In this document: positions 1 through 56,873 of the stretch, piece by piece | Numbering within the stretch: the stretch's first letter is position 1 | How the letters are laid out: each line of letters begins with the position of its first letter | From: Acidobacteriota bacterium | GTDB taxonomy: Bacteria; Acidobacteriota; Vicinamibacteria; Vicinamibacterales; JAKQTR01 | Length of the DNA: 56,873 nt | Assembly: GCA_026393755.1 (NCBI GenBank) | Contig: JAPKZO010000038.1 | Coordinates: 1-56,873, forward strand | Reading direction: 5' to 3' | The notes under the pieces: model-generated | Database searches by the model: none | The model's input: only the letters and a program-made list of their open reading frames with translations | Told to the model about the DNA's origin: nothing | Position numbers and translations under genes: made by a program

Positions 1-1
1 G

Positions 2-1288
2 GCGCTCGTGATCGGTGCGGCGGCACTGCACGGGCCGGTGTGGGCGTTGCGCGCGATCGGGCGCACGGGAAGCACGGTCGGCCGGGCGACACTCGGCGGG
101 CTGACGCGAGTGGCGCAGGACGCGGTACTCCTAGCGCTGGACACGGTGCTCGTGGCGCGGGACACGGTACTCGTGGCGCGGGACACGGTGCTCGTGGCGC
201 GGGAGACGGTGCTCGTGGCGCAGGACACGGCGCCCGTGCCGCAGGACACGGTGCTCGTGGCGCAGGACACGGCGCCCGTGCCGCTCGTGATCGGTGCGGC
301 GGCACTCCACGGGCCGGTGTGGGTGTTGCGCGCGATCGGGCGCACGGGCGGCACAGTCGGCAGGGCGACACTCGGCGGCCTGACACGAGTGGCGCGAGGG
401 ACGGTGCGCGCGGCGCGAGGGACGGTGCGTGCGGCGCGGGACACGGCGCGCGCGACGTACGGGATCGGCTCCGCGACATTTCTGGTTCGGCAGGCTCGGC
501 ACCCACTCGTCGGCGGGCAACTTGTGTTCGCCGCCTTGCTCGTGATCGCGGTGTGGCCCGGAATGTTGCTCGCCACCCCGCAGGGGCGTGGACTGCTTCA
601 GCTCTGGATCGAGGATGTTGAGTCGGCTGCAGGGAAGCACCGTCTGGCGAAGGTTTCCAACGTCGTGGCGCCCCGCCCGACTGCGCTCCGTGTTCAGTCC
701 GAGCCGACTGGAGCGCAGGTCTGGATCGATGGCGTGCTGAAGGGCGAAACCCCTCTGGCGCTCGATCACATCAAGCAAGGCATCCACACCGTCGTTCTCC
801 GCCATGCCTCTGGATCGGTTCGCACGACGGTCCGCGTGGGACAGGGCGAGTCAGCCGATCTCCTGGTCCCCATCTACCCCGGGTGGCTCGCCGTCTTTGC
901 GTCAGTCGAACTGCAGATTCTCGAGGGGGGCGCCGTCATCGGGACAACGGAAAGTGGGCGCTTCTTCGTCAGGCCGGGTTACCACACCGTGGAGCTCGTG
1001 AGCGCGCGGCTCGGGTTCCGGACCACACGCACGATCGAAGTGAAGCCCGGTGAGGTGGCGGCGTTGAACGTCGCACTGCCACCCGCGCCGCTCGAGATCG
1101 TCGCCCCGCAAGGCTCCGAGATCTGGGTCGACGGGCTGCTGATTGGCGCCGCTCCCCTTCAGCCCCAGTCCGTGGCCGTCGGCACACGTGATGTGATGAT
1201 GCGGCACCCGGTGCTTGGTGAGCAGCGACAAACAACGACGGTCACGTACGGCACGCCGAATCGGGTCGTCTTTGCGTCGCCCAGTTGA
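2..1288 (+). CDS. PEGA-domain membrane protein with N-terminal repeats, 5' partial
   Basis: The frame is open to the left edge, so the start lies outside the window. The N-terminal part is repetitive: a block containing IGAAALHGPVW...LGGLTRVA occurs twice (about nt 5-118 and 286-400), separated by 7-residue units of the form DTVLVAR/DTAPVPQ encoded by 21-bp DNA repeats. A hydrophobic segment (FAALLVIAVWPGMLLA, nt about 525-575) looks like a membrane anchor. After it come about three PEGA-type beta units with signatures such as GAQVWIDGVLKGETPL and GSEIWVDGLLIGAAPL. PEGA domains are usually extracytoplasmic surface or binding modules; the specific role here is unknown. The last codons are followed by a TGA at 1286. 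Confidence 0.75.
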   Translation, partial: ALVIGAAALHGPVWALRAIGRTGSTVGRATLGGLTRVAQDAVLLALDTVLVARDTVLVARDTVLVARETVLVAQDTAPVPQDTVLVAQDTAPVPLVIGAAALHGPVWVLRAIGRTGGTVGRATLGGLTRVARGTVRAARGTVRAARDTARATYGIGSATFLVRQARHPLVGGQLVFAALLVIAVWPGMLLATPQGRGLLQLWIEDVESAAGKHRLAKVSNVVAPRPTALRVQSEPTGAQVWIDGVLKGETPLALDHIKQGIHTVVLRHASGSVRTTVRVGQGESADLLVPIYPGWLAVFASVELQILEGGAVIGTTESGRFFVRPGYHTVELVSARLGFRTTRTIEVKPGEVAALNVALPPAPLEIVAPQGSEIWVDGLLIGAAPLQPQSVAVGTRDVMMRHPVLGEQRQTTTVTYGTPNRVVFASPS

Positions 1289-1434
1289 TGACTCCGCCAG
1301 GCAAGTTCCCCATGTGGCGCGGCCACACCCGCGCCGCGATGAAGCTGCTTTCGCTCCTGTTGCGCTATTGCGTCGCCGTTGTTACGCGTGTTTCTCCGTA
1401 GCCACGCCTGCAACTGTTTGCCGCCCCGCCGTCT

Positions 1435-3390
1435 CTACTTCCCGAGGATCCCCAGCACCACCGCCGACGGCTCGGCCTTGTCGTGATACACGCGCTCGGT
1501 CGCCTTCTTGAAATCCGAGGCCTTCGCGTTCGGAATATCGACGAAGGTCTGCGGATTCAGGTCGGCGAGCGGAAACCACGAGCTCTGCACCTGAACCATG
1601 ATGCGGTGCCCGCGGCGGAACGTGTGCAGCACGTCGGGCATGTCCACGTTCACCGCCTCCACCTTGCCCGGCGTCATGGCTTCGGGCTTCTCCCAGCTGT
1701 TGCGGAACTTCGCGCGCATCGGTTCGCCGCGCACCAGCATCTGGTAGCCCGCCATCCGCTCCGTCGGTACCGCGACGTCCGTCGGACGCGCGGCAGACGC
1801 CTCGGGCTCGGGATAGTCGTCCGGGAAGACGTCGACGAGCTTGACGACGAAATCCGAGTCGGTGCCCGACGTCGAGACGCGAAGCTTCGCCGAGATGGGC
1901 CCGGCAATCGTCACGTCCTCATCGAGCGGCTCGGTCTGGTACACCAGGACATCCGGGCGCCGCGCAAAGGAGCGCTGGTCGGCGACCATGTACTCCTGCT
2001 CGGTGCGGCCCACGCTGGTGTACGGAATGAACGGCACCGGGTGCGCCGGGTCGCTCACGTACTCGTCGAACGACCCCTGCGCCTCGCCGGGCGGGTCGAA
2101 CGACAGCTTCCCGTTGGGGTGGAAGTAGAGCTGCTTCGCCTGCACGTGCTTCGGCGGCCATTCGGCGAACTGCCGCCACACGTTGGTTCCGGTCTCGAAC
2201 ATGTAGGCCTCCGGCAGCCGCGCGTCGCCGTTGCCCTTCAGGTACTGCTCGAAGAACGGATAGATGATCTGCTCGCGCCAGAACTCGCCCGTGTTCGAGG
2301 CGAACGGCACGCGCCCCAGGCTGGCGCCAGGCCAGCGCGCCCACCCGCCGTGGACCCACGGGCCGACGACGAGCGCGTTGAAGATGCCTGGGCTCTGCTG
2401 TTCGATGGCGCGGTACGTCTTGAAAGGCCCGCTCAGATCTTCCGCGTCGAACCATCCCCCGACGGTCAGCACCGCGCACTTCACGCCGTGCATGTGGCGC
2501 GACAGGTTACGGGCCTGCCAGTACGCATCGTAGGTCGAATGATGCACCTGATCCTGGAAGAGCCAGTTGGGAGGCGCGAAGAGCGCATCGAGCTTTGACA
2601 GCGGCACGGCGTGATCGAGGAAGAACCGGTATCCGTCGGTTGTCCCGTAGTCGAACGGCGTGTTGGCCTTGGGCGGAAGCGTGGGCTCGCCGCCCGCACT
2701 CCTGCAGGGGGGCATGCTGCATGGCACCGGGTCGCGCGGCCGGAACGACGTATAGAACCCGAAGTTCGCGGCCAGCTGAAACGCGCCTCCGTGGTACCCA
2801 TCGTCGGTGAAGAACAGGTCTGTCATCGGCGCTTCGGGCGAGGCGGCTCGGATGGCCGGATGCGAGTCGATGATGCTGGCGGCCGTGAAGAACCCCGGAT
2901 ACGAGATACCCCAGATCCCCACCTTGCCGTTGTTGTTCGGCACGTTCTTCAGCAGCCACTCCACCGTGTCGTACGTGTCGGTGCTCTCGTCCACGTCCTG
3001 GTTCCCGCCGGGGGCGTCAATGTGGGGACGCATCTCGACGAACGCGCCTTCCGACATGTACCGCCCGCGGACGTCCTGGAACACGAAGATGTACCCGGCG
3101 CGGTCGAACGACTCCGACGGCCCGAGCCGAGGCTTGTAGCTGTCCGCGCCGTACGGCCCGACCGTGTACGGCGTGCGCGTCATCAGGAAGGGATACGCCC
3201 TGGACGCGTCCTTCGGGACGTAGATGGACGTGAACAGGCGCTTGCCGTCGCGCATCGGGATGCGCGCTTCGTACTTGGTGTAGTGCGCGCGGACATCGAA
3301 CCCCGGCGCCTGCTGGCTCTGTATGGCCACCGTCGAGGCGGCCATCAGGACGACCAGGGCGCCCACGTATCCACGTCGTATACCGTTCAT
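1435..3390 (-). CDS. Secreted CocE/NonD-family hydrolase (X-Pro dipeptidyl-peptidase-like)
   Basis: 651 residues. The start is set at 3390 because GGGGAAGAG lies just upstream and the next residues (MNGIRRGYVGALVVLMAAST) form a signal peptide; the longer frame from 3453 is less likely. The N-terminal half is the CocE alpha/beta hydrolase fold: IPMRDGKRLFTSIYVPK, RTPYTVGPYG, the oxyanion region FQDVRGRYMSEG and the nucleophile elbow GISYPGF. The His region is VGPWVHGGW. The C-terminal half is the jelly-roll domain (PXPC type) with FRRGHRIMVQVQSSWFP. The family hydrolyses esters or acyl-peptide bonds. It is divergent from the TetR gene at 3586, so the intergenic stretch serves both. Substrate unknown. 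Confidence 0.88.
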   Translation of the reverse strand: MNGIRRGYVGALVVLMAASTVAIQSQQAPGFDVRAHYTKYEARIPMRDGKRLFTSIYVPKDASRAYPFLMTRTPYTVGPYGADSYKPRLGPSESFDRAGYIFVFQDVRGRYMSEGAFVEMRPHIDAPGGNQDVDESTDTYDTVEWLLKNVPNNNGKVGIWGISYPGFFTAASIIDSHPAIRAASPEAPMTDLFFTDDGYHGGAFQLAANFGFYTSFRPRDPVPCSMPPCRSAGGEPTLPPKANTPFDYGTTDGYRFFLDHAVPLSKLDALFAPPNWLFQDQVHHSTYDAYWQARNLSRHMHGVKCAVLTVGGWFDAEDLSGPFKTYRAIEQQSPGIFNALVVGPWVHGGWARWPGASLGRVPFASNTGEFWREQIIYPFFEQYLKGNGDARLPEAYMFETGTNVWRQFAEWPPKHVQAKQLYFHPNGKLSFDPPGEAQGSFDEYVSDPAHPVPFIPYTSVGRTEQEYMVADQRSFARRPDVLVYQTEPLDEDVTIAGPISAKLRVSTSGTDSDFVVKLVDVFPDDYPEPEASAARPTDVAVPTERMAGYQMLVRGEPMRAKFRNSWEKPEAMTPGKVEAVNVDMPDVLHTFRRGHRIMVQVQSSWFPLADLNPQTFVDIPNAKASDFKKATERVYHDKAEPSAVVLGILGK

Positions 3391-3551
3391 AGTCTCTTCC
3401 CCCGCAAGTCCGGTTTGCCCGCACGCGGTTACTGAAATGGATCGATCTGACACTACGGCCGCCGAACCGGCGGTGTCATAGAGTATCCTGCATTCTTCGG
3501 CTTGCGACGCCGTAGATCACATTGGACACTCCCGCCGGGCGTGAAACCGGG

Positions 3552-3577
3552 TATACTTTCGAACGAACGTTCGAACG
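3552..3577 (+). promoter_or_regulatory. Putative promoter element and TetR operator
   Basis: A -10-like TATACT (3552-3557) is followed at once by a palindrome: perfect core CGAACGTTCG at 3564-3573, with outer CG pairs at 3560-3561 and 3576-3577. It lies 9 bp before the ATG of the TetR-type regulator. TetR proteins typically bind such palindromes over their own promoter, so autorepression of the regulator and the downstream redox operon is the natural inference. No good -35 box was found at standard spacing. Confidence 0.5.
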
Positions 3578-3585
3578 GGTGCCCC

Positions 3586-4224
3586 ATGCCACGTAACAAG
3601 ACACTGAGACAGCAACGGACCCCGAGCTTCGACGCCAAGCTGCTCACCCTCCTGAGCGTGGCGGCGCGGGTGTTTGCCGCAGAAGGCTACGACAAGACGT
3701 CCATGCGGCGGATCGCCGCGGAAGCCGGAATGAGCCTGGCCGGCATCTATCACTACTGCGCCAGCAAGCAGGAACTCCTCTACGACATCCAGTTCCACGC
3801 CTTCGACTCGTTGCTCCGCGGCCTCCGTGAATGCGCCGAGAACGTCGCCGACCCGCGCGAGCGCCTGAGGGCGGCGGTCGGCAGCCACGTCCGTCATTTC
3901 GGCGACAACATGGATGCGCTCAAGGTGTGCGCCCGCGAACTGCAGGCGCTCGAGGGCAAGGCTTACCGCGACGTCCACGGATTGCGCCGCGCCTACTTCG
4001 ACGCCATGCACGACATCGTCAAGCAGCTTCGGCCGAGGACCAGGTCCCGCCGTCACTCCTGGCTCGCCACGGCCAACCTGTTCGGGATGATCAACTGGTT
4101 CTACCAATGGTACGACGCCGGGCAAGCCAGCGCGGGCCTCGACCAGCTTGCTGACCACCAGGTGGCGCTCTTTCTTGACGGGTACGCCGCTCCCACGCGC
4201 CGGGCCAAGCGAGGACACGCATGA
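3586..4224 (+). CDS. TetR/AcrR-family transcriptional regulator
   Basis: 212 residues from the ATG at 3586 (a longer in-frame ORF from 3502 would run through the operator). Residues about 15-65 form the TetR helix-turn-helix: LLSVAARVFAAEGYDKTSM, IAAEAGMSLAGIYHYC, SKQELLYDI. The C-terminal ligand domain is of the type that often binds acyl-CoAs or aromatics, but the ligand cannot be read from sequence. Its stop overlaps the start of the BamB-like gene (ATGA at 4221-4224), so regulator and enzyme genes are translationally coupled. It probably controls the redox operon through the palindrome upstream of its own start. Confidence 0.9.
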   Translation: MPRNKTLRQQRTPSFDAKLLTLLSVAARVFAAEGYDKTSMRRIAAEAGMSLAGIYHYCASKQELLYDIQFHAFDSLLRGLRECAENVADPRERLRAAVGSHVRHFGDNMDALKVCARELQALEGKAYRDVHGLRRAYFDAMHDIVKQLRPRTRSRRHSWLATANLFGMINWFYQWYDAGQASAGLDQLADHQVALFLDGYAAPTRRAKRGHA

Positions 4225-6245
4225 GGTACGCCGAAACCGGTTTCAACCTGGAGGTGGACCTGACCCGCGGCAGTATCGAGCGGGTCGCCACCGACCCCCG
4301 CGACACCGGGTTTCTCCTCGGGGGCTTGGGCACCAACGCGCGGCTGATGTGGGACCGCGTGCCTCCCGAGGTTGAACCCTTCTCCGCCGAGAACCTGCTC
4401 GTGTTCGGCACGGGCCTGCTGGCAGGGACGCCGGCGCCCGGCTGCAATCGCACCATCGTCTCAGCTATCTCTCCGCAGACGAGGCTGTTCGCCTTCTCGA
4501 TCATGGGCGGGTTCTGGGGACCTGAGTTGAAGCACGCGGGGTACGACAAGGTCGTCATCCGCGGCAAGTCCCCCGAGATGGTCTATCTCTGGATCAACGA
4601 CGACAAGGTGGAACTCCGGGACGCAACGCACTTCCGGGGGCTCGGGACGCTGGAGACCGCGGAGCTCATCCGGCAGGAGCTGCACGAGCCGATGGCCCAG
4701 GTGGCCTCGATCGGCCTGGCCGGCGAGAACCGGGTCTTCTTCGCCTCCATCGAGCAGGGCCGGTCGAGCGCCAGCCGACAGGGCCTCGGTGCCGTCATGG
4801 GAGACAAGAACCTCAAGGCGATCGCCGTACGCGGCAGAAAGGATATCAACATCGCCAGGCCGGCGACGTTCATCAGACACTGCAATGACGCGCTGAAGTA
4901 CATCGAAGTTCGCGACAGGAATCCGATCCCGGGCGTCATGCCGATCCTGGCCGGGCTCGGCTCGCCGCAGGAGATGCGCGAGAACGATGAGCAGTGGCAC
5001 ACCGAGAACTTCATGTGGGGCAATGCCCGCCACCGCCGCAAGGGGTTCTGGACCGACCAGGTTCACGAGAAGTGGACGAGCACCATGGAGACGATGAGGA
5101 CGCGTCTGCTGAGCTGCCACAACTGTCCGCTGAAGTGCGGCGCGGCGATCTCGGTCGATACCCGGATCTGCTCGTACATGATGAAGTGCTTCTCGAAGCT
5201 CACGTACACCATGGCGGCGATGTCCGACCTGGACTTCGGCCTCAAGATCGCCCAGAAGGCGACCGAGCACGGCGTCGACGCCTTTTCGGCGCCGCAGACC
5301 TTGGCATTCGCCATCGAGCTCTACGAGGCCGGCATTCTGACCGACGCGGACTTCCCCGGATGGCCTGCCGATCCGGAGGGCCGGTTCTACTGGCTCCTTG
5401 ACCACATCGTGCGCCGCGAGGGAATCGGAGACGTGCTGGCCGACGGCACGTACTGGGCTGCCGAGCGAATCGGCAAGGGCGCGCAGGCGTTCGCCCACAA
5501 CAACATCAAGAAGCACGAGCAGCTGCCGCTCAAGCTGGGGATGCTCAATCCCATCTACTTCCTGATGTACTCGACCGGCGAGAAGATCAACATCACCCAG
5601 ATCGAAGGGAACTTCCCCCAGACGCCCTTCCCGACGATGGAGGAGCGCGAGGCCTTCGTCAAGGATTGGGAGCACGTCCCCGACGAGCGGTTCAAGCAGT
5701 GGTTCCTCGACTGGGAGTTGCGCGGCGAGAAGTCGATTCCCCACTATCCGCCCGTCGATGCGACCTCCGAGATCGTGCACTGGCAGGAGATGATGCACTA
5801 CATTGACGACAGCGTCGGGGTGTGCGCCGGGCTGTCATCGTTCCCGCTCAAGCCGCCGTACCATATCCACAACTGGCCGTCGATCATCTCGGCCGGGGCC
5901 GGCCTCGATCTGGACGAGGCTGGCCTCAAGCACGTGATCCGGCGGACCCGTACGCTGGTCCGGGCCATCAATATCAGCCGCGGCCTGCGCCGCACGGATG
6001 AGAAGCCGCCTGATGACCACTGGAAGCACCGGCTCCCTGAACTCGAGACGAAGCTTCTGGATGCCTACTACAAGTTCAAGGGCTGGACGAGCGACGGGAT
6101 TCCGACGCGCGCGACGCTTCACGAGCTTGGCCTCGATGACGTCGCCGGCGAGTTTCTCCGGCGGGGGATCCTGAAGGAGGAGGACGAGGAGGACGCCGCG
6201 CCCACCACGGTACCGAGCCCCGCGAGCGCGGGAGGCACGCCATGA
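4221..6245 (+). CDS. bamB: BamB-like aldehyde:ferredoxin oxidoreductase-family tungsten enzyme (class II benzoyl-CoA reductase catalytic subunit type)
   Basis: 674 residues. N-terminal AOR pterin domain (about 1-205) and C-terminal AOR domains with the [4Fe-4S] ligands C299-x2-C302-x3-C306 and a fourth Cys at C535 (DDSVGVC). Position matches to BamB of Geobacter, as I recall its structure, are striking: E251, E257, H260 and a Cys at 323 (one off from the reported tungsten ligand C322). Residue 255, a His in that enzyme, is Asn here. BamB binds a tungsten bis-pterin and reduces the aromatic ring of benzoyl-CoA without ATP. The neighbours are BamC-, BamD-, BamE- and BamF-like genes. No benzoate-activation or ring-hydrolysis genes are in the window, so another CoA ester or an aldehyde remains possible. 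Confidence 0.8.
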   Translation: MRYAETGFNLEVDLTRGSIERVATDPRDTGFLLGGLGTNARLMWDRVPPEVEPFSAENLLVFGTGLLAGTPAPGCNRTIVSAISPQTRLFAFSIMGGFWGPELKHAGYDKVVIRGKSPEMVYLWINDDKVELRDATHFRGLGTLETAELIRQELHEPMAQVASIGLAGENRVFFASIEQGRSSASRQGLGAVMGDKNLKAIAVRGRKDINIARPATFIRHCNDALKYIEVRDRNPIPGVMPILAGLGSPQEMRENDEQWHTENFMWGNARHRRKGFWTDQVHEKWTSTMETMRTRLLSCHNCPLKCGAAISVDTRICSYMMKCFSKLTYTMAAMSDLDFGLKIAQKATEHGVDAFSAPQTLAFAIELYEAGILTDADFPGWPADPEGRFYWLLDHIVRREGIGDVLADGTYWAAERIGKGAQAFAHNNIKKHEQLPLKLGMLNPIYFLMYSTGEKINITQIEGNFPQTPFPTMEEREAFVKDWEHVPDERFKQWFLDWELRGEKSIPHYPPVDATSEIVHWQEMMHYIDDSVGVCAGLSSFPLKPPYHIHNWPSIISAGAGLDLDEAGLKHVIRRTRTLVRAINISRGLRRTDEKPPDDHWKHRLPELETKLLDAYYKFKGWTSDGIPTRATLHELGLDDVAGEFLRRGILKEEDEEDAAPTTVPSPASAGGTP

Positions 6246-6784
6246 AACGCTCGAACGCCAGGACCGTCAAGACGATCACGATCGACATCGCCAAGTGCAA
6301 CGGCTGCCGGGCGTGCGAGGTGATTTGCGCCGCGTTTCACGCGAAGCCGGTGTACAGCAGCACCAATCCCGCGAGGTCGCGCATCCGGGTGATCCGCGAT
6401 CCGGTCGCGGACATCTACCTGCCAGTGTACGCCGGCGAGTACACCGCCGCCGAGTGCGCCGGCCGCGACAAGTACATCATCAACGACAGGGAATACGAGG
6501 AGTGCGCCTTCTGCCGGGCGTCGTGCCCGTCCCGTGACTTCTTCAAGGAGCCGGATTCGGACCTGCCGCTCAAGTGCGACATGTGCGAATCGGATCCGAC
6601 CGTCACCGAGCCGCTGTGCGTGCAGTGGTGCCTCTCGCATGCCCTGGTCTACGAAGAGCGGGAAGTGGCCGTCGAGAAGCTGGCCGCGGTCGACGACGTC
6701 GACATCGGTCTGAAAGCGCTGGCCGACGTGCACGGCTGGCCGAAGGTGATGGACGCCGCCGGCCGCATGGGCGGGAACAAGTAG
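6242..6784 (+). CDS. bamC: BamC-like polyferredoxin subunit
   Basis: 180 residues; the start overlaps the stop of the BamB-like gene (ATGA). Twelve cysteines in ferredoxin spacing: C19-x2-C22-x2-C25-x3-C29, then C72, C88, C91, C95, C112, C115, C126 and C130. That is enough for three [4Fe-4S] clusters, as in BamC, which forms a tight electron-transfer complex with BamB. No signal peptide, so it is cytoplasmic. It is homologous to the electron-transfer subunits paired with AOR and DMSO-reductase enzymes; context makes BamC the best match. Confidence 0.8.
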   Translation: MKRSNARTVKTITIDIAKCNGCRACEVICAAFHAKPVYSSTNPARSRIRVIRDPVADIYLPVYAGEYTAAECAGRDKYIINDREYEECAFCRASCPSRDFFKEPDSDLPLKCDMCESDPTVTEPLCVQWCLSHALVYEEREVAVEKLAAVDDVDIGLKALADVHGWPKVMDAAGRMGGNK

Positions 6785-6811
6785 AAGCCGCCCCACCGGG
6801 TCGCCCGCGGC

Positions 6812-6882
6812 GGGCGCAATGAATTGCGCCCCTGCGGGACATCCCGATGGATTGCCGTGTAGGGGCGCGATTTATCGCGCCC
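6812..6882. repeat. Two related palindromic extragenic repeats inside the operon
   Basis: Two short perfect hairpins lie between the BamC- and BamD-like genes. The first is GGGCGCAAT-GA-ATTGCGCCC (6812-6831), the second GGGCGCGAT-TT-ATCGCGCCC (6863-6882), each with a 9-bp stem. They are variants of one unit and resemble the GGGGCG...CGCCCC palindromes dispersed in many genomes. They fill most of the 118-nt gap and may affect mRNA processing or stability between cistrons. Confidence 0.6.
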
Positions 6883-6902
6883 GAACCAACGAGGTACGCA
6901 GT

Positions 6903-8072
6903 TTGGAGACCGTCGCCCCCTTTGCGGAGATCGTCGCGGCCGTCAGCCAGGCGGGCGGGCAGTCCAGCCGGCTGTGCTATCAGTGCGGCAAGTGTGACGT
7001 CGTCTGCCCGTGGAACCGGGTGCGGAACTTCAGCATCCGCAAGGTCGTCCGCGAGGCCAGCCTCGGCCTCTCCGAAATCGGCCTCGACGACATCTGGCGC
7101 TGCACGACGTGTGGCACCTGCCCGTCGCAGTGCCCTCGCGGAGTCGGGCAGATCGAGGTCAGCGTCGCCGTCCGTCGCGTCGCCACGAGCTACGGCGAAT
7201 TCGCCGGCTCGGCGCGAAAGGTCCGCGCCGCCGGGGCGAGTCTCGCGAGCGTTGGCAATCCCCTGAGCCAGGACAGGAGCAGGCGTGACGCCTGGGCGAA
7301 CGGCCTGGGCGTGAAGCCGTTTGCCGAAGGGATGGAACTGCTGTTCTTCGTCGGCTGCTATGGCAGCTTCGACCCGCGCGTGCGCAAGGTGTCGGTGGCC
7401 ATCGCGAAGATCCTCCAGCGCGCCGGCGTGGACTTCGGGATTCTCGGCAACGACGAGAACTGCTGCGGCGAGAGCATCCGCAAGGCCGGCAACGAGGAGG
7501 TCTTCCGCGCGCTGGCGAAGGCGAACATCAAGGCCTTCATCGATCGCGGGGTGAAGCGCATCCTCGTCGCCTCGCCTCACTGCTATCACGCGTTCAAGCG
7601 TGACTACGCCGAGTTCATGGTGCACTTCGAGGTGGTCCACCTCTCCGAGCTCCTGGCGGAGTTAGTGGCCGATGGGCGGCTGAAGCTCGTCCGCCCGCTC
7701 GGCAGGAGGGTCACCTACCACGACCCGTGCTACCTCGGGCGCCACAACGGGATCTACGACCAGCCCCGCACCGTGCTCGGCAAGGTGCCCGACCTCGAAC
7801 TGGTCGAGATGCCAGACCACCATCAAAACAGCCTGTGCTGCGGTGGCGGCGGCGGCAGGATCTGGATGGACACGCCCAAGGGCGAGCGGTTCGCCGACCT
7901 GAGAATCGCCCAGGCGAGAAGTACCGGCGCCAGCATACTGGTCACCTCCTGTCCTTACTGCATCAGCAACTTCGAAGACAGCCGCCTGGGCATCGCGGGT
8001 GGCGACGCGCTGGAGATCAAAGACCTCGCCGAGGTCGTCGCCGATTCGCTCGACGGAGTCGAGGCGTCATGA
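6903..8072 (+). CDS. bamD: BamD-like / HdrD-type iron-sulfur protein
   Basis: 389 residues from a TTG at 6903, chosen because GAGGT sits 7 nt upstream; the upstream ATG at 6819 lies inside a palindromic repeat and its codons translate only that repeat. Two [4Fe-4S] motifs (CYQCGKCDVVCP and CTTCGTCPSQCP) are followed by two CCG domains: ENCCGE...SPHCYH and DPCYLGR...SLCCGGGGG...SCPYC. This is the HdrD/GlpC/BamD architecture; CCG domains can bind non-cubane [4Fe-4S] clusters. It likely passes electrons between the HdrA-like subunit and the BamBC core. The end overlaps the next gene (ATGA, 8069-8072). Confidence 0.82.
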   Translation: METVAPFAEIVAAVSQAGGQSSRLCYQCGKCDVVCPWNRVRNFSIRKVVREASLGLSEIGLDDIWRCTTCGTCPSQCPRGVGQIEVSVAVRRVATSYGEFAGSARKVRAAGASLASVGNPLSQDRSRRDAWANGLGVKPFAEGMELLFFVGCYGSFDPRVRKVSVAIAKILQRAGVDFGILGNDENCCGESIRKAGNEEVFRALAKANIKAFIDRGVKRILVASPHCYHAFKRDYAEFMVHFEVVHLSELLAELVADGRLKLVRPLGRRVTYHDPCYLGRHNGIYDQPRTVLGKVPDLELVEMPDHHQNSLCCGGGGGRIWMDTPKGERFADLRIAQARSTGASILVTSCPYCISNFEDSRLGIAGGDALEIKDLAEVVADSLDGVEAS

Positions 8073-11000
8073 CAGCCGCGGCCAACGGCTTCGGCGACGT
8101 GATGGTCCTGGGCGCCGGGATCAGCGGCATCCAGGCCGCGCTCGATCTCGCCACGGCGGGCTACCGAGTGTTTCTGGTCGAGAAGGCGCCGACCGTCGGC
8201 GGCAAGATGGCGCAGTTCGACAAGACCTTCCCGACCAACGACTGCTCGATGTGCATCGAGTCGCCGAAGTTCATCGAGTGCGATCGGCATCCCAACATCG
8301 AGATCCTGACTCACACCGAGGTAAAGCACGTCGCCGGCGAGGCGGGCAGCTTCACGGTCACGCTCACCAGGAAGCCGCGCTACGTCAACGAGGACCTGTG
8401 CACCGGCTGCACTACCTGCAACGAGTACTGCCCGATCCCGATCCCCGATCCGTTCAACCAGGAGATGTCCGCCACCAAGGCGATCCACATCTACTTCGCC
8501 CAGGCCGTGCCGCTCGTGCCCTACATCGACGAGCGCTGCCGCTACCTCGACGATGGCAAGTGCACGATCTGCGAGAGCGTCTGCAAGAACCACGCGATCG
8601 ACCTCCACCAGCAGCCCAGAGAAGAGGTCATCAAGGTGGGGGCGATCGTTCTCAGTCCGGGCTACGGCGCCTTCGATCCGCGGCCGCGCGGCGACTACGG
8701 ATACGGGACAATTCAGAACGTCGTGACCAGCCTCGACTTCGAGCGGCTGCTGTGCGCCACGGGACCGCACGAGGGCGAGATCCTGCGGCCGTCCGACAAG
8801 AAGCACCCGCACAAGATCGCCTGGATCCACTGTGTCGGCTCGCGCCAGGTGCAGGCGGGCGGCCACAGCTACTGCTCGGCGGTGTGCTGCACCTACGTGC
8901 AGAAACAGGTCATCCTGGCCAAGGATCACGATGCGGACGCCGAGGCGGTGATCTTCCACAACGACATCCGCTCCTACGGGAAGGACTTCGAGCGCTTCTA
9001 CGAGCGGGCGAAGAACCTTCCCGGCGTGCGCTTCGAGCGCAGCTACGTCTCGATCGGCCGCGAGATCCCCGAGACGAACAACGTCACCATCCGCTACTCC
9101 AGCGGCGGAACGGTAAAGGAGGAAGAGTTCGACCTGGTCGTGCTCGGCATCGGCCTCGAGCCGCCTGCCGACGCGAAGCTGCTCGCGCAGCAGTTCGGCG
9201 TCGAGTTGAACGCGCACGGCTTCTGCAAGACCGATCCCGGCAATCCCATCGCGACCACCAGGCCCGGCGTCTTCGTCTCCGGGGCCTTCACGGGCCCGAT
9301 GGACATCCCCGAGGCGGTCGTGACCGCCAGCGGCGCCGGCGCCATGTCGAGCGCGCTCCTCCACTCGCGCCGCGGCAAGCTGGCGCGCGACCGCGTCTAC
9401 CCGGTGGAGCGCGACGTCTCGGAAGAAGAGGTCAGGGTGGGCGTCTTCGCCTGCCACTGCGGCGCCAACATCGGACGCGTCGTCAACGTGCCGTCGCTGG
9501 TTGAGTACGCCAGGGGGCTCGACCACGTGGCTCACGCCGAAGAGGGCCTGTTCGTCTGCTCCACCGACGCGGCGGCCAGGATCTCGACGACCATCCGGGA
9601 GAAGGGGCTGAATCGCGTGGTGGTCGCGGCCTGCACGCCGCGCACGCACGAGCCGCTGTTCCGCGACACGCTGCGCGAGGGCGGGATCAACCAGTATTTC
9701 TTCGACATGGCCAACATCCGGGAGCACTGCTCCTGGGTGCACTCCAAGGAGAAGGAAGAGGCCACCCGGAAGGCCAAGGACATCGTCCGCATGTCCGTGG
9801 CGCGCGCCGTCCAGCTGGAGCCCCTGCAGGAATCACAGCTCCCGGTCACCCACGTCGCACTTGTGGTCGGCGGGGGCGTCGCCGGGATGACGTGCGCGCT
9901 GAGCCTCGCCGACCAGGGCTTCGAGGTCGAGCTGGTGGAGAAGAACACGGAACTCGGCGGGATGGCGCGGAGGATCCGGACGACTCTCGAAGGGCTCGAC
10001 GTGCAAGCGTACGTGCGCGACCTGGTGCGCAAGGTCTATCGGCATCCGCTCGTTCACGTGTCGCACGCCGCGACCATCAACGACACCTCGGGCTACGTCG
10101 GCAACTTCGTCACCACGGTGAGCTCCGAGGGGCGGACCAGGACCATCCGCCACGGCGTCATCATCCTCGCCACCGGGGCCGACGAGTACCGGCCGACCGA
10201 GCACCTCTACGGACAAGACCTCCGCGTGCTGACACAGCTCGAGCTGGAGGAGCGCCTCGCCAGCGGGAATCTCGACGGCGCCCGCGCCGTGGCCATGATC
10301 CAGTGTGTCGGTTGCCGGACCGAAGACCGCAACTACTGCGCCCGCGTGTGCTGCAGTCAGGCTGTCAAGAACGCGCTCCGCCTGAAGCAGTTGCGGCCAG
10401 ACCTCGAGATCTACATCCTCTTCCGCGACATGCGCACGTACGGACTGATGGAGGACAGCTACCGCGAGGCGGCTGACAACGGCGTGCGGTTCGTGCGCTT
10501 CGAGCCGGCGGACGGCCCTGTGGTCGAGCCCGCCGAAGACGAGGAGGGGCGATCTGTTCTGCGGGTCACTGTTCCCGATCCGATCCTCGGCCAGAAGCTG
10601 GCTCTCGACGTGGACCTGGTCGTGCTGTCGGCGGCGGTCGTGCCGTCGGCCGGCAGCCATGATGCCGCGCGCCTGTTCAAGGTCGCGATGAATCCCGATG
10701 GCTTCTTCCAGGAGGCGCACGTCAAGCTGCGTCCGGTCGACGCCGCGGGCGACGGCGTGTTCATCTGCGGTGCGGCGCACTACCCCAAGCACCTGTCGGA
10801 AACCATTGCGCAGGCGCTCGGCGCGGCCGGTCGGGCCGGGTGTGTCCTGTCGCAGGACTCGGTCACCGCGTCAGGCGCCATCTGCAATGTCGAGGAGCAT
10901 GAGTGCGTCGCCTGCGGGGCCTGCATCGCGGCCTGCCGCTACGGCGCCATCAGTTGGAACGAGACTCTCGAGGGCAACAAGGCCGTGGTGAACCCTGCCC

Positions 11001-11125
11001 TGTGCAAGGGCGATGGGCTGTGCTGCTCCAAGTGCCCGACCGACGCCATCGTGCTCCAGCACTTCACCAACGAGGCGATTGAGCACCAGATCGATGCGGC
11101 GTTGTCAGAGGAGTGGAGCTCATGA
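8069..11125 (+). CDS. bamE: BamE-like long HdrA flavoprotein with tandem FAD/Fe-S units
   Basis: 1018 residues from the ATG at 8069, which overlaps the upstream stop. The protein is two HdrA-like units in a row. Unit 1 begins with the FAD motif VLGAGISGIQAA, then PTNDCSMC and a ferredoxin site CTGCTTCNEYC. The middle carries the HdrA N-terminal motif VGVFACHCGANIG and VAACTPRTHEP. Unit 2 has its own FAD motif VVGGGVAGMTCA, CVGCRTEDRNYC, and a C-terminal pair of ferredoxin sites (CVACGACIAACRYG, CKGDGLCCSKCP). HdrA flavins are known bifurcation sites, so this subunit is the likely place where electrons are split. BamE of Geobacter has this layout. Confidence 0.82.
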   Translation: MTAAANGFGDVMVLGAGISGIQAALDLATAGYRVFLVEKAPTVGGKMAQFDKTFPTNDCSMCIESPKFIECDRHPNIEILTHTEVKHVAGEAGSFTVTLTRKPRYVNEDLCTGCTTCNEYCPIPIPDPFNQEMSATKAIHIYFAQAVPLVPYIDERCRYLDDGKCTICESVCKNHAIDLHQQPREEVIKVGAIVLSPGYGAFDPRPRGDYGYGTIQNVVTSLDFERLLCATGPHEGEILRPSDKKHPHKIAWIHCVGSRQVQAGGHSYCSAVCCTYVQKQVILAKDHDADAEAVIFHNDIRSYGKDFERFYERAKNLPGVRFERSYVSIGREIPETNNVTIRYSSGGTVKEEEFDLVVLGIGLEPPADAKLLAQQFGVELNAHGFCKTDPGNPIATTRPGVFVSGAFTGPMDIPEAVVTASGAGAMSSALLHSRRGKLARDRVYPVERDVSEEEVRVGVFACHCGANIGRVVNVPSLVEYARGLDHVAHAEEGLFVCSTDAAARISTTIREKGLNRVVVAACTPRTHEPLFRDTLREGGINQYFFDMANIREHCSWVHSKEKEEATRKAKDIVRMSVARAVQLEPLQESQLPVTHVALVVGGGVAGMTCALSLADQGFEVELVEKNTELGGMARRIRTTLEGLDVQAYVRDLVRKVYRHPLVHVSHAATINDTSGYVGNFVTTVSSEGRTRTIRHGVIILATGADEYRPTEHLYGQDLRVLTQLELEERLASGNLDGARAVAMIQCVGCRTEDRNYCARVCCSQAVKNALRLKQLRPDLEIYILFRDMRTYGLMEDSYREAADNGVRFVRFEPADGPVVEPAEDEEGRSVLRVTVPDPILGQKLALDVDLVVLSAAVVPSAGSHDAARLFKVAMNPDGFFQEAHVKLRPVDAAGDGVFICGAAHYPKHLSETIAQALGAAGRAGCVLSQDSVTASGAICNVEEHECVACGACIAACRYGAISWNETLEGNKAVVNPALCKGDGLCCSKCPTDAIVLQHFTNEAIEHQIDAALSEEWSS

Positions 11126-11205
11126 CCCGGACTGACGCCGTGCAGACCAGAAGAAGGGCGGGCGCATCGGCGGACGAGCCGTACGGAGCAGTCCGCGCTC
11201 GATGG

Positions 11206-11326
11206 CCGGAACCCGACAAGCGTGCGGAGGGTTCCCCGGCGCCGCGCGTAGCGGTCAAGCGGGCGCGGGTAGCGCAAGCCGGCGGGGAGATCCGGAACCC
11301 GAGGCAAAGCGAGGAGGGTTCCCGGA
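11206..11326. repeat. Pair of imperfect hairpin repeats before the BamF-like gene
   Basis: Two copies of an inverted-repeat unit lie in the 279-nt gap before the selenoprotein gene: CCGGAACCC...GGGTTCCCC at 11206-11239, and TCCGGAACCC...GGGTTCCCGGA at 11291-11326. The inner part (aagcgtgcggag / aaagcgaggag) differs. They look like dispersed extragenic palindromes. An ORF through this stretch (11122-11424) starts with an ATGA overlap, but its composition is that of the repeats and I do not call it. Confidence 0.55.
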
Positions 11327-11404
11327 CTGCGGAGTCCGGCTCGGGAGCGGATGCGCCGGCTCCCCCGACGACTCCGAATCGTGGACTCTCGTGTAGGAGG
11401 ATCG

Positions 11405-13636
11405 ATGGCGAGCTTCGAGCATAAGCCGAGGATCATCGCGTTCCTCTGCCACTGGTGAGCGTACTCGGCATCAGACCTGTCTGGCGTGTCCAGACAAAGC
11501 TACGCTCCCGAGGTCCGCATCATCCGCGTGATGTGCACGGGCAGGGTCGATCTGTCCCACATCATCCGCGCGTACGCCAGAGGCGCGGACGGGGTGATCA
11601 TCGGGGGCTGCTGGCCTGGCGAGTGCCACTATGTGACCGAGGGCAACTACGACGCCTTGTGCAACGTGCACCTGGGCAAGAAGCTGCTCGCCGGCATTGG
11701 CCTCGAGCCCGAGCGGCTCAGGATCGAATGGATCGCGGCGTCAGAGGGTGCCCGCTTCGCCGAAATCATGACCGACTTCTCGCGGCAAATGAGAGAGGTT
11801 GGACCTCTGGGACGCGCCGCGGGCATCGACCGGGCGGCCATGACGCTCAGGCTGGACGCCGTGACGAAGCTCATCCCGTACATCAAGCTTGTACAGCGGG
11901 AAAAGCTGCTCCCTCCGACGCGCAACGAAGACGAGATCAATGCGTTCTTCGCCAGTGACGAAGCCGCGATGGTGTTTGACGGGCTGATTGCCGACAAGCT
12001 GCTGCCCGGCCCCGCGTTTACGCAGCCCCTCGCGTCGCCCTGCCAATTGGCCTGTCCGATTGGCACGCAGGCGTGGCGTTACGTCGCGCACATCGAGCGC
12101 GGGGAGTACGAGCAGGCCTATGTGGCCATCCGCGAGGCGAATCCTTTTCCCTCGGTCTGCGCGCGCGTCTGCGATCACCGATGCGAGAAGAGCTGCCGGC
12201 TCGCGGTTGCGGGAGAAGCGCCCGTCGCGATTCGCACGCTCAAGCGGTTCATCACGGATAACACGGACCCCAGTGTGTACAAACCAGTTCGCGCGGAAGT
12301 TGCGAAGGCGGAAAAGGTGGCCATCGTCGGCGCCGGCCCCGCGGGGCTCACGGCCGCGCACCTCTTGTCGCTGCGCGGCTACAAGGTCACGGTCTTCGAC
12401 GCGAGCGACAAGCCGGGAGGCATGCTGCGACTTGGCATCCCGGCGTACCGATTGCCGCGGGAAGTGATCGACCGGGAAATCGCGGCCCTGCTGGATGACA
12501 ACATCACCCTGAAGATGGGCGTGTCGCTTGGTCCGTCAGGACCAAGTGCTGAGCGAGCGTCTTCAGCGAATCGCCTCGAAGGAGAGCGCGCCCAGACTGG
12601 CGAGTCGAAGCACTCGGCCAACCAAGTCACGATCGACTCGCTGTTCAACGACGGTTTCGACGCGGTGTTCCTCGCGCTCGGGTCGATGAAGAGCCTGCCG
12701 TTGCGCGTCGATGGGGAGCAGGCGCGCGGCGTCTATCCTTCGCTTCAATTCCTGAGCGAGTTCAACCTGCGGGGCGTGAGTCTGGCGAAGGGCAAAGTGG
12801 GTGTGATTGGCGGAGGCAACTCGGCGATCGACGCCGCCCGCATCGCGCTGCGACAGGAGGGCGTGGAGCAGGTCACGATCATCTATCGACGGACCCGGGA
12901 GGAGATGCCGGCGTTTTCGGACGAGATCGACGCCGCCATCGACGAAGGCGCCATCCTCAAGTGCCTGCTGTCGCCGGTGAGCGTTCAGACCGACGGTGGA
13001 TCCATCGTCGGCCTGACGTGCGTGAAGAATGAGCTCGGCCCGTGCGACAGCAGCGGACGCCGGCGGCCGGTGCCCATCGCCGGTTCAGAGCACGTGCTGC
13101 CGCTCGACACGCTGATCGTGGCCGTGGGCGAGAAACCCGAGGTCGAGCGCATCCGCTCGGCGACGTCCGAGGGAGTCGACATCAAGACGACTGATTGGGG
13201 GTCGATTGCGGCCGACGCGCGCACGCTGGCGACCAGCCGCAAGGGATTGTTTGCGGGTGGAGACGTCGTGACGGGCCCCAACACCGTCATCGACGCGATC
13301 GCCGCCGGTAAGAAGGCCGCCGTGATGATCGATCGCTACCTGTCGGGTGAGGAGCAACGGCAACCCGGCGACGCTGCCCGCTCGGGCCGGTACGTCGATC
13401 CTGCGCCAGCGAGACAGGGCTCGGTCGGCGCCGGGCGCGCTGAACGCCTCGCCATACCTCATGTGCTCGCCGACGAGCGACGAGCCAGCTTTGCCGAAGT
13501 GGAACAGGTCGTCACCGAAGCGATCGCCCGCCGCGAGGCCGCTCGTTGCCTGCGCTGCGACCTGGACTTCGACGGAGTCGTTTCGTCCGCGGCCGCCAGT
13601 GACAGTGGCGGGCGGCGCAACGCGGCGCTGAACTAG
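11405..13636 (+). CDS. bamF: BamF-like MvhD domain fused to GltD-type NAD(P)H flavoprotein; predicted selenoprotein (in-frame TGA)
   Basis: 743 residues if TGA 11456-11458 is read as selenocysteine (U18). From the ATG at 11405 the frame reads ...FLCHW-U-AYSASDLSGVSR; MvhD proteins have CxWC(S/A)YAGADLAGVSR here, so U takes the place of a [2Fe-2S] ligand Cys. The other MvhD cysteines, C44, C69 and C74, follow in the same frame. Residues about 150-740 are a glutamate-synthase small-subunit-like module: Fe-S region CQLACPIG...CARVCDHRCEKSC, FAD motif VGAGPAGLTAA (about 307), NAD(P) motif VIGGGNSAIDAA (about 467) and a C-terminal CLRCDLDF. A low-complexity insertion sits at about 375-405. Starting at the GTG at 11486 would delete the first cluster ligands. 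BamF of Geobacter has been described as Sec-containing; the GltD fusion could take over the NADH role of BamGHI. Confidence 0.82.
11456..11495 (+). promoter_or_regulatory. UGA Sec codon with bacterial SECIS-like hairpin
   Basis: The TGA at 11456-11458 is followed by a perfect 6-bp hairpin: GTCTGG (11479-11484), loop CGTGT, CCAGAC (11490-11495). The loop starts 26 nt after the TGA and has a G at its second position. This fits what is known of bacterial SECIS elements: a small apical loop with an early G, placed roughly 16-37 nt downstream of UGA within the coding region. SelB would have to recognise it; selABCD and tRNA-Sec are not in this window. Confidence 0.65.
12527..12546. repeat. Palindrome at the start of an in-frame insertion in the GltD domain
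   Basis: Perfect hairpin CTTGGTCC-GTCA-GGACCAAG inside the coding sequence. It opens a stretch of about 30 codons rich in Ser, Ala, Glu and Arg that has no counterpart in usual GltD proteins, which run directly from the LG residues into VTIDSLF. The reading frame is kept. It looks like a small repeat that inserted into the gene. Confidence 0.45.
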
Positions 13637-13711
13637 AATGACGGCACATTGCATGGGCGTGACGTGCCAGGCATGCGGCCTGGCGCCTGTCGCATCGAAG
13701 TGGGGTGCCCG

Positions 13712-16522
13712 ATGAACCTGAAGCGAATCGCACTCATCCTCGTGTTGGCGTGGACCGGCCTGCCGGCCGCCGCGCAGCAGCCTGCGCCCGCGACGGCGCC
13801 CACCCGAACACAGGCGGCGCTCGAGGACGTCATCAATGCGCTGCCCATGCGCAACATCGGACCATTTCGGACCGGCGCCTGGGTCACGGCGATCGACGTC
13901 CCCACGCGGCCCGCGCACGAACATCTCTACACGATCTACGCCGCCAGCCGCAGCGGCGGCGTGTGGAAGACGGTCAACGGGGGCATCACGTGGAACAACA
14001 TCACTGACAGCGTCGGCCTCGAGGCTACCGGCGCGGTCGCGCTCGCGCCATCCGACCCGAACACGGTCTGGGTCGGCGGCGGCGACCAGGCCAACGCCCG
14101 CAGCTCGATCTCGGGCAAGGGCGTGTTCAAGTCCACCGACGCCGGCAAGACCTGGCAGTCAATGGGGCTCCCCGATTCGCATCACATCGCGCGCATCGTC
14201 ATTCACCCAACCAACCCGGCCATCGTCTATGTCGCAGCCCTCGGCCATCTCTTCTCGACGAACGCCGAGCGCGGCGTCTTCCGGACGTTGGACGGCGGGA
14301 AGACATGGCAGAAGGTGCTCTACATTGACGATGGCGTCGGCGCCGTCGACCTGGTCGTCAACCGCAAGAAGCCGACGCAGCTCTTCGCGGCGATGTACGA
14401 CAAAGACCGGAAGCCGTGGTACATCATCGAAAGCGGGCCGAAAAGCGGCCTCTATCGCACTGATGACGCCGGCGACACATGGACGCCACTCGGTGGCGGG
14501 CTTCCGACTGGCAAGATCGGGCGCATCGGCATCGACATCTATCAGAAGAACCCGCTGATTCTGTACGCGCTGGTCGAGAACCAGAATCCTCGGACCGCCC
14601 CGCCGCCGGCTCGCGGGGGCCGCGCGGGCGCGGCTGGATTCGGAGCCGCAGCCACGGCAGGTGCGGGCGCGAACGGCGGAACCGGACAAGTAACCGCCCT
14701 CGCGCCATTAGCGCAGGGCATCATCGGCAACGAGTTGTACCGCACCGATGACGGCGGCAAGACGTGGCACAAGACGTCTGACGTCAACGTCGCCGGTGGC
14801 AAAGCCCCCTACTCGTTCAATCAGATCAAGATCAATCCGCACAACGACCAGGTCGTCATCGTCACCAGCGACAGCATGTACGTCACCCGCGACGGCGGCC
14901 GGACGTGGACCGGGGAGCGGTTCTTCGGACGCGCGTTTGGCGACTTCCGGTGCATGTGGTGGGACGAACAGGACGAGCAGCGCATCATTCTCGGCAGCGA
15001 CGGCGGCGTGCAGTTGTCAAACGACGGCGGCCGGACCAGCGACTACGCACCCAACCTGCTGGTTGGCGAGGTCTACGCGGTTGGCGTGGACATGGACGAT
15101 CCGTACAACGTGTACGGAGGCTTGCAGGATCACGATTCGTGGAAGGGTCCGAGCAACGGCAGGATGGGAAGCATCTCGCTCGACGACTGGGTCACCGTCG
15201 GCCCCGGCGACGGCATGTACAACATCGTCGATCCGACCGACAGCCGCTGGGTCTACAACACGCGCGAACTGAACGCGATGGGCCGGATGGACCAGAAGAC
15301 CGGCATCCGCACCAACATCAGTCCGGGTCGAGCGGGCTCGGGCACTCCGCCGCTGCGTTATAACTGGATCGCGCCGATCGCGATGTCGCCGTTTAACCCG
15401 CGCGTCATCTATGCCGGCTCGCAGTTTCTGCACCGCTCGCTCGACCGCGGCGATCACTGGGAGACGATCAGCCCCGATCTGACAACCAACGATCCCACGA
15501 AGATCAGCAACAACGTCCCGTTCTGCACGCTCACGTCGATTTCCGAGTCGCCGATTGCGGCCGGCCTCATCTGGGTCGGGACCGACGACGGCAGGGTACA
15601 CGTCACGAGGAACCACGGCGGGACGTGGGCGGATCTGACGCCGGCGCTGACCGCCGCCGGCGCGCCAGCCGATCGCTGGGTCAGCCGCGTTCTTGCATCA
15701 CCGCACGACGCGGGCACGGCGTTTGTCGCGAAGAACGGCTTCCGCAATGACGACTTCATGCCGTACCTCTACAAGACGACCGACTATGGACACACCTGGA
15801 CGGCGATTTCGGCCAATCTCCCCACCGGCGCCGTGAACGTCATCGTCCAGGATCGCAAGAACAGGAACCTGCTGTTCGTCGGCACCGACATCGGCGTGTT
15901 CGTCTCGATAGACGGCGCGGCCACCTGGATTAGGTTCACGTCGAACCTGCCGACGGTCGCGGTGCACGACCTGCTCATTCATCCGCGCGAACACGACCTC
16001 GTGCTGGGCACCTACGGCCGCGGATTCTGGACGGGAGACATCTCGCCGCTGCAGGATCTGACGCCGGCCACACTCGCGCAAAGCGTGCATCTGTTCGACA
16101 TCGAGCCCAGGGCACACTACGGCTTTGGCAGCCAGGGCATGAACTATCGCCTCTTCGGCGACCGGTACATCGAAGTGCCGAACGAGCCCGACGCGATGAC
16201 GATCAACTTCTGGGCGAAAGAAGCGTCAACCGCGCCGGCCACGATCACGATCACAGACATCTCGGGCAGGCTGGTCGCACAGCTCCCGCCGACTCCGGTG
16301 CGTGCCGGCCTCAATCGCTTGCGGTGGGGCATGAATGAGACGGCGGCGGCGCCCGCCGGTGGCGCACCCGGTCGAGGAGCTCGCGCGGGCGGCGGTGGCG
16401 GTCGTGGTGGTGGCGGCGCTCTTGTGCCGCCGGGCGACTACCTCGTCACGCTCGAGATCGGGGCCGACAAGCAGACGACAATCGGCAAGGTGCGGGAACG
16501 AATCTGGCCGGAATCACGATAG
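13712..16522 (+). CDS. Secreted sortilin/BNR-repeat beta-propeller protein
   Basis: 936 residues. Start at the ATG at 13712, giving the signal peptide MNLKRIALILVLAWTGLPAAAQQ; the frame extends further upstream but without a leader. Many Asp-box/BNR units are visible (STDAGKTWQSMG, LDGGKTWQKVL, DDAGDTWTPLG, DDGGKTWHKT, RDGGRTWTG, TTDYGHTWTA), forming the VPS10/sortilin-type propeller often annotated as a glycosyl hydrolase-like protein. Two Gly/Ala-rich linkers interrupt it (about nt 14590-14700 and 16350-16430). The C-terminal part has a FlgD-like beta fold (PATITITDISGRLVAQLP). Such proteins are exported and abundant in acidobacteria; no enzymatic residues could be assigned. Confidence 0.85.
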   Translation: MNLKRIALILVLAWTGLPAAAQQPAPATAPTRTQAALEDVINALPMRNIGPFRTGAWVTAIDVPTRPAHEHLYTIYAASRSGGVWKTVNGGITWNNITDSVGLEATGAVALAPSDPNTVWVGGGDQANARSSISGKGVFKSTDAGKTWQSMGLPDSHHIARIVIHPTNPAIVYVAALGHLFSTNAERGVFRTLDGGKTWQKVLYIDDGVGAVDLVVNRKKPTQLFAAMYDKDRKPWYIIESGPKSGLYRTDDAGDTWTPLGGGLPTGKIGRIGIDIYQKNPLILYALVENQNPRTAPPPARGGRAGAAGFGAAATAGAGANGGTGQVTALAPLAQGIIGNELYRTDDGGKTWHKTSDVNVAGGKAPYSFNQIKINPHNDQVVIVTSDSMYVTRDGGRTWTGERFFGRAFGDFRCMWWDEQDEQRIILGSDGGVQLSNDGGRTSDYAPNLLVGEVYAVGVDMDDPYNVYGGLQDHDSWKGPSNGRMGSISLDDWVTVGPGDGMYNIVDPTDSRWVYNTRELNAMGRMDQKTGIRTNISPGRAGSGTPPLRYNWIAPIAMSPFNPRVIYAGSQFLHRSLDRGDHWETISPDLTTNDPTKISNNVPFCTLTSISESPIAAGLIWVGTDDGRVHVTRNHGGTWADLTPALTAAGAPADRWVSRVLASPHDAGTAFVAKNGFRNDDFMPYLYKTTDYGHTWTAISANLPTGAVNVIVQDRKNRNLLFVGTDIGVFVSIDGAATWIRFTSNLPTVAVHDLLIHPREHDLVLGTYGRGFWTGDISPLQDLTPATLAQSVHLFDIEPRAHYGFGSQGMNYRLFGDRYIEVPNEPDAMTINFWAKEASTAPATITITDISGRLVAQLPPTPVRAGLNRLRWGMNETAAAPAGGAPGRGARAGGGGGRGGGGALVPPGDYLVTLEIGADKQTTIGKVRERIWPESR

Positions 16523-16606
16523 CCAGGTGGGACGGTCCCTCTCCGCAGACTGGATGCGCGCCAATGCGCGAAGAAGGCATAACATGCCACCGACGTCTGG
16601 GGTCAA

Positions 16607-17458
16607 ATGCCCATGCTTATGAAGACGCCACTTGCGACCACTGTGATAACTCTTGCGCTGATCGTCACGACGACGCAGCAACCAGCCGGCCGGCAGGCGC
16701 CTGGCATCGAGCCTCCCGGCACGTTTTCGATCCTTGGTTATGACCCAGAGACGCAGGAGATCGGCGCCGCTGTCCAGTCGAGGGTGTTTTCTGTCGGCAA
16801 CGGCGTCCTCTGGGCCGAGGCTGGTGTGGGCGCGGTCGCGACGCAGGCGATCGTGGACGTCGGGTACGGGCCGAAGGGACTCGCACTCCTGCGCGCAGGG
16901 ACTACACCGAAGGCCATCATCACCGCGGTTCTCGACAGCGATCCCGACCCCGGCTATGGCCGGCAGGCCTGGCCGAAAGCCGGCCGCCAGTTTGCCGTGA
17001 TCAACGCGAAGGGCGAAGTCGCGGCGTACTCCGGGCCTGGCGCGCCTGCAGAGTTCGGAGACGCACAGGGGAAGTTCTGCACCGCGCAAGGCAACACGCT
17101 CGGGCGCCCGGACGGGAAGTGGCCGCCGGCTGACGGCATCAAACCCAGCAACGTGCCGGCCGCGATGGTCGCGGGATTCGAGAACAGCGAGAAGGATGCG
17201 AACGGCAACCGCCGTCACATCTCATTGCGACTGGTCGCCGCGCTCGAAGCGGGACAGGCGGCTGGCGGTGACAATCGCGGCCAGCAATCCGCCGCGCTCA
17301 TCGTCGTTAAGAAAGACGCCGGCGTGTGGTTGCACAACGACGTCGTGCTGCGCTTGCAGGTGGACGACAACCCCGAACCGATCAAGGAACTGCGGCGACT
17401 GGTCGAGAAGTCACCTGCAGGCCGGGGTGCGCGCGGGCGCGGCGGTTCGCAGCGCTAG
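16607..17458 (+). CDS. Secreted DUF1028-family protein
   Basis: 283 residues. GGGG lies 4 nt before the ATG at 16607; ATGs at 16613 and 16619 are alternatives. A short signal peptide (MKTPLATTVITLALIV) precedes the DUF1028 core: TFSILGYDPETQEIGAAVQS, a conserved run around VLWAEAGVGAVATQA, and the Gln-Gly region AQGNTL. DUF1028 proteins have an Ntn-hydrolase-like fold and are often annotated as putative peptidoglycan-binding proteins; activity is not established. It follows the BNR protein by 84 nt on the same strand and may be co-transcribed. Confidence 0.85.
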   Translation: MPMLMKTPLATTVITLALIVTTTQQPAGRQAPGIEPPGTFSILGYDPETQEIGAAVQSRVFSVGNGVLWAEAGVGAVATQAIVDVGYGPKGLALLRAGTTPKAIITAVLDSDPDPGYGRQAWPKAGRQFAVINAKGEVAAYSGPGAPAEFGDAQGKFCTAQGNTLGRPDGKWPPADGIKPSNVPAAMVAGFENSEKDANGNRRHISLRLVAALEAGQAAGGDNRGQQSAALIVVKKDAGVWLHNDVVLRLQVDDNPEPIKELRRLVEKSPAGRGARGRGGSQR

Positions 17459-17558
17459 CGGCTGGCGCTTGGCCACTCGTAGCCTGACGGCAAGACGCGC
17501 TTCAAGGCAGGCCGAGGGCCCAGAGCCGTGAGCGGTGCGCCAACCACAAGGGCGTCAG

Positions 17559-17757
17559 CTAGCGTGGGAATCCAGCCTGGTCCGCTTCGCCATCAGCGAG
17601 GATGCTGTTCATGAACGCCGAGCATTCGTCTCGCAGCACGGGCACGTCGCGGTCCGCTATCGCCCACACAACGGTGTCGTCGACGGTCGGATACTCGTGG
17701 GTGAGTTGATTTCGGAAGTCGACGATGCGTCGAGCGCGCGTGATGGCAGCGAAGGGC
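17559..17757 (-). pseudogene. Remnant of a HepT-like (DUF86) toxin gene
   Basis: The minus strand encodes about 60 residues beginning LPFAAITRARRIVDFRNQLTHEY and ending at a stop at 17559. The segment contains the HepT RNase signature R-x4-H (RNQLTH) followed by EYPTVDDTVVW. The N-terminal half is missing: the frame runs directly into the reverse complement of the GltD remnant at about 17757. HepT toxins normally pair with MntA nucleotidyltransferases; none is present. Confidence 0.6.
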
Positions 17758-18018
17758 AGAGTAGGTGTGATTGGCGGAGGCAACTCGGCGGTCGACGCTG
17801 CCCGGTCGGAAAGGTACGTGGATCCTGCTCCGGCACGACAGGGCTCGGTCGGCGCCGGGCGCACCCAACGCCTCGCCATACCTCATGTGCTCGCCGACGA
17901 GCGACGAGCCGACTTGGTCGAGGTGGAGCAGGTCGTCACGGAGGAAGCCGCCCGCCGCGAGGCCGGCCGCTGCCTGCGTTGTGACCTGGATTTCGACGGC
18001 TGCGCCCAACGGAACTGA
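17749..18018 (+). pseudogene. Internally deleted copy of the BamF-GltD fusion gene
   Basis: The frame reads KGRVGVIGGGNSAVDAAR and then jumps to SERYVDPAPARQGSVGAGR...RCLRCDLDFDG. Both parts match the gene at 11405-13636 (nt about 12786-12840 and 13369-13590), with the 540 nt between removed in frame. The junction is the 12-bp motif CGACGC(C/T)GCCCG, which occurs in the intact gene at 12829 and again at 13369. No FAD or Fe-S part remains, so it is not functional. Confidence 0.8.
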
Positions 18019-18029
18019 AGATTCCACTG

Positions 18030-18245
18030 GGTCTCCTCACTGATGGTTCGCGTCGGCTTTGGCCGCGGGGAGTTATCCGCCCCGCACGGCACCAACTGCC
18101 CTTTTCTGGACCTGGACGACGTCCGGGCCGGGCCGGCGTCAGTTTCTGACAGCACCGCCATCGCCTGTTCAACCCGATCCAATTCCGCTCGAAGCTCATC
18201 GCGACGCGCGGTCACTGCCTCCACAACGTTGGTCATTTGTTTCAT
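18030..18245 (-). pseudogene. Truncated small coiled-coil protein gene
   Basis: The first residues, MKQMTNVVEAVTARRDELRAELDRVEQAMAVL, followed by a basic linker (ARTSSRSRKGQ), match the common small proteins that start with a coiled coil and end in a basic AAQRARWA-type helix. Here the frame continues into the GltD remnant after about 70 residues and the usual C-terminus is absent. Read as a broken gene cut by the same rearrangement that left the GltD fragment. Confidence 0.4.
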
Positions 18246-18541
18246 GATGGGTTACTGGCGATCAGTCACCGCTGACAGACGATAGGAAGCATGAGCGACG
18301 CCCAAAGCGTCCCCCCGGGCGAGATGAAGATAAGGCCCCTTATCTGACGCTCCCAGGGTACGCGCCGACTCTGACACAGGGCTGATAATCGCGCGGGGAA
18401 TCGAGATTGCACGCGGGAATTCGGCTGGGACGTAGCGTGATCACGGCGAGCCGCTCCAGCAACTCGAGCGCGACGATGTCGCGACAAGCGCCCGTACGTT
18501 GGTGCGCGCGTTGGCGCCCCCGGACGTGGCGGGAGTCGTAA

Positions 18542-18673
18542 CCTTCGCCAAACCGGGACATCATTGCTCTGGCCGATCGAGAAGCGCGGGCCATCGTCTC
18601 CAAGGGTGCAGACTTCGTCAACTCGTACCTGATCACGGATCGGCTTCGCCGGTTGACGTCTGCGGGCCGTTGA
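18542..18673 (+). pseudogene. C-terminal remnant of a DUF5615 PIN-like toxin
   Basis: After a TAA at 18539 the + strand reads NRDIIALADREARAIVSKGADFVNSY and then RLRRLTSAGR with a stop at 18671. This is the C-terminal core of DUF5615 Mut7-C/PIN-like proteins (D-x-x-I-x-x-x-A-x-x-E-x-R-x-I-V-x-K-D-x-D-F). The N-terminal catalytic part is not found in any frame upstream. The stretch 18246-18541 holds nothing else I recognise. Confidence 0.5.
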
Positions 18674-18698
18674 CACATTTACGTATTTGTGCCAATGT
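18670..18698 (+). promoter_or_regulatory. Promoter and palindromic operator of the RHH/MazF-like module
   Basis: A consensus -35 box TTGACA (18670-18675) is followed by the symmetric sequence ACA-TT-TACGTA-TT-TGT (18675-18690), an imperfect palindrome centred on TACGTA. The antitoxin ATG is at 18717. A ribbon-helix-helix antitoxin would be expected to bind such a site and repress its own operon. The -10 box is weak (CAATGT near 18693). Confidence 0.5.
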
Positions 18699-18716
18699 GG
18701 GTCGAGGGTGAAACAC

Positions 18717-18977
18717 ATGCCGACAGCGAACCAGCCGCGCCGAGCGCGACTCAGCATTGACGTCCCACGCGAAGCGCGGCGTCGCATTCACATCGCAGCG
18801 GCACGACGCGATCAATCCATTCGGGACTACGTCTGGCAGGCCGTCGAGGCGCGATTGAGGCACGATCTTGCCGACGAGTTGTCGCTCGCCGATCTGGTCG
18901 CCCTCAACGAAGGCGCTGATCCGGTGTTGGCAGATCTGTGGAACAACCCGAAGGACGCCGCGTATGACGAGCTTTAG
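18717..18977 (+). CDS. Ribbon-helix-helix (CopG-like) antitoxin
   Basis: 86 residues from the ATG at 18717, with GAGGGTG upstream; the longer frame from 18687 would run through the promoter. The N-terminus, RARLSIDVPREARRRIHIAAARRDQSIRDYVWQAVE, is a ribbon-helix-helix DNA-binding fold; the acidic C-terminus (LNEGADPVLADLWNNPKD) is the expected toxin-binding tail. The stop overlaps the toxin start by 14 nt. Likely function: neutralise the toxin and repress the operon. Confidence 0.8.
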   Translation: MPTANQPRRARLSIDVPREARRRIHIAAARRDQSIRDYVWQAVEARLRHDLADELSLADLVALNEGADPVLADLWNNPKDAAYDEL

Positions 18978-19302
18978 TCGAGGCGACGTTGTGCTGGTCA
19001 GGTTCGTCTTTGCCGACGAGAAAGGCGCCAAACAGCGGCCCGGGCTCATTGTCAGCACCGACCGCTATCATCAGGGTCGGCGTGAGATGATCCTGGCCGC
19101 CATCACGAGCAACGTCGGCCGGCTCCTGGTGGGAGACTACAAGGTCAAGGCCTGGCGAGAATCCGGCCTGCTGTACCCGTCGATCGTCACGGGCATCGTC
19201 AGAACGATCAAACACGACATGATCGCCTCCAAAATGGGCGAACTGCCTGCGTCAGAGCTTCATGCGGTCGAGGACCGGCTTCGCCAGATCCTGGCGCTCT
19301 GA
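18964..19302 (+). CDS. MazF/PemK-like endoribonuclease toxin
   Basis: 112 residues; the ATG at 18964 lies inside the antitoxin gene (14-nt overlap), typical of toxin-antitoxin coupling. MazF/PemK features: SRGDVVLVRFVFADEKGAKQRPGLIVS at the N-terminus, the mid strand ITSNV, and LLYPSIVTGIVRTIKHDMI with the conserved Ser-Ile-Val strand. MazF-type toxins cleave mRNA at short sequences; the specificity cannot be read here. Confidence 0.83.
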   Translation: MTSFSRGDVVLVRFVFADEKGAKQRPGLIVSTDRYHQGRREMILAAITSNVGRLLVGDYKVKAWRESGLLYPSIVTGIVRTIKHDMIASKMGELPASELHAVEDRLRQILAL

Positions 19303-19463
19303 GCCGGGTCCCGATCATTGCGTGTGATCTGCAATCCTCCGCCGCGAGGCGGGGCGGCCGGCCGGGACCCTCGACGCGCGCGTCGCAGGCAAGCCCGTGC
19401 CCAGCAAGCCGTGACAGCCCGCTTGCTGTCGATTGGAGGTGAGCTGGACCAGGGAGTTCTGCG

Positions 19464-19841
19464 ATGGCGAAGCAATCTCATAAGGACGCCGCAGTCGAGT
19501 TCCTGACTCTCGTAGTCTCCGGTGACGTTCGGGCGGCATACCGACGGCAGGTGGGGAGAAGCTTTCGCCACCACAATCCGTTCTTTCCTGGTGATGCCGT
19601 GTCGCTCAGGGAAGGCATGGAAGAAGACGAATCAAGAAACCCGGGCAAGACGCTGACCGTTCAAGCGGCCCTTCAAGACGGTGACTATGTTGCCGTTCAT
19701 TCGAGGCTCCGACGCGCCGCGAGCAATCTCGATATGGCAGTCGTTCACATCTTTCGATTCGAACACGATCGGATTGCAGAATTCTGGGATATTGGTCAGG
19801 CCGTACCGAAGAACATTGTCAATAAGAACGGGATGTTCTGA
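19464..19841 (+). CDS. SnoaL-like / NTF2-fold small protein
   Basis: 125 residues starting MAKQSHKDAAVEFLTLVVSGDVRAAY, with GGGAG upstream. The body has FRHHNPFFPGDAVSLREGM and the ending VVHIFRFEHDRIAEFWDIGQAVP that typify the predicted SnoaL-like aldol-condensation group of the NTF2 superfamily. The fold binds small hydrophobic molecules; the substrate is unknown. No operon partner is visible. Confidence 0.75.
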   Translation: MAKQSHKDAAVEFLTLVVSGDVRAAYRRQVGRSFRHHNPFFPGDAVSLREGMEEDESRNPGKTLTVQAALQDGDYVAVHSRLRRAASNLDMAVVHIFRFEHDRIAEFWDIGQAVPKNIVNKNGMF

Positions 19842-19864
19842 TCGTACGGTCTGGGCCTGGTAGT

Positions 19865-19901
19865 CTCGCCGCTCGGAAACTGATCCACTCGCCGCTTGGA
19901 A
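19865..19901. repeat. Direct repeats resembling an IS21-type element end
   Basis: Two 14-bp direct repeats, CTCGCCGCTCGGAA (19865-19878) and CTCGCCGCTTGGAA (19888-19901), 23 bp apart. On the other strand they read TTCCnAGCGGCGAG separated by TGGATCAGT, the kind of multiple terminal repeat seen at IS21-family ends. No transposase remains nearby. The rest of the gap 19842-20126 holds no convincing gene; a minus-strand fragment (LTDRQVDVLDAIASVAFPPL) may be a broken one. Confidence 0.35.
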
Positions 19902-20126
19902 GGTGACCCTGTGAGACCCTGACGGACTTGCTGGATCGAGGCGATCCGCAGTCCGCTGGCGTTCTACACGGGTGACGCAATTCAGCTGCGGCCGAACGCG
20001 GCCGCAATCAGAGGCGGAAACGCGACGGACGCGATGGCGTCGAGCACGTCAACCTGCCGATCGGTGAGAACCTCCGTGTGGATCGCCAAATTCTGCCCAC
20101 GTCCTGACCGGCGCGCTCGCCCGTGC

Positions 20127-21314
20127 TCACTGGCGGCCGCGAACCTCGGCGGCCAGCGCCCGGACCGCCTCTGCTCCGGCCTCGACGTCGGCCGGGCTGG
20201 TGAACGGCCCGATGCTGAAGCGCACCGATCCGGCCGGCGCCGTGCCGAGCGACTCGTGCACCAGCGGGGCGCAGTGCAGACCCGTCCGGCACGCGACGTT
20301 GAAATCAACGTCGAGGCGGGTGCCCGCCTCCGCGGGGTCCATGCCGTCGATGTTGAACGACACGACCGGCGTGCGATTGTCGATGGACCCGGGGGCGCAA
20401 TGCGTCGTCACGCCCGTCGTCTCGGCGATCGCCTGCGACAACAAGTGTGCGAGCGCCATCTCCCGGGCCCACATCGCCGCGCCGCCGCCCTGCTCCGTGA
20501 TAAAGGCGAGGCCGCGCCGAAGGCCCGCGATCCCCATCGCGTTGGGGGTCCCATATTCGAGACGGAAGGGATACTCCTCGAGGTGCCGTCGCGAGGCAGA
20601 ATTCGCGCCGGTGCCGCCGGCGCGCGTGTGCGGGATCTCGACGCCCTCACCGACCGCGAGACCGCCAGTGCCGGTAGGGCCGAGCAGCGACTTGTGCCCG
20701 GTGAAGGCGACGATGTCGACGTGCATCGCCTGCATGTCGATCGGCACGATGCCAGCGGACTGGGAGGCGTCGACGCAGAGCGGCACACCAGCCGCCCGGC
20801 AGACTGCGCCAATCTCCGCGATCGGCTGCACGGTCCCGAGCACATTGGACGCGTGGTTGATAACGACGAGGCGGGTGTCCTGCCCGATCGCGTGCTTCAC
20901 GTCGTCCGGGTCGACATAGCCGCGGCCATCAAACGGTACGAGCGTCGCGCGGGCGCCGCAGTCGTCAACGCAGTGAGCAATGGGCCGCAGCACTGAGTTG
21001 TGCTCGAGCCGCGTCGAGACCACGTGGCCGCCGTGGCGGAGCAGGCCGAAGATCACCAGGTTCAGCGCGTCGGTGGCGTTGTGCGCAAAGACGACCCGGT
21101 CCGGGTGGGGGCCGTGAAACAGCTCGCAGATCGCCCGGCGGCAGTCCTCGATCATCGACTCCGCCACCATGGCGAGGTCGAAAGTGGACCTGCCCGGCGC
21201 GACGCCGGCGGAAGCGGCAAAATCGACCATGGCCTGCAGGACCGGCGCCGGCTTCGGGAACACCGTCGCCGCGTTGTCGAGATAGTGCAGGCCCTCGCGG
21301 AGGCCGATCTCCAT
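20127..21314 (-). CDS. Class V aminotransferase, cysteine desulfurase family
   Basis: About 395 residues from the ATG at 21314 (a GTG three codons upstream is the alternative). PLP-fold motifs: LHYLDNAATVFPKP, HNATDALNLVIFGLL, TRLEHNSVLRPI, VINHASNVLGTVQPI, CVDASQSAG, and the PLP-lysine region VAFTGHKSLLGPTGTGGL. Near the C-terminus is the loop CRTGLHCAPLVHE, whose first Cys is in the position of the catalytic persulfide Cys. This matches a clade related to cysteine desulfurases and selenocysteine lyases. It likely mobilises sulfur (or selenium) from Cys. It is divergent from dsrC at 21529, which suggests delivery of sulfur to that carrier, though this is inference. Confidence 0.82.
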   Translation of the reverse strand: MEIGLREGLHYLDNAATVFPKPAPVLQAMVDFAASAGVAPGRSTFDLAMVAESMIEDCRRAICELFHGPHPDRVVFAHNATDALNLVIFGLLRHGGHVVSTRLEHNSVLRPIAHCVDDCGARATLVPFDGRGYVDPDDVKHAIGQDTRLVVINHASNVLGTVQPIAEIGAVCRAAGVPLCVDASQSAGIVPIDMQAMHVDIVAFTGHKSLLGPTGTGGLAVGEGVEIPHTRAGGTGANSASRRHLEEYPFRLEYGTPNAMGIAGLRRGLAFITEQGGGAAMWAREMALAHLLSQAIAETTGVTTHCAPGSIDNRTPVVSFNIDGMDPAEAGTRLDVDFNVACRTGLHCAPLVHESLGTAPAGSVRFSIGPFTSPADVEAGAEAVRALAAEVRGRQ

Positions 21315-21528
21315 GCGCGACACGATAACACAGGCCGAAGGCCGACTTGGCGCTCCGTGCGACTGCCCGTCGAGTCAAACACCAGAGGCAGCATTTGTCC
21401 ACCGGAGTGGATCGGTCGACGCTCGATGAGCGACTGCCCTGTCCCGCGATCCAAGGAGCCTGAGAATGCTGCATTTTGGATCTGACCTCGTGTGTCGTGG
21501 TAGAAACGGTGTACACGAGGTGAGAACG

Positions 21529-21846
21529 ATGCCGCAGCTGACGGTTGGCGACATGACGCTCGAGGTGAACGAAGACGGGTTCATCCTGGAGCCGGATCGC
21601 TGGAACGACGAGGTCGCCGCCGCGCTCGCCGCCGCGGACGGCGTCGGGCAGTTGACGGCGAAGCACTGGAAGATCGTGCGCTACGTTCGCGGACACTACG
21701 TCGAGTTCCACGTGCCGCCGCTTGTCCGCAAGCTCTGCAGGCAGACAGGTATTCCACTCAAGGAGATCTACGAGCTCTTCCCGGGCGGCCCGGCCAAGGG
21801 GGCGTGCAAGGTCGCCGGTCTGCCGAGTGCGAAGGGGTGTGTGTGA
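21529..21846 (+). CDS. dsrC: DsrC/TusE-family sulfur carrier protein
   Basis: 105 residues from the ATG at 21529, preceded by GAGGTGAGA. The DsrC fold is clear: VNEDGFILEPDRWNDEVAAALA, LTAKHWKIVRYVRGHYVEF, PPLVRKLCRQTGIPLKEIYELFPGGPAKGACKVAGLP. The C-terminal arm ends KGCV and holds both conserved cysteines in C-x10-C spacing, the mark of true DsrC proteins that carry sulfur as a trisulfide or persulfide. No dsrAB is in the window. DsrC partners are often HdrD/DsrK-like proteins, and a BamD-like protein is encoded 13 kb away. Confidence 0.88.
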   Translation: MPQLTVGDMTLEVNEDGFILEPDRWNDEVAAALAAADGVGQLTAKHWKIVRYVRGHYVEFHVPPLVRKLCRQTGIPLKEIYELFPGGPAKGACKVAGLPSAKGCV

Positions 21847-21982
21847 AGGCGGTGCCGGCGGAGAGCGCACGGGCGCCCGCCGCTGCTCCGCTCCCACCGC
21901 GTGCGTCTGCCCGAGATTCCCGCGAGTTCGGCTGCGCGCGAGTGGTCTACAATGTCCACTTCGTAACACCACTGGAGGCATG

Positions 21983-23677
21983 ATGCGCGCTTGCCAGGCC
22001 CGCGGGGCCATTCGCCTGTTCTCGAAGATGTTGCTCGGCCTTGCCGCGCTCGCGATGTCTGTCACGGTTGCCGCCGCTTCGCCGCAGAAGGCGGCAAAGA
22101 GGCCGCCGGCCCTGCGTTTCGAAATCACGTTCCCGGCGGCCGCACACGCGGCCCCGGTGACCGGCCGCGTCTACGTGATGATCGCCCGGACCGGCGACCG
22201 CGAGCCGCGCCAGCAGATCGGCCGCACGGGTACGCCGCTCTTCGGCCGCGACGTCGAGAAGCTGGCGCCGGGCACGCCGGCCGTCATCGACGAGACTGAT
22301 CTCGGCACGCCGATCGACAGCCTCCGCGACATTCCCGCCGGCGACTACGTCGTTCAGGCGATGGTGAATGTCTACTCGGAGTTCAAACGCGCCGACGGCC
22401 ACGTGGTGTGGATGCACGACGACCAGTGGGAAGGCCAGCGATGGACCGTGTCGCCGGGCAACCTCTACAGCGCACCGACGACGGTACGCCTCGACCCGGC
22501 CGCGGGCGGCGTCGTGAAGCTGGCCGCCGACAAGGTCATTCCGCCGATCGCCCCTCCAGCCGACACGCCGTTTGTGAAGCGGTTCAAGTTCCAGAGCCAG
22601 ATGCTCACGAAGTTCTGGGGGCGGCCCGTCTATCTCGGGGCGACGGTACTGCTTCCGCGCGAATACGACCGCGAAACCACCAGCTACCCGGTGCTGTACG
22701 ACCAGGGCCACTTCTCAGCAGGCGCGCCGCTCCGATTCGATACCGAGTTCAAGCCGAGCGAACGCCAGGCCTACAACATCTCGATGGACTGGATGAAACT
22801 CGACTTCCCGAAGATGGTCGTCGTGACGTTCCAGCACCCTGCACCGTACTTCGACGACTCGTACGCGGTGAACTCCGTGAACCTCGGCCCGTACGGCGAC
22901 GCGATCATGCAGGAACTCATCCCGGAGGTCGAGAAGCGGTTCCGCGTGATGCGCGAGCCCTACGCGCGCGTGCTCTCGGGCGGCTCGACAGGCGGATGGG
23001 AGTCGCTCGCCCTGCAGATCTTCCATCCTGATTTCTTCGGCGGCACGTGGTCGTCCTGCCCCGACTCGGTCACGTTCACGGATGTCGAGGGCATCAACAT
23101 CTACAAGGACACGAACGCGTTTTACAAGACGAATGCCAACGGCTGGCTGAAGGTGCCCACGATCAACAGCCGCGAAGTGAACGGCCAGGTGCGCCAGACC
23201 TCCGAGCAGCGCAATCGCTTCGAGCTGGTGAATGGAACGAAGGGCCGGTCGGGAGAACAACTCGATATCTGGTCGGCGGTCTACGGCCCCCTCGGCGCCG
23301 ACGGCTACTTCCAGCCGCTGTTCAACAAGCGGACGGGCGAGATTGATCCGAAGGTGGCGCAATACTGGAAGGACAACTACGACCTGCTCGCCTACCTCCA
23401 GCGGAACTGGGCGGCGGTCGGGCCGAAGCTCGTGGACAAGATTCACGTCTACACCGGGACGGCCGACACCTACTTCCTCAACAACTCCACGCGCGAGCTG
23501 CAGGACTGGATGAAGACGACGGCCAACCCGCACTACGAGGGGTTCTTCCTCTACGGCGACGGAAAGCCGCACTGCTGGAGCGGACCGGTCAACCAGGGCG
23601 AGCGCTTGAAGGACATGGCGCAGCACATCATGGCGCACAAGCCCGACTGGGCCACCGCGTCGTGGTGGCCGCGGTAG
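21983..23677 (+). CDS. Secreted esterase-like alpha/beta hydrolase
   Basis: 564 residues. The start is ATG 21983 (or the adjacent ATG 21980), with GGAGG directly upstream; the open frame from 21722 overlaps dsrC and is not used. Signal peptide: LFSKMLLGLAALAMSVTVAAA. Residues about 30-190 form a beta-rich domain. The catalytic domain has YPVLYDQGHF, the nucleophile elbow LSGGSTGGWESL (G-x-S-x-G), and HCWSGP near the C-terminus for the His. It resembles the enterochelin-esterase/S-formylglutathione-hydrolase-like group (putative esterase fold). The natural substrate is unknown. Confidence 0.78.
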   Translation: MRACQARGAIRLFSKMLLGLAALAMSVTVAAASPQKAAKRPPALRFEITFPAAAHAAPVTGRVYVMIARTGDREPRQQIGRTGTPLFGRDVEKLAPGTPAVIDETDLGTPIDSLRDIPAGDYVVQAMVNVYSEFKRADGHVVWMHDDQWEGQRWTVSPGNLYSAPTTVRLDPAAGGVVKLAADKVIPPIAPPADTPFVKRFKFQSQMLTKFWGRPVYLGATVLLPREYDRETTSYPVLYDQGHFSAGAPLRFDTEFKPSERQAYNISMDWMKLDFPKMVVVTFQHPAPYFDDSYAVNSVNLGPYGDAIMQELIPEVEKRFRVMREPYARVLSGGSTGGWESLALQIFHPDFFGGTWSSCPDSVTFTDVEGINIYKDTNAFYKTNANGWLKVPTINSREVNGQVRQTSEQRNRFELVNGTKGRSGEQLDIWSAVYGPLGADGYFQPLFNKRTGEIDPKVAQYWKDNYDLLAYLQRNWAAVGPKLVDKIHVYTGTADTYFLNNSTRELQDWMKTTANPHYEGFFLYGDGKPHCWSGPVNQGERLKDMAQHIMAHKPDWATASWWPR

Positions 23678-23714
23678 ACGAGGCTCGGCCGGGGGCGAGG
23701 CGCCGCCTGCGGCC

Positions 23715-25151
23715 TTAGCGTTTCGGAACGAGCGGCGGCCCGGCCGGCAGGTAACTCTGGAACGGCTTTCCGGCCACTTTCGCTTCGAACTCCTTCCGGA
23801 TCGCCGCCCGCTTCGCCGGATCCGCAAACAGATCGACCATCGTCGAGGCCAGCGCTTTCGCCGCGTACGTCATGCCCGCGTGGCCGATCGACATGCCGCC
23901 GCACGCGACGACCGGCCAGGCATGCCACGGGGCGTCTTTCGGCGCCGTCGTCACGGTGAGCTGGAGCGTCGGAACATTCCAGCTGACGTCCGCGACGTCG
24001 GTCGATCCGCCCTCGGGCGGCCCCGGGTTGTCCAGGAACGGCTTGATGGTCGCGTCGAGGCCGGCCGGTTCGATCGCCGCGGCCTTCTGAATCTCGCGGG
24101 CGAAGGCCTGCTCGGCCGGCGTGAACGCCGGCGGTCCCAGCCACTTGAGGTTGTCGAAGACCAGGCGCTGGCCCGCCATGTTGACCAGCATGTTGTAGGA
24201 GCCGCTCTGCACCGTCAGCTTCGCTTCGACGTCTGCGGCGAGCGCCGATCCGGTGACGATCTTCCGAATCCGCGTCATCACGTCCTCGACGCCGTCACGA
24301 TCAGAATCGCGGACCCAGCACCAGAGTTTCGCGTAGGCGGGAACCACGTTGGGCACCTGGCCGCCATCGACGATGGAGTAGTGCATCCTGACGGTGGGCT
24401 TGACGTGCTCGCGCAGGTAGTTGACCGAGTGCGTGAAGATCTCCAGCCCGTCGACCGCGCTGCGCCCATTCCACGGGTCTAAGGCCGCGTGTGCGGTTTT
24501 GCCGTGAAACTCCACGATGAAGTCGACCATGGCCTGGCTGCTCCGCGTGTCGGCGTTGTTCTCGTCGCCTGGGTGCCACGAGAGCACGATGTCGACATCT
24601 TTGAAGAGCCCTGCGCGCAGCATGTAGAGCTTGCCGCCCACGCTCTCCTCGGCGGGCGTGCCGTAGAAGCGGATCGTGCCGGCGATCTTCCCTGCCGCGA
24701 TCTGTTCCTTGATCGCCACGGCCGCCCCGAGGGCGCCGACGCCCAGGAGATTGTGGCCGCATCCGTGGCCGGGGGCACCGGCCTCGAGCGGAGACTGCGC
24801 CGGCTCGGCTTTCTGCGAGAGCCCCGGAAGCGCATCGTATTCGCCGAGCACGCCGATCACGGGCGCACCCTGTCCGTACTCGGCGACGAACGCCGTGGGC
24901 ATCTCGGCGACGCCTCGGCGGACGCGGAATCCCTGCGCTTCGGCATACGAGGCGAGGGCCTCGGCTGATTTCGTTTCCAGGAGCGCCGTCTCGGCAAACG
25001 CCCAGACCTGATCGCTGAGGCGCGCGAGCTCGGCGGCGCGCGCGTCGATCGCGGCGACGACTGCCGATTTCTGTGACGCCGGCGGGGCCTGAGCAAACGC
25101 GATCGATACGAATGCGACCGAACAGAACACCGTCAAGACGCGACGCAGCAT
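23715..25151 (-). CDS. Secreted M20-family amidohydrolase (AbgB-like)
   Basis: 478 residues from the ATG at 25151, with GGAGG 6-10 nt upstream. Signal peptide MLRRVLTVFCSVAFVSIAFA. Metal site and core: VIGVLGEYDALPG, GHGCGHNLLGVGAL, FYGTPAEES, and SWHPGD. The dimerisation domain follows (GKTAHAALDPWNGRSA, YSIVDGGQVPNVVP). The end has GMSIGHAGMTYAAKAL. The M20D group hydrolyses N-acyl amino acids or p-aminobenzoyl-glutamate-like amides. The gene is divergent from adenosine deaminase copy 1. Confidence 0.87.
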   Translation of the reverse strand: MLRRVLTVFCSVAFVSIAFAQAPPASQKSAVVAAIDARAAELARLSDQVWAFAETALLETKSAEALASYAEAQGFRVRRGVAEMPTAFVAEYGQGAPVIGVLGEYDALPGLSQKAEPAQSPLEAGAPGHGCGHNLLGVGALGAAVAIKEQIAAGKIAGTIRFYGTPAEESVGGKLYMLRAGLFKDVDIVLSWHPGDENNADTRSSQAMVDFIVEFHGKTAHAALDPWNGRSAVDGLEIFTHSVNYLREHVKPTVRMHYSIVDGGQVPNVVPAYAKLWCWVRDSDRDGVEDVMTRIRKIVTGSALAADVEAKLTVQSGSYNMLVNMAGQRLVFDNLKWLGPPAFTPAEQAFAREIQKAAAIEPAGLDATIKPFLDNPGPPEGGSTDVADVSWNVPTLQLTVTTAPKDAPWHAWPVVACGGMSIGHAGMTYAAKALASTMVDLFADPAKRAAIRKEFEAKVAGKPFQSYLPAGPPLVPKR

Positions 25152-25272
25152 ATGGCGATCCTCCAGAGACCGGCCAGCAGGAACGGGAAGGGCCGACGCG
25201 TGGTGTCGACCAACGCGTGCCAAGTCTACTCGAAACCCCGGCCCGACATCTCGGTCCTCTTCTCCCGGCGCG

Positions 25273-26601
25273 GCGCGAGTATAGTGGTGAGGGAGACGCG
25301 ATGACACGTGACGTGATTCGCCGCCTGCCGAAGACCGATCTGCACGTCCACCTCGATGGGTCGCTGCGCCTGCCAACGCTCATCGAGCTGGCCCGCGAGC
25401 GCGGCCTCGAACTGCCGTCGCTGACCGAGGACGGGCTTCGGGAGACGGTCTTTCGTCCTCGGTACGCCAGCCTCGGAGAATATCTCGAGGGATTTCGCTA
25501 CACCGTGGCGGTGCTGCAGGATCGCGAAGCGCTCGAGCGGGCGGCGTTCGAGTTGTGCGAGGACTGCCAGGCGGAGGGCGTGCGGTACGTCGAGATTCGC
25601 TTCGCGCCCCAGCTTCACGTCCGCCGCGAGTTTGAGTTCTCGGACGTCGTGCGGGCGGTGGACGCCGGAATTCGCCTGGCCTCGGACGCGTTCAACTCCC
25701 GGCCCGAGGTGGCGGCCGGCCTGGAGCCCCGCTTCGCTGCCGGGATCATTCTGTGCGCGCTGCGCTACTTCACGCCGGCTCTTTCGGAAGGATACAGGCG
25801 CTTCTTCGAGGCGCTGCCGGAGGCACCGCCACACGAATTGCACTCGGCGGCCAGTGTGCAGGTGGCGCGGGCGGCGGCGCGGCTCAAGCACGACGAGGGA
25901 TTGCTGGTGGTCGGCATCGACCTGGCGGGACAGGAAAAGGGCTATCCGGCCGAGGACCATCGAGCGGCCTACCAGGTGGCGCACGAGGCGTTTCTCGGCA
26001 AGACGGTCCATGCGGGCGAGGACTACGGGCCCGAGTCGATCTTCCAGGCCATCGGGAACCTGCACGCCGACCGGATTGGCCACGGGACGTGGCTGTTCGA
26101 CGAATCGAAAATCACGGGCAGGCGCGTCACCGATCGCAAGGCGTACGTCGAGCGCCTGGCGCAGTTCGTCGCCGACAAGCGGATCACGATCGAGGTGTGC
26201 CTGACGTCCAACCAGCAGACCGTTCCGGAACTGGGGCAGGATCTGAGCCGGCACCCGTTTGCCGAGATGCGGAAGCGCCGGCTCTCAACCACGTTCTGTA
26301 CCGACAACCGGCTCGTGTCAAACACCACCGTGACCGACGAGATCCAGCGTGCGGCGGACGCCTTCGCCCTCACCGACCGTGAGGTGCGCGACATCCTCGT
26401 CTACGGTTTCAAGCGCAGCTTCTTCCCCGGCACCTATCTGGAGAAGCGCGCCTACGTCCGCCAGGTGATCGACTTCGCCGACTCCGTTCTCGACCACGAC
26501 GCCAGCGTCAGGTCGTGACGCGGCGCGGAGGAGCAAGTCATCGCAGCACGGCGCGAAGCGCCCCAGTGATGCCGTCCCGTACGTTCGACCACGTGACCGC
26601 G
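25273..26601. repeat. 1.33-kb segmental duplication, copy 1
   Basis: Near-identical to 34710-36038. It starts at GCGCGAGTATAGTGG before the adenosine deaminase gene and ends at TTCGACCACGTGACCGCG after it. The TATAGT just upstream of the ATG (25280-25285) is kept in both copies. Sequence outside these borders is unrelated in the two places. The 3' part covers the degraded end of a minus-strand gene. The rest of the gap 26602-26747 holds nothing I recognise. Confidence 0.85.
25301..26518 (+). CDS. Adenosine deaminase-family protein, copy 1
   Basis: 405 residues from the ATG at 25301 (GGGAG upstream). Metal and catalytic motifs of the ADA family: HVHLDGS near the N-terminus, TVHAGEDYG, DRIGHGTWLF, CLTSNQQT and CTDNRLVSNT. 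The usual Asp-Asp pair is Asp-Asn here, so substrate contacts may differ from classical adenosine deaminase. It hydrolyses a purine amino group, probably of adenosine or deoxyadenosine; other family members act on N6-methyl-AMP or aminofutalosine. About 95% identical to the protein at 34738. Confidence 0.85.
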   Translation: MTRDVIRRLPKTDLHVHLDGSLRLPTLIELARERGLELPSLTEDGLRETVFRPRYASLGEYLEGFRYTVAVLQDREALERAAFELCEDCQAEGVRYVEIRFAPQLHVRREFEFSDVVRAVDAGIRLASDAFNSRPEVAAGLEPRFAAGIILCALRYFTPALSEGYRRFFEALPEAPPHELHSAASVQVARAAARLKHDEGLLVVGIDLAGQEKGYPAEDHRAAYQVAHEAFLGKTVHAGEDYGPESIFQAIGNLHADRIGHGTWLFDESKITGRRVTDRKAYVERLAQFVADKRITIEVCLTSNQQTVPELGQDLSRHPFAEMRKRRLSTTFCTDNRLVSNTTVTDEIQRAADAFALTDREVRDILVYGFKRSFFPGTYLEKRAYVRQVIDFADSVLDHDASVRS

Positions 26602-26747
26602 TCGGATCGCGCTGCGGTTTCGGTTGCGCCGGCGCGACCCTACTGCGCACGCCAGCGCCAAGCCGGCACAACCTCAATCTGCACGTCGTCTTCGACCAGG
26701 CGGTCGGCCTGGCCGAGGGTGACGACGATGGCGCGCCGACGGCCTGA

Positions 26748-27800
26748 CTAGCGCAGCGACGCGAGATCGATCACGAAACGGTACTTCACGTCACTTCTCA
26801 GCATGCGCTCGTACGCGATGTTGATGTCCTGCATCCGGATCATCTCGATGTCCGACGTGAGGCCGTGTTCCGCGCAGAAGTCGAGCATCTCCTGGGTCTC
26901 GCGGATGCCGCCAATGAGCGAGCCCGCGATCCGTCGCCTCCGGAAGATCAGATTGAAGACGGCCGGGGACGGATGCGGCTGGGCCGGCGCCCCCACCAGG
27001 CACAGCGTCGCGTCGCGCTTGAGCAGCGCGGTGAGCGCGTCCAGATCGTGCGGGGCGGCGACGGTGTCCAGGATGAAATCGAAGCTGCCGGCGTGCTTCT
27101 TCATGCCGTCCCGGTCCGTCGAAATCACCACGTCGTCCGCGCCGAGCCGGCGCGCGTCCGCGATCTTGCCGGGAGAGGTCGTGAACAGCACGACGTGGGC
27201 GCCGAAGGCGCGCCCGAACTTCAGCCCCATGTGGCCAAGCCCGCCGAGTCCCACGATTCCGACCTTTTGTCCCCGGTCCACTCCCCAGTGACGCAAGGGT
27301 GAGTAGGTCGTGATCCCCGCGCACAGGAGCGGCGCCACACCGGGAAGGCTCAACGACGACGGCACGCGCAACACGAACCGCTCGTCGACGACAATGCGCG
27401 TCGAGTAGCCGCCGTAGGTCATCGTCCCGGTGTGCGTGTCGGGGCTGTTGTAGGTGAAGATCGATCCGCTCTGGCAGTACTGTTCCAGGCCGTCGCGGCA
27501 GTCCGGGCAGGTCCCGCAGGAATCCACCATGCAGCCCACGCCGGCCAGATCGCCCTTCGCCAAGCGCGTCACGCTGCCGCCGACGCGGCTAATCCGGCCC
27601 ACGATCTCGTGACCCGGGACCACCGGGTACACCGTGTTCATCCACTCGTTGCGTGCCGTGTGCAGGTCGGAGTGGCACACTCCGCAGTACTGGATCTCGA
27701 TCTCCACATCGCTCGGTCCAGGTTCGCGGCGTTCGAACGGAAATGATTCGAGCGGCGTCGTCGCGCTGTGCGCCGCGTATCCGATCGTCGTGTTCATCAT
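26748..27800 (-). CDS. Zinc-dependent NAD(P)-alcohol dehydrogenase (cinnamyl-alcohol/YahK type)
   Basis: 350 residues from the ATG at 27800, with GAGGGA upstream. Catalytic zinc: YCGVCHSDLHTARNEW and PVVPGHEIVGRI. Structural zinc: CGTCPDCRDGLEQYC. Rossmann motif: VGIVGLGGLGHMGLKF. The ending RSDVKYRFVIDLASL is that of the CAD/YahK/AdhC group, which reduces aldehydes with NADPH. It stands alone on the minus strand; the range is likely broad (aromatic or aliphatic aldehydes). Confidence 0.9.
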   Translation of the reverse strand: MMNTTIGYAAHSATTPLESFPFERREPGPSDVEIEIQYCGVCHSDLHTARNEWMNTVYPVVPGHEIVGRISRVGGSVTRLAKGDLAGVGCMVDSCGTCPDCRDGLEQYCQSGSIFTYNSPDTHTGTMTYGGYSTRIVVDERFVLRVPSSLSLPGVAPLLCAGITTYSPLRHWGVDRGQKVGIVGLGGLGHMGLKFGRAFGAHVVLFTTSPGKIADARRLGADDVVISTDRDGMKKHAGSFDFILDTVAAPHDLDALTALLKRDATLCLVGAPAQPHPSPAVFNLIFRRRRIAGSLIGGIRETQEMLDFCAEHGLTSDIEMIRMQDINIAYERMLRSDVKYRFVIDLASLR

Positions 27801-28014
27801 GGATCCCTCGCGTTGTCGTTGCCATGCCCACCGGCGAGCCGGCTCAAGCTGATTCTGACTGACATCGCCGGGCGTGCGCAACGTCGGCGGATGGCACCGG
27901 GTACGTCGAGTCCTGGCGTCCGGACGGGCGAGCCGCTGTCGCCGCACCGATGGTACGTGAATGGATGACAGCATGCCGGTCTTGGTCCCTCGTCAGGCGG
28001 CTCCCCTACACGCG

Positions 28015-28039
28015 AAGGGCCACCGCGATGGTGGCCCTT
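28015..28039 (-). terminator. Strong hairpin, probable terminator
   Basis: Perfect 10-bp stem AAGGGCCACC, loop GCGAT, GGTGGCCCTT. It lies in the gap between the HAF gene (ending at 28177 on the minus strand) and the start of the alcohol dehydrogenase, so it could end transcription from the former. There is no U-tract longer than two, so Rho-independent action is uncertain. Confidence 0.5.
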
Positions 28040-28176
28040 GATGGTTCGAAAGCGATCGGGTTCGCCTGATCGCGCTGGGGCGGGGTTGCGAGGCCGCCAG
28101 GGCGCGATCGGGAGCAAGAAGCCGTCCGATACCTCTGGCGGCTCCTCAATGAAACGTCAATGTTGAAGCCCACGAA

Positions 28177-29340
28177 TCAACGGATGATCGTGGCGGCAAA
28201 CGCCTGGAGCGGGCCTGTGGTGTCAAGTCGATAACGCCCTACCACCACACCGTGGTTGTTCACTCCGAGAGCGCGACTGTAGTCCCCCGGAACCACAAGT
28301 TGGATCGCGTTGCCTGGATCGGTTGTAACCCAACGCGCCGCTCTTATGTGGGAAGCGGAATCGTAATTCATCCCCACGATGTCGCCAACATCGTTGATGC
28401 ACCACGCGATTGCCACCTGGTTATACCCAAGCTCTGTCAGGTTCCAGACGTGGTGCTTGGGAGGCGGGCTCACCATCCAATACGCGGGGGTAGTTGTGTT
28501 CCAGGCATCAGCGCTCATGTCGCCGACAATCTCGCCCTGGTTGTTGATGGAAAGTGCCTCGGTGTAACCATACGTCTTGCCGCTGGAAGTGCTCACGTTC
28601 GGCAACCGCTGGACTGTCCAGCCACCGTTACGGTCCGGATTCCAGACCACGGCGATCTCGTCATACTTGTTGGTCCAGGCATCACCAACGATCTGACCCA
28701 GATCATTGACTCCCCAGCCGGACCAGTTGTTGAGAGTATCGCCTCTGAACACGGCGTTGTGCTGTTCCAGCCCTCCGGTCGGAAGGACATGAATCACCCA
28801 CCTCTCGGTCGGCTGGCCGTGGTTCCACACCTGCTCCAATCTCCAGACGACAGCTGTCGCCCAGATGCTTCTGGCATTGAGCCAATGGTAGCTGTTGCCG
28901 ACGATGAGAGTTCCCGAACTGTTAATTGCGATGGCTGCGCTGCCATCGTCGCCCGGGAGGGTTCCAAGATCGACGCCTGTCTTGTCGTCAACGTTCCAGG
29001 CATAGGCCCTTGCTTCACCGTTCTCTGACCTGATATGTCCGGCAACGATTCCCGCGCTGGAGATTCCCATCCCCTCCGAAGCCCACATCTCGTTGCTGCT
29101 CATGCCGTTTACAATCCAGGTCAAGTCGGAATCCGGACTCAGCTTCAACCCCAACATCCTGGTATCTCCGGCAACGTCACCCCAGCCCACTGCCATTCCG
29201 GAATCATTCACTGCATTTAGTGCGGCCCAGGTTCCATTCGGGGCATGGCCCAGATCGCGTGGTGTTTGACCCCATCCCGTTTGGGCGCTGCCAACCAGAA
29301 GCAGCAGCGCGAGAAACAAAGCGTTCCTGAGTTTCGGCAT
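28177..29340 (-). CDS. Secreted HAF-repeat protein
   Basis: 387 residues; GAGGTGA precedes the ATG at 29340. Signal peptide MPKLRNALFLALLLLVGSAQTGWG. The mature part is made of repeats in which W/G/D-rich strands alternate with phrases such as INSSGTLIVGNS, INNQGEIVGDM, VNDLGQIVGDA, INDVGDIVGMN and VNNHGVVVGRY. This is the HAF family of exported beta-propeller-like proteins of unknown function. It lies 97 nt downstream of the hydrolase at 29438-30748 on the same strand and may form a two-gene operon with it. Confidence 0.85.
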   Translation of the reverse strand: MPKLRNALFLALLLLVGSAQTGWGQTPRDLGHAPNGTWAALNAVNDSGMAVGWGDVAGDTRMLGLKLSPDSDLTWIVNGMSSNEMWASEGMGISSAGIVAGHIRSENGEARAYAWNVDDKTGVDLGTLPGDDGSAAIAINSSGTLIVGNSYHWLNARSIWATAVVWRLEQVWNHGQPTERWVIHVLPTGGLEQHNAVFRGDTLNNWSGWGVNDLGQIVGDAWTNKYDEIAVVWNPDRNGGWTVQRLPNVSTSSGKTYGYTEALSINNQGEIVGDMSADAWNTTTPAYWMVSPPPKHHVWNLTELGYNQVAIAWCINDVGDIVGMNYDSASHIRAARWVTTDPGNAIQLVVPGDYSRALGVNNHGVVVGRYRLDTTGPLQAFAATIIR

Positions 29341-29437
29341 ACTTCACCTCGAAATTGAAATTGAGATTCGCGATTTGGTTTCCACCGACATGGTGATGGC
29401 CGCCCTTGTGAGTGTCAGAGGAGAGTTCTTTTGCCAC

Positions 29438-30748
29438 CTACTTGTGCGCCTTGATCCAGTTCAGAATCGGCTGCCACACCAGGGTTTCAGCATCGACGGC
29501 GGTGAGCAGGTCGACGTGCCCGAAGTCCTCGGCCCGCTGGTCGTCCGGCAGCAGTTGGACGATCAGGATCGTGACATCGTGGCTCGCCACGAGGGTCGTC
29601 GAATAGTCCCCGAAGTGTCCGAAGCCTCCGGCCGCTCCCACGTAGAAGAGAGGGACCGTGATGTCACCCACATGGTCGGCGTACGTGACTCCGGGGTGGC
29701 GCCTCCCGCAGTTGACGGTGGCGTCTTCCACGTCGATCCGGTTCGGGCTGTAAGGCGATTCGTTGTTGCCGAGCAGATCGAACCACAGCCTGGGCTCGGT
29801 GAATCGCAGGGCATCAGGGTTCCCATTCGCATCGAGCAAGCTCCCGGCAAAGTGCCAGGGGATCACGGCGTCTTCGGGCCATCCTGCGACACCCAGCGCG
29901 AAGTGATAGTTGTCGAATCCGGGGTCATAGGGCGAAACCTCCAACGGCTGGTCGATGGCAAGTCGGCCCATCGCCAACATGTCCCGGTTATCCCAGTTGT
30001 ACGTGCCGCTCTTGATCACCTGCCGAAGCTCCTTCAGCTTCGCGCAGGACTGTGCCTGGTAGTCCGCGCCCTCGAACTTCACGCCGTAGTCGAGCGGAAT
30101 GAGCCCCCTCACGTTCCGGAGTTCGCGCGGACGCTGGGTGTCGTTGGCGGCGACGGCGTAACTGATTTGCGCGCCGTAGCTGAGCCCCGACACAAAGAGC
30201 GGCCCCGCAGGATCGGACGTGCTGCCCCGCATCTGGCGGGCGATCGTGAGCGCGATCTGCGCGTCCTCGACGTCCCGCAAAATGCCCCAGTCCTTCATAA
30301 AGAGGAAATCGGTGGTGGACTCGGGGACGAGCGCCCACCTGTAGTCCATCCCCCAGACATCGATATCGTTGGCCGCCAGGTAGATCGCAATGGCGCGATC
30401 TCGCGCGGGGACGTCTGAAATCAGCGGCTCAAGGTAGAGCCCCTTGAAGTAGGTCGGTGCCCCGGGGAAGAACATGACCGCCTGGGCCGGATCTGCCGGT
30501 TGGTGGGAGCGCCGTTCCTTGACGACCCGGTGAAGCCCTATCACGTCGTGCTCGCCCGGGCCGACGCGAACCGTCCAGCTGTAGTAGACGATGTTCTGGT
30601 ACAGGACAGTCCGCTGCGGGACCCCAATCGCCACGTCGGAGGGCAGGTTCCGGACGCCAGGAAGACCTTCCCGGCCCTGTGCCGGCGCGACAGACGCTGA
30701 CACCAGGCTCAGTGCGACGGCGAGCATCCAGCGTGTAAACACCTTCAT
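29438..30748 (-). CDS. Secreted alpha/beta hydrolase of unknown substrate
   Basis: 436 residues starting MKVFTRWMLAVALSLVSAS, a signal peptide ending near APAQG. An alpha/beta hydrolase fold is suggested by VMFFPGAPTYFKGLY (strand and oxyanion loop), IYLAANDIDVWGMDYR, the nucleophile elbow VSGLSYGAQISYA (G-x-S-x-G) and GHVDLLT near the end, a likely His site. Long for a simple esterase. Divergent from the ECF sigma factor gene; the 147-nt gap is the shared promoter region. Confidence 0.7.
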   Translation of the reverse strand: MKVFTRWMLAVALSLVSASVAPAQGREGLPGVRNLPSDVAIGVPQRTVLYQNIVYYSWTVRVGPGEHDVIGLHRVVKERRSHQPADPAQAVMFFPGAPTYFKGLYLEPLISDVPARDRAIAIYLAANDIDVWGMDYRWALVPESTTDFLFMKDWGILRDVEDAQIALTIARQMRGSTSDPAGPLFVSGLSYGAQISYAVAANDTQRPRELRNVRGLIPLDYGVKFEGADYQAQSCAKLKELRQVIKSGTYNWDNRDMLAMGRLAIDQPLEVSPYDPGFDNYHFALGVAGWPEDAVIPWHFAGSLLDANGNPDALRFTEPRLWFDLLGNNESPYSPNRIDVEDATVNCGRRHPGVTYADHVGDITVPLFYVGAAGGFGHFGDYSTTLVASHDVTILIVQLLPDDQRAEDFGHVDLLTAVDAETLVWQPILNWIKAHK

Positions 30749-30895
30749 GTCGAAGCTCCTTCAGGAGAGTTGTTCGGGCCGGGGCGGGAAGAGCCCGCGT
30801 CGGCGCAGAAGACCGGTTTCGATATCAGTGGCCCTCAATTGGGGTACCGAAAACGGCTGGCAGAAACTACAATGGGCGGCGAGGAATCCCCTGCC

Positions 30896-31507
30896 ATGCC
30901 GATGCCCGGCGCCCCGACGCACGAGATCACCGCCTTGTTGAGGGCCTGGGAGAAGGGGCAGGCCACGGCTCTCGACGACCTGACCCCCGTCGTGTACCGG
31001 GAGTTGAAACGGCTGGCGCGGCGGCACATGCGCGGGAGGGATGGCGAGACCCTGCAGACGACGGCGCTCGTTCACGAGGCCTACCTCAGGCTCGTGGCCA
31101 TGAGCGACGTCAAGTGGGCGGACCGGGCCCATTTCTATGCCGTGTCGGCTCGCATCATGCGGGGAATCCTGGTGGACGCCGCCCGTGCCCGGTGCGCTCA
31201 GAAGCGAGGTGGGCTGTCGAGGCGCGCCGGCGTGTCCCCCGACATCGACCTCGATCAGGTTCCGGACATGGGTTCCGGACGCGCCCGGGAGATCCTGGCC
31301 ATCCACGAGGCCCTGGAGCATCTGGCAACGATGGACCCGCGCCAGGCGCAGGTGGTCGAGATGCGCTTCTTCGTCGGCCTCACCGTCGATGAGACCGCCG
31401 CCGTGCTGAAGATCTCTCCGCAGAGCGTCATGCGGGACTGGAAGCTCGCCAAGGCCTGGCTCCGACGGGAGATTCGCCGGGGCGCGGACGACTCGAAGCA
31501 CGGATAA
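30896..31507 (+). CDS. ECF-family RNA polymerase sigma factor (acidobacterial type)
   Basis: 203 residues from the ATG at 30896; an ATG at 30872 is also possible. Sigma-2 region: LTPVVYRELKRLARRHMRGRDGE...TTALVHEAYLRL. Sigma-4 region: LATMDPRQAQVVEMRFFVGLTVDETAAVLKISPQSVMRDWKLAKAWL. It belongs to the ECF group usually found next to PknB-like kinases in acidobacteria and planctomycetes. Here the kinase starts 40 nt downstream, so signalling from kinase to sigma factor, or regulation of both from one promoter, is likely. No anti-sigma factor is adjacent. Confidence 0.88.
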   Translation: MPMPGAPTHEITALLRAWEKGQATALDDLTPVVYRELKRLARRHMRGRDGETLQTTALVHEAYLRLVAMSDVKWADRAHFYAVSARIMRGILVDAARARCAQKRGGLSRRAGVSPDIDLDQVPDMGSGRAREILAIHEALEHLATMDPRQAQVVEMRFFVGLTVDETAAVLKISPQSVMRDWKLAKAWLRREIRRGADDSKHG

Positions 31508-31547
31508 CCAACCGACGACAGAGTGCTAGTGGCGGGGTCTCGAACCT

Positions 31548-34500
31548 ATGCATCTCGGCAAATGGGAGCGGGTGAAGGACGTCTATCATGCGGCGCTCGA
31601 CCGCGATCCCGATGAGCGGGCAGCCTTCCTCGAGAAGGCCTGCAAGGACGACCCCGAGATCTTGAGAGAGGTCGAATCGCTGCTCGCTGAGGCAAGCGAC
31701 GACTCGTTCCTTGAGCAGCCCGCCTGGCAGGCGGCCGAACCCGCTGGCGATCGGTCCGGCCTCCCTGAACCCGCGACTGAGAACGAGCATCCTGCGGGGC
31801 CCCAGACGGGAGACTTCCCCGTCCGCCGGCGCGCGTTTCTGTCTGTTGTCTGGCTGATGCTCGCTGGGGTTGTCGTGACGTTCGGCTACGCGGCCTGGAC
31901 AATGCCGCGAGCCGTCGCGGTCTTCGGATGGTCTGAGGCGCAGCGAGGCGCGCGGTGGCAAGTTGCCAGCATCAGGCCCGAAAGCCCCGCCGCAAACGCG
32001 CTTCAGCCGGGTGATGTTCTACTCAGTCTGAACGGCGACGCTCACGTCGCCCAGGTCGGCACCTCGCCCTACCGCGACTTTCTGGGCATCGGAGAGCACT
32101 ACCGGATTCAGGTCAGCCGGGCCGGTGCGGCGCGGGAGTACGTGCTGCCCACGGTTGGCGCCCGCCCGGACCTGACGTATCGGCTGTTCTTCTTTCTGCT
32201 CAGCCTGGCCTGGTGTGCGATAGGGCTGTTCATCGGCTTTGCCCGGCCGCAGGAAGAAATGGCCCGGCTGGCGTTCGCGGCGGCTGTCCTGACTGGCTTG
32301 GTCTTCCTGCAGACCAGTCAGTTGACGGCCCTCTACGCCCTGCAACCGCTGCACGTGGTCCTCGGCTACCACTTCTTCTATCTGTTTCCCGGCAACCCGC
32401 CCCGGGCAAGAGGATGGAGGACGCTGCTCTGGTTGCTGTACCTGGGGACGGCGACGTTCGCGGTCCCTGCGGAGTATCTCACATGGGTGGGGTTCGTGCA
32501 GGGTCCGCAGGCAGTGACGCCGTGGCTTGCGGGCCCCGTGGGCACACTGATGACATGGGTACTTAATGTCACGGGCCTGCTGGCGATGTTCGGCGCGATC
32601 GTGGTTGCCGTCCACAAGTATCGTGCGCTCACCGATCCCGATCAGCGCCGCCGCTTCCATTGGATCACCCTCGGCGGGGTCGTGGGCCTGGCGCCGCCAG
32701 CGGTGCTGGGCGTGGTGGGTCTTGTCCGCGCGAACCCCGACATCGCCCGGTGGCTTCTGCCGGGATACGCCTGGACCGTGTTCGATATGGTCACGTGCGG
32801 GTTCAGTGTTGCGATCCCGTTGAGCGTTGCGTATGCGGTCGTCAAGCACGGGGTGTTCGGCGTCAAGGTCGCGATCCGGCTCGGCATTCAGTACCTGCTC
32901 GCCCGCCGCGCGCTTCAGGCTCTGCTGGCTCTGCCGATCGGCGCCCTGCTCTACACGGTGGTGAGCTACCGCCAGCGAACCATCGCGGAACTGGTCACTG
33001 GCACGACGGCGTATCTCTATTGGATCCTGGCCCTCGGCCTGAGCCTGCGGTTTCGCGCGCCGCTTCTCCGATGGCTCGATCAGAAGTTCTTCCACGAACA
33101 GTACGACAGCGGGCAAGTGGTCCTCGGGCTGGTAGACCAACTGGCCCGATTCGACTCGGAGGAAGCGATCTCCGGCTTCGTCTGCCGGCAACTGGAGCGC
33201 TCTCTCCACCCGAAGTCGATGCACCTCTGGTGGCGCACGAGCAGCGTCATGACGCTGGCACACAGCTCGGATCCGTCGCTCGCGAGCACTCCATTTCCGA
33301 TCAGCGAGAGCCTGCTGGAAGATCTGAAGCGCCTGGGAAGCGTCGCCCAGATGCCGCTGCCAACGGGAAGCGGCGCATCAGGCAGCGACTCCCGGTGGCT
33401 CGAAGAGCAGGGCGTGCGGATCATCGTGCCCGTGGCAGGCACGGGGCGGGTCGACGGTGTGCTGCTGCTTGGCGAGAAACAGTCCGAGCAACCGTACGGC
33501 GCAAGCGACATCCAACTGGTGCGGGTGATGATCCAGGCGACGTCGGTGATGCTCGACAACCTGCGCCTCAAGGGGCAGGTGACCGATGAGCAGCGGATCA
33601 GGCGCGACGTGCTCGCCAAGCTCGACGGCAGTCTTGTGAGCGTGATGCAGGAGTGCCCCGTGTGCGGCGCGTGTTTCGATCGCGGCGCCAGGGCGTGCGA
33701 CCGCGACGGGAGCGTGTTGACCCTCACCTTGCCGGTGGCCCGCACGCTGGACGGCAAGTACCGCCTGGACCGGCTCATCGGCCGGGGAGGAATGGGTGCA
33801 GTCTATGAGGCGCGCGACCTGCGGCTCGGGCGCGAAGTCGCGGTCAAGGTCATGCTCGGGGGAGCGTTCGGCCACCAGAGCGCGCTGCGCCGGTTTCGGC
33901 GGGAGGCTCAGGCCGTGGCGCGCCTGAACCACCCGAATGTGGTCGCCCTGTATGATTTTGGCGAACTCGAAGGCGGCGGAGCGTACCTCGTCATGGAGCG
34001 ACTTCACGGCGCCACGTTGCGCGCGGAAATGAAGCGGGCAGGCGCGTTCGCGCCAGGCGAAACGGCAGACTGGTTCGAGCAGATGCTGGACGGCCTTGCC
34101 GCTGCCCACGAGCAGGGCGTTGTCCACCGAGACCTCAAACCCGAGAATATCCTGGGCGTCGGCCGGGCTGGCGCTCCTCTGGCGGTGAAGATCGTGGACT
34201 TCGGGCTGGCAAAGATCCGTCCCCTGCCCTCCGCGGCGCCGACCTCGGCGAGCCTCAGCGAGTCGGGTGTCGTGATGGGGACCCTGGCCTACATGGCGCC
34301 CGAGCAACTCCGCGGACAGGAGGTGAACGCCCGCGCCGATGTCTATTCGGCCGGCGTGATTCTGGTCGAGATGCTGACACGAGCCAGGCCCTTCGCCGAC
34401 GGCGCGGACATCCGTCCTGATTACCACCTGCCGCCAGGGGTTCCCAACGACGCCGAGTTGAATGCGGTGCTACGGCGCTGCCTGGCGGTGGCGCCTCACG

Positions 34501-34595
34501 AGCGCTTTCCCTCGGCGGCTGAGCTGCGCAGCGCCCTGATACCGGCGCTTCGCCCGTGCGACACCAACAGGGCTCGGCTGCGGGACCGCCGGTAG
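31548..34595 (+). CDS. Multidomain membrane Ser/Thr protein kinase (PDZ, TM bundle, GAF-like, C-terminal kinase)
   Basis: 1015 residues. Residues 1-60: WERVKDVYHAALDRDPDERAAFLEKAC...EVESLLAE, the leader usually placed in front of a kinase domain. One membrane helix (about 85-105) is followed by a PDZ-like module (IRPESPAANALQPGDVLLSLNG). A bundle of about seven membrane helices covers about 205-500. A cytoplasmic GAF-like region follows (about 520-690), then a zinc-ribbon-like CPVCGACFDRGARACDRDG. The kinase is C-terminal (about 735-1000): GRGGMGAVYEA, VAVKVM, HRDLKPENIL, DFGLAK, MAPEQL; all catalytic residues are present. The order, sensor first and kinase last, is unlike the common N-terminal kinase/C-terminal sensor plan. 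Confidence 0.88.
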   Translation: MHLGKWERVKDVYHAALDRDPDERAAFLEKACKDDPEILREVESLLAEASDDSFLEQPAWQAAEPAGDRSGLPEPATENEHPAGPQTGDFPVRRRAFLSVVWLMLAGVVVTFGYAAWTMPRAVAVFGWSEAQRGARWQVASIRPESPAANALQPGDVLLSLNGDAHVAQVGTSPYRDFLGIGEHYRIQVSRAGAAREYVLPTVGARPDLTYRLFFFLLSLAWCAIGLFIGFARPQEEMARLAFAAAVLTGLVFLQTSQLTALYALQPLHVVLGYHFFYLFPGNPPRARGWRTLLWLLYLGTATFAVPAEYLTWVGFVQGPQAVTPWLAGPVGTLMTWVLNVTGLLAMFGAIVVAVHKYRALTDPDQRRRFHWITLGGVVGLAPPAVLGVVGLVRANPDIARWLLPGYAWTVFDMVTCGFSVAIPLSVAYAVVKHGVFGVKVAIRLGIQYLLARRALQALLALPIGALLYTVVSYRQRTIAELVTGTTAYLYWILALGLSLRFRAPLLRWLDQKFFHEQYDSGQVVLGLVDQLARFDSEEAISGFVCRQLERSLHPKSMHLWWRTSSVMTLAHSSDPSLASTPFPISESLLEDLKRLGSVAQMPLPTGSGASGSDSRWLEEQGVRIIVPVAGTGRVDGVLLLGEKQSEQPYGASDIQLVRVMIQATSVMLDNLRLKGQVTDEQRIRRDVLAKLDGSLVSVMQECPVCGACFDRGARACDRDGSVLTLTLPVARTLDGKYRLDRLIGRGGMGAVYEARDLRLGREVAVKVMLGGAFGHQSALRRFRREAQAVARLNHPNVVALYDFGELEGGGAYLVMERLHGATLRAEMKRAGAFAPGETADWFEQMLDGLAAAHEQGVVHRDLKPENILGVGRAGAPLAVKIVDFGLAKIRPLPSAAPTSASLSESGVVMGTLAYMAPEQLRGQEVNARADVYSAGVILVEMLTRARPFADGADIRPDYHLPPGVPNDAELNAVLRRCLAVAPHERFPSAAELRSALIPALRPCDTNRARLRDRR

Positions 34596-34709
34596 ACCCG
34601 CGTGAGGTGAACCGTACCCAGTTATGACATGAGCGGCCAGCTGGTCGCGAGCATTGAAGCCGGTGACCCCGCACTGGACCTGCCGTCCGCCCCGTTCCAA
34701 TGCGTCATC

Positions 34710-36038
34710 GCGCGAGTATAGTGGTGAGGGAGACGCGATGACACGTGACGTGATTCGCCGCCTGCCGAAGACCGATCTGCACGTTCATCTCGATGGGTCG
34801 TTGCGCCTGCCGACGCTCATCGAACTGGCCCGCGAGCGCGGCATCGAACTGCCGTCGTATACCGAGGATGGCCTACGGGAGACGGTCTTTCGTCCTCGGT
34901 ACGCCACTCTCATCGAGTATCTCGAGGGATTTCGCTACACGGTGGCGGTGCTTCAGGATCGCGAAGCGATCGAGCGGGCGGCGTTCGAGTTGTGCGAGGA
35001 CTGCCAGGCCGAGGGCGTGCGATACGTTGAGATCCGCTTCGCGCCCCAGCTTCACGTGCGCCGGGAGTTCGAGTTCACGGACGTCGTGCGGGCCGTGGAC
35101 TCCGGCATCCGCCGGGCCTCGACCGCCTTCAACTCCCGGTCCGAGGTGGCGTCCGGCCTGGAGCCTCGCTTCGCCGCCGGGATCATCCTGTGCGCGCTGC
35201 GCCATTTCACTCCGGCTCTTTCGGAAGGATACAGACGATTCTTCGAGGCGCTGCCCGAGGCACCGCCGCACGAATTGCACTCGGCCGCCAGTGTGCAGGT
35301 GGCGCGGGCGGCGGCGCGGCTCAAGCACGACGAAGGCTTGCTGGTGGTCGGCATCGATCTGGCGGGACAGGAAAAGGGTTATCCGGCCGAGGATCATCGC
35401 GCCGCCTACCAGGTGGCGCACGAAGCGTTTCTCGGCAAGACCGTCCACGCGGGCGAGGACTACGGCCCCGAGTCGATCTTCCAGGCGATCGGCAACCTGC
35501 ACGCCGACCGGATTGGGCACGGGACGTGGCTGTTCGACGAATCGAAGATCACGGGCAAGCGCGTCACCGATCGCAAGGCGTACGTCGAGCGCCTGGCGCA
35601 GTTTGTCGCCGACAAGCGGATCACGATCGAGGTGTGCCTGACGTCCAACCAGCAGACTGTTCCGGAACTGGGACAGGATCTGAGCCGGCACCCGTTTGCC
35701 GAGATGCGGAAGCGCCGGCTCTCGACTACGTTCTGCACCGACAACCGCCTCGTCTCGAACACGACTGTGACCGACGAGATCCAGCGTGCGGCAGAAGCCT
35801 TCGCCCTCACCGACCGTGAGGTGCGCGACATCCTCGTCTACGGTTTCAAGCGCAGCTTCTTCCCGGGGACGTACCTGGAGAAGCGCGCCTACGTCCGCGA
35901 GATGATCGACTTCGCCGACTCCGTTATCGACGACAACGCCAGCGTCAGGCCGTAACGCGGCGCGGAGGAGCACCTCGTCGCAGCACGGCGCGAAGCGCGT
36001 CAGCGATGCCGCTCCGCACGTTCGACCACGTGACCGCG
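34710..36038. repeat. 1.33-kb segmental duplication, copy 2
   Basis: Partner of 25273-26601, in direct orientation about 9.4 kb downstream. The borders are sharp on both sides. The two copies have diverged mostly at third codon positions, so both protein products have stayed intact and the event is not recent. Confidence 0.85.
34738..35955 (+). CDS. Adenosine deaminase-family protein, copy 2
   Basis: 405 residues, start ATG 34738 with the same leader (TATAGT, GGGAG) as copy 1. All metal and catalytic motifs are kept: HVHLDGS, VHAGEDYG, RIGHGTW, TSNQQT and CTDNR with Asn in place of the second Asp. About 20 residues differ from copy 1, clustered in the N-terminal third (for example LPSYTED, TLIEYLEG) and at the last helix, leaving the active site unchanged. 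It lies just after the kinase gene. Confidence 0.85.
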   Translation: MTRDVIRRLPKTDLHVHLDGSLRLPTLIELARERGIELPSYTEDGLRETVFRPRYATLIEYLEGFRYTVAVLQDREAIERAAFELCEDCQAEGVRYVEIRFAPQLHVRREFEFTDVVRAVDSGIRRASTAFNSRSEVASGLEPRFAAGIILCALRHFTPALSEGYRRFFEALPEAPPHELHSAASVQVARAAARLKHDEGLLVVGIDLAGQEKGYPAEDHRAAYQVAHEAFLGKTVHAGEDYGPESIFQAIGNLHADRIGHGTWLFDESKITGKRVTDRKAYVERLAQFVADKRITIEVCLTSNQQTVPELGQDLSRHPFAEMRKRRLSTTFCTDNRLVSNTTVTDEIQRAAEAFALTDREVRDILVYGFKRSFFPGTYLEKRAYVREMIDFADSVIDDNASVRP

Positions 36039-36145
36039 GCCAGTTCGACGTCGGGCACGGCATGCCTGAGCCACGCGATGGCATCGGTTCCCCCGGATTG
36101 CAGCACCCTGGCAATCACGAAATCGCGGTGCGCTGGCCAGATCAA
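35945..36145 (-). pseudogene. Remnant of a DUF6922-like gene
   Basis: 66 residues: IWPAHRDFVIARVLQSGGTDAIAWLRHAVPD followed by a helical tail (VTWSNVRSGIADALRAVLRR). This looks like small DUF6922 proteins (DRDLVI-x2-VL-x2-G-x3-A-x2-WLR). The C-terminal tail is part of the duplicated segment: at copy 1 the same tail survives on the minus strand, but with an in-frame stop and without the N-terminal part. It may be a partner of lost mobile or toxin genes. Confidence 0.4.
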
Positions 36146-36246
36146 GAGACTTCCGCCTGCCCGGCCTGTTGTGAGAAGCTGACGCGAGCTGATTGCTGTG
36201 CGGGCGCCCCGCGCGGCACGGCACCACGAAAGGACCCACTGTGACC

Positions 36247-37539
36247 ATGCGTCGTCTTCTCATTCTGGTCGGTCTGGTTGTGAGCGTGCCTCTCTCCGCC
36301 AGGCAACTCCCGCCGGCCGAGCAGCAGATTCTCGCGTCCATCGATCAGCGCCGCGATGCCGCCATCGACCTGCTGGCGCGTTCTGTGAACATCCGAAGCG
36401 CCACCGAAAATCACGAGGGCGTCAAGCGCGTGGGCGACCTGTACGCCGCGGAACTGAAGACGCTCGGCTTCGACACGACGTGGGTGGATCAGAAGGAGGT
36501 CGGGCGGGCGGGCCATCTGGTCGCGGAGCACCGGGGAACCAAGGGCACGCGGGTGCTGTTGATCGGCCATCTCGACACGGTGCTGCAGGGAGAGGCGTTC
36601 CGGCGCGACGGCGGGCGCGGCTATGGCAGCGGCTCGAATGACATGAAGTCCGGGAACGCGATCCTGATCGAGGCGCTTCGCGCGCTTCACGCCGCCGGGC
36701 GCCTGGCCGACCGCCAGGTGATCGTCGTGCTCACGGGCGACGAGGAGGACACGGGCACACCGTACGAATCGAGCCGGAAGGCGCTCGTCGAGGCGGCAAC
36801 CCGCAGCGATGTCGCGCTGGCCTTCGAGGGCTATGAACCCGGAACCGCAGTGGTCGGACGCCGGGGGTTTAGTTCGTGGCGGCTCGAGGTCACGGGGTCC
36901 CAGGGACACTCGTCAACGATTTTCGGCGACGACCGCGGCAGCGGCGCCATCTTCGAAGCCGCGCGCATTCTCGGCGCCTTCGACGCGCAGTTGCGCGAGC
37001 CGAATCTCACCTACAACCCAAGCGTGATCGTCGGCGGCACCGACGTCAAGTACGACTCGACGACGTTCACCGGCACGGCCACCGGCAAGAACAACGTGGT
37101 GCCCCGGTTGGTGGTCGTCGAGGGCGACCTGCGCTTCCTGTCGCGCGATCAACTGGAGCGCGCCCGCGGAAAGATGCGGGCCATCGTCGCAGCGAATCTG
37201 CCGAAGACGTCGGCGACAATCACGTTCGACGACGGCATGCCGTCGATGGAACCGACCGACGGCAATCGCGCGCTGCTCGCGACGCTCGATCAGGTGTCGC
37301 GCGATCTCGGTACTGGTCCCATCACCCCGCACGATCCGTCCAAGCGGGGCGCGGGCGACATCTCATTTGTGTCCACGCTGGTGTCCGGACTCGATGGCCT
37401 CGGGGGCCTGGGCGCTCAGGAACACGCCCCGGGCGAGTACACCAACCTCGAGGAGATGACGGTGCTCACCAGGCGCGCCGCGCTGCTGCTTGATCGAGTG
37501 CTGTGGGCGCCTCGGCCCGCCGCACGCCAACAGCGATGA
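36247..37539 (+). CDS. Secreted M20/M28-type metallopeptidase
   Basis: 430 residues from the ATG at 36247 (GTG 36241 is an alternative). A signal peptide (MRRLLILVGLVVSVPLSA) precedes a M20 fold: VLLIGHLDTVLQ (first metal His-Asp), YGSGSNDMKSGNAILIEAL (bridging Asp), VVLTGDEEDTG (catalytic Glu-Glu) and AFEGYEPG. A lid/dimer domain follows, then GLGAQEHAPGEYTNLEEM near the C-terminus with the last metal-binding His. Related to glutamate carboxypeptidase-like enzymes. Likely a periplasmic or exported peptidase. Confidence 0.87.
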   Translation: MRRLLILVGLVVSVPLSARQLPPAEQQILASIDQRRDAAIDLLARSVNIRSATENHEGVKRVGDLYAAELKTLGFDTTWVDQKEVGRAGHLVAEHRGTKGTRVLLIGHLDTVLQGEAFRRDGGRGYGSGSNDMKSGNAILIEALRALHAAGRLADRQVIVVLTGDEEDTGTPYESSRKALVEAATRSDVALAFEGYEPGTAVVGRRGFSSWRLEVTGSQGHSSTIFGDDRGSGAIFEAARILGAFDAQLREPNLTYNPSVIVGGTDVKYDSTTFTGTATGKNNVVPRLVVVEGDLRFLSRDQLERARGKMRAIVAANLPKTSATITFDDGMPSMEPTDGNRALLATLDQVSRDLGTGPITPHDPSKRGAGDISFVSTLVSGLDGLGGLGAQEHAPGEYTNLEEMTVLTRRAALLLDRVLWAPRPAARQQR

Positions 37540-37569
37540 CATCGGCGCGGGCGATCGGTGCGGCGAGCC

Positions 37570-38331
37570 TCAACGCGCCGGCGCGGGCGCGGGTGCGCGC
37601 TCCTGCCCGAGGATGACCAGGCGCACGTCTGGCGGCAGGGATCGATAGAGCGACGCCCCGTCTTTCGGATTCAGCACGATGCGCAACCGGACCGCATCGC
37701 GCTCCGCGCCCGCCACCGCGGCGGCGGCATCGTGCCACTTCGCGCTCCACGACGCGCGCAGCCGCGCCAGCCGGCCGGCCTGGACGTCCGCGTCGAGCGG
37801 GCGCACCTCGATGGACCGCCCGTCGGCGAAGCGCACCTGGTACCGCGACGGCACCGGATACAACTCCTCTGGCGTGGGAGGCACGGGCGGGGTCTCCGGC
37901 TCGGCGGTGTCCTTGCCCGGCGGAGCGGCCTCGATCACGAACCGATCGATCGCCCGGGGCGGATCGAGCTCGCCGTGCATCCAGATGGCGTCCTGCCACG
38001 GCTTCGGATCGCGCCGCGCAAACCACGCGACCCGCGGCTGGCCCACCTGCAACCCGATCACCGGATACCGCTGGAGCTCCGCGCCGCGCAGCATCAACGT
38101 GATGTCGGAGGCGCCCGGATCGAGCACGAGATAGAACTGCTTGCTGCCGGCCAGCTCGACCTTCCGCTGCAGCAGGCTGTTGACGCGCTGGAGTCTCGCC
38201 ACCCGCGCCTGGGCGTCCGACAACGGCGGCGAGGTGGTCTGGTCCTTCGCGCACGCGGCCGCCCCGAGGCCCGCCGCTCCCGCGACGATCAACGCCAGGC
38301 AGATTCGCGTCAACCAGTGGTGGTTTGTCAT
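37570..38331 (-). CDS. Probable lipoprotein of the L,D-transpeptidase operon
   Basis: 253 residues. The N-terminus has a hydrophobic segment ending GAAGLGAAACAKD, an atypical lipobox with Ala at -3. A short coiled coil (LSDAQARVARLQRVNSLLQRKVEL) is followed by a beta-rich domain (FYLVLDPGASDITLMLRGAELQRYPV) and a proline-rich linker. I do not recognise the family. It starts 6 nt after the stop of the transpeptidase gene at 38338, so it is the last gene of that operon and probably acts in the envelope with it. Confidence 0.6.
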   Translation of the reverse strand: MTNHHWLTRICLALIVAGAAGLGAAACAKDQTTSPPLSDAQARVARLQRVNSLLQRKVELAGSKQFYLVLDPGASDITLMLRGAELQRYPVIGLQVGQPRVAWFARRDPKPWQDAIWMHGELDPPRAIDRFVIEAAPPGKDTAEPETPPVPPTPEELYPVPSRYQVRFADGRSIEVRPLDADVQAGRLARLRASWSAKWHDAAAAVAGAERDAVRLRIVLNPKDGASLYRSLPPDVRLVILGQERAPAPAPAR

Positions 38332-38337
38332 CAGGTG

Positions 38338-39132
38338 TCAGTAAATGTAGATGCGCATGCCGACGCGCGCATTCGCCCAGACTTTCCGAAGGTCGTCACG
38401 GCCGACGCGGATGCAGCCGTGCGACACGGCTCTGCCGAGCAGCCGTTCGTAGAGCGTCCCATGGATCATGAACCCGTTGCCGAAATAGAGCGCGTACTCG
38501 CCGAGCGATCCCGACTCGAGCCGATCCGCCGGGTTCTTCGGAATCGGCTCCCCGTCTTCGACAAACGCCCAGTCGGGTTTCGCCCAGACAGGATTGCGCA
38601 GCAGCGACAACACTTCGAACTGCCCGCGCGGCGAATCGAAGACCCACTGGCGCTTCTTGCCGACGGTCTCCTTGAGCACCATTCCTGATCCAGCCGAGCA
38701 CTTCGCCTCGAGCAGCGTTTCATCGTCTCGTTTCAGGTACAGCCGGTTCTGGGTCTGGTCGATCACGATGTACACGCCGCGAGGGGCCGCCGCGCGAACG
38801 GCCGATGTCAGCTCGCGGGATCGGCGATCGAGGCGCGCGGTCAACTGCTTCAGTTCCACGTCGCCGGCCGGCATCTTCCCCCAGAGGGCCGTGGGCCGGT
38901 CGATGTAAGGCTGATAGCGGTAGCCCGTGCCGGCCCACGCCACGCCAACAACCAGCAAGCCAATCGCCACCGCGACGACCATGCGCCGGTCGAATCGGAT
39001 CCTGGGCAGGCGCCAGGCCGCCCGCGCGCTCGGCGTTGCCTGCCGAGGCGGCTCAGCCGCCAGACCGCGGTCAGGGCCGGCGGCTGGCGGCGTCTCGTCC
39101 GTACCGGTTGGCAAACTCGGCGATGGGTCCAT
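38338..39132 (-). CDS. L,D-transpeptidase (YkuD family), membrane anchored
   Basis: 264 residues. A cytoplasmic tail of about 48 residues precedes one membrane helix (MVVAVAIGLLVVGVAWAG). The periplasmic part has a helical stretch, then the YkuD domain: YIVIDQTQNRLYLKRDDETLLEAKCSAG...GYFGNGFMIHGT-like region and the catalytic motif SHGCIRVGRDDL with the active Cys. These enzymes join peptidoglycan stem peptides (3-3 links) or attach lipoproteins. It overlaps the upstream transpeptidase gene by 62 nt. Confidence 0.88.
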   Translation of the reverse strand: MDPSPSLPTGTDETPPAAGPDRGLAAEPPRQATPSARAAWRLPRIRFDRRMVVAVAIGLLVVGVAWAGTGYRYQPYIDRPTALWGKMPAGDVELKQLTARLDRRSRELTSAVRAAAPRGVYIVIDQTQNRLYLKRDDETLLEAKCSAGSGMVLKETVGKKRQWVFDSPRGQFEVLSLLRNPVWAKPDWAFVEDGEPIPKNPADRLESGSLGEYALYFGNGFMIHGTLYERLLGRAVSHGCIRVGRDDLRKVWANARVGMRIYIY

Positions 39133-40243
39133 AGGTATCGCTCCCGACGATGGTCACCGGTGTGCCGACCGCAACGCGGCCGAACAGGTGATCGATGTCC
39201 GGGTTAGTCACGGCCACGCAGCCGTTGGTCCAGTCGTACTGGCGGCCGCCGCCGCCATGAATCTCGATCAGCCCGCCGATCCGCGCTGCCGTGGGAACCT
39301 CGCCGGTGCGGCGCGCGCGGGCGAACGCCACCCGATTCTCGGCGTTGGGATAGTCGATGAGCAACGCCTTGTAGTAGTCGGAGGAGAGGTGGTCCATGCG
39401 CTTGACGATGCGGTACCGGCCCTCGGGCGTGGCTCCGTCTCCCTCCTGGCGTTTGTCGGCGATCCAGTTGAACCCGAGTTCAACCGTGTAGCTTCTGACC
39501 GGTTCGCCGCCGACAAAGAGCGTCATCAGGTGCGCGTCCTTCACCACAACGATGGCCGCGCGTCCCTCGCGCCGCGACCAGTTGATCGCCTCGCTCTTCC
39601 AGCGCTGCCACCGGGCGATCGTGTCGGCATCGGCGTACCGTGCCGCGATGCCCGCCGCGTGGGTGCCCACGCGCTCGGCCAGCGATTCGGCATCCCTGGC
39701 TCGCGCGATGGCGGCCTCGACCGCGCCAGCGCGCTGGTACGCGCGGGCCTGGTCGAGCACAATCTTGGCCGCGGCCAGCATCCACCGGTTGGGGCCGAGA
39801 TGAATCGTGGCCGCCGTCCTCTCGCCGGCCGCGACGTCCGCTTGAGCCTTGTCGATCTGGGCGGTGGCAGAGCGGGTGGCGTCGGCGCGGCGGCTGCGCG
39901 CGAGAGCCGCCGCCGTGCGGGCCGCGCGCTCGGCGGCGGACCACGCATCAATCACAGACGACGAGTCGGGGATTGGCCAGATGCGTACTTGCTCGACGCG
40001 GTGGCGCGTCAGCGCGTCTCGCAACGCGCGCTCGGCCGCCTTCAGTTCGTCCGGGGCCCAGTGCAGCGCGTCATCGGCGCGGGCCGCCTGCACGGCGGCC
40101 TGCGCGGCGCCGGCCGCCGTCTGCATAGCCGCTGTCCGGCGTGAGGCCACCGTTCGCGGGGCGAGCCACGCCCCGCCGAGGAGCAGGACGCCGACCACCA
40201 CCACGGCCAGCCTGCGGTGCACGTGGGGGTCAACGCGTCGCAT
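39071..40243 (-). CDS. L,D-transpeptidase (YkuD family) with long helical spacer
   Basis: 390 residues; GGAAGAGAG precedes the ATG at 40243. A membrane helix (LAVVVVGVLLLGGAWLAP) is followed by about 170 residues rich in Ala and Arg, predicted helical (AQAAVQAARADDAL, AERAARTAAALARSRRAD). The YkuD domain is at about 215-380: IVVVKDAHLMTLFVGG, EIHGGGG and WTNGCVAVTNPDIDHLF with the catalytic Cys. It shares its operon with a second YkuD enzyme and a Lys-ended lipoprotein, which suggests a dedicated role in tethering or crosslinking. Confidence 0.87.
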   Translation of the reverse strand: MRRVDPHVHRRLAVVVVGVLLLGGAWLAPRTVASRRTAAMQTAAGAAQAAVQAARADDALHWAPDELKAAERALRDALTRHRVEQVRIWPIPDSSSVIDAWSAAERAARTAAALARSRRADATRSATAQIDKAQADVAAGERTAATIHLGPNRWMLAAAKIVLDQARAYQRAGAVEAAIARARDAESLAERVGTHAAGIAARYADADTIARWQRWKSEAINWSRREGRAAIVVVKDAHLMTLFVGGEPVRSYTVELGFNWIADKRQEGDGATPEGRYRIVKRMDHLSSDYYKALLIDYPNAENRVAFARARRTGEVPTAARIGGLIEIHGGGGRQYDWTNGCVAVTNPDIDHLFGRVAVGTPVTIVGSDTYGPIAEFANRYGRDAASRRP

Positions 40244-40345
40244 GGAGCTCTCTTCCGTCCGCCGTCGCAAATCTCAGGGGAATCGGGAGCCCCGGGAGAG
40301 GCGCAGTTGATTCACGCCTCTGCACCGGGTCCCTCAAGGCGAGTG

Positions 40346-40939
40346 CTACTTCTTCATCATGGCTGCTTTGGCTGTCTCGACAGCCGTCTTGACCGTCATG
40401 ACCGCGTTCATGGCCGAATCCGCCTTGGTCTTGGCATCGAGGAACTTCTCGCTGGCCAGAGCCGTCTCGGCCTCGGTGAGCGTGGTCCCGGCGGTGGTGA
40501 GGTCGGTCTTCATCGCGGCGATATCGGCGGCCGAGCCCTTCCCCTTCGGCGCCTTCGCGAGCAAGGCTTCGGTATCGGCGAGCATCGTCTTGGTGTCGGC
40601 GATCGCCTTGGTGGCGTCCTCCTTGGCCTTTGCCTTCCCGGCTGCGGCGTCGGCGGCCGCCTTCTCGCCAGCGGCCTTCGCGGCGGCGGCAAGCTGCTTG
40701 GCCTTGTCGAACGACTTGACCCAGTTGCCCTCCTGGGCCTTCAGTTCGGCGTCGAGCGCGGCCTGGGCGTCCTGCGCGGCCGTCAACGACGGGGCGGCGT
40801 ATTCACTTGCGCCAGCCGTGCCAGCGGCGGTGACTGCGGCCTTCGCGGCATCGATATCAGCGGCGGGCGGCGTGCCGCAAGCGGTCACCGCGACGGCAAG
40901 GCCCAGAGCCAGGATGAGGAATCCAACACGCACACGCAT
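40346..40939 (-). CDS. Alanine-rich coiled-coil lipoprotein ending in Lys-Lys
   Basis: 197 residues. Signal peptide with a good lipobox (AVAVTAC). The mature part is almost all helix, rich in Ala, Lys, Asp and Thr (for example KAKEDATKAIADTKTMLADTE), resembling DUF4398-type and Braun-type lipoproteins. It ends AAMMKK. In the Braun lipoprotein of enterobacteria the C-terminal Lys is linked to peptidoglycan by a YkuD enzyme; two YkuD genes follow in this operon. First gene of the cluster, 102 nt upstream of the transpeptidase. Confidence 0.75.
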   Translation of the reverse strand: MRVRVGFLILALGLAVAVTACGTPPAADIDAAKAAVTAAGTAGASEYAAPSLTAAQDAQAALDAELKAQEGNWVKSFDKAKQLAAAAKAAGEKAAADAAAGKAKAKEDATKAIADTKTMLADTEALLAKAPKGKGSAADIAAMKTDLTTAGTTLTEAETALASEKFLDAKTKADSAMNAVMTVKTAVETAKAAMMKK

Positions 40940-41570
40940 AGTCTGTCTCCTTATGATCGGCTGCCTCCCGAAGCCCCACTGGCCTCGGAGGCGCTCTTAG
41001 AATCATACCCCCGTCAGCGCGTGATGGAGCAACCGAACGTCAGAGATGCCGCGCGCGGCATCGATAGATCTGGAATCGTGTCGATGCGATCGGCGCACAC
41101 GACACTCTTGGTTTGCGGCCCTTCGTTGATGGCGAATCTTCGTCTTCGGCAGGCGTCTGCGCGGCGTCTCGCGAGGGGTTGGGCCGCGTCAATCCGGCGC
41201 ATTTAGCGCACCGGAACCGGATGACGGATCCGAGGGCGGAGCGACGGTATTGTCGTCTCCCTGTGCGCCGGGGTGTGCGCGGTTGGAACCGATCAGCACA
41301 TCTCCAGGGCGGATTCCTGTGACAATCCGGCCGCTCCGGGCGAGCGCGGTGTCACAAATTGCCACGAGGCGACATGGCGAACCGTGGGCCAACCGGCTGG
41401 CCGACAGGCCAATTGATTGGCCGGCGGCCGGGTTAGCCGGGTTTTTGTTCGAGAAATCGCACCCCGCTAACTGCCTCATTTTCATACAGTTCCACAAATC
41501 TGCACTAAATCTGCGCCCGGGCCCTGATGTGGCATCAATCTCGCTACGAGAAGAGATTGGAGGAAGGGAG
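40940..41570. other. Intergenic region with nested hairpins and direct repeats
   Basis: No gene seen. Hairpin GGCCAA-TTGA-TTGGCC lies at 41407-41422, and next to it CCGGC...GCCGG (41421-41440) followed by GTTTTTG, a weak terminator-like element. Close to the helix-turn-helix gene, the 8-bp direct repeat AAATCTGC occurs at 41496-41503 and 41507-41514, spaced one helical turn, a possible operator for that protein. Confidence 0.4.
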
Positions 41571-41780
41571 ATGCCCATTCTCGGCGACGATTTTGACTAC
41601 GTGGTGCCTGGCACCGCCCGAAGCCTTTCGATGGTGCAGGCCGGTCAGATTCTGGGGATTTCGCGTCGCACACTTTACTACTGGATTCGCGACGGGCGTG
41701 TGCACACGGTGCGCACGCCGATGGGTTCGCAGCGGGTGTTGATGGAATCGGTCAAGGCGAACTGGTTGGAACGGTTCTAG
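41571..41780 (+). CDS. Small helix-turn-helix (excisionase/MerR-like) DNA-binding protein
   Basis: 69 residues. The start at 41571 has a strong site GGAGGAAGGGAG directly upstream; the frame open from 41250 is unlikely. The core LSMVQAGQILGISRRTLYYWIRDGRVHTVRTPMGSQRVLMESV is a winged helix-turn-helix of the excisionase/MerR type. No effector domain. It sits 94 nt before the subtilase gene, on the same strand, so it may regulate it. Similar orphan proteins occur in mobile elements and as local regulators. Confidence 0.75.
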   Translation: MPILGDDFDYVVPGTARSLSMVQAGQILGISRRTLYYWIRDGRVHTVRTPMGSQRVLMESVKANWLERF

Positions 41781-41873
41781 GCCCTGAGCTCGGCAGACTG
41801 AGTCGAAGGGTAGGCGGACTTATACAGCGCGGCTAATGCGGCAGGACAGGTGGGAATCACCCACGGAGGCGAT

Positions 41874-43643
41874 ATGAACGGCGGGCGCAAATTCAATCGA
41901 TGGACACTGACGGCGGCACTGGCGGCATTGCTGGTGCTGGGTCTGGCGGCACCGGGTGCGGCGCAGCACCGGGCGCGGCTGGCCAAGGACGTGGCCGACG
42001 AGCTGGCGGCTCCTTCGCGCATCTCGATGCAGGTGATTGTCGAGAGCGTGGCGAAGGCTGACGAACTGGCGGCGCGGTACGGTCTGCGCGTCAGGAAGCA
42101 GCTTGAGCACGGTGTGGTGCTCGAAGGCACCCCCGGGCAGCTCGACGCGCTGGCCAACGATCCCGACGTCGCGCAGATTTCCGGCGACAACGCGGTCAAG
42201 GCCGACGCTTCCCTGCTGGCGCAGACGGTTGGCGCGCCCCAGGCGTGGAACGGTTTTGGCGGTGTTGCTGGCGTCGATGGTCACAACATCGTCGTGGCGA
42301 TGATTGACAGCGGCGTGGCTCCGTTCAAGGCGCTCAAGGGCCGGCTTGTTGGTTCGGTGGACTTCACCGGCACCAGCACCGACGACCAGTTTGGCCACGG
42401 CACGCACCTGGCGAATCTGATTGCGGGCAAGGATCTCGGGGCCGATGCCACTGGTCAGACCTACGGCGGCGTGGCGCCTGGTGCGCGTCTTCTTTCGCTC
42501 AAGGTGCTCGGCGCTGATGGCAGCGGCGACACCAGCGACGTGATTGCGGCGCTCGACTGGGCGGTTGAGAACCAGGGCAAGTACGGCATCCGCATCATCA
42601 CCATCGCGCTTGGGCACCCCGTGTTCGAGTCGTACAAGACCGACCCGCTTTGCCAGGCTGTGCAGCGGGCGATTGACGCCGGCATGGTGGTGGTGGCGTC
42701 GGCTGGCAACTACGGCAAGGTCCAGATCAACAAGAAGGACGTGACGCTGCTTGGCGGCATCTCGTCGCCTGGCAACCTGCCGGCTGCGATTACCGTGGGC
42801 TCGCTCACGACCAGGAACAGTCTGAGCTCGAAGGATTGGTACGTTTCCACCTACAGTTCGCGCGGGCCGACCAGCATCGACTTCGTGATGAAGCCCGATC
42901 TGGTGGCGCCGGGCAACAAGATCATGTCGGCCGACGTGCTGGGCAGCACGATTGACACCGAGAGCCACACGCTTGGGAGCGCCACGTTCACGCAGTCGGG
43001 TGACGGCGCCGCGTATATGACGATGAGCGGGGCGAGCGTATCGACCGCCGTGGTGGCTGGTGCGGCCGCGTTGATGCTGGATGCGAATCCGAGTCTGCAT
43101 CCTGAGCATGTGAAGCTGGCGCTGCAATTGTCGGCGACGTTTGTTCCTGACGGGTATTTTGCGGCCGGATCCGGGGCGCTCAATGCGGCCGGGGCCGTGT
43201 GGATGGCGGCGAATGGTCCCAGCCCGAAGGTGCCGGCGCTGACGCTCTATGACGGCGGCGAGAAGCTGGTGGGTGCGGGCATTGTCTATTGGGGCGGCGA
43301 GGGCAACGACCTCAGCCGGATCATCTGGGGCGACCGGATTATCTGGGGTGACCGGATCATCTGGGGCGACCGCATCATCTGGGGCGACCGCATCATCTGG
43401 GGCGACCGGATTATCTGGGGCGACCGGATCATCTGGGGCGACCGCATCATCTGGGGCGACCGCATCATCTGGGGCGACCGGATCATCTGGGGCGACCGGA
43501 TCATCTGGGGCGACCGGATCATCTGGGGCGACCGCATCATCTGGGGCGACCGGATCATCTGGGGCGACCGCATCATCTGGGGCGACCGGATCATCTGGGG
43601 CGACCGGATCATCTGGGGCGACCGGATCATCTGGGGGGATTGA
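41874..43643 (+). CDS. Secreted S8 subtilisin-like protease with 18 C-terminal hexapeptide repeats
   Basis: 589 residues; start ATG 41874 with GGAGG upstream. Signal peptide (LTAALAALLVLGLAAPGAAQ), then an inhibitor-I9-like propeptide (ISMQVIVESVAKADELAARYGL). Catalytic triad: Asp in VVAMIDSGVAPF, His in FGHGTHLANLIAG, Ser in MSGASVSTAVVAGAAAL; the oxyanion Asn is in VVASAGNYG. The catalytic domain ends near residue 440. The last 108 residues are 18 exact copies of RIIWGD, with no other sequence after them. Such W-G-D repeats are known at the ends of acidobacterial subtilases, but the role is not established. Confidence 0.9.
   Translation: MNGGRKFNRWTLTAALAALLVLGLAAPGAAQHRARLAKDVADELAAPSRISMQVIVESVAKADELAARYGLRVRKQLEHGVVLEGTPGQLDALANDPDVAQISGDNAVKADASLLAQTVGAPQAWNGFGGVAGVDGHNIVVAMIDSGVAPFKALKGRLVGSVDFTGTSTDDQFGHGTHLANLIAGKDLGADATGQTYGGVAPGARLLSLKVLGADGSGDTSDVIAALDWAVENQGKYGIRIITIALGHPVFESYKTDPLCQAVQRAIDAGMVVVASAGNYGKVQINKKDVTLLGGISSPGNLPAAITVGSLTTRNSLSSKDWYVSTYSSRGPTSIDFVMKPDLVAPGNKIMSADVLGSTIDTESHTLGSATFTQSGDGAAYMTMSGASVSTAVVAGAAALMLDANPSLHPEHVKLALQLSATFVPDGYFAAGSGALNAAGAVWMAANGPSPKVPALTLYDGGEKLVGAGIVYWGGEGNDLSRIIWGDRIIWGDRIIWGDRIIWGDRIIWGDRIIWGDRIIWGDRIIWGDRIIWGDRIIWGDRIIWGDRIIWGDRIIWGDRIIWGDRIIWGDRIIWGDRIIWGDRIIWGD
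43317..43640 (+). repeat. Tandem array of 18 x 18 bp encoding RIIWGD
   Basis: 324 nt from 43317 to 43640, exactly 18 units of 18 bp. Variation is silent (CGG/CGC for Arg, ATC/ATT for Ile, GGC/GGT/GGG for Gly), so the peptide is perfectly kept while the DNA has drifted slightly. The array ends at the stop codon. Confidence 0.97.
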
Positions 43644-44460
43644 GTCAGCATGATTCCGGTTTGTAAGAGGTCAACGCACGGCAGCAGGTTGGATCTTCTT
43701 CTGCGCGGGCTTTTTGGGCTTTCGTGAACGCCCAACGATGCCGTCGGTCGCCCGCGCCTCCGCCCTCGCAGAGGCGGAGTTGCGGAGTCGCCGCACTCGG
43801 TTCGTTAAGGAACTTCTTCCGGCGCGGCTGACGCGTGAGAGATTCGAAGGCATGGGAGTGATTGAAGAAACAGTAGGCGCGCTTGATCATTTCAAGTTGG
43901 CGTTCTTCCCACGCGTTCACCGGTTCAGCAAGTTCTTCCCGATTCGTCTCGGCGCTCCACAGCACTGCTCCTTCCCTCGGATCGAATCGTAGCCCTGTCA
44001 CGACCGCGGTGGCGTCCTGGTTAGCGCGGTGCTTTGGAACGAGTCTCGGCAGCCCCATTCTGGAGTTGCGCTCGTTCCATGGTGATCGCTGGGTTTGGAG
44101 GTTCCATGGCATGGAGTTCGTCAGCATCGCGATGGACCTCGTGGCCAGAACGAATGCCGTCCTCCTCGACTTCGGCCGTCCCGGGGGGCCGGCCGGGGTT
44201 GAGAGCCTCCACCGCTCAGCCCGCCCCTGCGCTGAACTGCTCGGTGAATCAGGGTGCAGTTAGTACTGCACTGGTAGCCGCCGCAGGCGCTGAATGGCTG
44301 GTCGATCGAGCTTCGCCTGCCGACTTGTCAGACCCAACGGCCTGTTTGGTGATCTTAGGAGCGATTCCTCGCACATTCACTCGGACAGTAGAGAGCCTGA
44401 CAAAGTGATTCCTTAGTAGCCTCTGGCAATCAATCAACATATCAACCGTCCGAGCTTCAG
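43644..44460 (-). other. Degenerate region with a possible broken hypothetical gene
   Basis: Base composition changes here. On the minus strand a frame ending at 43645 has a gene-like middle (GLRFDPREGAVLWSAE, ELAEPVNAWEERQLEMIKRAY at about 43850-44010). Another minus frame (ending at 43671) has a basic tail (GRSRKPKKPAQKKIQPAAVR). Together they may be one frameshifted gene, or chance. Plus-strand frames across the same stretch look less natural. No family recognised. Confidence 0.3.
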
Positions 44461-47316
44461 ATGGGAAGACACTTCGTCGTAGATCAAGCGGTCGTGGAAG
44501 CGGCGCGAGAAGGACGATTTGGAGAAGCCCTATCGAAACTCAGTAGACTAACGCCGCAGCGCAACGGAGAGCCCCCGCATGAGTGGTCCGTATTGCACGC
44601 CGAGTTGCTGGAACGCACCGGTCGTGCGGAACGGGCCCAGGCAATCTTGTCGATTCTGACGGGAGCGAAATCTCTGTCGGACTACCTTCGCGCGCGCTGT
44701 TCGATCGTCGAAGGACGCCTTGCAAGAAGAAGAGGTCATCTGAAAGATGCGGAGAAGGCCTTCCGTTTGGCTTGCGCGCAAGCGGAAAGGGCTGACAGCC
44801 TTGAGCAAGTCTGTTGGGCTCAACTTCGACTTGCGAAGGTGGTATCTGAGGCGTCCGGATCAGGATCTACTAGCTACATCCAGGACGACCTCCGCCGAAA
44901 TGTCGCCCGTTTGGGTTCACCTCAGGTATCTGTCGCGTACCACGTGTATTCGGCAGAGTCTCAGGCGAAGAGAGGCGATATTGCAGAGTCGCGTCGACAC
45001 AGCGCTCTCGCCGAATCCCTACTCACCCGATCTCCAAACGTTTGGCTGCGTGGTCTCCTCGACATCCAGTACTCATGCTTGCACTACCTCGCCGGAGCGT
45101 ACCCCGAGGCTCTGAAGTTTGCTGTCCGTGCGGTTGAGACGTCGAAACAGTCAGGGGACTACGATACAAAGGTCGTAGCTCTCGCAGATCTCGCGGCTTC
45201 GTACCTGGCCCTGGGCCAGTTGACCCGAGCGAGCCAGTGCATCGGCTCAGCCTTAGCGTGTGCAGATCCAAGCGATCAAGCTTACGGACTTCTAACGGAG
45301 ACACTCGCGGAGATTAGGTTATCGGAGAGGGACTTTGAGAGCTGCCAATCGCTTCTAGACGAAGCTCAGGTACGGGCTGCAGCGCTACTCCAGGTGCGCT
45401 CAGACTGGTACCGCACGTGGAACACGCGCACTGAACTGCGCCTACTAGTCCAGCGCGGTCGGTTGAGTGAAGTAGTGAGACTCTTGGAACGTGCTCCAGG
45501 CCATCCGTCCAACCGACAACGTTCTTTCGGCGATCGCCAACTGTCTGCTCTGAAGGCACGCGCACTTCTCAACAGCGGGGAGATCGGTAGGACGTCCGAC
45601 TCCCTTGCGGCGCTGGTGTCAGAATGCGATGACAGGTCTCTACTGTCTCTAGGGCAAATCAACAGTATTCTCGGTGCGTTCGTCTCAAGAGTGGTTGGAA
45701 TAGCGGAGGCTGAACCATTCCACGCGAGGGCGTTGAGGGTCTTGGCGTCTGGTGCGGAGAATGGAGCCCATGTCGATGCCGTCGATCAGTGTCTTGGCGA
45801 TCTTGGATGCCGTCTCAGTGAAGCGAACTCGATATCCTTCTCGCCAGACGCGCACGCTCTCCGACGACCTCTTAGGATCTTCTGCCACCTGGAGGCAGCA
45901 TCACCTTACCTGGCCGGCGCTCCTGTTGACTGTTCAGAGCTTCTGTCATTGGTTGCGACACTTCCCGAACTACTGACACGACCGCATCTCATCGCCGAGG
46001 AAGCTCTGCGGATCATGTCGCGTCTTGGGTGGATTCGTGATGGCTACGTAGAGGTGTCATCGTTGGATGGAAGAAGAGGCACCGTGTGGACCTCCTACCG
46101 CCAACGGCGTCGTTTCGAATCAAGTGAGCCGACGCGGGCAGACGGAATTGGTCTGATCCGAATCCTCGTAGGCGCGGATTCGGGACAATCTGTCACGCTG
46201 AATATTCACCCTTCTGCTGACGCAAGATCGCAGACGAACTGCGCCTTTTTCGGACGCGTGATAGAGAACTCGAGAGCGAGAATAGGACCGGCTCCAGACG
46301 CCCTGGCCAGTAGTCAACCCGCGGCCACTTCCGAGAGAGAGGTGAATGGAAATGGCGTCTTTCGTTCGCGCGCTATGGTGGAACTTGTCGGGACAGCCCG
46401 GCGAATTGCTACGGTTGACGTCACAGTGTTACTGACAGGCGAAAGTGGAACCGGGAAGGAGGTGGTGGCGCGCATTATTCATGGCGCATCCCGCCGGTCG
46501 TCTGGGCCCTTCGTGCCATTCAATTGTGCGAGCCTGCCAAGAGAACTGGTCGACAGCCAGTTGTTCGGCTATCGACGAGGGGCCTTCACCGGGGCGAGCG
46601 AGTCATTCGAGGGAATAGTCAAAGCGGCAGCTCTGGGCACGCTCTTTCTTGACGAAATCGGGGAACTTCCGCTGGAAGTCCAACCCAAGTTGCTGAGATT
46701 CCTCGATGCGATGGAGGTGCATCCGCTAGGAGAGTCGAAGCCACAACGTATCGACGTGAGGGTCATAGCGGCGACGAACGCAAACTTGGAGCAACTGGTG
46801 GCCGAGGGGCGGTTTCGAGAGGATCTCTACTACCGCCTGAACGTGTTCAGATTTCGTTTGCCGCCCCTCAGGGAACGCCGCGAAGAAATCCCCGATCTCG
46901 TAGCGAGTTTTCTTGAGCAGTCGTGCCGGGAATTCGATAAGATCGGCATCCGGATGTCGGACGAGGCAGTCGAGCATCTTATGTTGGGTCGCTGGCCTGG
47001 CAATCTGCGTCAACTCAAGCACGAGCTCCGGAGAGTCGTGGCGCTGGCGGAATCGGGATCGGTGATTCCGGCTCATGCTCTGTCGCCGGAAGTGCTCGCC
47101 GCCGACCCAGCGCAACAGCCAACCGTGACAGATCAACCATCGTCGTCCCTGTGGCTTCGCGTGGACCGGCCGTTGCCTGATCTCGTGCAGGAACTCGAGC
47201 GGGCAGCCATTACGTACGCTCTGACGGCAACGGAGGGACGGACGGAAGAGGCCGCCACACGTCTCGGCCTTTCCCGAAAGGGCCTTTACCTGAAGCGCCG
47301 CCGACTCGGGTTGTGA
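44461..47316 (+). CDS. TPR-containing sigma54-dependent transcriptional activator
   Basis: 951 residues. Residues about 1-400 are helical repeats of the TPR type (ERTGRAERAQAIL, RRGHLKDAEKAFRLA, GAYPEALKFAVRAVE, GQLTRASQCIGSAL), a likely sensor. The AAA+ domain starts near 640: Walker A GESGTGKEVV, the sigma54 contact loop GAFTGA, Walker B TLFLDEIGEL, then REDLYYRLNVFRFRLPPLRERREEI and WPGNLRQLKHEL. A Fis-type helix-turn-helix ends the protein (GRTEEAATRLGLSRKGLYLKRRRL). There is no receiver domain, so input is not by phosphorelay. Codon use is less GC-biased than that of neighbours, suggesting transfer. Target genes unknown. Confidence 0.88.
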   Translation: MGRHFVVDQAVVEAAREGRFGEALSKLSRLTPQRNGEPPHEWSVLHAELLERTGRAERAQAILSILTGAKSLSDYLRARCSIVEGRLARRRGHLKDAEKAFRLACAQAERADSLEQVCWAQLRLAKVVSEASGSGSTSYIQDDLRRNVARLGSPQVSVAYHVYSAESQAKRGDIAESRRHSALAESLLTRSPNVWLRGLLDIQYSCLHYLAGAYPEALKFAVRAVETSKQSGDYDTKVVALADLAASYLALGQLTRASQCIGSALACADPSDQAYGLLTETLAEIRLSERDFESCQSLLDEAQVRAAALLQVRSDWYRTWNTRTELRLLVQRGRLSEVVRLLERAPGHPSNRQRSFGDRQLSALKARALLNSGEIGRTSDSLAALVSECDDRSLLSLGQINSILGAFVSRVVGIAEAEPFHARALRVLASGAENGAHVDAVDQCLGDLGCRLSEANSISFSPDAHALRRPLRIFCHLEAASPYLAGAPVDCSELLSLVATLPELLTRPHLIAEEALRIMSRLGWIRDGYVEVSSLDGRRGTVWTSYRQRRRFESSEPTRADGIGLIRILVGADSGQSVTLNIHPSADARSQTNCAFFGRVIENSRARIGPAPDALASSQPAATSEREVNGNGVFRSRAMVELVGTARRIATVDVTVLLTGESGTGKEVVARIIHGASRRSSGPFVPFNCASLPRELVDSQLFGYRRGAFTGASESFEGIVKAAALGTLFLDEIGELPLEVQPKLLRFLDAMEVHPLGESKPQRIDVRVIAATNANLEQLVAEGRFREDLYYRLNVFRFRLPPLRERREEIPDLVASFLEQSCREFDKIGIRMSDEAVEHLMLGRWPGNLRQLKHELRRVVALAESGSVIPAHALSPEVLAADPAQQPTVTDQPSSSLWLRVDRPLPDLVQELERAAITYALTATEGRTEEAATRLGLSRKGLYLKRRRLGL

Positions 47317-47531
47317 CCCGCACAGACGGCGAATCAGCGGTTGGTCCCCGCTGGCGCGTCCGGCGCGCCTTGCATTCATCCGAGGGCCAGGCTCGTGGAA
47401 ACTCCGGTCATCCCTTCCGTCACAATCTCGGCCAGTGCGGCCTTGCTCAAGGGCAGAACAGCGACGCCTCTCCCTGCTGTGCTACTCTGCCCAGAAGCCT
47501 CGGGCCCGATCTGATTCGAAGGGAGTGCGCC

Positions 47532-48347
47532 GTGCGACGAAGGGTGATTTTGCTAATGGTTGTAGCAGGGTGTTTCGCGGCAATGCCGGCGCCTGGCATG
47601 GCGCAGACGAAGACCCCGGCGACCGCACAGGGCATCACCCAGCAGCAGGGCGTCCCCCAGCAGCAGGGCATCACGCAGCAGCAGGGCGAGGAGATGCTCA
47701 AGGAACTCCGCCGCATCCGGCAGGCACTCGAACGCCTCACCCAGCCCGAACCGGCACCCAAAGCCCCGCCCGCCGACCAGCACGGGAAACTGACGCCGGT
47801 CCTCGGCCCGGTGATGGGTAAGCCCGACGCGCCCCTCACACTGGTCGAGTTCACCGACCTGCAGTGCCCCTACTGCAACCGGTTCACCACCACGACATTC
47901 GAGCAGATCAAGAAGCAGTACATCGACACGGGGCTGGTGCGCTTCGTGAGCCGCGACTTCCCCCTCGACTTCCACCCGCAGGCCATGCCCGCCGCCCGCG
48001 CCGCGCGCTGCGCCGCCGACCAGGGCAAGTTCTGGGAGATGCGGATGTCGCTCCTTCGCAACGCATCCAGACTGAGCCCGGCCTTCATCACCACGGCGGC
48101 CACGGAGCTCAAGCTGGACATGAGGGCCTTTGCCGCCTGCGCCAGCAGCACCCTCCACGACGCCGAGATTGAAGCGGACATGGCGGCGGGCCGCAGCCTC
48201 GGCATCGAAGGCACACCCACGTTTCTGCTCGGCCGCACCACGGGCGACACGCTCGACGGCGTCCTCATCATCGGCTCCCTGCCCTTCGACGCGTTCGACA
48301 CCAGGATCAAGGCACTGCTCGCGCCGGCCGGCCAGCCGGTAAAGTGA
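47532..48347 (+). CDS. Periplasmic DsbA-like thiol:disulfide oxidoreductase
   Basis: 271 residues from a GTG at 47532, with GGGAG 6 nt upstream; the frame from 47313 has no leader. Signal peptide VILLMVVAGCFAAMPAPGMA. A Gln-rich stretch with three ITQQQG/VPQQQG repeats and a coiled coil (MLKELRRIRQALERL) precede the thioredoxin fold. Active site CPYC in LVEFTDLQCPYCNRF; cis-Pro region GIEGTPTFLLG. This is the DsbA/DsbG-type architecture seen in membrane- or murein-associated thioredoxins. It may oxidise or reduce exported proteins. Confidence 0.87.
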   Translation: MRRRVILLMVVAGCFAAMPAPGMAQTKTPATAQGITQQQGVPQQQGITQQQGEEMLKELRRIRQALERLTQPEPAPKAPPADQHGKLTPVLGPVMGKPDAPLTLVEFTDLQCPYCNRFTTTTFEQIKKQYIDTGLVRFVSRDFPLDFHPQAMPAARAARCAADQGKFWEMRMSLLRNASRLSPAFITTAATELKLDMRAFAACASSTLHDAEIEADMAAGRSLGIEGTPTFLLGRTTGDTLDGVLIIGSLPFDAFDTRIKALLAPAGQPVK

Positions 48348-48359
48348 CAGGAGTGTAGT

Positions 48360-49418
48360 GTGATCCAGGGCGGCGCGGTCCTGCTGCTGCTCTCGATGTT
48401 CTTCGCGTACCTGCTGGCCCCGGCAGTCGCGGAGATGAGCAGCCGCGTCCGCGTCGGGCGACGGGGCCGTCCGCTGTCACGGCCGGCCGCAATCATCCTG
48501 ATCTATCTGATCCTGTTCATCCCGGGAGCCCTGGCGTGGCGCGCCTCGAGCGATCGCGTCGAACAGTGGGTGCGCGTGACCGCGCCGGCAGCCGTTGACC
48601 GCCTCTTCGGCGGCGGTGATCTCGAGGCCATCGACCATCTGATCGCTGAGGCGCCGGTGCCGCCGGCCGCGCGTCCGGTGCTCAAGCGGGGTGCGGATGG
48701 CGCCATCGCTTACATCCTGCGCCAAGCCCGTACCACCCTCGACACGCTGATTGACGCGGCGGCGTACGCCCGTTGGCTCGTCGTCGCGGCGGTGCTGGCG
48801 TTTCTGCTGCTGACGCTTGTGCCGAGGTTCTGGCAATCGACGCTCCGCGTGCTGCCGCGCGGGCATCTGCAGTGGCGGGGCGGCGAATACCTGCAGGACG
48901 TCAACAGCGCCTTGGCCGGTTACGTGCGCGCCCAGGCGGCGGCAGGAGTGATCGTCGGCATCGCGTGTGTCGGCGGGTTCGCGATGCTCGGCGTGCCGTC
49001 GGCGGTGTCGATGGGAGTGGCGGCAGGCATTCTCGAACTGGTGCCGGTCATCGGCCCGCTCGTCGCGCTGTTGATCGCGATCACCCAGGCGGCGGGCGGC
49101 GTGCTGCCGGTCGTCGTGTTTCTTGGCGTGCTGCGAATCGTGCAGGACTACGTGATCTACCCGCGCCTCGTGGGGCGCGGGATGCACCTGTCGACGCCGG
49201 CGGTCATCCTCACGAGTTGGGCCGGCGCGGCGATGGCCGGCGCGGGCGGCGTGATCATCGCGGTCCCGGTGGCCGGATTGCTTTCCGTGAGCGCTCGACA
49301 CTGGCGCGAGTACCGCGACATCGAGCGGCTCGTGCGCACGAGCGCGCGCGATGCGGCAACACAGCAGCCCGATCGGCCCGGGCATGAAGCTCCTGAAGAG
49401 GGAGGGCGCGAGGAGTAG
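48360..49418 (+). CDS. AI-2E-family (PerM-like) membrane permease
   Basis: 352 residues from a GTG at 48360, with AGGAG upstream; it follows the DsbA-like gene by 12 nt, so they form an operon. Membrane helices at the N-terminus (VLLLLSMFFAYLLAPAVA, AAIILIYLILFIPGALAW), at about 140 (WLVVAAVLAFLLLTL), and a C-terminal bundle with the family core LVPVIGPLVALLIAI, VVFLGVLRIVQDYVIYPRLVGRGMHLSTPAVIL. The family exports AI-2 or acts in Na+/H+ exchange in some species; the substrate here is unknown. Confidence 0.85.
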   Translation: MIQGGAVLLLLSMFFAYLLAPAVAEMSSRVRVGRRGRPLSRPAAIILIYLILFIPGALAWRASSDRVEQWVRVTAPAAVDRLFGGGDLEAIDHLIAEAPVPPAARPVLKRGADGAIAYILRQARTTLDTLIDAAAYARWLVVAAVLAFLLLTLVPRFWQSTLRVLPRGHLQWRGGEYLQDVNSALAGYVRAQAAAGVIVGIACVGGFAMLGVPSAVSMGVAAGILELVPVIGPLVALLIAITQAAGGVLPVVVFLGVLRIVQDYVIYPRLVGRGMHLSTPAVILTSWAGAAMAGAGGVIIAVPVAGLLSVSARHWREYRDIERLVRTSARDAATQQPDRPGHEAPEEGGREE

Positions 49419-49536
49419 CCGCGCCGGAGCATCAACCCTTGCTCCAGTCGAGGGCTTCAAGCGAGTCGGCAGCGGGCTGAACCGGTAGAACGGCCGGACT
49501 CCCACGCAGAGTCGACAGCTGCGGGTCAGGCGGGCC

Positions 49537-50043
49537 CTATCCGAGGCCCCATGACGCTAACACCGAAGCGGGTTCGTGCCTGCTGACCGCCCGCGCGTTC
49601 GCCCAGCCCACCAGCTCTCGCGCGACGTCCGTGCACAGGCGGCGAGGCCTGGGCCTGATCCCGACCCGCGCCAGATCCAGACAGTCCGCGTCCCAGCAGG
49701 CCTGCAGCGTCGGGCCGCCCTCGGTGAGACCGTCCGTGTGCAGGCCGCACGCCTGGAACAGCAGGTCGAACCTGCCATCATCCAGATGCACCAGTGTGCC
49801 CCGCAGCGACCGCGCGAACTCCCCGCCTCGCAGCCCGTGGCCGTCGTCGCGGAACTGGTTGATCCGCCGCGAGTCGTGGAACAAGGCGAACAACGCGATC
49901 ACCTCGCGGTCGGCCCCGTTGGTGTCGGCGACGCGGAGTCCGTTCTCCAGCACCCGCGCCCAGTGCACGACGCCGTGGTCGCCGCGTACGGGCAGCGCGT
50001 ATGTTCGGAGGATCTCGCCCATGATGGCCGCCATGTCATGCAC
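49537..50043 (-). CDS. Small HD-domain-like protein
   Basis: 168 residues from a GTG at 50043, chosen because GGGGGAGG lies 8 nt upstream; an ATG three codons further is the alternative. HD-type metal residues are suggested by RGDHGVVHWARVLENG and LFALFHDSRRIN (His-Asp), then HGLRGGEFAR and LFQACGLHTDG with further His. The pattern is that of small phosphohydrolase-like HD proteins. Substrate unknown. It is divergent from the methyltransferase gene at 50286. Confidence 0.65.
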   Translation of the reverse strand: MHDMAAIMGEILRTYALPVRGDHGVVHWARVLENGLRVADTNGADREVIALFALFHDSRRINQFRDDGHGLRGGEFARSLRGTLVHLDDGRFDLLFQACGLHTDGLTEGGPTLQACWDADCLDLARVGIRPRPRRLCTDVARELVGWANARAVSRHEPASVLASWGLG

Positions 50044-50285
50044 GCAACGGGCCTCCCCCGCCTGACGGTTGCCCGCACCCGCCGGCGCGGACAACTTTAA
50101 CCCCTGCGGTTCGGTCGTTCGCTTCGTGCGCATTGTCCGGGAAACCCGGGCAAGAGGCAAGCGCGCGCCCGGACCTGCGCGCCCGGACCTGTCAACAACA
50201 GCGCGCGCCTGGACCTTCCGCCGGCGATCGTCAGGCTCTCCGCGACAGGATATGAGATGATCGAAGCGGAAGGAACATGCTCCGT

Positions 50286-50903
50286 ATGATGGATCGCAAA
50301 GCGCACTGGGAACGTGTCTACACCACGAAAGCCTCACATGAGGTGAGCTGGTTCCAGCCTGAGCCGGCGGTATCCCTTCAATTGCTGGAGAGAGCGGGGC
50401 TGACAGGCGGCACGTGAGTGATCGACATCGGGGGCGGGGATTCCCGCCTCGTGGACGCCCTGGTCGCGCGCGGCGTCGGCTGCGTGACGGTGCTGGATGT
50501 CTCGGCGGCCGCGCTCGCGCGGGCACGGGCCCGGCTGGGTGAACAGGCCGATCGCGTGAGATGGATCGAGGCTGACATCACGGGGCCGTGGACGGTTCCC
50601 CAGGTGGATATCTGGCACGACCGCGCCGTCTTCCACTTCCTGACCGACGCTGAGGATCGGGTGCGGTACGTCGCACACCTGCGGGATGTCGTGAAACCCG
50701 GCGGATCGGTGATCATCGCGACCTTCGCGCCTGACGGCCCCGAGCGTTGCAGCGGCCTGCCGGTGTGCCGGTACGACGAGGCCGGGATCAGCGCGGAACT
50801 TGGTGGAGGATTCACGCCGGTCGAAACCGTGGCGGATGCGCACCGCACGCCGTCCGGCACGGTGCAGTCCTTCAATTACAGCCGGTTCGTCCGCGACCTG
50901 TAG
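50286..50903 (+). CDS. Class I SAM-dependent methyltransferase with in-frame TGA
   Basis: From ATG 50286 (or ATG 50277) the frame reads MMDRKAHWERVYTT...EVSWFQPEPAVSLQLLE, the usual start of this small methyltransferase family, then TGA at 50415-50417, then VIDIGGGDSRLVDALVARG (SAM motif I), LDVSAAALARARARLG, WIEADITGPW, IWHDRAVFHFLTD and VIIATFAPDGPERCSGLP in the same frame. Starting at the GTG 50418 would remove the first 44 residues. The TGA is a nonsense mutation, a sequencing error, or selenocysteine; a hairpin GGCGGG-GATT-CCCGCC (50433-50448) sits at SECIS-like distance. Confidence 0.7.
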
Positions 50904-50929
50904 CCGCGAGGTCGCGGCGGAAGTTTTGA

Positions 50930-51346
50930 CTACGCCGGGACCGGCGCCGGCAGATCGGAATTGCCGATATCCGCGACAACCTTCCACGTGCCGTCAGGCT
51001 GCTTCCGGTAGACGGTCACGTACTTGCCGCTATCTCTGAACTTGTTGCCGTTCGGGTCCACCAGCGTCACCTTGTTGGTGCCGTAGGAGTAAGCGAAATC
51101 ACCGGCTCGGGAGACGTCCACCTTCGCCGTTTCAAAGCTCAGCGAGAACGCGGGCATCGCAAGGAACCCTTGCATGAATGTCCGGATCGCCGTCCGGCCA
51201 GTGACCATCGGGACTCCTGGCCAGAACAAGACGGCATCGTCGGCATAGAAAGACACATATCGATCCAGGTTCTTCTTTTCGGCTGCCTCCCTCCCCTGAC
51301 GCTCAAGCTCACGAATGGTCGTGGCGTCGTCTGCGTACGCATCCAT
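50930..51346 (-). CDS. DUF4440/SnoaL-like NTF2-fold protein
   Basis: 138 residues; GGGAGG precedes the ATG at 51346. The sequence ATTIRELERQGREAAEKKNLDRYVSFYADDAVLFWPGVP, then GRTAIRTFMQGFL, FAYSYGTNKVTLVDPNG and YVTVYRKQPDGTWKVVADIGNSD is the typical DUF4440 order. No signal peptide. Function in this group is mostly unknown (ketosteroid-isomerase-like). Confidence 0.85.
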   Translation of the reverse strand: MDAYADDATTIRELERQGREAAEKKNLDRYVSFYADDAVLFWPGVPMVTGRTAIRTFMQGFLAMPAFSLSFETAKVDVSRAGDFAYSYGTNKVTLVDPNGNKFRDSGKYVTVYRKQPDGTWKVVADIGNSDLPAPVPA

Positions 51347-51483
51347 AGGAAGCCTCCCTTTCGAATACCGGCGTCACATGCACCGTGCCAGGGCGAGCCG
51401 CGTCCCTCCGGTGAACGCGATGTCCCTGCTCAGACGGTGATCCCCGTATTCCAGCGGCGGGAACAGGACCGCCGCCTGTCTGC

Positions 51484-51837
51484 CTACCTCGCTTGTCCGC
51501 CCGGCACCTTCGCTTTTAACTCCTCGAACCAGTTCTGGATGAGGCTGATGTGCATAACCACCGGTGGGGCAAGCGAAGTCCGAGACTGAACCACGTAGAA
51601 CCGCTGGCCGTCGGGCGCGACGTCGTGGCACCGGATGCCGTATGCAGACTGTGCTCGGGCCGACCCTGACCCGATCGAAGGGGCGGGATCGGCACTCAGT
51701 TCAGGCGGGAGGAGCTTGATGGCGACCGTGCGGTCGAGGCGCGTGTCCCGGGCTTTGTAGACCTCGCCCATGCCCCCGGCGCCAATCAGCCCGAGGACCT
51801 CGTAGGGGCCCAGCCGCGTGCCCGCAGCCAGGGACAT
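51484..51837 (-). pseudogene. Collapsed Ser/Thr kinase gene (N-terminus joined to C-terminus)
   Basis: 117 residues. The first 50 are the start of a PknB-like kinase ([38 protein letters not shown]) with the P-loop and catalytic Lys. The rest ([18 protein letters not shown]...[17 protein letters not shown]) is the C-terminal end of the WD40/PD40 sensor part that such acidobacterial kinases carry. The catalytic loop and propeller are missing, so a large internal deletion has joined the ends in frame. GGAG lies upstream of the start, so a peptide could still be made. Confidence 0.7.
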
Positions 51838-51900
51838 GGTCGCTCCTGCGGCGCATTATACGCCGCGCCGCCCCTGCCGCAGCGACGCCGCCCTCGCTCG

Positions 51901-53079
51901 TCAGGCCAGCGCGGCGAGAAACGTGGACGCCGGCACACACCTGACGCCATCGTCGACCACATCGCGCGTACAGTCCTTGACCACCTGATAGACCCACGGG
52001 ACGCGCAGGCGATCCCTGAAGTACCGCAGCGCGGGATCAATGGCGGTTTCGGCGAGCTTGGCCTCGGCGGCAAACCACGGCTTTCGATCGAGCGTGACGA
52101 GAAAGTCGACCTCGTGCCCGGCGCGATCGCGCAGGTACCAGAGTTCGACATCGTAGCCGTCCCGATCCCGCAGCATGTGGCAGAACTTCAGCAGATGCAG
52201 CGCGAGCATGTTCTCGAACCGCCCCGCCGGATCGGTGACCAGACTCCAATCCCAGAGGTAGGCCTTCGGCATCTTCTTGAGGGCCGTGATCCGGCGACTG
52301 ACGAACGGGCGGAGCAGCACGACGTGGTAGAGGCGTTCGAGCACGCCGATCCAGTGCGTCACGGCGCGATGGCTCACTTCCAGATCCTCACGCAAGGCGT
52401 TCAACGAGAGCAGCGAACCGACATGTTCCGGAATCGCATCTGCGAGTTGTTCGACGAGTGACAGGTCGCGGATCGACTCGAGGTCTCGCACATCCTCGCG
52501 AAAGAACCGGTCGATCCGATCGCGCTGCCATCGCCGAAGGGTCCGCGCCGATTGCGCCAGCAGCGGCTCGGGAAATCCCCCGAATTCGAAGAGCGCGGCC
52601 AGGTGTGCGGCGGCAGTCTTCGTCGGTGGGGGCAGGATCAGTTCCCGTCCCGGGGCCACATCCGGGATCACGCCTGGTGACACCAATTCGGCCACGGAGA
52701 ACGGATGAAGCCGGTAGGCATGGTAGCGTCCCTGCAGCGAGTCGCCCCCGCGCCGGTACGTGTCGAGCCTGGCCGATCCGGTCACGAGGAACTGGAGGCG
52801 CGGATGGTGCGTGTCGTATTCGCCTTTGAGCCAGCTTTTCCAACTGCGCGACTTGTGCAGTTCGTCCAGCACGACCAGGGCACGACCGCCGGGCCAGCGC
52901 GGGGCACGGAGTTCGCGTCGATCGTCACGGTTGTCCCAATTCAGATACACGCCCGGGACCAGGTCGAGGCACTGCCGTCCCAGCGTGGTCTTGCCGACCT
53001 GCCGGGGGCCGACGACGAACACCATCTTCCGGGGCAGATCGGCCAGTACCGCAGGCTGAAGCGATCGCACGACGGTCAT
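51901..53079 (-). CDS. AAA ATPase with DUF4143 domain
   Basis: 392 residues. N-terminal ATPase: Walker A VVGPRQVGKTTLG, Walker B RALVVLDELHKSRSWKSWLKG, sensor-like FLVTGSARLDTYRRGGDSLQGRYHAYRLHPFSVAEL. The C-terminal DUF4143 domain includes VSHRAVTHWIGVLERLYHVVLLRPF and a restriction-endonuclease-like end (LWYLRDRAGHEVDFLVTLDRKPWFAAEAKL, with D-x-n-E-x-K character). These proteins are widespread orphans, often patchily distributed; function not established. Confidence 0.87.
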   Translation of the reverse strand: MTVVRSLQPAVLADLPRKMVFVVGPRQVGKTTLGRQCLDLVPGVYLNWDNRDDRRELRAPRWPGGRALVVLDELHKSRSWKSWLKGEYDTHHPRLQFLVTGSARLDTYRRGGDSLQGRYHAYRLHPFSVAELVSPGVIPDVAPGRELILPPPTKTAAAHLAALFEFGGFPEPLLAQSARTLRRWQRDRIDRFFREDVRDLESIRDLSLVEQLADAIPEHVGSLLSLNALREDLEVSHRAVTHWIGVLERLYHVVLLRPFVSRRITALKKMPKAYLWDWSLVTDPAGRFENMLALHLLKFCHMLRDRDGYDVELWYLRDRAGHEVDFLVTLDRKPWFAAEAKLAETAIDPALRYFRDRLRVPWVYQVVKDCTRDVVDDGVRCVPASTFLAALA

Positions 53080-53119
53080 GAGCGGATTATGCTCCCTCGC
53101 ACAAAAAGTCGCAACTTTA

Positions 53120-53135
53120 TTTGCTTATTAGCAAA
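53120..53135. promoter_or_regulatory. AT-rich palindrome upstream of the DUF4143 ATPase
   Basis: TTTGCT-TATT-AGCAAA in an AT-rich island of otherwise GC-rich DNA, about 40-56 bp upstream of the ATPase start (53079, minus strand). It is a likely operator or promoter part. The remaining gap to 53354 shows no intact gene. Confidence 0.4.
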
Positions 53136-53354
53136 AATAGTTGTCACCAACGGCTGCACGGACACGCCGCCGCCCTGGCGCAGAACTGGCCTCAAGCCTT
53201 TGATGAAAGCCAACCTCAGAGTGCGGCCACTTTGGCCCCTGACAGCGGTCCGAGAAATGTGATCTCCCTGTTTCTTGGACACCACTCAGGCGCAGTAAGG
53301 AGAGCGCGAAGAGCGGAGGCGGGCGGACCGGTTGATCGGGTAGAATGACGCGCG

Positions 53355-53789
53355 ATGCGGACGAGGGTCTTCGAGCCGCTGGGAATGACGACGACCACCT
53401 TCGACTTCGCCAAGGCCCTGAAGGGGGACGTCGCCCAGCCCCACGGCGACGACGTAGACGGCAAGGTGACCCGCGCGCGGATGGACCTGAACTACTCCGT
53501 CGTCCCGGCCGACCCGGCCGCCGCCGCGAAGCTGGCCCCGCGCTACGTGAACGCCGCGCTCGGCGAGGTGACGGTGATCAAGGAAGGGGCGGCGATTCTC
53601 TTCGACGCGGGCGAGTGGAAGAGCGCCGTGGCCTCACGGAAGAACGACGACGGGACGATCTCCTTCATCACCATTGACCCGACGCTCGCCGGCATGGAAT
53701 TCGTCGTGGCGGACAAGGACGGGAAGCGCCGATTGATCACGCGCGACGCGCAGCACGAGTACGTGTTCGAGGAGACGGCGAAGCGCTGA
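53355..53789 (+). pseudogene. Truncated serine-hydrolase (beta-lactamase-fold) gene
   Basis: 144 residues. It begins RVFEPLGMTTTTFDFAKALKG, the piece after the catalytic Ser region in class C beta-lactamase-like proteins, then jumps at NYSVVPADPAAAAKLAPRY into the C-terminal DUF-like extension (NAALGEVTVIKEGAAILFDAGEWKSAV...GMEFVVADKDGKRRLI). The SxxK and YxN motifs are absent, so both the N-terminus and an inner stretch are gone. No signal peptide. Confidence 0.65.
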
Positions 53790-53856
53790 CGGCGCGGCCG
53801 GTTGGCCGAGAGGTCGTCGCTTGCAGGACGCGGCTCCGGCTCCCCGCGCCGGGTGC

Positions 53857-54279
53857 TCACGCGCTCAAGAGGTTCAGGAACGCTCGGGGCGTCACGATGC
53901 GGACACCTTCGTACTCCCCGACCGTCAAGAGGTGAGGATCGCCAGTCACGACGAGCGGGGCGCGGCCAGCGATGGCTGCGGCCAGATACTTGTCATCATC
54001 CGGGTCCTTGCTCACGCCAGGCACCTGAACCGGATCCAGAACGAAATCAGCCAGGACGACCAAGTCCTCCATCCAGAGTCCGGGGTCGAGGCCCCGGCGC
54101 ACGTACCGGCGGACTTTGGGGTATGCGAGGGCCCGCATCACCTCCTCGACGATGGCCTCAGACAGGACCAGCGTAAACGCATCTGTACGGAGAAAGTGTT
54201 CGATGATGCGGCCCGGCGGTCCGTCCGGATGGATAGCCGCGCTCACGAACACGTTGGCATCAAGGACAGCCCGGAACAC
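53857..54279 (-). CDS. PIN-domain toxin (putative VapC-like RNase)
   Basis: 140 residues from a GTG at 54279, 5 nt after the antitoxin stop. PIN signature: FRAVLDANVFVSAAIHPDGPPG (first Asp), LVLSEAIVEEVMRAL (Glu), DPDDDKYLAAAIAG (Asp pair) and LVVTGDPHLLTVG (last Asp). This is the COG1569-type putative toxin group. It likely cleaves RNA. The frame continues upstream into the antitoxin gene but without sense. Confidence 0.83.
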   Translation of the reverse strand: MFRAVLDANVFVSAAIHPDGPPGRIIEHFLRTDAFTLVLSEAIVEEVMRALAYPKVRRYVRRGLDPGLWMEDLVVLADFVLDPVQVPGVSKDPDDDKYLAAAIAGRAPLVVTGDPHLLTVGEYEGVRIVTPRAFLNLLSA

Positions 54280-54284
54280 GGTCG

Positions 54285-54572
54285 TTACGCCGACTTCGCG
54301 CGCAGTTTGGCAGACCTGCGGGCCCAGCGCTGCGCCTCCAGGGCCAGCTCGGACGCCTGCTTGTCGGTCAGTGCGCCGCCCTGCTGCGCGAGGAAGTCCA
54401 GGGCGTGCCGGCGCGCGAAGCGTCGCATCTGTGCCAATCGCTCGACCGGTACCAGGGCGGCGAGCGCCTTCCCCTTGCGTTCGATGATGAACTCGTCGTT
54501 CCGCAGCGCCACCCGATTGAGCATGTCGCCAAGCCGCTGCCGCACGTCGATGGTAGAAACCTTGGCCGTCAT
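54285..54572 (-). CDS. Phd/YefM-type antitoxin
   Basis: 95 residues from the ATG at 54572 (GAGAGGTG upstream; the frame from 54587 would start in the operator). The N-terminus KVSTIDVRQRLGDMLNRVALRNDEFIIERKGKALAALVPVERL is the Phd DNA-binding fold. The C-terminus is helical and basic (LALEAQRWARRSAKLRAKS). It pairs with the PIN toxin directly downstream. Confidence 0.82.
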   Translation of the reverse strand: MTAKVSTIDVRQRLGDMLNRVALRNDEFIIERKGKALAALVPVERLAQMRRFARRHALDFLAQQGGALTDKQASELALEAQRWARRSAKLRAKSA

Positions 54573-54583
54573 GTGCACCTCTC

Positions 54584-54600
54584 GCAACTATTATAGTTGC
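54584..54600 (-). promoter_or_regulatory. Operator palindrome with embedded -10 box
   Basis: GCAACTAT-T-ATAGTTGC, a perfect 8-bp inverted repeat with one central base. Read on the minus strand it contains TATAAT, so binding of the antitoxin here would block the promoter of its own operon. The start codon is 12 nt downstream. Confidence 0.65.
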
Positions 54601-55089
54601 TCTAGCAGGAACAGCAAGTGCCAGATTGGTCGACCCTGCGCTCGACATCGCGCACTTCGGGTTCTTTCTCAAACGCCGCCCGGGCAGACGCTCGCCCGGG
54701 CACAGCCATGACGGCCGGCGACGTGCTCCCCACCCCGCCCCGCCATGCTGGCGTTTGTGACCCCGGTCGTGGCGGTCCCCGCTCCACGACCTCCGCCTCC
54801 ACTTCCGGCGAGCGACGTTCAGCAGCCAGTTGCTCCCGTCGTCGAGAACCCGGCCGCCGCGCCCGTCGCTGCACCGGCCGAGATCAGGGCGGAAACCGGT
54901 CCCGAACCTTCCGCGCCAAGCGGCGTGCGGTATCCCGTCTTGATGGCGGTGACGGTGACGTTCACGCTCACGACGGCGGACGCTGAGACGAGATAGCTGG
55001 ATAGGGAACCACGATTCGAGATCAGGACCATGCGCGACGGCGATGTGCCGCTAGCATGGTACGCGTCAGAATCGTGCTCCTCCATGCGA
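54601..55089. other. Region without a convincing gene
   Basis: A Pro/Ala/Val-rich frame on the + strand (54745-54996) and frames on the minus strand overlap here, but none has a recognisable domain or good ribosome site. A hairpin CCCGGGC...GCCCGGG is at 54679-54700. It may hold remnants. Confidence 0.3.
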
Positions 55090-56301
55090 CTATTGTCGGA
55101 GTCGCGGCACCACGAACTCGTCCATGAAGCGGATCAGCTTCTCCCTGTTGGTGGCGCGATAGGCGGCGTAGTCCTGCACAATGCCGGCAGTCGGGCGGAA
55201 CAGCAAAATGTACGCCTCGAGAAGCCCCGCGTCCCGAATGCCCACGAGTTCGGCCAGTTCGGGATCCACCGCCGGCTCGGTGCTGGTCTTGTCCGACGCG
55301 CGCTGGCTCTTCACCCACGCCGCCACCGCGTCGAGCGCCTCCGCCTCTTCCTTCAGGCTGTGCCGGTACGTCGGCTCGTCCGGGTACATCTGCTTGAACT
55401 TGTCCCGCTGCCAGCCGATGCGCGTGCCGCCGTAGACGATGGAGGCCGCCGCGATGGAGATTCCGGGCTTCCCGAGGTTGGTGGGGTCGATCGTAATCGT
55501 GCTCTGGTTGCCCTCGGTCTTGACGGTCGCGAGTTGTTTGAGCTGAACCACGCGAAACTGGACACGGTTGCGGCTGGCCCACTGGGTGAGACCCGTCCGC
55601 GCCGTGCGGTCGTACGGTTGAGCGATCACCGCCTCGATGAACTTCGCGCGCGCCTCGGTCATCTGGCCTGAGGCCATCAGCGAGTCTCCCCAGTAGCGAT
55701 AGGCGGTTTCCCGGTTCGGATCGATTTGAATCGCCTTCGCGAACCACGCTCCGGCGTCGGCGTGCTTGTTCTGCTTGTAACACGCATCGCCGGCGAAGAG
55801 CGCCGCGTGGTAGAGCGTGGGGTCCAGTTGGAGCGCCTTGGCGTACTGTTCGCGGGCCCGGTCCAGATTGCCCTTCGCGAAATCGGCCTCGGCGGCCGTC
55901 ATCACCTCCTCCACCTCGCCCTTCGACGAGAAGCCAGGCAGCACGCCGTCCTCCGGAATCGATGAGAGGATCGTCTGGAGCAGTTCGCTGTTGTCGCCGA
56001 GGGCCTTGGCGCGGAGCAGGACCGCGCGGGCGCGCAACGCTGCCTGTTTTCGCTCTTCGGGATCTTTCAGGCCACTGATCAGGCCGGCCAAGCACACGCC
56101 CAGGCGTTCCTGGACAACGATGTCGTCGGGCCGATCGGCCGCGAGCTTCTCGAGCAGCGGCAGCGCCTCAATCACTTTGTGCTGGTCGAACAGGTCGAGT
56201 GCGGTCTTGCGATCCGCATCGGTGGTGACGGGCCGTTGTGCGGCTGCGGGAGCGGCGCAAAGCAGGCCGACGACGATGCCGATGAAAAGGAAAGTGCGCA
56301 T
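55090..56301 (-). CDS. Exported TPR-repeat protein
   Basis: 403 residues from the ATG at 56301, with GAGGAGGGA upstream. Signal peptide MRTFLFIGIVVGLLCAAPAAA. TPR units: ALDLFDQHKVIEALPLLEKLAADRPDD, EADFAKGNLDRAREQYAKALQLDPT, GDACYKQNKHADAGAWFAKAIQIDPN, GDSLMASGQMTEARAKFIEAVIAQP. The C-terminal 150 residues are a separate, unrecognised domain (TITIDPTNLGKPGISIAAASIVYGG). Likely a periplasmic scaffold; partner unknown. Confidence 0.83.
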   Translation of the reverse strand: MRTFLFIGIVVGLLCAAPAAAQRPVTTDADRKTALDLFDQHKVIEALPLLEKLAADRPDDIVVQERLGVCLAGLISGLKDPEERKQAALRARAVLLRAKALGDNSELLQTILSSIPEDGVLPGFSSKGEVEEVMTAAEADFAKGNLDRAREQYAKALQLDPTLYHAALFAGDACYKQNKHADAGAWFAKAIQIDPNRETAYRYWGDSLMASGQMTEARAKFIEAVIAQPYDRTARTGLTQWASRNRVQFRVVQLKQLATVKTEGNQSTITIDPTNLGKPGISIAAASIVYGGTRIGWQRDKFKQMYPDEPTYRHSLKEEAEALDAVAAWVKSQRASDKTSTEPAVDPELAELVGIRDAGLLEAYILLFRPTAGIVQDYAAYRATNREKLIRFMDEFVVPRLRQ

Positions 56302-56753
56302 GCGGTCCCTCCTCGCACGATTGGACACCGGCTGATCTTCCGACGCTCCGGATCGCTCCGTATCCGAATGGCGGAGGCCGCCATCGACGTGCTGCAGAAT
56401 CTACCATGTCCGGCAGCCCATCCACGTCCAGAAAGGGTAATCTGACCAACCAGAGCCGCGGGCATTCGACGCGGCGGGGGGAGCGCGAGGGCCAGTGGAG
56501 GGTGCGCGGCGGCGGACGGTGTGGCCCGCGCGGCGGTGCGGGGACCGCCTCCAGCGCTGACGAGCGCCGCCGAGAGTGCTGCGCACCGCATCGAGGATTT
56601 GAACACGCATGTCATGCCGTGCCTCCTGGCCAGGATCCCGCTCAACGGATCATGGGAAAAGGGGGCCTCGCTGCTCTTCGGTCGGGGGCACTTCGGCAGC
56701 GCGGTTCGATCGAGGCTTGACAATAGCAAGCATTAGCCTTGATGCGTCAATAA
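56302..56753. other. Region without a convincing gene
   Basis: Overlapping frames on both strands show no domain, start site or consistent codon use. It separates the TPR gene from a partial gene at the right edge. Confidence 0.3.
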
Positions 56754-56873
56754 CTACGCCGCGCGCGCGAGGGCCTGTTCGATTCGAGTGAAGGCGGTCC
56801 GCGTCGCGGGATTGTCGGTTAATCGTAGCACTGCGGTGCCAGCCGGGCGGAGCAGTTGCGCCGCTCGGTGAAA
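56754..56873 (-). CDS. C-terminal end of an unknown gene, cut by the window edge
   Basis: The minus strand from the right edge reads AAQLLRPAGTAVLRLTDNPATRTAF and ends TRIEQALARAA at a TAG (56754-56756). The helical, regular composition suggests a real protein end. The family cannot be told from 39 residues. Confidence 0.35.
   Translation of the reverse strand, partial: FHRAAQLLRPAGTAVLRLTDNPATRTAFTRIEQALARAA

Follow-up and report, generated by a model that had tools for sequence, protein, structure and literature searches.

The gene described here, within a window of 56,873 nucleotides (contig JAPKZO010000038.1 of the Acidobacteriota assembly GCA_026393755.1), is a bamF-gltD fusion predicted to encode a 743-residue selenoprotein. 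We read the product as the selenocysteine (Sec)-containing BamF of a class II benzoyl-CoA reductase, in which the fused GltD module takes the place of BamGHI as the port for pyridine nucleotides, and we assign a probability of about 0.7 to this reading as a whole. Enzyme complexes of this class, whose reduction of benzoyl-CoA is ATP-independent, serve to break down aromatic rings in the absence of oxygen. The coordinates of the operon and of the parts of the fusion gene are collected in Table 1.

Table 1. Features of the bam operon and of the bamF-gltD gene, in window positions
Feature	Coordinates	Strand	Basis
TetR/FadR-like regulator, head of the cluster	3502..4224	+	Pfam TetR_N (7e-15), TetR_C_24 (6.3e-19)
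BamB-like catalytic subunit, tungsten aldehyde-ferredoxin-oxidoreductase family	4221..6245	+	phmmer against PDB 4z3w_A
BamC-like polyferredoxin	6242..6784	+	233 bits against 4z3w_E
BamD-like HdrBC subunit (two CCG stretches, 4Fe-4S)	6819..8072	+	orthologous operons (L085-L089)
BamE-like HdrA, two flavin domains	8069..11125	+	domain searches, operons of relatives
bamF-gltD fusion gene, predicted 743-residue selenoprotein	11405..13636	+	frame, Pfam, genome searches
BamF part: MvhD/FlpD and helical extension to residue ~206	11405..12022	+	Pfam, alignment, model
Predicted Sec codon TGA (codon 18)	11456..11458	+	TGA in 64/87 loci, Cys in 23
SECIS-type hairpin, 7-bp stem, loop CGUGU	11478..11496	+	pairing and Sec/Cys comparison
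GltD module: FAD and NADP(H) Rossmann domains, eight conserved Cys	12023..13633	+	Pfam, alignment
Interspersed repeat, 29 extra in-frame residues within GltD	12530..12635	+	repeat search, alignment

Reading frame and predicted selenocysteine codon

The frame opened by ATG 11405 runs to a stop ending at 13636, and its sole internal TGA (codon 18) stands in the context CHW-U-AYSASDLSGVSR. An earlier note on this DNA had described this frame with its single TGA, and the same frame was obtained when it was read again. The note had also expected a standard gene caller to begin at 11486; under the standard code the open reading frame indeed extends from GTG 11486 to 13636 and encodes 716 amino acids. 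The motif AGGAGG lies immediately upstream of ATG 11405, and no Shine-Dalgarno-like motif precedes GTG 11486. For random codons with the base composition of the window, a run of 719 stop-free codons has a chance of about 1e-8. In the 743-residue protein, Pfam recognizes FlpD/MvhD at residues 10-133 (E 2.6e-45), Fer4_20 at 211-287 and Pyr_redox_2 at 304-635, and these domains, together with the BamF and GltD alignments, agree with the fusion of an MvhD/BamF domain to GltD that had been proposed.

The Sec position was compared across 87 loci, which include the window, the six relatives that ranked next when residues 1-206 were searched against 396 genomes of the phylum, and, from a named genome collection, the best 80 of at least 563 confirmed relatives. 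Alignment with Sec and Cys homologues had been suggested in the earlier note as a check, and it returned only these two states at residue 18: TGA in 64 loci, Cys in 23, and any other codon in none of the 87. One of the loci (L158) reads CQS-U at the Sec site. With TGA present in so many loci, gene callers may drop the first BamF cluster ligands in many genomes.

Bacterial SECIS elements have a stem-loop just 3' of the TGA, with a G among the first loop bases. The window has such a stem just 3' of its TGA, with a G in the loop. The hairpin reported earlier thus exists, although its size and distance (6 bp, 20 nt after the TGA) needed correction: seven bases at 11478-11484 pair with 11490-11496 around a 5-nt loop (11485-11489), 19 nt past the TGA. 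Its 4-bp core, CUGG/CCAG, is intact in 64 of 65 rows with TGA and in none of the 24 rows with Cys (two loci, L168 and L109, contribute two rows each). The lone TGA row with three of the four pairs (L140) could form the stem in a shifted register, while in L060 a compensatory change from a T-A to a G-C pair retains it. Likewise, AGA or AGG serves as the Arg codon within the 3' arm in 62 of the 64 TGA rows and in no Cys row (0/24); the Fisher value of 1.4e-19 for this association, calculated with L158 left out, is not a true probability because the rows are related. Folding energy was rejected as proof of a SECIS element, being mostly ordinary against shuffled sequences (z of -2.08 for 31 nt, -0.49 for 42 nt and -0.55 for 60 nt), and the mean energy was no better for Sec loci (-10.0 kcal/mol, 63 loci) than for Cys loci (-12.3 kcal/mol, 10 loci). 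It is the position-specific comparison of Sec with Cys relatives that argues for more than a chance hairpin. An Rfam scan of positions 1-20000 gave four sub-threshold matches, which we took as chance.

The earlier note had further proposed searching the genome for the Sec machinery, and all four components were found: selB (337 bits with neighbours, cut-off 242), selA (526 bits, above its cut-off), selD (above its cut-off) and a tRNA-Sec with the anticodon TCA. The selD gene (L050, C28:380259-381191) itself contains one in-frame TGA. Taken together, the machinery, the alternation of TGA with Cys and the stem that accompanies TGA strongly support the prediction of Sec at codon 18. A 2004 paper reportedly described selenocysteine proteins in anaerobic benzoate metabolism. 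The MvhD/VhuD proteins (PF02662, CxxU) are a known prokaryotic selenoprotein family (PMC13188914), and for Desulfococcus multivorans PMC5109826 lists the Sec-containing Bam protein as BamE, not BamF.

The benzoyl-CoA reductase operon

The regulator and the genes for BamB, BamC, BamD and BamE all lie upstream of bamF in one direction, and the start of bamE at ATG 8069 overlaps the stop of bamD. The window BamB matches Geobacter BamB (4z3w_A) with 1106 bits, residues 1-652 aligning to 1-651, while the runner-up chain scores 202 bits; it keeps Cys322, which is named as the tungsten ligand in PMC12096430. BamB and BamC have their best matches in the solved Geobacter pair, and the HdrBC-like BamD, the HdrA-like BamE and the MvhD-like BamF are all present in the operon. 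A non-His residue at BamB position 255 was dropped as a special feature, since relatives have His, Val, Thr and others there. The gap between bamE and bamF contains, at 11204-11330, two hairpin-like units of the form GGAACCCG...GGAGGGTTCC recognized by eye.

The order bamBCDEF was also observed in five other genomes of the phylum, with protein identities of 49-71%; in these operons the terminal Sec-BamF is unfused and 255-259 residues long; the sixth phylum relative (G104) has BamE and a Cys-BamF on a short contig. Elsewhere in the window's own genome, the genes dch (296 bits, cut-off 292), had (475, cut-off 339) and oah (555, cut-off 464) stand side by side and exceed their curated cut-offs. 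About 3 kb from them, on the other strand, is a gene for a protein resembling the alpha subunit of 4-hydroxybenzoyl-CoA reductase, with 885 bits against a cut-off of 995. On the basis of the Bam genes, the matches to the solved BamB and BamC and the presence of dch, oah and had, we conclude that the window operon is one encoding a class II (tungsten) benzoyl-CoA reductase, with its activity predicted from sequence. The Hdr-like complex of the earlier note is broadly retained, its MvhD-like subunit being more exactly the BamF of such an operon.

The fused GltD module and its distribution

Sequence of the BamF family extends to residue ~200 and GltD-like sequence begins at 211, which places the fusion point at ~207. 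Eight Cys of the GltD part (213, 217, 252, 256, 260, 264, 715 and 718) are invariant in seven aligned modules, and they would provide the full ligand set for two [4Fe-4S] clusters. A supposed loss of two cluster ligands was dropped, as the RCLRC pair sits at the C-terminus; an extra upstream Cys pair is present in NuoF-GltD forms. The first nucleotide-binding motif is GAGPAG; the second Rossmann domain has GGGNSA, accompanied by YRRTREEMPA, and counts as NADP-type under the GxGxxA rule of PMC12054007. Chain C of PDB 8oh5 carries YRRTIDEMPA at the corresponding site; we presume that this chain is StnC, given a length (1172) and a GltD region that fit the description in PMC10482914, where NADPH is bound to the StnC GltD domain in the structure. 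We consider it likely from these motifs that the fused GltD is specific for NADP(H). In the AlphaFold model only the BamF part is confident (pLDDT block means of 74-95 for residues 1-200), while pLDDT for the GltD part is mostly low, with an alignment that held no GltD relatives.

In all seven cases scanned from the 396-genome draw, the closest relatives of the fused GltD are C-terminal parts of NuoF-GltD proteins, one of them from the same genus. Identity to six aligned NuoF-GltD relatives is 56-61%, and a protein of that kind is the probable source of the GltD part. In G001, a genome of the same genus, what looked like a further fusion turned out to be such a NuoF-GltD protein without MvhD.

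The fusion itself was confined to one assembly. Among 162 genomes of the order (E up to 1e-20), only the window's own genome gave a match across the bamF-gltD junction, and among the matches listed for the phylum draw of 396 genomes, none but those in the own genome and in the six relatives extended past residue ~160. No GltD match above 150 bits occurred anywhere in the loci of the best 80 of at least 563 relatives; 79 of these 80 BamFs end before residue 300 and the remaining one (L134) is cut at a contig end. A search of related genomes for the fusion, also suggested earlier, therefore came back empty outside the own assembly. The note had named a separate GltD gene in relatives as a finding that would count against a fusion, and none was found after BamF within the flanks in the six phylum relatives or in the best 80 of at least 563. 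We also inspected 20 loci with long MvhD frames, chosen from the phylum and order searches, for hidden MvhD-GltD fusions, and GltD was in frame with MvhD in none. MvhD stands at the frame end in all of these except L232 (G363:C24:6500-15500), where it starts a 464-residue frame whose 329 further residues gave no match to GltD or to any Bam query. In the accessible parts of the open-access literature, no BamF-GltD fusion was met. Unfused BamF being the rule, the BamF-GltD fusion is a singleton.

The interspersed repeat within GltD belongs to a dispersed family of ~85 bp with conserved ends of about TCAGGACTNAGTGCTGAGCGAGCG ... GCGAGTCGAAGCACT. In the own genome this family gave 44 matches at E up to 10 and 21 at E <=0.034, including the window copy, with which 19 further genomic copies were aligned. 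The 29-residue insertion is present in none of the six aligned GltD relatives and may harm the module. The repeat has a GC3 of 0.60 against 0.82 for the rest of the gene, while both halves of GltD resemble other genes in GC3. In addition, a decayed two-piece remnant of GltD was found at ~17749-17999, about 4 kb downstream (93% identity over 56 nt and 84% over 221 nt).

BamF tails and the putative electron port

Searches of the own genome, a 42-contig draft, with BamH gave only complex I NuoF (49%) and NuoE-like and ferredoxin-like stretches, and BamI gave one weak stretch in another protein (40% over 96 of 203 residues); by these sequence searches we found no BamH- or BamI-type gene in it. We then considered how BamF ends in the best 80 of at least 563 relatives. 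The tails are either short or, in 13 loci (L104, L148, L153, L156, L160, L161, L165, L166, L170, L173, L174, L176 and L177), a dicluster ferredoxin with eight Cys, which Pfam confirms for L104. The short tails appear HTH-like by eye, and L060, the only short-tailed relative scanned, has no second Pfam match. A BamH-like gene was counted when it lay within 3.5 kb downstream on the same strand, and a recount from the end of the BamF frame gave the same result; apparent BamH hits at ferredoxin-tailed BamFs lay on the ferredoxin tail itself and were left out. By this count, among the best 80 of at least 563 relatives, BamH follows in 55 loci and does not in 15, the other 10 lying on contigs that end too early. 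It follows 55 of the 59 short tails and none of the 11 ferredoxin tails (Fisher 6e-10, with the rows being related). In the four short-tailed exceptions, BamH is on the other strand (L111), elsewhere in the locus (L168), or not behind BamF (L117, L146).

These counts indicate that a BamF with a redox tail of its own goes without BamH behind it, and the GltD tail of the window fits this rule as a third case by its sequence. The genes that follow ferredoxin-tailed BamFs have no common partner in the four of 11 loci compared: CoA-transferase and AMP-ligase genes follow in L148, an HlyD-type gene in L156, a second HdrA-like and MvhD pair in L177, and nothing recognized in L170. The Sec-BamF-like protein of a Planctomycetia MAG (L104:156-1031), whose locus shows no other hit above 100 bits to the Bam queries, is 63% identical to the BamF part of the window and has a ferredoxin tail. 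We put even odds on a general formulation, in which the end of BamF would be an exchangeable port carrying a short tail with BamGHI for NADH, a ferredoxin without BamH, or GltD without BamH for NADP(H). The window Sec-BamF-GltD is the only representative of the GltD kind so far and suggests a direct coupling of pyridine nucleotide to the MvhD-like subunit, which would bear on the second electron acceptor of the complex.

Other explanations of the gene can be weighed against this reading. If the TGA were a genuine stop, there would be two products, or the product starting at GTG 11486 would function without the first cluster ligands, and a 716-residue frame is what the standard reading yields; but the complete Sec machinery, the exclusive alternation of TGA with Cys in 87 loci, a full stem that is found with TGA forms and in no Cys form, and the lack of a Shine-Dalgarno motif ahead of 11486 make this highly improbable. 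The assembly could be chimeric, a NuoF-GltD gene having been joined to a normal, unfused BamF, and this would fit a fusion that is seen in one assembly only and whose GltD is most closely related to the C-terminal portions of NuoF-GltD proteins. We regard a chimera as unlikely, however, given that the junction falls at the domain seam where other BamFs switch tail, that the reading frame is unbroken across it, and that the paralogous GltD remnant lies ~4 kb away on the same contig.

Somewhat less improbable, though still doubtful, is that Sec-BamF is real and GltD is a decaying passenger, electrons moving through BamE and BamD with ferredoxin or quinone only. An in-frame repeat of low GC3 inside GltD and the decayed partial copy downstream would be expected of such a passenger, and the ferredoxin-tailed BamF operons without BamH behind suggest that BamGHI is dispensable. 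On the other side, GltD comprises 535 codons without a stop or frameshift, its eight cluster Cys and both nucleotide motifs are unbroken, and the GC3 of both halves matches that of other genes.

Under the reading we prefer, that of a working Sec-BamF-GltD, SelB would read the UGA at codon 18 as Sec, aided by the hairpin 19 nt downstream, and the fused GltD would substitute for the separate NuoEFG-like BamGHI module for NADH, a replacement that we judge likely from the gene content. An electron path would connect NADP(H), by way of FAD and two [4Fe-4S] clusters, with the [2Fe-2S] cluster of BamF and its Sec/Cys ligands and with the flavins of BamE, while BamD, BamC and BamB would bring low-potential electrons to benzoyl-CoA; the cofactor occupancy of the fusion in this scheme is predicted from ligand motifs. 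A 2019 paper is said to have described a one-megadalton Bam complex. Electrons enter the Bam complex from reduced ferredoxin (about -500 mV); part of them go to the tungsten site and benzoyl-CoA (about -622 mV), the rest to an acceptor of higher potential (PMC12096430, PMC11971306). The higher-potential acceptor is given as NAD+ or menaquinone (PMC12096430), and the homologous NAD module is treated as a putative electron outlet (PMC12096430). For the reduction of benzene rings at about -620 mV by the proposed flavin-based bifurcation, the high-potential acceptor was called 'unknown' in 2025 (PMC11971306).

With its NADP(H) module attached straight to BamF, the complex probably has NADP(H) as the pyridine partner at the port. 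Electrons may rather leave through the port to NADP+, with donation from NADPH, the direction that the earlier note had proposed for NAD(P)H, a serious contender. An outlet to NADP+ would have less driving force than one to NAD+ if the NADP pool is more reduced, and by our estimate an NADPH donor would need an acceptor near the potential of menaquinone. A single fused NADP(H) module that seems to replace the NADH module points to a partner that can be tested, makes the complex smaller and locates where the port attaches.

With the Geobacter metallireducens BamBCDEFGHI system, the window shares the order bamBCDEF and a BamB and BamC close to the solved proteins. The MvhD domain is likewise followed by a helical extension, and relatives have either Sec or Cys at the equivalent site. 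In contrast to the short tail of the Geobacter BamF, listed in PMC1924859 as 'hydrogenase, delta subunit; HTH mo', the window BamF carries a GltD module in a genome where BamH and BamI were not found. The Sec-containing MvhD/VhuD proteins (PF02662) have the domain and the CxxU site in common with the window protein, which differs from them in belonging to a benzoyl-CoA reductase operon and in being fused to GltD. The NADPH modules of StnC and NfnB share the YRRT..EMPA motif with the window GltD, which by its sequence is predicted to belong to their fold family. StnC likewise fuses GltD to another electron-transfer part (PMC10482914), but the partner of GltD is BamF in the window, a NuoG-like domain in StnC and a separate subunit in NfnB. 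Type III HdrA likewise gives an Hdr-type complex access to NAD(P)H through an added GltD (PMC12054007); those proteins are archaeal, with GltD inside HdrA and predicted to be NAD-type, whereas the window GltD is on the MvhD-like subunit and NADP-type by the same rule. In the NuoF-GltD proteins of the same phylum, GltD follows the NADH-binding NuoF, while in the window it follows MvhD. One of these proteins, from a genome of the same genus (L029:8037-11165), has NuoE-like and small NuoG-like genes as its flanking neighbours, and a 1675-residue protein encoded upstream resembles, by eye, a fusion of folate and methionine-synthase domains.
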